Assembly (NCBI GenBank): GCA_031280915.1
Contig: JAITGC010000008.1
Span: 1 to 33,591 of the forward strand
Reading direction: 5' to 3'
DNA: 33,591 bases
Source: Desulfovibrio sp.
GTDB lineage: Bacteria > Desulfobacterota > Desulfovibrionia > Desulfovibrionales > Desulfovibrionaceae
Below, one piece after another: positions 1 to 33,591 of this stretch. Position numbers and translations under genes: made by a program. Position 1 is the stretch's first letter. Each line of letters begins with the position of its first letter. The notes under the pieces are model-generated. The model was given only the letters and a program-made list of their open reading frames with translations. It did no database searches and was not told the origin of the DNA.

Positions 1-64
1 GCAGCGTCGTAATCGAAACACCAAGCGTCTTCGCCGCTTCGCCTATACTAGAAAATCTATTCAT
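1..64 (-). CDS. IS607-type transposase/resolvase (TnpA), N-terminal fragment cut by window edge
   Basis: Reading leftward from an ATG at 64, the 21 visible residues start MNRFSSIGEAAKTLGVS and end ITTL. This is the typical start of the MerR-like helix-turn-helix that precedes the serine-recombinase domain in IS607-family TnpA. The pattern 'SIGEAAKxLGVSxxTLRRWE' is common there, and the window ends just where RRWE would follow. The rest lies outside, so neither the catalytic serine nor a tnpB partner can be checked. A plain MerR-family regulator or excisionase is the alternative. A perfect TTGACA lies upstream on the minus strand (100-95), but the matching -10 is weak and very close to the start codon. 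Confidence 0.55.
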   Translation of the reverse strand, partial: MNRFSSIGEAAKTLGVSITTL

Positions 65-263
65 ATTGAACAGATTAAAGTAGATTTAACTAGATGTCAA
101 GAAAACTGTTCAAACCCTCACTCACGGAAAAGAACGGCGTACCTGCCGGGTTGGGCGCACCCACTGCAACTTTTCGCGCACCCACACGACTCCTGGCAGG
201 AAACCTCCAGCTTCAAAACTGTAACAGAAGGCGAACAACCTGTTGACCTCTGCAAGAGCGACT
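65..263. other. Intergenic region with a short direct repeat
   Basis: This is the gap between the end of the lacI-type gene and the start of the putative IS607 gene. It contains two copies of GCGCACCCAC (155-164 and 176-185), spaced 21 bp apart. No convincing terminator hairpin for the regulator gene is visible. One end of the IS607-like element should lie here, but such elements lack terminal inverted repeats, so the boundary cannot be set from sequence alone. Confidence 0.4.
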
Positions 264-1277
264 TCACTTGTTCAATGTTGTTTTCCCCGGCACAAAGGCC
301 ACATCCAGCACGGTAAGAGAGGTGTCCCTCCGGCGGGTCTCCACTGCCCGCAACAGGATGCGGGCCGCTTCCCGGCCCATTTGCCCGGCCGGAATGCTGA
401 CGGTGGATAATTTCGCGCAGAGAACGTCCAGCATGGCTATATTGCCGAAGCCGACAATCTCCACATCCCCGGGAACGGAAAGGCCGTTGCAGCGACAGAA
501 TTTAAGCGCTCCCAGAGCGGTTTCATCGTTGACGGCGAAAATCGACAGAGGGGGGGAATATTTCCGCGCCAGCGCCTCCATAGCCGTATAGCCCTCCGCG
601 TGTCCCATGCGGGAAATGGTGTGTATATGCTCGGCCGGGTCGCAGCCGGGCCTGTTTTTTCTCAATATATTCAAAAAACCTCTGCGCCGCAGAACGCTCA
701 TGCTCTGATTTCGCGGCCCGGCTATGTGCAAAGGCATGCCCTCCGGATCAAGGCGGGCAGCCGCGATTTCGCCACCGCGCAGATTGTCGGCCACCACCGC
801 AGAAAAAGTCTGTTTTCCCGTATGATTGCCGATAAGTACAACGGGTTTGCCGCTCTCTTGCACTTTTTCCAGATGGAGCGGATTCTGGCCGCACGGCAGC
901 ACGATAAATCCGTCCACGCCGCGCGCGGCCATCTGACGTACCTGAGCTTCTTCCTGCGCGGGCTCGTCGCCCGATTGGGCGACCCAGAATGAATACCCGC
1001 GAGGCTTCATTTCGCTTTCTATGCCGGAAAAAACCTCGCTGAAAAAAGGGTTGTCGAAAAAATTGATGACCACGCCTATGGTGTGCGTCGCGGAACCGCG
1101 CAATGCCTGCGCCGCTGAACTTGGCGAATAATTGAGTTCCCTGGCAAGGCGGTGTATCTGCTCCCGCCTGGCCGCGCTGATGTTGCCTTTTCCGCGCAGA
1201 ACCAGGGAAACCGTGGTCGGCGTGACGCCTGCCATTTCCGCCAGTTGCCGAATGGTGACGTTTCTCCGTTGCATCAC
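264..1277 (-). CDS. LacI-family transcriptional regulator
   Basis: A 337-residue protein of normal LacI/GalR length. Residues about 7-52 are the DNA-binding domain, with the helix-turn-helix core QLAEMAGVTPTTVSLVLRG and the hinge-helix region ending SPSSAAQALRG. From about residue 65 (THTIGVVINFFDNPFF) to the end it is a periplasmic-binding-protein-like effector domain, including the 'GFGNIAMLDVL' segment typical of the C-terminal lobe. It is divergent from the UGSC-tctBAC operon, and a perfect palindrome with a central CG lies in the shared upstream region, so it probably represses that operon until a substrate-derived ligand binds. ATG codons at 1277 and 1274 are both possible starts. The effector is unknown. 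Confidence 0.9.
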   Translation of the reverse strand: MMQRRNVTIRQLAEMAGVTPTTVSLVLRGKGNISAARREQIHRLARELNYSPSSAAQALRGSATHTIGVVINFFDNPFFSEVFSGIESEMKPRGYSFWVAQSGDEPAQEEAQVRQMAARGVDGFIVLPCGQNPLHLEKVQESGKPVVLIGNHTGKQTFSAVVADNLRGGEIAAARLDPEGMPLHIAGPRNQSMSVLRRRGFLNILRKNRPGCDPAEHIHTISRMGHAEGYTAMEALARKYSPPLSIFAVNDETALGALKFCRCNGLSVPGDVEIVGFGNIAMLDVLCAKLSTVSIPAGQMGREAARILLRAVETRRRDTSLTVLDVAFVPGKTTLNK

Positions 1278-1436
1278 TTTGTCGTCTCACTCCCCAAAAA
1301 CGGCTCAGCCCTGAGGCGCCCCGCCGCCAGAGCAATTCCAACGTGAAAATGCCCTAATGGCAAAGGCGTATTTGACCCGCGCCAGCGCCGGAAGATTTCT
1401 GAAAATGAAAATATTCTGAAAACAATGCCCGAATCC

Positions 1437-1464
1437 TTGACAGGTTTTCCTGAATAAGTTTAAC
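1437..1464 (+). promoter_or_regulatory. Predicted sigma-70 promoter of the UGSC-tctBAC operon
   Basis: A perfect -35 TTGACA (1437-1442), a 16-bp spacer and TTTAAC (1459-1464, 4 of 6 consensus matches). The -10 lies inside the LacI-type palindrome, so repressor binding would block polymerase. The -10 is weak, as expected for a regulated promoter. Confidence 0.5.
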
Positions 1465-1471
1465 GTTAAAC
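1458..1471. promoter_or_regulatory. Putative LacI-family operator (perfect 14-bp palindrome)
   Basis: GTTTAACGTTAAAC is a perfect inverted repeat centred on CG, the usual symmetry of LacI-family sites. It lies between the divergent LacI-type gene and the operon and overlaps the predicted -10 element. That the neighbouring regulator binds it is inference from position and form. Confidence 0.65.
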
Positions 1472-1692
1472 CAACAAAGATTGCAAATGCAAATTTTCGA
1501 GGCTGTTGACAGAGCTTTTTTTGGCGGCAGCCCGCCGCCAAGGCGAAGGCGCAACCGCCCTTGCACCCGGTAAAGCCGAAGCGGACGTGTCTTTGACAAA
1601 GTCGGCAAAGGCGGCTTTGTCATCAGCCTGTCCCCTTGTTTCATGCGGCTTTTGAAGGTTCAAAGCTACTGAATTATTTCAAAGGAGGCAAT

Positions 1693-3405
1693 ATGGAATT
1701 TTCTTTTTCCTCTCTCATTGACCCAAGAGGAGCGCAACCACGCCGCCGGATCGACCTTGCGCCGCGCCCGGACATTGCATTGCTGAAGAAAGGGCCGATT
1801 TTGTTCTACGACAACACAAAATTGGGATTTTGCAACTACTCTCAAGCTTTTATACGGATTAAAGAACGCCTGCGTGAACTTGGCGTCAACAATTTTATTG
1901 ATTACCGGGAAACCGTACGGGGCAAAGACAGTGAAGCCCTGCGCGCCTATGCGGCCATGCTGGCCAAAAAAAAACCGGCGGCGGCCATTACCGCCCTCGG
2001 CGACATGGGAACCAGCCCTGCAACCGCCATCCTTTCCATCGCGCTAGAAGAAGAGGGCATTCCCACGCTTTACGTCACCGCGCCGCCGGGGCACGATCTT
2101 GTCCGGGCCACGGTTCACTACCGCGCCGGACGACTCTGCCTGTGCCCTCTGGATATCTATCAGGCCAGCAGTGCGGAAGAGGTGCGCGCCCAAGTGGATA
2201 CGCAGTGGAACAGAATATGGACGGCCCTGACCGGTTCGCCGCAAGACGTGGCCGCTGTAGCTGCTCCTCGGTTCGCGCTGGATAACCCGCCCCCGGCTGA
2301 AGATTCGCGCCTGCGTCTTGAGCGGAAAGTTTTCGCGGATAATGGGGAACTGGAAGCTGGCGCCGGCGTGGAGGAGGCCACGGATCTGTTCAACGAACTG
2401 CACATCGGCGACGGCCTGCCCATAGTGCCGCCCACCGAGCGCCGGGTGGAAGCCATGTTCTCCCACTGCCCCTTTCCCCGCGACATGATTCTTGCCAGGC
2501 GGGTTGGCCCGTCCGGGCGAGACATCACCGTTATGGACATCGCAACGGCCGCTGTCGCGGCCGGCTGCAAACCGCTCCACATGCCCATACTCATCACAGC
2601 CTTCAAAGCGCTGGCGCATCCGGCCTACAATTTCCTGCAGTCTGTAACGACATCGCATCCGGGCGGCAATATGATTCTGGTGAGCGGGCCGTTGGCCAAA
2701 GAAGCCGGGATTCACAGCGGCCAGGGCTGCCTGGGACCAGGCTTTCCCGCCAACGCCGTCATAGGCCGGGCCGTCAATCTGGTGTTGATCGCGGCCACCC
2801 GTTCCGTACCGGGCTACGCCGATCTGTCCTGTTTCTCCTCACAGGCGGAATTCACCTACTGTTTCGCGGAAAGTGAGGAAGGCCCCTGGAAAACCATCAA
2901 TCAGGAGCGTTTTGACGCGGCCACTACCAGCGTTTATGTGCTCAAGGCCGAACCTCCGCACGATATCATCGATTTTCTCAGCGTTACAGGCGGGGATTTG
3001 CTGGACACTTTTCTGGACAGTTGCACCACGCTGGGTTCCAATAACTCCTATATTCCCGGGCCGCTGCTTTTGCTGCTCACCCCGGATCACGCGAAGCTCC
3101 TGCATCGGGACGGTTATGACAAGGAACGCATTCGCAACGCGGTGCACACGCTGGTTCACCATCCGGCGCCCATGGTGCGCGGCAGAGGCCTTGTGCCGGT
3201 ACGACCGGCGAATTTCGCCGCTCGGCATCCAATGCCCGTCACGCGTGGCCCGCATGACGTGGAAATCGTTGTGGCCGGCGGCAGAGGGGGACACTCCTGC
3301 GTCATTTTGCCCTGGGCGCTGCACAGTGAAGGCATCGTGGAAGCGGTACGCCTGCCGGACGGGAGCGCTGCTCAATCCCTTGAACAATTCAGACGCCAAG
3401 GCTGA
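1693..3405 (+). CDS. UGSC-like (seleno)protein-family protein without the U/C motif
   Basis: 570 residues when started at 1693, where an ideal AAAGGAGG lies 4 bases upstream; an in-frame extension to 1636 has no such site. Residues 1-200 resemble the UGSC domain found in some glycine/betaine-reductase-related selenoproteins: after a strand (AAAITALGDMGTS, 103-108 at the signature) comes SIALEEEGIPTLYVT. In that family the signature carries selenocysteine or cysteine (UGSC/CGSC). Here the position reads D-M-G-T-S, with no Cys and no in-frame TGA. Residues about 225-570 form a second region (DGLPIVPPTERRVEAM, then HPGGNMILVSGPLAKEAG) that accompanies this domain in uncharacterised proteins. No signal peptide or membrane span, so it is probably cytoplasmic. 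As first gene of a tct operon it probably acts on the imported substrate. The reaction is unknown and the family call is from memory of motifs. Confidence 0.6.
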   Translation: MEFSFSSLIDPRGAQPRRRIDLAPRPDIALLKKGPILFYDNTKLGFCNYSQAFIRIKERLRELGVNNFIDYRETVRGKDSEALRAYAAMLAKKKPAAAITALGDMGTSPATAILSIALEEEGIPTLYVTAPPGHDLVRATVHYRAGRLCLCPLDIYQASSAEEVRAQVDTQWNRIWTALTGSPQDVAAVAAPRFALDNPPPAEDSRLRLERKVFADNGELEAGAGVEEATDLFNELHIGDGLPIVPPTERRVEAMFSHCPFPRDMILARRVGPSGRDITVMDIATAAVAAGCKPLHMPILITAFKALAHPAYNFLQSVTTSHPGGNMILVSGPLAKEAGIHSGQGCLGPGFPANAVIGRAVNLVLIAATRSVPGYADLSCFSSQAEFTYCFAESEEGPWKTINQERFDAATTSVYVLKAEPPHDIIDFLSVTGGDLLDTFLDSCTTLGSNNSYIPGPLLLLLTPDHAKLLHRDGYDKERIRNAVHTLVHHPAPMVRGRGLVPVRPANFAARHPMPVTRGPHDVEIVVAGGRGGHSCVILPWALHSEGIVEAVRLPDGSAAQSLEQFRRQG

Positions 3406-3460
3406 AGCAAAGTTCGGGCGAATCCCGCCGCCCGCGTGGAAATAACAAAGGAGGACGCGC

Positions 3461-3916
3461 ATGCGTGATCTGGCAAAGGAACTCGCCGTCACGGGCCTGC
3501 TGGCGGCCATAGCCGCAACAAGCCTTGCATCGCTGCACATGACGGAGCGGCCGGCTCTGTCCTTTCAATATTCAAGCGGGCTCCCGTTCAGCGCCTTACC
3601 GAATCTCTACGCGGGCCTTTTACTCTTCCTCTGCCTGCTCAATGCGGGAAAAGCCGTTTGGCGCCACAAAAGAGAGAACCAGTCCCTCGCCAAAGAGAAG
3701 AAGCCTACCGGCCGCGCCGTGGCGACAGTCGCCCTGCTCCTGTCTTTTGTATTCCTGCTCGGCAAGGCTCCCTTCGCCGCCTTGTGCGCGGTCTTTCTCT
3801 GTCTGCTCTTCCTGGTTTACGGCAAAAGGAAGCCGCTGCAAATGGCCTGCATCGCTTTGGGAGGCGCGGCGGCCCTCCATCTGGTTTTCGTCTCGGCACT
3901 GGGCCTGCGGCTGTAG
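3461..3916 (+). CDS. tctB: Tripartite tricarboxylate transporter, small membrane subunit (TctB family)
   Basis: 151 residues with four predicted membrane segments (about 8-25, 45-65, 85-105 and 108-150, the last possibly two short ones). Size, topology and its place directly before a TctA gene identify TctB; the sequence itself is poorly conserved in this family. A strong AAAGGAGG site precedes the ATG. The stop codon TAG is embedded in the Shine-Dalgarno of the next gene (TAGGAGGGCAAGAACATG), which suggests translational coupling with tctA. Confidence 0.8.
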   Translation: MRDLAKELAVTGLLAAIAATSLASLHMTERPALSFQYSSGLPFSALPNLYAGLLLFLCLLNAGKAVWRHKRENQSLAKEKKPTGRAVATVALLLSFVFLLGKAPFAALCAVFLCLLFLVYGKRKPLQMACIALGGAAALHLVFVSALGLRL

Positions 3917-3928
3917 GAGGGCAAGAAC

Positions 3929-5434
3929 ATGCTCAATAATATCTTTATGGGCTTTGAGCACATTCTGACATGGTACAATATGGGCATGCTCCTCGCCGGC
4001 ACCGCGCTGGGTATCCTGGTGGGGGCCTTGCCGGGCCTCAGTTCCCCCATGGCCATGATCGTGCTTTTGCCGCTTACCTATTCCTTTGCCGGGCTGCCGG
4101 CGCTGCTTATGATGATGGGGGCCTATGTGGGCACCAAACTCGGCGGCTCATACTCGGCCATATTGCTGCGTACGCCGGGCACGCCAGCCGCGGCCTGCAC
4201 GGTTCTCGACGGGCATCCCATGGCTTTGCAGGGCAAGGCCGCGCAAGCCCTGGGCTATGCCACCATCGGCTCCACCCTGGGCGGGCTTCTCGGCTGGCTG
4301 GCCGCAAGTCTCTGCATCCCGATCATAGCAGGCATCGCCATAAAATCCGGCCCGGCGGACATCGCCCTGATAGGTCTGGCCGGCCTGGTCATGGTGTCCT
4401 CCTTTGTGCGGGGCAGCATGCTCAAAGGACTTATAGGAATACTTCTTGGGCTGCTCCTCTCCACAGTGGGCCTGGATCCGCAAGACACAACCCCGCGCAT
4501 GACCTTCGGCATGGAAGAGCTTTACGGCGGCATAGACTTCTCCGCCGCTCTGGTGGGTTTTTTCGGCATTGCCGTGGTGCTTTCCGATCTTCATCGCATA
4601 GAGGAAGGCACGGCCCGCATCGGAGAAAAAGTCGGGCTGTGCCTTCCCTCTTTGCGTGAGATGCGCCTTCGCTGGCGGGCCATAGTGATCGGCGCCTTCT
4701 ACGGACTCTTTGTCGGCGCGGTACCCGGCGTGGGCGCGGAGGGTTCCACCTGGCTCGCTTACGCCACAATTCGGAAAAATTCAAAAAATCCCGAAAGTTT
4801 CGGCACAGGAAATCCGGACGGCATCCTGGCTCCAGAATCCTCCAACAACGCGGTCACAGGCGGCACCATGCTGCCCATGCTCACCCTTGGCCTGCCCGGC
4901 GACGGCTCCACCGCTATTATGCTGGGCGCCCTCCTGCTGCACGGCATGACACCCGGCATCACGCTGGTCAGGGAATCGCCCGAAATGGTCTATGGACTTC
5001 TGGCCGGGCTGGGCGTGGCCCATGTATTCATGTTTTTGCTGGGCACACTGGCCATTCGCCCCTATATCGCCCTTTTACAGAACGACAGGGCCTGGATATT
5101 CCCCTTTGTACTCATCATGGCTGTCGTCGGGTGTTTTGCCGGAACAAACAATCCCTTTCCCGTATTTTTGGCCGTGCTTTTCGGTATTCTCGGCTATTTT
5201 ATGGAATCGCGCGGATTTCCCATTCCCACAGTGGTGCTCGGCGTCATCCTAGGGCCGATTATTGAGGTAAATCTGCGTCTCGCGCTCTCCCTGAGCAACG
5301 ATGACTGGCTGGTTTTCACAGATACCTGGCCCCGCAAAATCATTCTGGCTCTTATTCTGTACATTGTCTGCAAGGAAATTTTTCTGGAAGTGAAAAGGAT
5401 GCGGCTTCAGCCACAGCCCAACATAACCTTGTAA
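3929..5434 (+). CDS. tctA: Tripartite tricarboxylate transporter, large permease subunit (TctA family)
   Basis: 501 residues, the normal length for TctA, almost entirely hydrophobic with about 10-12 membrane segments. The conserved glycine/proline-rich motifs GILVGALPGLSSPMAM (N-terminal) and GAVPGVGAEGSTWLAY (middle, the second copy of the internal repeat) are clear, as is MLTLGLPGDGSTAIMLGALLLHG. It is the proton- or sodium-coupled inner-membrane channel that takes a substrate from the binding protein TctC. It lies 12 bp after tctB and 18 bp before tctC. The substrate cannot be told from the permease; family members carry citrate, other carboxylates, terephthalate or glutamate-like acids. 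Confidence 0.93.
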   Translation: MLNNIFMGFEHILTWYNMGMLLAGTALGILVGALPGLSSPMAMIVLLPLTYSFAGLPALLMMMGAYVGTKLGGSYSAILLRTPGTPAAACTVLDGHPMALQGKAAQALGYATIGSTLGGLLGWLAASLCIPIIAGIAIKSGPADIALIGLAGLVMVSSFVRGSMLKGLIGILLGLLLSTVGLDPQDTTPRMTFGMEELYGGIDFSAALVGFFGIAVVLSDLHRIEEGTARIGEKVGLCLPSLREMRLRWRAIVIGAFYGLFVGAVPGVGAEGSTWLAYATIRKNSKNPESFGTGNPDGILAPESSNNAVTGGTMLPMLTLGLPGDGSTAIMLGALLLHGMTPGITLVRESPEMVYGLLAGLGVAHVFMFLLGTLAIRPYIALLQNDRAWIFPFVLIMAVVGCFAGTNNPFPVFLAVLFGILGYFMESRGFPIPTVVLGVILGPIIEVNLRLALSLSNDDWLVFTDTWPRKIILALILYIVCKEIFLEVKRMRLQPQPNITL

Positions 5435-5452
5435 CCACATGAGGTTAAGAGT

Positions 5453-6430
5453 ATGCGCATCGTTTATCGCATGTTCGCCGTCGCCGCGCTGCTGCTGTCT
5501 CTCCCGGTCATCTCAGCGGCAAAAACCGACTATCCGGCGGAGGCCATCCACATTATTGTGCCCTGGCCGGCCGGAGGAGGTACGGACAACATCGCCAGAG
5601 CATTTGCCGCCTCATTGGAATCCACCGTCGGGGCAAACGTGGTCGTGGACAATATTGTGGGCGCTGGCGGCGTTACCGGCACGTTGCAGGCGGCCAGAGC
5701 CAAATCCGATGGCTATACCCTGTTGCTTCAAGGTTCTTCAGATATTTCAACGGTTATGGTTTTTCAGACGCCCCCCTTCACGCTGGACGATTTTGATTTT
5801 CTCTGCGCCTTTTATAGCACGCCCACCTGGATTGTCGCCCATAAGGACAGGGGCTGGACCGACCTGAAGAGTTTCCTGGACGCGGCCGACAAAAATCCCG
5901 GCAAGCTGACCATGGCTTCAGCCACGCCTGCCGGAGCGCAATTGCTTATGGTGGCGGCCGTTCACGGATATACGGGCGGAAAATTTCGTATTGTGCCCTA
6001 TCAGGGAGGCGGGCCCTTCCGCAAGGGCATGTTGAGCAATGAGGTGGACGCGGGCGTCGTTCATTCCCCGGTAATGCTGCCCGAAGTTAAAGAAGGAATG
6101 ATGCGTGTACTGGCTGTGGGTTCTCCGCTGGACAAAATCAACTACGAACCTCTGCGGGGAACGAAAACACTCAAGGAAATGGGCATTCCCTTTACAGTGG
6201 GCATTACCCGCGGCATTCTGCTGCCCAAAAATACCCCTCCCGCCATCAGGGCCAAACTGCTGGAAGCTTGCAAAAAAGCCGCATCAAGTCCGGCTTTTGC
6301 GGAATTCGGCACCAAGTTCGGTTTCAACCCCATATGGATGGAAGGGCCGGATTTTCGCGGACTGCTTGATGAAGAAGTGAAGACTTACAGGGAAATTAAG
6401 GAAAAATTTGTGGATACACAAAAACCATAA
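5453..6430 (+). CDS. tctC: TctC-type extracytoplasmic solute receptor (Bug family)
   Basis: 325 residues. A Sec signal peptide is clear (MRIVYRMFAVAALLLSLPV, cleavage after ISAA, near residue 23). The mature protein begins KTDYPAEAIHIIVPWPAGGGTDNIARA, the hallmark of the Bug/TctC family, followed by VVDNIVGAGGVTGT, which forms the carboxylate-binding loops. It is the periplasmic binding protein for the TctAB permease. A GAGGT site precedes the ATG. It closes the operon and is followed by a strong stem-loop at 6449-6475. Confidence 0.93.
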   Translation: MRIVYRMFAVAALLLSLPVISAAKTDYPAEAIHIIVPWPAGGGTDNIARAFAASLESTVGANVVVDNIVGAGGVTGTLQAARAKSDGYTLLLQGSSDISTVMVFQTPPFTLDDFDFLCAFYSTPTWIVAHKDRGWTDLKSFLDAADKNPGKLTMASATPAGAQLLMVAAVHGYTGGKFRIVPYQGGGPFRKGMLSNEVDAGVVHSPVMLPEVKEGMMRVLAVGSPLDKINYEPLRGTKTLKEMGIPFTVGITRGILLPKNTPPAIRAKLLEACKKAASSPAFAEFGTKFGFNPIWMEGPDFRGLLDEEVKTYREIKEKFVDTQKP

Positions 6431-6836
6431 GGCAAAGCGCATCAAAAAGCCGGATGCCCCTGCCCGGCATCCGGCGTCTCTCAAGTGAATGTGCCGCCTT
6501 GCGCCATCCATAATCCAGGTCGCTCTTTTTTCGTGGTATACCGGACCTCTGCCGAGGGTTCTCCATATTGACTTTCGCCATAAAAGGCAAACAAAGCGAC
6601 GCAAAGTCAGAGCGGTGCAACATTGAAAATGTTTGACCGCTCAGCGCGGATCGTCAGCCGTAGCCCCGTCAGGGGCATATTCGGCATCCGTAGCCCGAAG
6701 GGGCGTACGGATGCCTATCCCTTGTGGGCGGATGGCTATCCCTTGCGGATTTTTTGAAAATCCGCGCCAGGAAGTGCTTGCAAGGCGAACTCACTTCGCT
6801 GTCAAACACGCGTTCAAAGTAAAAATGCTCAAGATG
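6431..6836. repeat. Intergenic region with a cluster of inverted repeats
   Basis: 406 bp between tctC and the convergent protease gene with no credible ORF of its own. It contains at least five inverted repeats: 6449-6475 (10-bp perfect stem), 6610-6642 (14-bp stem with two mismatches), CCCC-GTCA-GGGG at 6664-6675, 6683-6715 (10-bp perfect stem extended by GCCC/GGGC) and 6745-6765 (9-bp stem). Between 6655 and 6750 the phrases CCGTAGCCC and TATCCCTTG each occur twice, so part of the region looks like degenerate tandem hairpin units. Confidence 0.6.
6449..6475 (+). terminator. Probable terminator of the UGSC-tctBAC operon
   Basis: A perfect 10-bp GC-rich stem GCCGGATGCC/GGCATCCGGC with a 7-nt loop, 18 bp after the tctC stop. 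The downstream run (GTCTCTC) is only partly T-rich, so this is a weak rho-independent terminator or a 3'-end stabilising stem. Confidence 0.5.
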
Positions 6837-7376
6837 TCAGCAAGTTATGCCGGACTCCGTTCCCGGTTTTTCCGGAACATCGCCCCCCTTTGCGCAAGCA
6901 GGCTCTATGCCGCGCCGGGCCAGTTCCGTCAACACCTTGCGGCAGAATTCCGGCAAAAGGGCATGAGCCTCCGGCGTCAGCTCCACACTCAAGCTTTTGT
7001 AATCAAAGGGTTCCAGACCGATGACCACAGCCTGCGGCCTGTGGCCGGCGAGTTCGCAGGTGATGAGCGTGTCCAGCAGATCCGTCTGGTGCATGGAATC
7101 ACGGAAGCTGAAGCTCTTGCGCAAATCCTCGCCTTCAAGCAGATAGACCGTTCCGGGTTTTTCGCTCCCGCGCACGATGTCCAACACCACAAGCAGATCA
7201 CATTCCTGAATTTCCCGCATGAGCATGAGGCCAAGCGTTCCGCCGTCCAACAGGCGCACATGCTCCGGCCAGGAATAGCGCTCCCGCAGATATTCCACCG
7301 CGCATACGCCGAAACCCTCATCCGCCAGTAAAATATTGCCCACTCCAAGAATCAGGACTTGTTGCTCATGTTGCAT
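6837..7376 (-). CDS. Hydrogenase maturation protease (HyaD/HybD family, peptidase M52)
   Basis: 179 residues, slightly longer than the usual 150-170. The three nickel-sensing positions of HybD-type proteases are visible: E20 in GVGNILLADEGFGV, D66 in VVLDIVRG and H96 in MHQTDLL. These endopeptidases clip the C-terminal tail of a [NiFe]-hydrogenase large subunit after nickel insertion, in the cytoplasm. No hydrogenase structural gene lies in the window, so this copy is an orphan or serves an unlinked enzyme. The upstream region contains a minus-strand TATAAT (7496-7491), about 115 nt before the ATG, without a good -35. The start MQHEQQ places the glycine motif near the N-terminus, as is usual. 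Confidence 0.9.
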   Translation of the reverse strand: MQHEQQVLILGVGNILLADEGFGVCAVEYLRERYSWPEHVRLLDGGTLGLMLMREIQECDLLVVLDIVRGSEKPGTVYLLEGEDLRKSFSFRDSMHQTDLLDTLITCELAGHRPQAVVIGLEPFDYKSLSVELTPEAHALLPEFCRKVLTELARRGIEPACAKGGDVPEKPGTESGITC

Positions 7377-7767
7377 ACGGTACCTTTGCGCCTAAATTTC
7401 AGCCATTGGAGCATTTCACGCTTGAGTTTGTCGCCTGACGGCGAAGTAAATTAGCCTCACGACAATCTTGCTCCAAGGATTTGCAAGCAGATTATATATT
7501 TTCAATGTTAATTTACTCTAAAGCATCTTAACTTTAACACTTGCTGCAGCGCTTAACGGCGGAAATAACTTTCGCCAACGCCTTCGCAGTGAGCGGCGAT
7601 GCATTCGCCCCGCCGCCAGAGCAATTTCAAAGCAAAATTGCTCTGGCCGGCATTTTGTTGTTATCCGTTTTGGGGCGCGATGGCAATGGGGCATTCGCCC
7701 CTTGACTCTCCCCGGATATGACGCCTATTACACAACTGAAGGCCGGAAGGCGAAAAGGCGGCTGCCC
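7377..7767. other. Divergent intergenic region with repeat copies
   Basis: 391 bp between the protease and the MFS gene. AT-rich from about 7480 to 7545, including TATAAT on the minus strand. It holds TTGGAGCA...TGCTCCAA arms about 60 bp apart (from 7407) and a perfect 13-bp stem-loop (7615-7647) that belongs to a dispersed repeat. The 11-mer GCATTCGCCCC is present twice (7601-7611 and 7691-7701). An in-frame TTG at 7702 could extend the MFS gene, but the ribosome-binding evidence favours 7768. Confidence 0.45.
7615..7647. repeat. Dispersed palindromic repeat, copy B (13-bp perfect stem)
   Basis: Arms GCCAGAGCAATTT and AAATTGCTCTGGC with a 7-nt loop. Similar sequences occur at 1327-1349, 8983-9006 and 26353-26384, all in intergenic DNA, so this is a short dispersed element of the REP or miniature type rather than a one-off hairpin. 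Confidence 0.55.
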
Positions 7768-8982
7768 ATGAAGGACGACACGTCAAAAAATAAAAAACAC
7801 ATTATTGTTTTCGCGCTTATCACCGCCCTTTGCCTGATGGGCGATTCCATGCTGTACATTGCCCTGCCGGTGCACTACCAGGATCTGGGCTTCAACTCTC
7901 TCTGGGAGGTGGGCATTGTCCTGGCAGTAAACCGCATAGTGCGCCTGCCCTTGAACCCCTTGGTCGGCCGACTCTATTCCCGCATCAGCGAGCGCACCGG
8001 CATTGGCATCGCCGTAGCCCTGGGCATATTGACCACCCTTTCCTACGGCTTTCTGCAGGGTCTTTTCTGGTGGGTGCTGGCCCGCTGCCTCTGGGGATTC
8101 GCTTGGTCCCTGTTGCGGCTGGGCTCCCTTTTCTGCATCTTGAAACTGTCTTCGCCGGAAACGCGCGGCGCTTACAACGGCCTGTACAACGGCCTGTACC
8201 GCTTGGGCAGCCTGGCGGGCATGTTTGGCGGCGGCCTGCTGGCGGACACGCTGGGCTTCAGCATCTGCGCCGCCATTTTCGCCTTGGGAACGGCCTGTGC
8301 CCTGCCAATCCTGACTCTCATGCCGCAGTCCGACGACGGGCAGCAGGCACGACCCGAACAACCCAGCCTTCTGGACGGCCTTCACCTCGCGGCGCGGAGC
8401 CGGGAAACCATGCTGACCGTTTTGTGCGGCGGCACGATCGCCCTTGTTTTGCAAGGCGTTCTGGCCTCCACCCTGAGCCACCTTGTTTCAACCCATACCA
8501 ACGGAGGTCTGCAGTGGGGCGAACTGGCCCTCGGTGCGGGCACGCTGGCCGGATTTTTCCAGGCCCTGCGCTGGTGCTGGGAACCCTGGCTGGCCCCTCT
8601 GACAGGCGGACTGGCTGACAGCCGCTACGGCTGGCGGCGAATGCTCCGCTTTTCCTTCGGCCTGGGGGGCGTGGCCTTTGCCTTGCTAGCCCTGTCTCTG
8701 CCGCTGCCGCTCTGGTTCGGCGTCCTTCTTTGCGCCCAGGCCGCCGCGACGGCGCTCACCACTCTGGTGGACGCCGGTGCAGCGGATGTGGCTACAGAGG
8801 AAGGCGGACGCTCACTGCTCATGACCTACGCGCTTCTGGTGGACATGGGCGCGGCTTTCGGCCCGCTGCTCGCCTACGGCCTTGAAGCCGCTCTGGGCAT
8901 CAACTTTGTATACACGTTCTGCGGCGTGTGTTTCATCATCATGGCCGTCATGCGAAAACCCCTTGCCGCGCGGGGAAAATAG
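7768..8982 (+). CDS. Major facilitator superfamily transporter
   Basis: 404 residues from the ATG at 7768, which has AAAAGG 9 bases upstream; the longer TTG start at 7702 would add an unconvincing hydrophilic tail. About 12 hydrophobic segments in two halves. Degenerate MFS motif A occurs after TM2 (NPLVGRLYSRISERTG) and again in the second half (GGLADSRYGWRRM). A hydrophilic loop QSDDGQQARPEQP near residue 190 separates the halves. It is an inner-membrane permease, probably a drug- or metabolite-efflux type. It is a single gene with no operon partner and the substrate cannot be predicted. Confidence 0.85.
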   Translation: MKDDTSKNKKHIIVFALITALCLMGDSMLYIALPVHYQDLGFNSLWEVGIVLAVNRIVRLPLNPLVGRLYSRISERTGIGIAVALGILTTLSYGFLQGLFWWVLARCLWGFAWSLLRLGSLFCILKLSSPETRGAYNGLYNGLYRLGSLAGMFGGGLLADTLGFSICAAIFALGTACALPILTLMPQSDDGQQARPEQPSLLDGLHLAARSRETMLTVLCGGTIALVLQGVLASTLSHLVSTHTNGGLQWGELALGAGTLAGFFQALRWCWEPWLAPLTGGLADSRYGWRRMLRFSFGLGGVAFALLALSLPLPLWFGVLLCAQAAATALTTLVDAGAADVATEEGGRSLLMTYALLVDMGAAFGPLLAYGLEAALGINFVYTFCGVCFIIMAVMRKPLAARGK

Positions 8983-9006
8983 AGTAATTTCACGTTGAAA
9001 CTGATG
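8983..9006. repeat. Dispersed palindromic repeat, degenerate copy D
   Basis: AGAGTAATTTCACGTTGAAAC directly after the MFS stop codon matches the arm of the repeat at 7615-7647 and the AACGTGAAA core of the copy at 1327-1349. The second arm is eroded. Assignment rests on short similarity. Confidence 0.35.
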
Positions 9007-9073
9007 GGCTGGCGCCGCCCGATGAAAGCGGGTATGCATAAGGAAAGTAAAAACCTTTGCAAAAGGCCATTCC

Positions 9074-9310
9074 ATGAAGACCATTACCACCATCGGCATT
9101 GATTTGGCAAAGAACAGTTTTTCCGTTTACGGAGCGGACACCAAAGGCAAGTCCGTGTTGCGACGTACTCTTTCACGCTCCGGCGTTACCCGGTTTTTCG
9201 CCAACCTCCCGGCATGCCTGTGGATATGGAAGCCTGTGCGTCGTCGAAATACTGGGCCAGGACGGCCCAGACCGTCGAAAGCCTGGGGCATAATGTACAA
9301 TCTCAAAGTT
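9074..9310 (+). pseudogene. IS110-family transposase remnant (frameshifted and truncated)
   Basis: The frame starting at 9074 reads MKTITTIGIDLAKNSFSVYG, the DEDD/RuvC-like N-terminus of IS110-family transposases with the first catalytic Asp in IGIDLAKN. At about 9220 the expected continuation (MEACASSKYWARTAQTVESLGHNV) is found in another frame, consistent with loss of one base. After GHNV the similarity ends near 9300, so some 300 residues of a normal protein are missing. It cannot encode a working transposase. It lies only about 25 bp beyond the end of the convergent HD-domain gene, so the insertion or its later deletion sets the edge of that gene cluster. Confidence 0.8.
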
Positions 9311-9334
9311 TAAATGTTCTACTACGATGGAAGA

Positions 9335-9940
9335 TCATGAACGCCCATGCTCTTCTCGCCTGCTCCACCAGTCCTTGTCCACGTGGGCGTACCACCAGCG
9401 GTTCGGATCCGAGCGCAGTATTTTTTCGGCCAATTCCCGCGCTACAGGGGAGCGCAGGCGTTTGAGCGCGTTTTCTATCCACTCGGAGGCAAATGTGTTG
9501 CCCTTGGAGAGTTCTACAGCCAAGTCACAGATCAAATCAAGCTGATCCGCGTCGCGGGCCAACTCCGCCTCCAGACTTTCGGGTACCTCAAATTCGTCGA
9601 AGAGCTTCAGCAACTCACCGGAGAGGCCGGTGCCTTCCAGCGCGTCTTCCAGAGCCTTGCGCGCACGGCATTCATTATAGAGGCGGTTGACGTAATTGAA
9701 GTCTCCCGTGCGGGCTTCGTGCAAGTCGTGAAAAAGGCACATCAGCACCACGCGGGCGGCATCCGCTCCGCTCAGGCGGGCCAGCGCGTAACCAGCCACG
9801 GCGACGCGGTAGCTGTGCTCGGCTACATTCTCCCCGCCTGTACCAAGAAAAGCATAGCCGCTACGCGGGATACGGCGCAACATGCCCGCCTCGTGCAAAA
9901 GATCGGCCAGGCGCTCAAGCTGGTTTTGCGCTGTTTTCAT
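9335..9940 (-). CDS. HD-domain phosphohydrolase (YfbR/HD_3-like)
   Basis: 201 residues. The HD metal site is complete: H42 in ENVAEHSYRVA, H71-D72 in CLFHDLHEA and D130 (or D132) in ARDADQLDL. Length and motif spacing fit the YfbR-like 5'-deoxynucleotidase group, which dephosphorylate nucleoside monophosphates in the cytoplasm. A strong GGAGGAAA precedes the ATG. It lies 19 bp downstream of the deacetylase-like gene on the same strand and is the last gene of the long operon, next to the IS110 remnant. Whether it belongs to the envelope pathway or merely rides along is unknown. Confidence 0.8.
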   Translation of the reverse strand: MKTAQNQLERLADLLHEAGMLRRIPRSGYAFLGTGGENVAEHSYRVAVAGYALARLSGADAARVVLMCLFHDLHEARTGDFNYVNRLYNECRARKALEDALEGTGLSGELLKLFDEFEVPESLEAELARDADQLDLICDLAVELSKGNTFASEWIENALKRLRSPVARELAEKILRSDPNRWWYAHVDKDWWSRREEHGRS

Positions 9941-9959
9941 ATATTTTCCTCCAGGGTTT

Positions 9960-10961
9960 TTACCAGTCGCCCTTGCCGGGTGGACGGGCGGAGAAATCGA
10001 GAGAAGCGGCCGCGCTGCGTAATTGGGCCGCAGTGACGGCGCAAATGGCGAAATTTTCTTTCAGCCATCGCAGGAAAGAATAAATTTTTTTGAAGAGCGC
10101 CGCGGCGGCGGTTTTGTCTGGTACGTTCGGCGATGCGCCTGGCAGCATTTCGGAAGAATGCCAAAACAGGTGCAGTACCCTGCCGCCTCGGGAAAGGTGC
10201 AGCCGCGTCGCCAGGCGCATGGCTTGTGGGCCATGCCAGACAGGGTTGGGGCTGACGGCCCCCCAATAGTGAAAGGAATCCAGGGAACCGGGCCAGCGGA
10301 CGCATTTGTGCCAGAAACGTGCAAGGCCTGGCACAAGCGGGATTTGCGTGATGGGCGACTCCAGAAGTTTATGGGCAGCATCAGTCCAGTAAGGGTCGGT
10401 GGGCGCAAGGAAATGATCCGCTCCATCCCCGAAGGCGCGTAGCGGGCAGACAGAACTGTCCAGCGTGATGCCCGCCTCTTCCAGCATGGGACGCAGGGCC
10501 GCCTTCATATCCCAGCGCCCCATGCGGAAGCTGGTCAGAGGCGCGCCCTGAAACTGTTTTCCCACCGCCAGCAAATTGTCCAGAGATTGGCGCAGAAGAT
10601 CGCGGCGCATGCGGTGTGTACGTTCCGGCGGTATTTTTTCCGCGCTGGCGGCGCCCAAGGGAGGCGTACTCCAGTGATGCAGATGCGCTGCGATTTCCGC
10701 TCCGCATTTGTCCCGCATGAAGGCCAGTGTGCGTCTGGCGTTGGCGTTATTGAAAACCGTATAGGCGCAAAAAAGAGTAAGGGGAAAGCCCAATTCCCGC
10801 GTGAGCGGAGTGAGACGGGGCAGCAGCGACACATTGCGCACACCGCATCCGGCTGTGGGGTAGCGCCCGGAAAAAAGCCCCTCTTCCTCCACGTCAAGGC
10901 TTACCACCACATACAGAGGTTTGCCGGAAGATGTCGGAAGCGTTTCTTCAAATCGCTGCAC
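9960..10961 (-). CDS. Polysaccharide deacetylase-like protein (NodB/WalW-type fold)
   Basis: About 333 residues from a GTG at 10961, preceded by GGAAGGAAAG; an ATG at 11021 (353 residues) is also open but has no ribosome-binding site. The metal-site motifs of carbohydrate esterase family 4 relatives are recognisable: SLDVEEEG near the start, AHLHHW about 100 residues on, FRMGRWDM in the middle, and LFWHSSEMLPG near the end. No signal peptide is seen, so action is probably cytoplasmic. Family members remove N-acetyl groups from sugars, and a role in trimming the glycan made by the adjacent GT4 enzyme is inferred. It overlaps the glycosyltransferase gene by 14 bp with this start, implying coupling. 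Confidence 0.7.
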   Translation of the reverse strand: MQRFEETLPTSSGKPLYVVVSLDVEEEGLFSGRYPTAGCGVRNVSLLPRLTPLTRELGFPLTLFCAYTVFNNANARRTLAFMRDKCGAEIAAHLHHWSTPPLGAASAEKIPPERTHRMRRDLLRQSLDNLLAVGKQFQGAPLTSFRMGRWDMKAALRPMLEEAGITLDSSVCPLRAFGDGADHFLAPTDPYWTDAAHKLLESPITQIPLVPGLARFWHKCVRWPGSLDSFHYWGAVSPNPVWHGPQAMRLATRLHLSRGGRVLHLFWHSSEMLPGASPNVPDKTAAAALFKKIYSFLRWLKENFAICAVTAAQLRSAAASLDFSARPPGKGDW

Positions 10962-12057
10962 GGCCTTTCCTTCCAACGCGTTTTTCACAATCTTCCCACA
11001 GGCGGACGAAAAGGTCTTCATGCGCGGCGACCATGCGGCTGAAGGAAAAATCCTGCTCTACACGTTCTCTGCCCGCCCTGCCCATAACGTCGCAGAGGCG
11101 TGGATCGGCGAGCAGGAGTGCGCAGTTGTCGGCGAGAGCCGTCGCGTTTCCGGCGGGGGAGAGCAGGCCGTTATTTCCCACAAGGGCGGGGATGCCCCCC
11201 ACGGTGGAGGCGCAGACAGGCAAACCGCAAGCCATGGCTTCCAACAGCACGTTGGGCTGCCCTTCCCGTATGGAGGCAAGGGCGAAAAGCCGGGCTTCGG
11301 CGTAATGGCGGCCTACATCGTCCGTGCCGGGAAAAAAGTCAATGTTGCGTCCTGCGGCATGATTTGCGGCCCAAGCGCGCAAAACGGAATATTCCGGCCC
11401 GTCGCCCACAATGCGCAGACGTGCGTGCGGTATCTGGAGCACAAGGTGCTCAAAGGCGCGGAAAAGAGTCAAATGATCTTTGTCTCGGGCAAGGCGCGCC
11501 ACGCACAAAATCACCGGCGCGCGTGCGGAGGGTGGAATCGCCGCCGGCGCGAAGCGAACAGGGTCAACCCCGTTTGGAATACAGGCCAGATGGGCGGCGG
11601 GCACGCCAAGAGCCTGGAGGGCGGCGCACAGCGCGTTTGAATTGCAAATTATTTTTTCGGTCAGCCGCCAGAGCAATCGTTCGTGCTGGCGGCGCGGCGC
11701 GCCGCCTCCCCTGCATGTGCCCACGATAACAGGCATTCCCGTCGCCCGCCCCCATATCCGTCCCCAGATGTTGGGCAGAGCCGTACAGGGAATGAGGATG
11801 TCCTGTCCGGCTGCCTTCAACGCGCGGTAAAGACGCAGAAAAAACGAGCCCGGCACGGTGCGGCCAGTACCCAGGCGACTGATTCCTATGCCGGCGGCCT
11901 CCGCGACTTCGTCCAAATCAGTCCTGCCAGTAAGCGTCAGTATGGATGGGAGAAAATGCGTTCTGTCAAGACGCAGCACCAGTTCCAGCATCTGGCGCTG
12001 CGTGCCCCCGAAACAGAGGTCTTCCATGAGAAACAGGATGCGCAGGGGGCGTGTCAT
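10948..12057 (-). CDS. Glycosyltransferase family 4 (GT-B fold)
   Basis: 369 residues. The N-terminal acceptor domain starts RILFLMEDLCFGGTQRQMLEL, with the glycine-rich turn of GT4 enzymes. The C-terminal donor domain has the NGVDPVRF motif and the nucleotide-sugar site REGQPNVLLEAMACGLPV followed by GGIPALV, including the conserved E-x7-E pair. It transfers a sugar from a nucleotide donor, probably to a lipid or a growing glycan on the cytoplasmic face of the inner membrane. It is 24 bp downstream of the flippase gene and overlaps the deacetylase-like gene, so it belongs to the envelope cluster. Confidence 0.9.
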   Translation of the reverse strand: MTRPLRILFLMEDLCFGGTQRQMLELVLRLDRTHFLPSILTLTGRTDLDEVAEAAGIGISRLGTGRTVPGSFFLRLYRALKAAGQDILIPCTALPNIWGRIWGRATGMPVIVGTCRGGGAPRRQHERLLWRLTEKIICNSNALCAALQALGVPAAHLACIPNGVDPVRFAPAAIPPSARAPVILCVARLARDKDHLTLFRAFEHLVLQIPHARLRIVGDGPEYSVLRAWAANHAAGRNIDFFPGTDDVGRHYAEARLFALASIREGQPNVLLEAMACGLPVCASTVGGIPALVGNNGLLSPAGNATALADNCALLLADPRLCDVMGRAGRERVEQDFSFSRMVAAHEDLFVRLWEDCEKRVGRKGRAAI

Positions 12058-12081
12058 CTTTTGTTGAAATTTTCGCTGAGA

Positions 12082-13500
12082 TTATCGGTTATCCCGTGCG
12101 GCATCAGGCTCAAAGGGGGCCGGAGGCCGCCAGGCCAGCAGCAGGGCCAGCAGAGGGATTAATCCGGCCGCTTCCGCCGCTTCGCGGGGCAGGATGAAAC
12201 CCGTGCCCCACCACAGGGCGAAGGAGATGAAGGACGTTGCCAAAAGCAGAGCCCACTGGCCGGCGGTCATCGGTTTGACAGCCCACTGGAAAAAAGAAAC
12301 CGTCAGAAGGGCCACCCATATTTTTGTCACTGTCAGGGCGAGGGCGGCGCCTTCCAGCGGCACCGACGGGATGAGCATGTAACAGCAGACAATATTGAGA
12401 GCAAGGCCACTCAAATAAAACAGCAACAACAGGTTGTGCCGTTGCATACCTATCATGGCGTACGCCGCGAGATTGTGCAGAAAGGCCGTGGCAAGGCAAG
12501 GGGTAAGCAGGCGCTGGGCTGTCGCCGCGCCGAGATATTCGTGGCCGTATACAAGGGGCAGAAGACGATCGCTCTCGACGCAGATGACAAAAATTATCGG
12601 TAGTGCGGCTGCCCAAAGCGAACGGGCCGTCTGCCCTGAAAGGTGGCGAAAGGCGTTGCGGTCTTCTTTCCACAAACGCGCCAGAAGCGGGAAAATAACC
12701 TTGCCCAGTAGCGCTCCCGAAAGCACCACCGTCAGCCCCTCCACCATTTCCCAAGCCACGCCGTAGCTGCCAACGGCCTCGTTTCCCCCGTGCTGTTTGA
12801 GGAAAAATACGTTAATTTTATTGTAAAACATGGCGCACAGGCCCATGCCCGTAAAAACAAGGCCGTGTTTCATCCGGCGGGCCAATTCCACTGCTGTGGA
12901 AACATCAATCCCCGCCAAGGGGTTACGGCCCAGAGCAAAACAGGCAAGAGCCATGCAGATGAGAGACTCCAGCATTTTGTACATGGCGATGACAATAAGC
13001 GGCGCGTCAAGCAGAATGCAGAGTATGCCGCAACCTATGCCGATGAGCGCGGCGGGGACGCGCAGGCGCATTTCCATATCCTGCCGGCCTCGCGCCTGGC
13101 AAAGGGCGAAAAACGAGTCGCTCACTGCGTCAAGTCCGAAACCTGCGGCGACGCAGAGTACAGTGAGACGCAGAACGGGCGCGTATTCCAATGCTCCGGT
13201 CACAATCCAGGCAATGCAGAGAGCCACGGCGAACAGCGCGAGTTTGATCAGGGTGACGCCGCTCAACAGGACGCGGGGGCGAACTTCCTGGCGGGCGAAG
13301 GTGGAAAGGAGAAAGTCGTTGAGGCCGACATCCGCCACGGTTTTAACAAGATAGCCGTAAGACAGGGCCAGCATGATCTGCCCAAGCATGTCCTTGCTGT
13401 GGCGGGCAAGTAGAATGGTAAAGGCTGCCCAAGCCAGATCGCGCGCCCATTGTGCGCCCAAGATATACCCGAGGCGCCTGGGGATGCTTTTCAACTTCAT
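12082..13500 (-). CDS. Oligosaccharide flippase, MOP/Wzx-type
   Basis: 472 residues, with about 12-14 hydrophobic segments along the whole length, and the pattern of polysaccharide-exporter-type MOP proteins (YILGAQWARDLAWAAFTILLAR at the start, a conserved mid-region YNKINVFFLKQ around residue 225, PLVYGHEYLGAA later). These proteins flip lipid-linked glycans across the inner membrane. Its start codon overlaps the stop of the HlyD-like gene as ATGA, so the two are tightly coupled. In the absence of an ABC or RND pump it is the only inner-membrane transporter of the cluster. Confidence 0.82.
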   Translation of the reverse strand: MKLKSIPRRLGYILGAQWARDLAWAAFTILLARHSKDMLGQIMLALSYGYLVKTVADVGLNDFLLSTFARQEVRPRVLLSGVTLIKLALFAVALCIAWIVTGALEYAPVLRLTVLCVAAGFGLDAVSDSFFALCQARGRQDMEMRLRVPAALIGIGCGILCILLDAPLIVIAMYKMLESLICMALACFALGRNPLAGIDVSTAVELARRMKHGLVFTGMGLCAMFYNKINVFFLKQHGGNEAVGSYGVAWEMVEGLTVVLSGALLGKVIFPLLARLWKEDRNAFRHLSGQTARSLWAAALPIIFVICVESDRLLPLVYGHEYLGAATAQRLLTPCLATAFLHNLAAYAMIGMQRHNLLLLFYLSGLALNIVCCYMLIPSVPLEGAALALTVTKIWVALLTVSFFQWAVKPMTAGQWALLLATSFISFALWWGTGFILPREAAEAAGLIPLLALLLAWRPPAPFEPDAARDNR

Positions 13501-14426
13501 TTCGGCGTGCTGCCCGTTCTCCCGCGGAAGTGGATCACTGTTTTGAAACCGGGCTTGAGTTCCAGATCGGGATTCGGCACTTGCAATTCCACCATGTAAT
13601 ACGAGGGTGTCGCAACATTCATGTCTGTGGACACCCAGGAAATTTCGGTGACCGTTGCCGTAAACTCTTTGTTGTTCAGGGAGGGAACCTCCACAATAGC
13701 GGCATCTCCCAGTCTGATGCCGGTGATTTCCGCTTCATAGACATGCACCTGGATAAGCGCGGGATCAAGCTGGCCCACCTGAATGGGCGTCGTCCCGGCG
13801 TTCAGCAGAGCGCCAGGATTCACTGCCCCGCTCAGGGAAAGCACATGTCCCTCAATGGGAGAAGTGAGGGTGAGCGTCGCGGGCAGTTGTTCTCCTGCCT
13901 TGATGGGTGTGCCGAAATAGCCTTCCAGTTCTTTCAGGCGGTCGGCGAAAACGCTTTCCTTTTTATGTATTGTCGCTTTGAGCAGTTCCACGCGCTGTTT
14001 GAGGGAGCGCACATCGTCTTCCAGGCGGCCCAGCGCCTGCTGTGAACCCAGACCGGCCGCCGCCAGTTGCTGCGCCTTGTTGCGCTGCGCAACGGTTTCC
14101 GCCAACTGGCGCTCCATATTCAGCATCTGGCTCCGCGGTTCTTCCGTATCAGCGCCGACGGTCACTTCACGCTGCAGGATGCGCCCAGCTTCTTCCTGCA
14201 GGTGGTAACGCATGAGAGGCGCGTCTTTGAGTACGGCGTCGCCAGGCTTTGCCAGAATTTCATCCACAATGCTGTTGAAGGGCATGGGTACGGCGCGGGT
14301 GACTGTGGTGACGAATTTACCGGTGAGGATGGTGGAAGGGTTCTCCGCCGCCAGGCTTGCTTCAGGCGCGGTAAAAGACAGGCACAAAATCGTCAGCGAC
14401 AGGAGCAAGGGGACGGCTTGCGGCAT
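13497..14426 (-). CDS. HlyD/EmrA-like periplasmic adaptor (membrane-fusion protein)
   Basis: 309 residues. A signal peptide or signal anchor (residues 1-27, PLLLSLTILCLSFTAPEASLA) is followed by the first half of a biotinyl-lipoyl-like domain (PFNSIVDEILAKPGDAVLKDAPL). A coiled-coil hairpin (about 95-165, rich in Gln, Glu and Leu) follows, then the second lipoyl half (LTSPIEGHVLSLSGAVNPGALL) and a beta-barrel C-terminus (VHVYEAEITGIRLGDAAIVEV). Adaptors of this kind bridge an inner-membrane pump to a TolC-type channel. Its stop overlaps the flippase start (ATGA) and its start overlaps the TolC-like stop by one base. The pump partner is not obvious. Confidence 0.87.
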   Translation of the reverse strand: MPQAVPLLLSLTILCLSFTAPEASLAAENPSTILTGKFVTTVTRAVPMPFNSIVDEILAKPGDAVLKDAPLMRYHLQEEAGRILQREVTVGADTEEPRSQMLNMERQLAETVAQRNKAQQLAAAGLGSQQALGRLEDDVRSLKQRVELLKATIHKKESVFADRLKELEGYFGTPIKAGEQLPATLTLTSPIEGHVLSLSGAVNPGALLNAGTTPIQVGQLDPALIQVHVYEAEITGIRLGDAAIVEVPSLNNKEFTATVTEISWVSTDMNVATPSYYMVELQVPNPDLELKPGFKTVIHFRGRTGSTPK

Positions 14427-15919
14427 TACAGCAGCTCCTTGGCGGGCGGTCCGAGAAAACGCTCTTGCAGAAGACCGGCAAGATACATCCAGTTCAGCTT
14501 GGCGAGCCGTAACTCAAGCTCCGCTTCGATCGCGGCGATGCGCGCCCTGACCATGGTCTCCCGGCAATCAGCCACGGCGGGGAGTTGTTCCGTACCGGTA
14601 CCGAAGGCTATCCGCGCTTCCTTATAGTGCATTTCCGCTGTTTCATAGCGTGTCTGCGCCAGTTTGAACTGGGTGGCGGCCAAGGTGACTTTTTGTTCGG
14701 CCTGAAGCCACTCGTTGGAATAATCGGTACGTTTGCGCGACATTTCATGGAAAGCCTGGGCCTTGCTCATTCTGGCCGTTTGCACACCCCTGTAGCGACG
14801 GCCCCAGTCAATCAACGGGAAACTGAAGTTGAAATGCAGGAAATAATCCTCTGTTCCGTTGGGCGGCTGGGCCTGCCCGGAGGGTGGATTTCTGTCGTAA
14901 CTCAGAGACATGTCCGGCACATACTGCGCCCAGGCTAACATAATGTTGAAATCCGCCAGTTTTACCTGCCCCTGTAACAGATATTCATCTTCAAGCACGG
15001 GCCAGCGTTCATCCCAGGCAAGTTTACCGCCGTCAAAACCGGCCAGGATTTCCTCGGCGTTTCCGGTGCCTGTCTGCAGGCGCTGGGCCGGTTCCACGCC
15101 GGCCAGGATTTTGAGTTGGGTGCGCTGCATTGTTTCCTGCATGCCTGTCTGCTCCACCATCAACTCCAGTTCGCGTTCGTGTTGTCTGGCCCGATTGAGT
15201 GAGATGCCCTGACGCCCTTCAACGGCCTCCACCTGCTGCCAGTAAGCTGTGAGATCTTTGCCCAAGGGCAGAAGTTCCTTTTGGGCAGCGGCTATTTTTT
15301 CCTTGGCCTGGAGTTGCAGATAGGCCTGGGCTATTTTGTGGATAGCCTCGCCCACAGCCTTGCGGTGCATGGCGATGGCGATATTGACCATGATTTTTCT
15401 GGCCTGATGCTGAAAATAGGTGGCCACGGGATTGGGAAAGGATGCCTGGAAGCCGATATCCAGCTTAGGGCGCCCGTAATCGGCTGGCGTATCCCGGATG
15501 TCATTATTATACTGCGTCAGGTTGTTGGAAATATGGAGGCTCATGCGCGGTTCCGGCAAATACTGCCATATGGCGCTGGTCAACTCCACGCGCTTGATTT
15601 CCAGGTTCACGGCGCTGTTGACCAGTAAAGGGGATTGTTGAATGGCCAGATAGACACAGTCCTCAAAGGAGAAAATTTTGTTGGGGTCATAAAGATTGGG
15701 GACGGCCGCTTCCAGTTTATCCCTGTTTTCCACAGGAATGCCCGGAGCTTCTTCCAGCCAGTGCCTGGCCGGAAGTTCCGGCGATTTTAGACCCGCTTTG
15801 TTTGAGGCACAGGCGGAGAGAAAAAGCAGCAAGCACAGGCAGAACATTGTCCCCAGACGCTTTGGGCCCGGCAAAGAGATCACGTTCGCTGACAGCATCC
15901 GAATCGTCGATATTCTCAT
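14426..15919 (-). CDS. TolC-like outer-membrane efflux lipoprotein
   Basis: 497 residues, within the normal range for TolC/NodT-type channels. An N-terminal segment ends in the lipobox LLLFLSAC, with Cys37 as the predicted lipidation site. Two repeats of the outer-membrane efflux domain follow, with long helical regions (for example residues about 160-240 and 370-470). The ATG at 15919 has AGGA 8 bases upstream, although a 20-residue stretch precedes the signal sequence, so later ATGs cannot be excluded. It is 6 bp downstream of the AT-ACP-DH gene and overlaps the HlyD-like gene, forming a tight export cassette. Confidence 0.87.
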   Translation of the reverse strand: MRISTIRMLSANVISLPGPKRLGTMFCLCLLLFLSACASNKAGLKSPELPARHWLEEAPGIPVENRDKLEAAVPNLYDPNKIFSFEDCVYLAIQQSPLLVNSAVNLEIKRVELTSAIWQYLPEPRMSLHISNNLTQYNNDIRDTPADYGRPKLDIGFQASFPNPVATYFQHQARKIMVNIAIAMHRKAVGEAIHKIAQAYLQLQAKEKIAAAQKELLPLGKDLTAYWQQVEAVEGRQGISLNRARQHERELELMVEQTGMQETMQRTQLKILAGVEPAQRLQTGTGNAEEILAGFDGGKLAWDERWPVLEDEYLLQGQVKLADFNIMLAWAQYVPDMSLSYDRNPPSGQAQPPNGTEDYFLHFNFSFPLIDWGRRYRGVQTARMSKAQAFHEMSRKRTDYSNEWLQAEQKVTLAATQFKLAQTRYETAEMHYKEARIAFGTGTEQLPAVADCRETMVRARIAAIEAELELRLAKLNWMYLAGLLQERFLGPPAKELL

Positions 15920-15925
15920 AATGCT

Positions 15926-18568
15926 TTATTCCTGATAAAAAAATTCCAAATGGTGCAGGGTGGCGGTCATCCGTCCCTGTGAATCAATCGCTTGGGCGTC
16001 AAAACGTATTATTGTTCCGTCATCCCAGGATTTGCGCAATTCTATGCCGTGTCCCCATAAATCGGGCGTCAGCGTGTTGAAAATGACAAAACCGGCGGCA
16101 TGGAGCCGCCAAGACCGCAGGGCCGCAAGAATTTCTCCGGGTGCATCCGTTACGGCTGCTTTTTTTGCCACGGCGGCAAAGGCGGCCTGCGCAATGCCCT
16201 CGACAACATACAGAATTTCTGTATAGCGGGATTTTTTCTTTTGGGCAATGCCTCTGTCCGGGGAGGCGTCAACGTCCCAGGAAGGCTTTTGTGAGTCTTG
16301 GGGTTGACTGTTCCGGCGTATTTCGGCCCGGTATATCCCGCCGGGCAATTCCGCATACTCCGCGAGAAGCCGCCAGGGGGCACCGAAACCGGCGGCATCG
16401 TAAAAATTTCGGATAAAAGCGTCTTCCCCAGGTTCGCCAATCTTATGGAGATCAGCCGCCGGCCAAAGAGCTTTGGCTACATAGGGCGTGGCGGTCATGT
16501 GTACCGTAGCGCTCATGACTTTGGCATGGGAGCCGGTGGGACGCCCATTGCCGGCGACATCCCGCACAGTCAGTTTTGCGCGGCACATCTGGGTCATAAG
16601 GCTGTCGTGGGTGAATTTCGCCTGGGCTTTCACCGTGAGGGGACATTCCCTGGTGACGCCCGGCGGCAGCAGGGGGGTATCGAAAAAACGGACGTCGGAG
16701 AGGCCGTGTGCCGCAAGGTCCGGAAAAAGCAGACAGGCGCCTTCAACAAGGGCCTGCATGGCGCGGCTGAGAGGCAGACAGGGCGTATTCGCCTTCCGGC
16801 GGTCAATGTGCGCGGCCAGATCGGGGTCGGCGAAGCGGGAAAAGTGGCAGGCTCCTTCCAGGGCGGAGGCCGAAGGTTCAGGGACGTTCGGGAGAAAAAC
16901 AAGAGTGGAGATGTCCGGCCTTTCCACAAAACGTCGGGAACGAGAAATCCAGGCTGTCTCCTGTTTCTGCGCCTGTTTCTGTTCATCCTGTTCCGCATTT
17001 TGCCCTGTATCCTGTGCCGCATCTTGCTCTGTATTCCGGTTGGCGGCGCAGATCACCCGCGCCAAGTCACCCGCGCAGGTCACACCCAGCAGGTTTTCAA
17101 AAAGCAGACTCACTCCCATGTCCCGCTCAATTTCCTGAATCAGAAGAGGAAAACGGCTGGAACGCAGGGAAAGGTCATAACGCAGATCGCTTTCCGGCTT
17201 GATGTTTTCCTTGGGGCAATCAGCCGCTTTTGCCAGTATTGCCGCCAGAGTCTCCATGCACGCGGCAAAACGGGGATCCGCCGCCGGAGCTTGTCGCGAT
17301 GTGGCCTCCGCTATCTTCGTATTCTCCAGCTCTTCCTGGAAGGCGGAAGATGCTCTGCCCTGCCGTGCGGCGATCACGGCCGCGCGGGACAGACAGCCCA
17401 AGGCGTAAAGGCGGGCGCAGGCTAGGCGCATCTGTTCGGTTTCGTGCCCCTTGCGACCTGCGGGCAGACAATCGGCCAGGGGATTGTTGTCCGTTGTCAG
17501 GCCGCACAGGGTGTCCTGCGGGCCAAGTTCGAGAAAATGGCTTATACCTTGGACATCATGCATGGCGTGTACGCAGTCTGTCCAGCGGACTGGGTTTTCA
17601 TCCAATTCCGCAATATGGCGGCAGATGGAGGGCTGATCGTCGGGGTAAAAATCCGCTGTGACGCAACTGAGCACTTTGAGAAGCGGAGCGTTCATGGGCA
17701 GAGCATTGAGGCGTCGCAGGGAAAGATCCCGCAGAATGCGCATACCTGGATGATGGTAGGCCAAGTTCACATTGAGCAGCAGCGCGGGAATACGTTGCTT
17801 GCGCAAGCTTTTGCGGGCTTCCGCCAAAGCCTCGCGCGGTCCGCTCATAATGAACTGCCGTGGCGTGTTGTAATTGGAAACGAGCAGATTCGGCCAAGTT
17901 TCACGCACACGGGCGATGATGTCGGCGGCGGCGTGTACGGCCATCATGCCGTTTTCGCGCGTGGATATTACCTCCATTTCGGCCATGTGCATGGCGCGGG
18001 TATCCAAAATGTACCAGGCTACTTCCGGCGTATAGATGCCGGAAAAGCACAGGGCGATGGCTTCTCCCAGGCTGTGGCCGCAAAGCAGGGCCGGCTTGAG
18101 TCCCAGTGAGGCGAATTGGCTCCATTGAGCGTATTCCAGCAAAAAAAGATAGGGCTGTTGCCAGCGGGTGTGGCTGATTTTTTCGGCGTCCGGCTCATCC
18201 AAGAGAGCCAGCACGTCCCAGTCCGCAGCGGCGGCGATGCGTTCCATCCCCGCCCTGGCGGCGGGGAAATTGTCGTACAGTTCTCGTCCCATGTGAGGCC
18301 ATGCGCTGCCGAGGCCGCCGCAGATCACGGCAAGGGGGGGTGTTTCCCCCCGGCCGAGCCACAGGCCCTGTGCCCCAAGGGCGCGAATGTCCTCTTCCTT
18401 CGGGCGGGAGGACAGCGAGGGCAAATATTCCCGCCAGCGTGTGTTCACGCTGCCCATCCGCCATATCTGTCCGGCCTGAGGCAGATCCGCATAGCGTACG
18501 CCGTCAAGGACGACTTCAGGAGATGATTCCTCCGCCACGCTCCGGGGATTTTCGTCAACGTCCGACAT
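15926..18568 (-). CDS. PKS/PUFA-synthase-like multidomain protein (acyltransferase - carrier protein - dehydratase-like)
   Basis: 880 residues. Residues about 78-370 form a malonyl/acyl-transferase domain: nucleophile Ser166 in CGHSLGEA and His272/273 in AYHHPGM. Residues about 430-510 resemble an acyl-carrier domain, with DLSLRSS at 465-471 aligning with the usual D-L-G-L-D-S-L. The phosphopantetheine serine would be Ser470, but the Asp before it is Arg. A Gln/Glu/Asp-rich linker (511-540, imperfect TEQDAAQ repeats) follows. Residues about 560-880 look like a double hot-dog dehydratase domain, with His587 and the TPCLP segment matching the DH active-site region. No ketosynthase or reductase domain is present. 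The gene overlaps rimM by 14 bp and heads the export/glycan cluster. It probably builds or loads an acyl chain; the product is unknown. Confidence 0.75.
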   Translation of the reverse strand: MSDVDENPRSVAEESSPEVVLDGVRYADLPQAGQIWRMGSVNTRWREYLPSLSSRPKEEDIRALGAQGLWLGRGETPPLAVICGGLGSAWPHMGRELYDNFPAARAGMERIAAAADWDVLALLDEPDAEKISHTRWQQPYLFLLEYAQWSQFASLGLKPALLCGHSLGEAIALCFSGIYTPEVAWYILDTRAMHMAEMEVISTRENGMMAVHAAADIIARVRETWPNLLVSNYNTPRQFIMSGPREALAEARKSLRKQRIPALLLNVNLAYHHPGMRILRDLSLRRLNALPMNAPLLKVLSCVTADFYPDDQPSICRHIAELDENPVRWTDCVHAMHDVQGISHFLELGPQDTLCGLTTDNNPLADCLPAGRKGHETEQMRLACARLYALGCLSRAAVIAARQGRASSAFQEELENTKIAEATSRQAPAADPRFAACMETLAAILAKAADCPKENIKPESDLRYDLSLRSSRFPLLIQEIERDMGVSLLFENLLGVTCAGDLARVICAANRNTEQDAAQDTGQNAEQDEQKQAQKQETAWISRSRRFVERPDISTLVFLPNVPEPSASALEGACHFSRFADPDLAAHIDRRKANTPCLPLSRAMQALVEGACLLFPDLAAHGLSDVRFFDTPLLPPGVTRECPLTVKAQAKFTHDSLMTQMCRAKLTVRDVAGNGRPTGSHAKVMSATVHMTATPYVAKALWPAADLHKIGEPGEDAFIRNFYDAAGFGAPWRLLAEYAELPGGIYRAEIRRNSQPQDSQKPSWDVDASPDRGIAQKKKSRYTEILYVVEGIAQAAFAAVAKKAAVTDAPGEILAALRSWRLHAAGFVIFNTLTPDLWGHGIELRKSWDDGTIIRFDAQAIDSQGRMTATLHHLEFFYQE

Positions 18569-19082
18569 ATACTTCCGTCAGACCTTGGGGAGGGTTAATA
18601 TACACAGTGCGCCGCCCGGTATCGAAACCCTGAATGAAACAGGGTTGCGCCGGAAACAGTATTTCTTTGCCCTCGTCCGTCAGAATAACCCAGATGTCTT
18701 GCCCCGCCGGGGATTCCAAGCGTTCAAAGCGTCCAAGGCGCCGCCCGTCGGGCAGGCGGACGTCCGCATTGAGCAGATCCTGCACATAGGCTTCATCCTC
18801 CGCGAGGGGGGGGAGAAAGGCGCGGTCTATCAGCAGTTTTTGTCCGCGCAGAGCCTCGGCGGCGGAACGGTCCGTTATGCCTTCAAAACTCGTCAGCAGA
18901 CAGCCTTGATGCTCACGGCAGGAAAGGAGTCTGGCGGGCCTGGGAGGCTCTTGTCCGCAGGCGAGCCATAGGGGGGCATCCGGCGGCAATGGAGAATCCG
19001 CATGCCAGGCGACGCGTACTTCTCCTTTTATGCCGTGGGGCCGCAGCAGTGTGCCCATGTGAATCAGTACGCCGCGCGGCAC
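18555..19082 (-). CDS. rimM: Ribosome maturation factor RimM
   Basis: 175 residues from a GTG start at 19082 that has AGGAG 6 bases upstream. The N-terminal RimM domain begins GTLLRPHGIKGEVRV, and the C-terminal PRC-barrel includes DVRLPDGRRLGRFERLE and ILFPAQPCFIQGFD. RimM assists 30S head assembly around S19. It follows khpA by 3 bp. In most bacteria trmD and rplS come next, but here the stop overlaps the start of a polyketide-type gene. Confidence 0.95.
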   Translation of the reverse strand: MPRGVLIHMGTLLRPHGIKGEVRVAWHADSPLPPDAPLWLACGQEPPRPARLLSCREHQGCLLTSFEGITDRSAAEALRGQKLLIDRAFLPPLAEDEAYVQDLLNADVRLPDGRRLGRFERLESPAGQDIWVILTDEGKEILFPAQPCFIQGFDTGRRTVYINPPQGLTEVYVGR

Positions 19083-19085
19083 GCG

Positions 19086-19316
19086 TTACTCCTGAATTTC
19101 CAGCAGCACACGTTTTTTGAGCCTGGTCGAGGCGGCGCTCAATACAGAGCGGACGGCGCGGATGGTGCGCCCCTGCTTGCCAATCACCTTGCCCACATCT
19201 TCTTTGTCTACAGTCAGCTCAATGACCAAGGCCTGGTCCCTCTCCGTTTCGGTGACGCATACCGCATCGGGGTTGTCCACCAGCGCTTTGATGATATACG
19301 CGGTCAGCTCTTTCAT
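19086..19316 (-). CDS. khpA: KH-domain RNA-binding protein KhpA (YlqC family)
   Basis: 76 residues with one KH domain. The GxxG loop is visible in [19 protein letters not shown], and the length is normal. KhpA binds RNA, often as a partner of KhpB/Jag. It sits in its usual place between rpsP and rimM. Its start overlaps the rpsP stop as ATGA. Confidence 0.95.
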
Positions 19317-19561
19317 TTTTGGGGGGGCATGTGTTTTTTGAGCAGGGAACGCACAGTGTCGGTGGGTTCCGCGCCCCGGGCGAGCCAGGCATTGATTTTA
19401 TCCGCGTCGAGTTTGACTTCGGCCGGGTCTGTCATGGGGTTGTAGTAACCGAGGAATTCCAGCGGGCGTCCATCGCGCCGGGTTTCGTCATTGGCGGCAA
19501 CTACCCTGTAAAAAGGATGTTTCTTGCTGCCGAGGCGGGCCAGTTTCAATTTCACAGCCAT
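19313..19561 (-). CDS. rpsP: 30S ribosomal protein S16
   Basis: 82 residues. The start [21 protein letters not shown] is characteristic of S16, followed by [15 protein letters not shown]. Full length. It is 27 bp downstream of ffh and overlaps khpA by 4 bp. Confidence 0.98.
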
Positions 19562-19588
19562 AAAATACTCCCTTGTGTTTGTTTTGCT

Positions 19589-21067
19589 TTATTTTTTCTT
19601 TTTCTTCCGGCGCTCTTTCTTTTTTCTCTTCGTCGCGCCGCTTCTTCCGGCAGAGGGCAGGGTTTCCATTCCCGGCATACCCGCAAAGGCGGGCATACCC
19701 GTCCCAAAGCCTCCCATACTGGGAAAACCTCTAGATTTTTGTGGCGCGGACATGCCTCCACCGCCCATCATGGATTTCATCATCCGTCGTATTTGTTCAA
19801 ATTGACGTACCATCTGGTTGACCTGGGCCACGGTAACGCCAGCCCCCCTGGCTATGCGGGCCCGTCGGCCGCCATTGAGGATATCCGGATCGCGGCGTTC
19901 AGCCATGGTCATGGAGTTAATGATGGCTTCCGTGCGGGCAAGCTCTTTTTCCGGCACGGCGGCGTTGGCTTCAGTCAGCTTTTCCCGCAGGTTTCCCAAG
20001 CCGGGGATGAGCTTCAGCAAGCCGTCCAGAGACCCCATTTTTTTCAGGCGGCGCATCTGGGCGCGGAAATCCTCCAAATCAAAGGACGCCTTCTGCATCT
20101 TGCGGGCAAGGGATTCGGCTTCCTCGGCATTGATGGTCGCTTCGGCTTTTTCCACCAGGGTCAGCACATCGCCCATGCCCAGGATGCGTCCGGCAATGCG
20201 ATCCGGATGAAAAACCTCCATTTCCGAGAGTTTTTCGCCCACACCCACAAATTTTACCGGCGCCTCCGTCACCGCGCGGATGGAAAGGGCCGCTCCACCG
20301 CGCGCGTCTCCATCCATCTTTGTCAGTACAACGCCTGTGAGACCAAGGCGCGCGTTGAATGCCCCGGCCACGGTGACGGCATCCTGTCCGGTCATGGCGT
20401 CGGCCACAAAAAGTATTTCCTGAGGAGCCACAGCCGCCTTGATGGCTTCAAGCTCCTCCATAAGAACTTCATCCACATGCAGACGGCCCGCTGTATCGAG
20501 AAGAAGAGCCGTGGCCGGTATGTCGCTGTCTCGTGCCGCTTGCACAGCGGCCCGGGCGATTTCCACCGGGGTCATATCTGCGGTGGAAGGGAAACACGGC
20601 ATGTCCAATTGTCTGGCCAGCGTTTTTAATTGCTCAATGGCCGCCGGGCGGTACACATCAGCCGGGACAAGACAGGGGCGCATTTTCTGCTTGCGCAGCA
20701 GAGTGGCTATTTTCGCGGCTGAGGTGGTCTTGCCGGAACCTTGCAGGCCAACCAGCATAATAACGGCAGGCGAGGGGCCACGCAGATCCAGGCCCGTTGT
20801 TTCGCCGCCAAGCAGCGCGACGAGTTCATCGCGAACTATCTTTACCACCTGCTGGGCGGGGTTAACGCCCCTGATGATGTTCTGCCCCAGGCATTTCTCT
20901 CGAACGCGTTCCGTAAAATCCTTGACGACTTTAAAGTTGACGTCCGCTTCCAGCAGGGCGAGGCGTACTTCGCGCAGACCGCCCTGGATGTTTTCTTCCG
21001 TCAGGCGACTGCGGCCGCTCAGGGAACGGAATACGCCGGAAAGTCTGTCGGACAGGCTTTCAAACAT
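19589..21067 (-). CDS. ffh: Signal recognition particle protein Ffh
   Basis: 492 residues. The N domain (1-85) is followed by the GTPase domain with the P-loop GLQGSGKTTSAAK, DTAGRLHVD and TKMDGDARGG. The methionine-rich M domain (about 300-430) ends in MMKSMMGGGGM. The C-terminal tail is unusually basic, with a run of Lys and Arg to the end. It binds 4.5S RNA and signal sequences at the ribosome and delivers them to FtsY. A GGAG lies close upstream of the ATG. Gene order ffh-rpsP-khpA-rimM is typical of deltaproteobacteria. Confidence 0.98.
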   Translation of the reverse strand: MFESLSDRLSGVFRSLSGRSRLTEENIQGGLREVRLALLEADVNFKVVKDFTERVREKCLGQNIIRGVNPAQQVVKIVRDELVALLGGETTGLDLRGPSPAVIMLVGLQGSGKTTSAAKIATLLRKQKMRPCLVPADVYRPAAIEQLKTLARQLDMPCFPSTADMTPVEIARAAVQAARDSDIPATALLLDTAGRLHVDEVLMEELEAIKAAVAPQEILFVADAMTGQDAVTVAGAFNARLGLTGVVLTKMDGDARGGAALSIRAVTEAPVKFVGVGEKLSEMEVFHPDRIAGRILGMGDVLTLVEKAEATINAEEAESLARKMQKASFDLEDFRAQMRRLKKMGSLDGLLKLIPGLGNLREKLTEANAAVPEKELARTEAIINSMTMAERRDPDILNGGRRARIARGAGVTVAQVNQMVRQFEQIRRMMKSMMGGGGMSAPQKSRGFPSMGGFGTGMPAFAGMPGMETLPSAGRSGATKRKKKERRKKKKK

Positions 21068-21087
21068 GCAAACTCCGGCTCAGCGAA

Positions 21088-21756
21088 TCAGGAGAGACTT
21101 TTTTCATTGCGCGTCCAGTAGAGCAGGCGGGTCTGACGACGCACGGCCTCAATAAGGGCCGCCTCGTCGTCGCGGCTGTCCAGATCGCGGATACGCAGGA
21201 AAACCTGCCGGATGTCCTCATCCGCGTTGGCCGAAAGAACGGAGAGGATACGCGCTCCGAAAGAACCCATCAGGTCAAAAACAGGTCTCAGGGCACCCTT
21301 GCGGTTTGGAATTTCCACCCCTATCTGTATGCCGCCGCTACGCACGCCGGTGATGCCTATCAATGCCTTGAGCACGTCATAGCCGGTGATAATGCCGACG
21401 AGAGCAGCATTTTCACCCACAACAGGCAAGCCGCCGATATTTTTGTCCATCATCACCATAGCGGCCTGTTCCACGGTTTCCGTAGCTGTGACCGTGATGG
21501 GAGCCGGGGTCATGACATCCTTGGCCCTGATTTCGGCCAACAGATAATGCAGTTCATACATATCCAGTGTGGTGGCCTTGGAGGGGGAGGCGTCCCGTAC
21601 ATCCCTGTCGGAAATAATGCCGATGACGGCGTTGTCTCCGTCAACAACGGGCAGACGGCGGATGCGGTTGTCCCGCATGAGTTTGCCTGTCTTCAGCAGC
21701 GTTGTATCAGGTTGGACGGAAATTACCTTAGAGGTCATCCAGTTTTGCACCAGCAT
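21088..21756 (-). CDS. CBS-domain pair plus ACT-like domain protein (AcuB-like)
   Basis: 222 residues. Two CBS motifs are clear: VQNWMTSKVISVQPDTTLLK with RRLPVVDGDNAVIGIISDRD, and RAKDVMTPAPITVTATETVE with GGLPVVGENAALVGIITGYD. Residues about 145-215 form an ACT-like domain (GVEIPNRKGALRPVFDLMGSF). Such proteins sense adenosine nucleotides or amino acids; members next to other genes are named AcuB by analogy only. It lies 20 bp before ffh in the same operon, with a possible internal promoter upstream (21798-21826). Confidence 0.88.
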   Translation of the reverse strand: MLVQNWMTSKVISVQPDTTLLKTGKLMRDNRIRRLPVVDGDNAVIGIISDRDVRDASPSKATTLDMYELHYLLAEIRAKDVMTPAPITVTATETVEQAAMVMMDKNIGGLPVVGENAALVGIITGYDVLKALIGITGVRSGGIQIGVEIPNRKGALRPVFDLMGSFGARILSVLSANADEDIRQVFLRIRDLDSRDDEAALIEAVRRQTRLLYWTRNEKSLS

Positions 21757-21797
21757 ACTTGCCCCCGTGTTGCGGTACGTCGCCTTGCCTTGTCCGA

Positions 21798-21826
21798 AAT
21801 ATACACCAGGGGGTATGCTTGTACAA
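21798..21826 (-). promoter_or_regulatory. Possible internal promoter upstream of the CBS-ACT gene
   Basis: On the minus strand, TATATT (21803-21798, 5 of 6 consensus) is preceded at 17 bp by TTGTAC (21826-21821, 3 of 6). TTGTAC also forms the core of the 10-bp palindrome CTTGTACAAG, which might bind a regulator. It lies in the 112-bp gap between dnaJ and the CBS gene, the largest gap of the run. Confidence 0.35.
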
Positions 21827-21868
21827 GGCTATTGTTTTTCTCCGGAGGCCGGCAAAAGGCGAGCCGGT

Positions 21869-22978
21869 TCAGTCGATGCCCATCGCTTTTTTTATTTTTT
21901 TTGCGGCGCGTTTGACTTTTTCCAGGGGTTTTTCCTCCCCGGCCTTTTGGAATTCGCGCAAAAGTTCAATCTGTTTGTCGGAAAGGCGCGTGGGAGTCAA
22001 CACCTTGATTTCCGCGAGCAAGTCTCCACGTCTGCTTTGGCCGGGGTAGGGCAGGCCCTCTCCGGGGATTCGCAAGAGCGTGCCGCTTTGTATTCCCTTG
22101 GGTATTTCCAGCGGCAGTTCGCCGTCAAGACCCGACACTTCCGTCTTGTGGCCGAGCGCGGCTTGGGTGAAGCCAATCTCCAGCGTACAGAGCAGATTTT
22201 GTCCTTCGCGCTGAAAGCGTCTGTCAGGTTCCACCGTGAGTACGACATAGAGATCCCCAGGCGGGCCGCCGTGTATGCCCGGCTCTCCTTCGCCGCGCAC
22301 ACGCAGCCTCGTGCCCGTGTCTACGCCGGCGGGTACGCGCACGACAAGCTCACGTACTTCCGCCACAACTCCCTCACCCTTGCAGCGCGGACAAGGCCTG
22401 GTGATTATCCGGCCTTCGCCGCGACAGGCGTCGCAGGGCACGACAAGTTGGAAGAAACCTTGGGAACGGCGTATCTGACCAGCGCCGTTACACCGGCGGC
22501 AGGTTTCCACCTTGCTGTCTTTGTCCGCGCCACTGCCGCCGCAGTCTTTACAGGTGACGCGTTTGGGCAGGCTCAGGGTGATTTCGTCGCCTTTGGCGGC
22601 CTGTCTGAAACTGATGTCCAGATTGTAGCGCAAATCAGCGCCAGCCATGGCGCGAGGCCCGCGTGAGGCTGTGGAAAATCCGAAAAGGTCGCCGAAGATG
22701 TCGCTGAAATGGGTGAAAATGTCTTCCGCGCTGCCGAAACCGCCCGCGCCGCCGCCCTGCACTCCCGTATGACCGAAACGGTCGTAACGGGCGCGTTTTT
22801 CAGGATCTCGGAGTACGTCATAGGCTTCGGCGGCCTCCTTGAATTTTTGTTCGGCCTCGGCATTGCCCGGATTGCGGTCAGGATGATACTGCATGGCCAG
22901 TTTGCGGTAGGCCCGTTTGATATCATCCTCGCCCGCAGTACGCGGTACGGCAAGAATTTCGTAATAATCGCGCTGCAT
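21869..22978 (-). CDS. dnaJ: Chaperone DnaJ (Hsp40, type I)
   Basis: 369 residues. The J domain carries HPD in AMQYHPDRNPGN. A Gly/Phe-rich stretch (GGGAGGFGSAEDIF) follows. Four zinc-binding repeats are complete: CKDCGGSG, CRRCNGAG, CDACRGEG and CPRCKGEG. The C-terminal substrate-binding domains have GDLYVVLTVEP and GDLLAEIKV. It stimulates DnaK ATPase activity in the cytoplasm. It follows rpoZ by 22 bp. dnaK is not in the window. Confidence 0.98.
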   Translation of the reverse strand: MQRDYYEILAVPRTAGEDDIKRAYRKLAMQYHPDRNPGNAEAEQKFKEAAEAYDVLRDPEKRARYDRFGHTGVQGGGAGGFGSAEDIFTHFSDIFGDLFGFSTASRGPRAMAGADLRYNLDISFRQAAKGDEITLSLPKRVTCKDCGGSGADKDSKVETCRRCNGAGQIRRSQGFFQLVVPCDACRGEGRIITRPCPRCKGEGVVAEVRELVVRVPAGVDTGTRLRVRGEGEPGIHGGPPGDLYVVLTVEPDRRFQREGQNLLCTLEIGFTQAALGHKTEVSGLDGELPLEIPKGIQSGTLLRIPGEGLPYPGQSRRGDLLAEIKVLTPTRLSDKQIELLREFQKAGEEKPLEKVKRAAKKIKKAMGID

Positions 22979-23000
22979 AATGGTTCACGTTGTCGGAGCT

Positions 23001-23240
23001 TCAGTTTTCGGCGTTCGCAATCTCCTGCCCGTCGGGAATGGGATTGTACAGACTCACGTCATTGGGCATGACCTTGCCGCCCGCGATCTCGCGCAGGGCC
23101 GTGACGACTTCCTTGTTGCGGGACGCGACAAGCGGTTCATAGCCGTCACGGTACTGGCGCACCCGTTTGATGGCCATCTGTACCAGCAGAAAACGGTTAT
23201 TCACGCGTTCCTGGCAATCTTCCACAGTTATGCGGGCCAT
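23001..23240 (-). CDS. rpoZ: RNA polymerase omega subunit
   Basis: 79 residues. [20 protein letters not shown] and [10 protein letters not shown] are the omega signature segments. The usual lysine and arginine of the first helix are kept (AIKRVRQ). It is the first gene of the long minus-strand run and has a good promoter 90 bp upstream (23361-23333). Confidence 0.95.
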
Positions 23241-23332
23241 AAAGCCTCCCTGTTCCGGCTTGGGATAATATAAAACCGCCCGTCCGCTAAAGAGGCCGAG
23301 CGCAATTCAACATTCATCAGGCGAAAATAATT

Positions 23333-23361
23333 ATTTTATATGCCGTGTCAAGAAAAGTCAA
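23333..23361 (-). promoter_or_regulatory. Predicted rpoZ operon promoter
   Basis: On the minus strand, TTGACT (23361-23356), 17-bp spacer and TAAAAT (23338-23333): five of six consensus matches in each box. It should drive rpoZ and, by read-through, the downstream genes. Confidence 0.6.
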
Positions 23362-23392
23362 GGGATGTACGCGAAAGCGGCCTTTCTTGACA
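23346..23392. repeat. 10-bp inverted repeat across the divergent rpoZ/ggt promoters
   Basis: TGTCAAGAAA (23346-23355) and TTTCTTGACA (23383-23392) are perfect inverted copies with a 27-bp spacer. The right arm contains the ggt -35, and the left arm abuts and slightly overlaps the rpoZ -35. It may be a two-site operator or simply similar promoter boxes in opposite orientation. Confidence 0.4.
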
Positions 23393-23416
23393 CAAGCCGG
23401 AAATTGCGGCTATTCT
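23387..23416 (+). promoter_or_regulatory. Predicted promoter of the gamma-glutamyltransferase gene
   Basis: A perfect TTGACA (23387-23392), 18-bp spacer and TATTCT (23411-23416, 4 of 6), about 100 bp upstream of the ATG at 23515. Confidence 0.5.
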
Positions 23417-23514
23417 GGATAATGGCGCTGATGAAAATTTTTCCCGGAGGCCGCTCGGACAACAGGTGATGGAAGCAAAAGACGCGAATAGGGAAGAAGT
23501 CAGAGGGATCTCTC

Positions 23515-25137
23515 ATGGCGTTTGACTGGACAAACCCGTACCGTACAATCAGAGCGCCTGTTTTTGCCCGAAATGTCGTCGCGACATCTCAGCCCTTGGC
23601 GGCGCAGGCCGGGCTGCGTATGCTCCTTGACGGCGGCAACGCCGTGGATGCCATTCTTGCCGCAGCGGCCATGCTCACCATTGTGGAGCCCGTATCCAAT
23701 GGCCTGGGCGGAGACGCTTTTGCCATTCTCTGGGACGGGCAGCGGTTGCACGGGCTCAATTCTTCCGGTACGGCCCCTGCCGCCTGGAATCCGGAATTTT
23801 TCCGCAGACGCCACGGAGAAGACGACAGGGGTTTCGCCAAAATTCCTCTTCGGGGATGGGATACGGTAACTGTGCCTGGCGCTGTCGCGGCGTGGGAAGC
23901 GTTGCATGAGCGATTCGGCGTGCTCCCCCTCAGGCGGATTTTGGAACCGGCCGCCTCAGTTGCCGAACGCGGCGTCACTGTCACGCCCATAACGGCCACG
24001 CAGTGGGAGTCGGCCGATCCTGGTCTGCGGGATCAACCGGGCTGGGCGCAAACCTTCATGCCGGGCGGGCGCGCCCCCAAAGCCGGCGAAAAATTCGTTT
24101 TTCCCGGCGCGGGCAGGCTGCTGCGCCACTTGGCGGAGAAGGGTCTGCGGGAGTTTTACGACGGCGCCGTCGCCGAAGCCGTCGGCGCCTGGGCGAAAAA
24201 AACGGGCGGCGCCTTGACGGCGGAGGACATGTGCGGCTTCCGACCGGAATGGGTGGAACCCATATCCGTGGAATACCGCGGATATGAGCTGCACGAAATT
24301 CCTCCCAACGGACAGGGCATCGCCGCCCTGATGGCGTTGGGCATCCTCAGGCATTTCGACTTGGCCTCTCTGGGGCCGGATTCTCCGCAAAGCCAGCATC
24401 TGCAGATAGAGGCCATGAAACTGGCTTTTGCCGACATTCGTCGTTACGTCGGCGATCCCAAAACCATGACCGTCACCCCGCGACAAATGCTGGACCCCGA
24501 CTATTTGGCTTTGCGGGCCAAAAGCATTGACCATCGCCGGGCATCCTTTCCCGGGCCCGGCTTGTTCCCTTCCGGCGGAACCGTGTATCTCACGGCGGCT
24601 GATGAAAAGGGAATGATGGTTTCCTTTATCCAGTCCAACTACATGGGCTTCGGTTCCGGCGTTGTGGAGCCGGAATATGGAATCAGCCTGCAGAACAGGG
24701 GGACGGGCTTTTCCGCCGATCCCGCTTCCGCCAATGTCGTCGCGCCGGGCAAACGTCCCTTCCACACCATCATTCCCGCATTTCTCACCCAGAGCGGCAA
24801 GCCGAGGATGAGTTTCGGAGTTATGGGCGCGGACGTGCAGCCGCAAGGGCACGTCCAGACCCTTATTCGCATGGTGGACTACCGCCAGCAGCCGCAGGCC
24901 GCCTGCGACGCCCCGCGTTTCAAAATAAACAGGGATTTTTCCGTAAACATCGAATCCAGAGCCCATCCGTCGCTGCCTTCCGCTCTGGAGAACATGGGAC
25001 ACAAAATTCATATTGATCCGGTTTATCACGGTGAATCCGGATCCGGCCAGTTTATCTGGCGTTTGTCGGATGACCCCGGTCACGGCTACGTGGCCGCCAG
25101 CGACACGCGTCGCGACGGCTGCGCCTGTGGCTTCTGA
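23515..25137 (+). CDS. Gamma-glutamyltransferase family protein (cytoplasmic, YwrD-like)
   Basis: 540 residues. Family motifs: MLLDGGNAVDAILAAAAMLTIVEP, SNGLGGDAFA, PPNGQGI and MGFGSGVVEP. The likely autoprocessing threonine and catalytic nucleophile is Thr356 in GGTVYLTAAD, which replaces the usual TTHxSVVD. No signal peptide is present, unlike periplasmic GGT, so it is probably cytoplasmic. The enzyme would hydrolyse or transfer gamma-glutamyl groups from glutathione or similar peptides; the true substrate of YwrD-type members is poorly known. It is 36 bp upstream of the FIST gene and probably co-transcribed with it. Confidence 0.9.
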   Translation: MAFDWTNPYRTIRAPVFARNVVATSQPLAAQAGLRMLLDGGNAVDAILAAAAMLTIVEPVSNGLGGDAFAILWDGQRLHGLNSSGTAPAAWNPEFFRRRHGEDDRGFAKIPLRGWDTVTVPGAVAAWEALHERFGVLPLRRILEPAASVAERGVTVTPITATQWESADPGLRDQPGWAQTFMPGGRAPKAGEKFVFPGAGRLLRHLAEKGLREFYDGAVAEAVGAWAKKTGGALTAEDMCGFRPEWVEPISVEYRGYELHEIPPNGQGIAALMALGILRHFDLASLGPDSPQSQHLQIEAMKLAFADIRRYVGDPKTMTVTPRQMLDPDYLALRAKSIDHRRASFPGPGLFPSGGTVYLTAADEKGMMVSFIQSNYMGFGSGVVEPEYGISLQNRGTGFSADPASANVVAPGKRPFHTIIPAFLTQSGKPRMSFGVMGADVQPQGHVQTLIRMVDYRQQPQAACDAPRFKINRDFSVNIESRAHPSLPSALENMGHKIHIDPVYHGESGSGQFIWRLSDDPGHGYVAASDTRRDGCACGF

Positions 25138-25173
25138 TAAAAATTCGAAAGCATCCGCTACGAGGGACAAACA

Positions 25174-26325
25174 ATGATTAGTATGTACACTGCCTACACC
25201 AGAGAACTGGACAACATTGACAAGGCGGTTGAAGAACTGCTCGGACAGATCGGGCCCGTCGCCTTGAAAAAAAATTCCGTCGGCCTGCTGAACTGCCACT
25301 CGGATTTTCTTGAGGAGGGAATCGCCGAGGCCTTTTGCAAAAAGCTCCCCTTTGACGTCATCGGCATGACCACGATGGCCACCGCGGATCAGACTCGCTT
25401 TGACACGTATGGCCTGTGCTTTGCCGTGTTGACAAGCGATGAGGTTATATTCACGACCGCCGCCACAGGGCCGTTGGACGCCGACAATTACAAAGAGGAA
25501 ATTGGAGAGGCTTACGCGCGGGCGCGTGGAAAACTGCCAGGCGACCCCGCGCTTGTCATCGCCTATTTTCCGACCCTGCGAGATGTCGGCGGCGCCAGCA
25601 TGGTCACAGCTTTTGACGAAATTTGCGGAAGCGTCCCCATTTGGGGCGGGCTGACTGCGGGCGTGGATATGCGCTACAGCCAAAGCCTTGCTTTTCGCCA
25701 CGGAGAACGGGTAATCCCGAACACGTTGGCTTTGGCCCTGGCGTACGGCCCCGTGGAACCGGAATTTGTCGTGATGTCCATCCCGGAGCAGAATATCCGG
25801 GAGAGCAAAGGGGTCATTACCGCTTCCGACGGATGCGTTTTGAGAGAAGTCAATGGAAGGCCGATTTCGGACTACCTTGAAGACATAGGCATTACAATAG
25901 GCTCGGAAGATTCCGTCACACTGCCGCTTATGGTGGACTACAGGGATGGCTCCAGCCCTGTGGCGCTCAGCATAGTCATATTCAGGGAAGACGGCAGCGC
26001 GTTGTGCAGCGGCGAAATGCCCGAAGGCGCCACCATTGCTCCGGGCACGATCACTCAGGAAGGCATACTCGGCACAACAGGGAAAAGTTTGGAAAGCATA
26101 GTGCAATACAAAAAAAACGGTCTGCTGATGCTTCCCTGCGTTACCCGGTATACCATGTTGGCGCCGAACCAGACGGACGAAATAAACCTTGTCGCATCGA
26201 CAATCGCGGGCCGGATGCCCTATATGATGGGCTATTGCGGAGGGGAGGTCTGCCCTGTCAGGGACAAGAACGGCAAATACCACAATCGTTTTCACAATTA
26301 TACGTTTTCCGCCTGCATAGTTTGA
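25174..26325 (+). CDS. FIST N-terminal/C-terminal domain sensor protein
   Basis: 383 residues. FIST domains are ligand-binding sensor modules found in signalling proteins. The N-terminal domain covers about 30-210, with SVGLLNCHSDFLEEGI, DVIGMTTMATADQ and SVPIWGGLTAGV. The FIST_C domain covers about 215-365, with REVNGRPISDYLEDIG and ending GRMPYMMGYCGGEVCP. No transmembrane segment or effector domain is attached, so this is a stand-alone sensor. The neighbouring hybrid kinase, with no sensor domain beyond a PAS, is the natural partner. FIST proteins have been proposed to bind amino acids, which would fit the upstream gamma-glutamyltransferase; that link is inference. Confidence 0.85.
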   Translation: MISMYTAYTRELDNIDKAVEELLGQIGPVALKKNSVGLLNCHSDFLEEGIAEAFCKKLPFDVIGMTTMATADQTRFDTYGLCFAVLTSDEVIFTTAATGPLDADNYKEEIGEAYARARGKLPGDPALVIAYFPTLRDVGGASMVTAFDEICGSVPIWGGLTAGVDMRYSQSLAFRHGERVIPNTLALALAYGPVEPEFVVMSIPEQNIRESKGVITASDGCVLREVNGRPISDYLEDIGITIGSEDSVTLPLMVDYRDGSSPVALSIVIFREDGSALCSGEMPEGATIAPGTITQEGILGTTGKSLESIVQYKKNGLLMLPCVTRYTMLAPNQTDEINLVASTIAGRMPYMMGYCGGEVCPVRDKNGKYHNRFHNYTFSACIV

Positions 26326-26352
26326 AGATCCGTCTTTTTCGGCGGGGCATTT

Positions 26353-26384
26353 CTGGAGCAATTTTACTTTCGAATTGCTCTGGC
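26353..26384 (+). terminator. Stem-loop after the FIST gene (dispersed repeat copy C)
   Basis: Arms starting CTGGAGCAATT and AATTGCTCTGG pair over 8 perfect base pairs plus 2 wobble pairs and one C-G, with a 9-nt loop. A T-rich stretch (GTTATTTTTT) follows within about 15 nt, so it could end the ggt-FIST transcript. The sequence matches the repeat at 7615-7647, so a repeat copy may have been used as a terminator. Confidence 0.5.
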
Positions 26385-26400
26385 TTGGTCGTTATTTTTT

Positions 26401-26426
26401 GCAATTAGACACTAGTGTCTAATTGC
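26401..26426. promoter_or_regulatory. Perfect 26-bp palindrome, putative operator
   Basis: The two halves GCAATTAGACACT and AGTGTCTAATTGC are exact inverted copies. Ten bases of its core (TAGACACTAG) recur at 26501-26510, just before the kinase gene, as a direct repeat with 14 of 15 matches over GCA[AT/AC]TAGACACTAG. It does not have a T-run on the downstream side, so it fits an operator for a dimeric regulator better than a terminator. Confidence 0.55.
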
Positions 26427-26540
26427 ATAAATTAATAGCGTAATTTTGTGCGATAACTATGCGGTAAAACTTGAAATTGTCATATAAAAACTAACGCAAC
26501 TAGACACTAGATAACTTGCGGTATGCGCGGAGATTCCGGC

Positions 26541-28751
26541 ATGGAAGACACAGCGTTGAACGAGGCGATGACGAAAACTCCCGAAACGTTGAGCAAAGAG
26601 GAACTGCTGATTCTTGTTCAAAATCTGCGCATCTTGATTGCCGGGCAGCAGTCGCGTGTCGCCGAACTGGAAAAAGGCGAGAGGAAATCCAGACGGGAAA
26701 TTTTGCATCTTCAGAACGCTGTGGAACAGGAGAAAATTGTCGCCAACGCCAAGGCAAATCAGGTGGCCGCGCGATTTCTTGCCCAACGCGAGCGGGAGCG
26801 TTACATGAAACTGCTCCTGGAAAACAGCACGGACATCATTATCCTGCTGGATAAGGCGCACAGACTTGTTTACTCCACCAATATTTTTCTGACGAGGGCC
26901 GGTATAGCCGATTTTGCAAGCCTGACCGGCAGGACCTTTGAGGAAATCTTCAGACGCTTTTCGGATCAGCAGTGGAATGATGAAGGCTATGGGCAACTAC
27001 TGGAGGCAATGCGCGCGAATAAGCCCGTATGCGTAACAGTTGTCCAAAAATGGAATGAGAATGAGGCCCCCTGCAAATACACCGTTCACTTTACGCCCAT
27101 GAGTGGGCGGACAGGGGAAAGCGAAGGCTCAATGCTGCTTTTTCACAACGTGACGGAGATTGAGAATGCCCGGGAAGCCGCGGAACGCGCCAGCACGGCG
27201 AAGTCGGATTTTCTGTCGCACATGAGCCACGAGATGCGTACGCCGATGAATGCGATTATCGGCATGACAGCCATAGCCAAGGATTCTTCTTCCATTGAGC
27301 GCAAACAGTATTGCCTGGACAAGATTGAAGAGGCTTCAAAGCATCTGCTTGGCGTCATCAACGATATTTTGGACATGTCGAAAATTGAGGCCAACAAATT
27401 CACCCTCTCGCCCGTGGAATTCAATTTTGAAAAGATGCTTCACAATGTGACGAACGTCGTTAACTTCCGCGTGGAAGAAAAGCGCCAGAAGTTTTATGTG
27501 GATATTGACAAAAATATTCCAGTCACGTTGATCGGCGACGACCAGCGCCTTGCGCAGGTGATCACGAATCTGTTGAGCAATGCGGTGAAATTCACGCCGG
27601 AGGCCGGTTTGATACGTCTTTCCGCGGCGCTTGAGAGCCTGGATAACGGCATTTGCACACTCCTGCTCAGTGTGACTGATACGGGCATAGGCATCAGCCG
27701 GGAACAACAGGAGCGCCTGTTCAACTCCTTCGTGCAGGCGGACAGCGGCACGACTCGCAAATTTGGGGGCACCGGCCTTGGGCTTGCCATCTCCAAACGC
27801 ATCGTCGAAATGATGGGCGGGCGAATATGGGTGGAGTCGGAGTTGGGCAAGGGAGCCACCTTTGCCTTCACTGCATCGGCCGGTCGGGGGGTGAACAAGC
27901 AGCGCGGCCTTGTGGACAGCATCAAATGGGACACGGCGCGCGTGCTGGCGGTGGACAGTGAGGCCGAAATACGGGACTATTTCCAACATCTTGCCCGGCA
28001 TCTTGTCTTTCCCTGTGATGTCGCGGAAGGTGGAGAGGCGGCCCTCCGGGTGATTGAACGGAACGGCCCCTACAATCTCCATTTCGTCTCCTGGACAATG
28101 CCCGGCATGAACGGCATAGAGCTTGCGCGCCGCATCAGGGAGGGCGGGGCGGACAAATCCGCAATCGTCATCATGGCCTCCGCCGCGGAATGGGGCGATA
28201 TTGAAGAGGAGGCGAAAGCGGCGGGCATCAGCGGATTTTTGTCAAAGCCGCTTTTCCCTTCATCCATTGCCGATTGGATCAGCCAAGCTCTTGGCCAGCA
28301 TTTGACCGCTTTTGAAGAGGAAAGCGAATTGGGCCTGCTCAATGATTGTTTCAAGGGGCATCGTATACTTCTCGCCGAAGATGTGGAAATCAACCGGGAG
28401 ATAGTTTTGAGCCTGTTGGAACCGACGTCCATTGAGATTGATTGCGTGGAAAACGGCCTGGAGGCCGTTGAGCGGTTCAGCGAAGGGCCGGAGCACTATG
28501 AAATGATTTTTATGGATATGCAGATGCCGTTGATGGACGGGCTTGAAGCCACGCGCCGTATCCGGGCCTCGGGAAAATTCGGAAGAAACATTCCCATTGT
28601 TGCCATGACGGCCAATGTTTTCAGTGAGGATATCGCCAAATGCCTGGAAGCCGGGATGAGCGACCATCTCGGCAAGCCATTGGATTTTCAGGAAGTCATC
28701 ACAAAGCTCAAAAAATATCTGGCCCTGGACATGAAGGCGTCTTCCGCGTGA
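26541..28751 (+). CDS. Hybrid sensor histidine kinase with two receiver domains (first one degenerate)
   Basis: 736 residues from the ATG at 26541, with GGAG 8 bases upstream; an in-frame ATG at 26523 is less likely. A coiled-coil N-terminus (about 18-88) leads into a PAS domain (about 90-205). The HisKA domain has phospho-accepting His230 in SHMSHEMRTP. The ATPase domain shows NLLSNAVKF (N347), DTGIGIS and GGTGLGLAIS. The first receiver (about 466-580) has VSWTMPG, with Ser517 where the phosphorylatable Asp should be, so it is a pseudo-receiver. The second receiver (about 607-728) is complete, with Asp659 in MIFMDMQMP. No membrane segment, so it is cytoplasmic. No output domain or HPt is present. 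It probably pairs with the FIST sensor. Confidence 0.92.
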   Translation: MEDTALNEAMTKTPETLSKEELLILVQNLRILIAGQQSRVAELEKGERKSRREILHLQNAVEQEKIVANAKANQVAARFLAQRERERYMKLLLENSTDIIILLDKAHRLVYSTNIFLTRAGIADFASLTGRTFEEIFRRFSDQQWNDEGYGQLLEAMRANKPVCVTVVQKWNENEAPCKYTVHFTPMSGRTGESEGSMLLFHNVTEIENAREAAERASTAKSDFLSHMSHEMRTPMNAIIGMTAIAKDSSSIERKQYCLDKIEEASKHLLGVINDILDMSKIEANKFTLSPVEFNFEKMLHNVTNVVNFRVEEKRQKFYVDIDKNIPVTLIGDDQRLAQVITNLLSNAVKFTPEAGLIRLSAALESLDNGICTLLLSVTDTGIGISREQQERLFNSFVQADSGTTRKFGGTGLGLAISKRIVEMMGGRIWVESELGKGATFAFTASAGRGVNKQRGLVDSIKWDTARVLAVDSEAEIRDYFQHLARHLVFPCDVAEGGEAALRVIERNGPYNLHFVSWTMPGMNGIELARRIREGGADKSAIVIMASAAEWGDIEEEAKAAGISGFLSKPLFPSSIADWISQALGQHLTAFEEESELGLLNDCFKGHRILLAEDVEINREIVLSLLEPTSIEIDCVENGLEAVERFSEGPEHYEMIFMDMQMPLMDGLEATRRIRASGKFGRNIPIVAMTANVFSEDIAKCLEAGMSDHLGKPLDFQEVITKLKKYLALDMKASSA

Positions 28752-28766
28752 AAATTTCAGGCGAAC

Positions 28767-29986
28767 TCATGAAAGCCGGTTTTTGAAATCGACGTAGGAG
28801 AATTGGCGCAACAACCGGAAGTGCGTGGCGTCTTGACCATTCGCTTCCAAAATGCCTATGGAAGGAAGACGAAGACCGTTAAAGGTGGTGGTTTTCACCA
28901 TGCTGTAAATGGCCATGTCTTCAAAAATCAGGCGCTCTCCGACCTTGGGCGGCACGGTGAAGGAATATTCTCCAAAAACGTCTCCCGCCAGACAGGACTT
29001 GCCCGCCAGACGGCAGGTAAAGCTCTTTTCTCCCGGACGACCGGCGCGTTCCGGTTCGCCGCCCCCCAGAGACAGTACCTGCGGCCTGTAGGGCATTTCC
29101 AGCACATCCGGCGTGTGGCAGGCAGCGGATATGTCCAGCAGCGCCACCGGCATGTCGGCCTGCACCACATCAAGCACTGTGGCTACAAGCCAGCCCGCGT
29201 TCAGGGCGACGGCCTCGCCGGGTTCGAGATAAAGCTGCGCGCCGTAGCGGACGCGCCAATTGTCCAAAAGGCGGCAGAGCAGGTCAAGATCATAATCTTC
29301 GCGGGTGATGTGGTGCCCGCCGCCGAAATTCAGCCACCGGCACCCCTCGATCCAGGGGGTAAAATTTTTTTCCACAACGGCCAGGGTTCGCTCCAGAGCG
29401 TCCGCATCTAACTCGCAGAGTGTGTGAAAGTGCAGTCCTGTCAGGCAGCGCCGGTCTTTCGGCGTAATTTCCCGAAATTCGCGCAAACGTATGCCCAGGC
29501 GCGAGGCGGGCGCGCAAGGATCATAGAGGGCCGTCTTCACTTCGGAATGCTCGGGATTGATGCGTAAGCCACAGGCCACACCGTGTCCTGTCGTCTTGTT
29601 CCATTGCTCCGTCATGGGGCGGAAACGTCGCCACTGGGTTATGGAGTTGAAGACAATATGGTCGGCCAGAGGCAGTAGTTCCGCTATCTCCTCTTCACTC
29701 CAGGCGGCGGCGAAGGCATGCACTTCGCCGCCGAATTCCTCGCGCCCCAGGCGGGCTTCGTCAACGGAACTGGCGCACACTCCCCACAATGGCCCGGAGC
29801 CTGTAAAACGCGAAAGAAGCGGAAATGTGGCGAAAGCCGCATAGGCCTTGAGAGCCAGCAGAACTTTCACGCCCGTGCGGCGCTGTACCGTATCCAGCAC
29901 GGCGGCGTTGTCCGCAAGGCGCGGCCCGTCCAGCACGAAGCAGGGGGACGGCACACGTTCTTTATCAAAGAGCGGGTTGTCGCGCG

Positions 29987-29999
<13 letters not shown>
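28767..29999 (-). CDS. nspC: Carboxynorspermidine/carboxyspermidine decarboxylase
   Basis: 410 residues from the ATG at 29999; a longer ORF to 30227 runs through the upstream gene and is a shadow. It is a PLP enzyme of the alanine-racemase/ornithine-decarboxylase fold: Lys51 in LLALKAYA is the cofactor lysine, LNFGGGHHI is the phosphate-binding loop and EPGEAVAL follows. The conserved CHTPD segment supplies the active-site Cys and Asp from the second subunit. NspC decarboxylates carboxynorspermidine or carboxyspermidine to the polyamine. Its start overlaps the upstream carboxynorspermidine synthase gene by 13 bp. The ribosome-binding site is weak, so coupling is likely. Confidence 0.9.
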
Positions 30000-31201
<1,202 letters not shown>

Positions 31202-31239
31202 GAATGCTCCTTTCGTTTGAAACCGGTCATGAGCAAGTT

Positions 31240-32613
31240 TTATTCGCGGGGAACTCCGCCGTCTCCGTCCAGCAGCAGGACATGGGCGTAGCGTCCGTTT
31301 TTACGACCCTTGTCAGCCAGATTCATTCCCTCTTTGCGACAGGCGGGGCAAGCATGACGCGGGATAAGGAGGCATAGGGAGCGCGCCGTCCGCTCCGAAC
31401 TTGTCTCAAAGCGTTCCAAGCCCGAACAATCTTTGCACAGGCGCCAGCCTTCAAGGCGGCTTTCGCGCAGCATGTCCGTATCGTAAAAAATATGGCGTTG
31501 GCGTACCCAATATCCGTCTTCTTCCTTTCCTTCGGCGGGGCGGGGCGGCGGGCAGCGGAACAGGCGCAAGGCTTCCTCGCAAGCGCCAGCGACGATGCGG
31601 GCCGTCTCCGGCCGCTGCCGCGCCGAAGCCGGATCCCAGCCGGGTTCGACAATATCCTCGTACGGCAGGCCGGCCAGAGCAAGACAAATACCCATGTTGA
31701 CGTAAGGCAAGGCGCCGCGTATGGAGTAGCCGCCCTCCAATACGGTGATGTCCGGCTTGAGGGCGTGGTTCAGGGCGGCGTAGCCTCTGGCGGAGATGCG
31801 CATATTGGCCAGCGGATCGGTAAAATGATTGTCTTGCCCGGCGGAATTGACAACAACATCCGGGTGAAATTCCTCAAGCATGGGCAGTACTGCCTTTTCC
31901 ACGGCGTAAAGATATCCCTCGTCCGAGGTTTCCGGCGGCAGAGGGATGTTGATGGTGCGGCCCGAAGCGCCGGGGCCCCCATATTCGTGCGGGAAACCGC
32001 TGCCCGGGTACAAGGTGCGGCCGTCCTGATGCAGAGAGATGAAAAGGGTGTACGGGTCGTTCCAAAAGATATCCTGGGTACCGTCGCCGTGATGCACATC
32101 CGTATCCACAATGGCCACGCGCAGGGGGCGCCCGTCGGGGCGAGGCCAGTGATCGCGGATGTATTCCACCATCACCGCTTCGTTGTTGATATTGCAGAAA
32201 CCACGGTTGCCGTGCACCACGCGCATGGCGTGATGCCCCGGAGGTCTGGCCAGGGAAAAAGCCCTGGCCTCCTTTTTTTCCATCACCAGGCGGGCGGCGG
32301 TAATGGCCGCGCCGGCCGAGGCCAGGTGTGATTCCGTGCTTACCGCGGCCACATCGGGCAGACAAAAATGAACTCGCGCAAGGTCGGTGGGGTCGGCAAA
32401 TTCCGGGCGATATTCGCTGATGCCGGGGATATCGAAAAGAGCCTCTTCCTGCAACTGGTCACGGGTATAGAGCAGGCGTTCCTCGCGCTCAGGGTGTGTC
32501 GGCGAAATGGCCCAGTCAAAGGCCGGAAAAAATACCACGCCGAGCCGGCCGGGAGCGGAAGCGGTCTGCCCGCCGGATGCAACGTCGGGAAAGGCATGGC
32601 CGGGAATATTCAT
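31240..32613 (-). CDS. Histone-deacetylase-fold amidohydrolase with C-terminal CxxC/CxxC extension
   Basis: 457 residues from the ATG at 32613, 8 bp after the tmk stop; a start at 32673 would overlap tmk by 52 bp. The arginase/deacetylase fold covers residues about 25-350. Zinc and catalytic residues are visible: His127/128 in RPPGHHA, Asp172 and His174/175 in TDVHHGDG, Asp261 in SAGQDNHFTDP and Tyr296 in LEGGYS. Residues about 385-430 form an extra tail with C393-x2-C396 and C422-x2-C425, a probable zinc ribbon not found in ordinary members. Bacterial relatives act on acetylated polyamines or other acetyl amides. The carboxynorspermidine neighbours suggest acetylpolyamine as substrate, but this is inference. 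Confidence 0.85.
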   Translation of the reverse strand: MNIPGHAFPDVASGGQTASAPGRLGVVFFPAFDWAISPTHPEREERLLYTRDQLQEEALFDIPGISEYRPEFADPTDLARVHFCLPDVAAVSTESHLASAGAAITAARLVMEKKEARAFSLARPPGHHAMRVVHGNRGFCNINNEAVMVEYIRDHWPRPDGRPLRVAIVDTDVHHGDGTQDIFWNDPYTLFISLHQDGRTLYPGSGFPHEYGGPGASGRTINIPLPPETSDEGYLYAVEKAVLPMLEEFHPDVVVNSAGQDNHFTDPLANMRISARGYAALNHALKPDITVLEGGYSIRGALPYVNMGICLALAGLPYEDIVEPGWDPASARQRPETARIVAGACEEALRLFRCPPPRPAEGKEEDGYWVRQRHIFYDTDMLRESRLEGWRLCKDCSGLERFETSSERTARSLCLLIPRHACPACRKEGMNLADKGRKNGRYAHVLLLDGDGGVPRE

Positions 32614-32621
32614 GCCGTTGC

Positions 32622-33272
32622 CTACAAAACGCTGCCGCGTTGCCGCAGGGCCTTCTCCACCGCTGAAAGACATTGCAGGGCCACGTCTTCGGCCGGCTGG
32701 GAGGCGTCAATCACGGCGAAACGTTCCGGCTCTTCTTTGACCAGGGCATGGTATCCCTCTTGCACGCGTTTGTGAAAGATCAGACTTTCCGACTCAAAAC
32801 GTCCTTCCGAGACAACGGTACCGGCCTCTTTGTTGCGCTGCCCGGCCCGCATAAGGCCGCAGGGTACGGGCACATCCAGAAACAGGGTGATATCCGGCAC
32901 AAGACCGCCGGTGGCGGCGTCATTCAGGCGACGCAGAAACTCCGTATCCAGACCCCGACCGTAACCTTGATAGGCCAAAGTGGAATCGGCGTATCTGTCG
33001 CAGAGCACAATTTGTCCTGCTTCAAGGGCGGGGCGGATGATCTCGGCTGTATGCTGCGCCCTGTCAGCCAGAAAAAGAAAAAGTTCGGCCCGGCTGGAAA
33101 CGCTCTGCCCCCTGGCGTCCAGCAATATATGGCGCAGAGTGCGGCCCAAAGGGCAGCCGCCCGGCTCCTTGGTAAGCAAGGGGTCAAAATCGCGTTCCTG
33201 CAGATAGTCCACCAGCAGCCGCGCCGCTGTGGACTTGCCGGAACCCTCTATGCCTTCAAAAGTGACGAACAT
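32622..33272 (-). CDS. tmk: Thymidylate kinase
   Basis: 216 residues from the ATG at 33272, preceded by GGGGAAGG; a longer reading to 33314 is not needed. The P-loop GIEGSGKSTAARLL is at the N-terminus. The DRY-type motif CDRYADSTLAYQGYGRGLD contains the family DR(Y/F) and the LAYQ segment, and the lid region ends at about residue 150. It phosphorylates dTMP to dTDP in the cytoplasm. It is the first gene of the polyamine operon, 8 bp before the HDAC-fold gene. Confidence 0.95.
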   Translation of the reverse strand: MFVTFEGIEGSGKSTAARLLVDYLQERDFDPLLTKEPGGCPLGRTLRHILLDARGQSVSSRAELFLFLADRAQHTAEIIRPALEAGQIVLCDRYADSTLAYQGYGRGLDTEFLRRLNDAATGGLVPDITLFLDVPVPCGLMRAGQRNKEAGTVVSEGRFESESLIFHKRVQEGYHALVKEEPERFAVIDASQPAEDVALQCLSAVEKALRQRGSVL

Positions 33273-33574
33273 CTTGCCTTCCCCGCGCTTGTCGGGCTGG
33301 GTTTGTCCATTCAAGAGCCGTTTATGGCCTCATGGAAGCAACATACCCGTTTTGCGGAGCGACAGCAAGTCTGGCCTTGAAAAGCCGATTTTCACCTGCC
33401 GGACAAAAATGTGTGTTCCCTGACAACTTGTCCAGCAGACGCCTGTAACATCTCAATCCCTTTCATTTCAGGCTTTCATTTATACGCGGGCACCTAGATA
33501 GTGTAGTCACGAGATTGTCAATATTTTGATTTTGTGGCATAGTGCGCTTGTTTGCAACCACAAGCGAGGAACTT
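33273..33574. other. Intergenic region between tmk and the right-end ORF
   Basis: About 300 bp. From 33511 there is a plus-strand promoter-like pair, TTGTCA (33515-33520) and CATAGT (33538-33543), with a 17-bp spacer. No terminator or RNA gene is visible. If the right-end ORF is a transposase, the insertion-sequence left end should lie in about 33490-33550. Confidence 0.35.
33515..33543 (+). promoter_or_regulatory. Predicted promoter of the right-end ORF
   Basis: TTGTCA (5 of 6 consensus), 17-bp spacer, CATAGT (4 of 6), 31 bp before the ATG at 33575. This promoter plus a GAGGA ribosome-binding site at about 33566-33570 makes a short, complete expression start. Confidence 0.45.
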
Positions 33575-33591
33575 ATGCCACCAGCCGCCCA
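33575..33591 (+). CDS. Start of an ORF cut by the window edge, possibly IS5-family transposase
   Basis: The ATG at 33575 follows a GAGGA site and reads M-P-P-A-A, then CA. IS5-type transposases in this kind of genome often begin MPPAAH, and CA fits a His or Gln codon. Only five residues are visible, so the assignment is a guess from memory of that start and from the promoter-like sequence just upstream. Confidence 0.35.

Follow-up and report, generated by a model that had tools for sequence, protein, structure and literature searches.

Gene organisation of the locus

The window, a 33,591-nucleotide stretch of DNA from a Desulfovibrio sp. assembly (GCA_031280915.1, here G000), contains a same-strand run of genes that opens with a dnaJ-like gene and closes with an HD hydrolase gene (Table 1). 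Two promoter-like sites are found approximately 350 bp upstream of the dnaJ-like gene (23361-23324). From the CBS-domain protein to the HD protein no gap between genes exceeds 27 bp and several genes overlap, including a 14-bp overlap between rimM and the gene of the AT-ACP-DH protein. The preliminary description of this DNA had reported the genes after rimM on one strand with this overlap and spacing; their coordinates were confirmed and most of the gene calls are backed by Pfam. The name khpA was retained from that description and is based on sequence, translation and position only. The khpA-like gene is also located between rpsP and rimM in relatives, and the HD hydrolase gene is found 3' of the deacetylase gene in G001 and JAISLI as well.

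Table 1. Features of the same-strand run in the G000 window.
Feature	Position	Strand	Basis or details
dnaJ-like gene, first of the run	21869..22978	-	PF00226/PF01556/PF00684
CBS-domain protein	21088..21756	-	PF00571
ffh	19589..21067	-	PF00448/PF02978/PF02881
rpsP (bS16)	19313..19561	-	PF00886
khpA-like KH protein, 76 aa	19086..19316	-	Sequence and position; 4-bp overlap with rpsP
rimM, GTG start	18555..19082	-	PF01782, PF24986
Promoter-like site in rimM 3' end	18597..18625	-	TCGATA-17-TATATT, 9/12
AT-ACP-DH protein, 880 aa	15926..18568	-	PF00698
TolC/OEP-like outer-membrane factor, lipobox-like LSAC	14426..15919	-	PF02321, sequence
HlyD/MFP periplasmic adaptor	13497..14426	-	PF16576, PF13437
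MOP-superfamily (Wzx-like) flippase	12082..13500	-	PF13440, PF01943
GT4 glycosyltransferase (GT4-2)	10948..12057	-	PF13692, PF00534
CE4/NodB-fold deacetylase-like protein	9960..11021	-	Structure model, Foldseek, conserved motifs
HD_3/YfbR-like hydrolase, last gene	9335..9940	-	PF13023, PF12917

Position of trmD and rplS in the genus

The envelope genes had been described as occupying the place where trmD and rplS normally lie, with the latter two expected elsewhere. The second part holds, as trmD and rplS are kept together at G000:C96, where the ATG of rplS lies 10 bp past the trmD stop. The first is not supported, given that trmD is split from rimM across the genus in genomes without the cluster. 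In a comparison by hand, rimM and trmD were adjacent (within 256 bp) in all 24 relatives of the same order outside the genus and in none of the 37 Desulfovibrio genomes sampled. The trmD-rplS block is inverted in the genus: in all 13 sampled genomes that carry rimM and trmD on a single contig, the two converge at a distance of 3.5-16.2 kb; in G154, a single-contig genome with the envelope genes behind rimM, the two are divergent and approximately 36 kb apart. The gene after rimM is mutM in seven of the ten unlinked genus genomes whose rimM region was read. Because rimM and trmD are never adjacent in the genus sample and mutM commonly follows rimM, the separation of trmD most likely owes nothing to the envelope cluster, and displacement of trmD-rplS by the cluster was rejected. 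Among eight linked genomes, a mutM match is present elsewhere in five and absent from three. Rearrangements around the ffh-rimM operon are common in the genus.

Distribution of the quartet and of its junction with rimM

The genes of the AT-ACP-DH protein, TolC-like protein, HlyD adaptor and flippase form an ordered quartet on one strand in 36 of the 37 sampled Desulfovibrio genomes; in G024, an unnamed ORF on the opposite strand precedes the flippase. Outside Desulfovibrio, a different genus of this family (g33) has the quartet too, next to a divergently oriented run of synthase, deacetylase and GT4 genes. In 21 of the 37 genomes it is divergent from an alpha-oxoamine-synthase operon that includes GT4, deacetylase and AsnB-like genes. 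The quartet is thus ordinary for the genus.

The rimM-AT junction was present in eight of the 37 genomes, G000 included, and additionally in a further GenBank MAG (L089) and in G154, a recurrence that exceeds chance. The junction-bearing rows form one clade (support 96/98), equivalent to one change on the tree. In this clade the quartet lies behind rimM, with the alpha-oxoamine-synthase operon located elsewhere. The 14-bp overlap is shared by G000, G001, G028 and JAISLI, gaps of 5-94 bp separate the two genes in G003, G009, G010 and G036, and the gap extends to 585 bp in G027.

Possible transcriptional coupling to rimM

No terminator-like site separates rimM from AT on the strand of these genes in G000. 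Read-through from ffh-rimM into the quartet is plausible, and the gene spacing suggests that the quartet is likely co-transcribed with ffh-rpsP-khpA-rimM in the junction sub-lineage. Because the genes follow directly behind rimM, a ribosome-assembly gene, growth-linked switching-on would be likely. The claim is weakened by a promoter-like site within the 3' end of rimM, at approximately matching positions in G000, G001, G003 and JAISLI (four of the ten linked genomes), and by the 585-bp gap of G027. Of the other six linked genomes, five have no such site and G036 has one nearer the rimM stop.

These sites bear on the possibility that the junction is a neutral rearrangement, in which the quartet is expressed, uncoupled from growth, by a promoter of its own that has come to lie within the 3' end of rimM. 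Within the last 200 bp of rimM, five promoter-like sites were counted in the ten linked genomes against 0.41 expected, compared with two sites in 27 unlinked genomes against 1.31 expected. Four of the five linked sites cluster 68-71 bases before the rimM stop. Of 28 unlinked loci, 10 have a promoter-like site within 300 bp upstream of AT; the long gap of G027 and the frequency of rearrangement near this operon would fit the same explanation. However, the linked sites score only 9/12, overlap rimM codons, and four of the genomes that bear them are close relatives. G028 has the 14-bp overlap without a site, close junctions without a site are found in G009, G010 and G154, and the lack of a terminator-like site argues for read-through. 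A neutral rearrangement of this kind is less likely than not, but a substantial rival. Of the earlier proposal, placement of the quartet as an extension of the ffh-rpsP-khpA-rimM operon is supported, while growth-linked coupling is plausible only: the overlaps and short gaps favour it, and the promoter-like site and the 585-bp gap do not.

Domain arrangement of the AT-ACP-DH protein

The protein consists of a linker and AT (approximately residues 13-411), an ACP (approximately 430-515) and a putative double-hotdog DH-like domain (approximately 560-880). The AlphaFold2 model (pLDDT 84.7) matches PKS-AT structures, in a structural alignment that tested mainly residues 15-411. The GHSxG motif of the AT is present as GHSLGE at residue 164 and, with the exception of the leucine, is invariant in 41 sequences. 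ACP models match the G000 protein weakly and PF00550 exceeds its cut-off in two homologues. The attachment motif reads LRSS from residue 468, with Ser470 invariant in the 41 sequences, and the protein is predicted to contain an ACP with a candidate attachment serine. The profile of the DH-like domain matches the CurJ DH (4.9e-5). Because a glutamate is found at the CurJ-type aspartate position and the histidine is kept in only part of the relatives, this domain may be inactive. No KS profile match was obtained in the G000 protein or in two long homologues, and a fused KS was rejected.

The spacing between the ACP and the DH-like domain is 215-327 aa in most relatives measured and mostly 37-51 aa in the junction clade. 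When 16 long forms were aligned, the 215-327-aa stretch gave weak PDB matches (best 0.038), some to short-chain reductases. These matches are too weak to make a degenerate KR more than a guess.

The putative exporter genes

The TolC/OEP-like protein matches PF02321 with 93.8 bits. The HlyD adaptor exceeds the cut-offs of PF16576 and PF13437, has one hydrophobic segment (residues 1-23) and matches the DevB model weakly (3.2e-5). The flippase scores 64.3 bits for PF13440 (cut-off 23) and 33.6 bits for PF01943 (cut-off 28.2), with eight hydrophobic stretches in a simple scan. No ABC, RND or MFS gene was found beside the OEP and HlyD genes in the genus loci, where their neighbours are AT and the flippase. 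This conserved pairing of HlyD, a TolC-like protein and a MOP flippase, with no ABC, RND or MFS gene adjoining, is the most novel aspect of the locus. The adaptor and outer-membrane factor could instead work with a pump encoded elsewhere. In further genera of the family, a relative of the flippase adjoins GT4 relatives (at most one gene between, 41-50% identical) in six of ten regions, which indicates a tendency of flippase and glycan genes to be associated; one of the six also has a deacetylase and one an AsnB relative.

The glycan genes and the alpha-oxoamine-synthase operon

GT4-2 lies next to the deacetylase in divergent orientation in 16 further loci of the genus. Together with deacetylase-2 it forms a second genus-wide pair, arranged in tandem behind the flippase in G000. 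The deacetylase-like protein has no Pfam or NCBIfam match, and its profile found no convincing relative in the PDB by sequence (one match, 0.078). Its structure model (pLDDT 84.5) aligns to 3rxz by Foldseek (9.8e-10, TM 0.52/0.63), which identifies the NodB-type fold of CE4 polysaccharide deacetylases. The motifs SLDVEEEG, HLHHW, FRMGRWD and WHSSE are conserved, and Asp43, His113 and His115, candidates for the catalytic aspartate and the metal-binding histidines, are invariant in 19 sequences. The start is probably internal, with a 342-aa form present in databases.

The partner operon is intact at G000:C101 and encodes an alpha-oxoamine synthase, GT4, deacetylase, GT4 and AsnB-like protein. 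The synthase gene (at least 71%) is present in 35 of the 37 genus genomes; G027 (80% complete) has no match. In G010, which retains the quartet, no deacetylase match was obtained and the operon lacks its GT4-deacetylase-GT4 part; G006 is without deacetylase-1. Because each of these genomes lacks parts, the quartet and the glycan and synthase modules are separable. The synthase of G006 belongs with the fold-type I PLP acyltransferases: it matches PF00155 with 171 bits and AONS models with up to 360 bits, the latter all below the subfamily cut-offs. In nine genomes, a paralogous synthase (50-56%) lies within approximately 8 kb of an AT-containing ORF of 2136-3162 aa.

Several of these genes would also suit an ordinary exopolysaccharide or O-glycan locus of Wzx type, similar to XrtA clusters. 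The role of the AT-ACP-DH protein would then be limited to acylation of the glycan, and TolC and HlyD would take the place of the proteins that normally export polysaccharides. The XrtA amidotransferase model gives 610 bits (cut-off 817) with the AsnB-like protein of G006, and GT4-2 shows a resemblance to stp2 (143 bits, cut-off 409). The deacetylase fold and Wzx-like flippase agree, and in family relatives the flippase, GT4s or AsnB stay together although AT is absent. However, no exosortase was found in any of the 37 genus genomes, compared with 13 of 24 order relatives, and membership of the XrtA/PEP-CTERM group was rejected on this basis. Among the annotated locus genes no polymerase or Wza/Wzc was recognised, and the presence of an alpha-oxoamine synthase and a fused ACP favours a lipid as the product. 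Such a locus is unlikely, though far from negligible.

Proposed pathway

The best reading of these gene contents is a genus-level pathway for a putative glycolipid, or lipid-modified glycan, of which one half was captured by a ribosomal operon in one sub-lineage. The AT would load an extender unit onto the fused ACP, and the chain would grow through a ketosynthase in trans and be processed or held by the DH-like domain. The alpha-oxoamine synthase could then release the chain by linking it to an amino acid, which would yield a sphingoid-like amino-ketone lipid to be decorated by the GT4s, the CE4 protein and the AsnB-like enzyme. The flippase would translocate the lipid across the inner membrane, and HlyD-TolC would then carry it to the cell surface. 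The quartet, rather than the operon half, probably moved behind rimM, a placement that would tie export capacity to growth. That the quartet behind rimM in this sub-lineage is likely co-transcribed and helps to make and export a glycosylated surface lipid has, in our estimate, about an even chance. A bolder form, in which the MOP flippase partners HlyD and the TolC-type channel as a new tripartite exporter, wired to the ribosome operon in one lineage and carrying a sphingoid-like glycolipid built by the ketosynthase-less AT-ACP-DH protein and its dedicated alpha-oxoamine synthase, is unlikely.

A secondary-metabolite locus with its own export pump, producing an amino-ketone or polyketide-like small molecule, would account for the PKS-type AT, ACP and DH-like domain, the alpha-oxoamine synthase, the MFP and the OMF. 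Most secondary-metabolite loci are not near-universal within a genus, whereas this quartet is (36 of 37 genomes); the GT4, deacetylase and flippase genes and the lack of a detected KS further oppose it, and we regard it as improbable. An assembly artefact joining two unrelated contigs at rimM during metagenome assembly, conceivable for a fragmented genome (102 contigs, 86.87% complete), has virtually no chance and was rejected, as the same junction recurs in seven other sampled genomes, L089 and the single contig of G154.

From this locus, almost all sampled members of a genus that includes gut sulfate reducers are predicted to share a surface lipid or glycan. A literature search, judged by title or start of abstract, returned nothing describing the locus. 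The earlier suggestion of an undescribed system stands to this extent, with the qualification that the quartet is genus-wide and usually adjoins a divergent intergenic region of its own. The rimM junction offers a natural experiment, with envelope export attached to ribosome production and linked and unlinked relatives available for comparison.

Comparison with known systems

Relatives of the GT4 and AsnB-like amidotransferase, together with the deacetylase fold, are common to XrtA/PEP-CTERM polysaccharide loci; Desulfovibrio adds the AT-ACP-DH protein and alpha-oxoamine synthase, without an exosortase. The closest solved relatives of the G000 synthase belong to the serine palmitoyltransferase/BioF/Kbl family, while the G006 copy falls below the cut-off of every AONS model matched. 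With type I PKS modules the AT-ACP-DH protein shares the linker-AT, the ACP and, putatively, the double-hotdog DH-like domain, and differs in that no KS was found and in the LRSS at its ACP attachment motif.

As in tripartite efflux and type I secretion systems, an OMF and MFP are present and adjacent. The known inner-membrane partners are ABC, RND or MFS proteins, whereas here a MOP flippase is co-encoded. A major review (PMC8277102) states that no tripartite assemblies with PACE, MATE or SMR systems had been reported at its writing; MATE pumps being related, the locus offers a testable case in which an adaptor and a TolC-type channel would be coupled to a flippase. The HlyD and TolC-like pair resembles DevBCA-HgdD, in which, according to that review, an adaptor and TolC-type channel act with an ABC pump for heterocyst glycolipid (PMC8277102). 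There the transporter is DevCA, whereas no ABC gene adjoins the adaptor here and the MOP flippase is the co-encoded inner-membrane protein. Finally, the ffh-rpsP-khpA-rimM order is kept as in the canonical rpsP-rimM-trmD-rplS operon, but where trmD follows rimM in that operon, the envelope quartet follows it in this Desulfovibrio clade.

Genes following rimM in the window

The window is a complete contig (G000:C60) of a 2.34-Mb assembly of 102 contigs with an estimated completeness of 86.87%. Its minus strand carries, in order, dnaJ, a CBS protein gene, ffh, rpsP, a khpA-like gene and rimM, followed by genes for an 880-aa AT-ACP-DH protein (AT), an OEP/TolC-like lipoprotein (OEP), an HlyD adaptor, a PF13440 flippase, a GT4 enzyme, a deacetylase-like protein and an HD_3 protein. 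Gene calls and spacing bear out the preliminary description of a cluster directly 3' of rimM on one strand, with overlaps or short gaps. Because a 342-aa form of the deacetylase exists in the database, its overlapping start is probably internal, later than its first ATG.

Table. Spacing along the minus-strand run (negative values are overlaps) and coordinates of further features; unprefixed coordinates are those of the window
Feature	Location	Strand	Spacing (bp) or remark
dnaJ/CBS		minus	112
CBS/ffh		minus	20
ffh/rpsP		minus	27
rpsP/khpA-like		minus	-4
khpA-like/rimM		minus	3
rimM/AT		minus	-14
AT/OEP		minus	6
OEP/HlyD		minus	-1
HlyD/flippase		minus	-4
flippase/GT4		minus	24
GT4/deacetylase		minus	-74
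deacetylase/HD_3		minus	19
Terminator-like site	16112-16092		inside AT gene
Transposase-like fragment	9074-9330	plus	just beyond HD gene; may resemble IS110-type transposases
LacI-type regulator, UGSC-like protein (below cut-off), TctABC tricarboxylate transporter genes, MFS protein	264-8982		outside the finding
Gamma-glutamyltranspeptidase gene	23515-25137		divergent from dnaJ
trmD	G000:C96:24011-24670		rplS ATG 10 bp 3' of stop
TrmD open frame of G000	L001 1291-2787		498 aa
Partner operon	G000:C101:12455-19334		five genes
ACP-DH insert, example	L042 7564-8331		
Second synthase near long AT ORF	G006:C1:964207-971339		likewise G002, G019, G021, G024, G030, G032, G035, G054

Distribution of the rimM-AT junction

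A search of related genomes for the same order found rimM followed by AT in 8/37 genus genomes, the window's own included (G000, G001, G003, G009, G010, G027, G028 and G036), as well as in the GenBank MAG JAISLI010000029 (Desulfovibrio sp.) and in G154, which is 95% identical to G009 across 7.45 kb. The 14-bp overlap is common to G000, G001, G028 and JAISLI, and the two genes are otherwise separated by 15 bp in G003, 6 bp in G010, 5 bp in G036 (from ATG), 94 bp in G009 and 585 bp in G027. The genomes of G154 and G009 are 1.4 Mb in size; G154 shows no ffh match upstream of rpsP, where 8.4 kb were read (L189), and ffh of G009 is on another contig, its rimM contig ending at rpsP.

Within a tree of Ffh, RpsP, KhpA and RimM the linked rows formed one clade with 96/98 support and a single state change; the tree comprised 20 rows, nine of them linked, with most other genus genomes outside it and G009 represented by only 39% of columns. 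The most likely reading is that the rearrangement happened once, in this lineage, after an older inversion that is itself inferred.

Separation of rimM from trmD and rplS

The expectation that trmD and rplS would lie elsewhere held, both being present together on contig C96 of G000. Among order relatives of other genera, 24/24 have trmD beside rimM in the same orientation, with no more than 256 bp between them (positions compared by hand; trmD of G052 is cut at a contig end). The same adjacency occurs in 0/37 genus genomes, a count that includes G005 without a rimM match, G022 without a trmD match and many genomes with the two genes on separate contigs. Where both are on one contig (G002, G006, G007, G008, G012, G014, G017, G021, G024, G025, G029, G032 and G034), they are convergent in 13/13 and 3.5-16.2 kb apart. 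In linked G154, a single contig of 1.41 Mb, trmD is ~36 kb from rimM and divergent.

The blocks of G002, G006, G021, G025 and G034 read ffh-rpsP-khpA-rimM-mutM, followed in reversed orientation by genes that outgroups G042 and G037 carry 3' of trmD (ffh is outside the stretch read in G025; mutM was named from a profile search of the G006 copy). The gene 3' of rimM is mutM in 7/10 unlinked genomes with the rimM region read, these five together with G019 and G024; it is not mutM in G004, G014 and G026. We infer that the genus shares a local inversion, older than the arrival of the present cluster, by which rimM and trmD were separated. The claim that the cluster occupies the place of trmD and rplS is not supported, and the preliminary description is confirmed in its observation and only partly right in its interpretation. 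The TrmD open frame of G000 is ~2x as long as the TrmD model and has its surplus at the C terminus, and trmD open frames of at least 390 aa were present in most relatives searched.

Promoter-like and terminator-like sites

The proposal of growth-linked transcription met with evidence on both sides when rimM was scanned for a terminator or promoter. In favour of coupling are the 14-bp rimM/AT overlap and the short gaps through the run, the site scan found no terminator-like site on the minus strand between rimM and AT, and the top-scoring promoter-like sites of that strand, two at 10 of 12, are ~350 bp upstream of dnaJ. Against it, the final 200 bp of rimM held promoter-like sites in 5/10 linked genomes (0.41 expected) versus 2/27 unlinked (1.31 expected; the 27 include six genomes of other genera). 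Of the five linked sites, four overlap rimM codons at approximately one position and come from genomes related to each other. Across the region, both strands gave 10 promoter-like sites against 5.8 expected, and terminator-like sites numbered 24 against 19.7 expected.

A promoter-like site was found within 300 bp 5' of AT in 10/28 unlinked loci, several being of the type TGGACA-17-TANCAT, ~105-214 bp ahead of AT. G015 (L054) and G005 (L056) have an 11-of-12 site within the 300 bp upstream of AT, a very AT-rich stretch (GC 0.20 and 0.17). These sites are consistent with AT having its own promoter where it is not linked to rimM. By eye, the 585-bp gap of G027 (L057) contains TTGACA-17-TATGCA, which was uncounted in the scan as its final base is not T.

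The quartet and its glycan genes

AT, OEP, HlyD and flippase genes occur in this order on one strand in 36/37 genus genomes; G004 (63% complete) gave no AT match above FabD-like level. The quartet of G012 is cut by contig ends, and G024 has an additional opposite-strand ORF between HlyD and flippase. With AT as query, the matches in 24 order relatives of other genera were FabD- or PKS-like and no stronger than E 1e-25, one genome lacking any, and database relatives, 120 listed of 173 found, were from Desulfovibrio or Deltaproteobacteria wherever the organism was named. The full quartet is also present in G168 (g33), of another genus of the family. Most AT relatives have 215-327 aa between ACP and DH, absent from most of the window's clade and giving weak short-chain-reductase-like matches only.

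An alpha-oxoamine synthase gene stands divergent to the quartet in 21/37 genus genomes and is the first gene of an operon that also holds GT4, AsnB-like and, in most cases, deacetylase genes; the synthase itself is found at 71% identity or more in 35/37. The linked clade has this operon on a different contig, with all five genes (synthase, GT4, deacetylase-1, GT4 and AsnB-like) in G000, G001, G003, G009, G028 and G036, only synthase and AsnB-like genes in G010, and no synthase match in G027. Upstream of AT, G019 (L035) and G034 (L045) carry an ABC ATPase and a SufBD-core protein in place of the synthase operon, and G007:C2 (L067), at a contig end that truncates the locus, has another AT copy accompanied by a divergent set of synthase, GT4 and deacetylase genes. 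Several genomes (Table) encode a further alpha-oxoamine synthase, 50-56% identical, no more than ~8 kb from an AT-containing ORF of 2136-3162 aa.

The GT4 and deacetylase genes 3' of the flippase in the window differ from those of the partner operon and form a separate pair, GT4-2 and deacetylase-2, found side by side in 19/29 deacetylase-2 loci (window included; 1.5 kb read either side). The pair is divergent in the 16 paired loci outside G000, G001 and G003, and tandem 3' of the flippase in these three and JAISLI; its position there is a second recruitment.

A flippase search of 199 order genomes (E 1e-30) matched 62, including 24 from other genera, and 11 regions from 10 of these 24 were read, namely that of G168 and 10 others. 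G168 apart, 6/10 regions have a GT4 relative adjoining the flippase relative or separated from it by a single gene, and the AT quartet is present in 0/10. GT4-1, GT4-2 and deacetylase relatives all adjoin it in G211 (g40), and an AsnB relative in G152 (g29); no such close neighbour was seen in G122, G144, G081 or the second G099 region. This repeated co-location favours a single pathway; counting against it, G010 keeps the quartet with no match to a deacetylase of either kind.

A putative exporter with a flippase neighbour

The only hydrophobic segment of the HlyD protein is N-terminal, and a lipobox-like LSAC is present in the OEP; a loose lipobox pattern was present in 20/34 OEP ORFs. In the genus loci OEP-HlyD is flanked by AT and the flippase, and neither between OEP and HlyD nor next to them was any ABC, RND or MFS gene recognised. 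MOP flippases are kin of MATE pumps, and we hypothesize that the flippase may be coupled with HlyD-TolC. The most likely reading of the system is a lipid-glycan pathway shared across the genus, whose exporter set is unusual; literature searches found no description of it. A passage of a Chem Rev review (PMC8277102) names ABC, RND and MFS pumps as partners in tripartite assemblies, and gives none with PACE, MATE or SMR systems as reported at its time. Whereas known tripartite systems have an ABC, RND or MFS pump as partner, the Desulfovibrio loci instead encode a MOP flippase beside HlyD and OEP.
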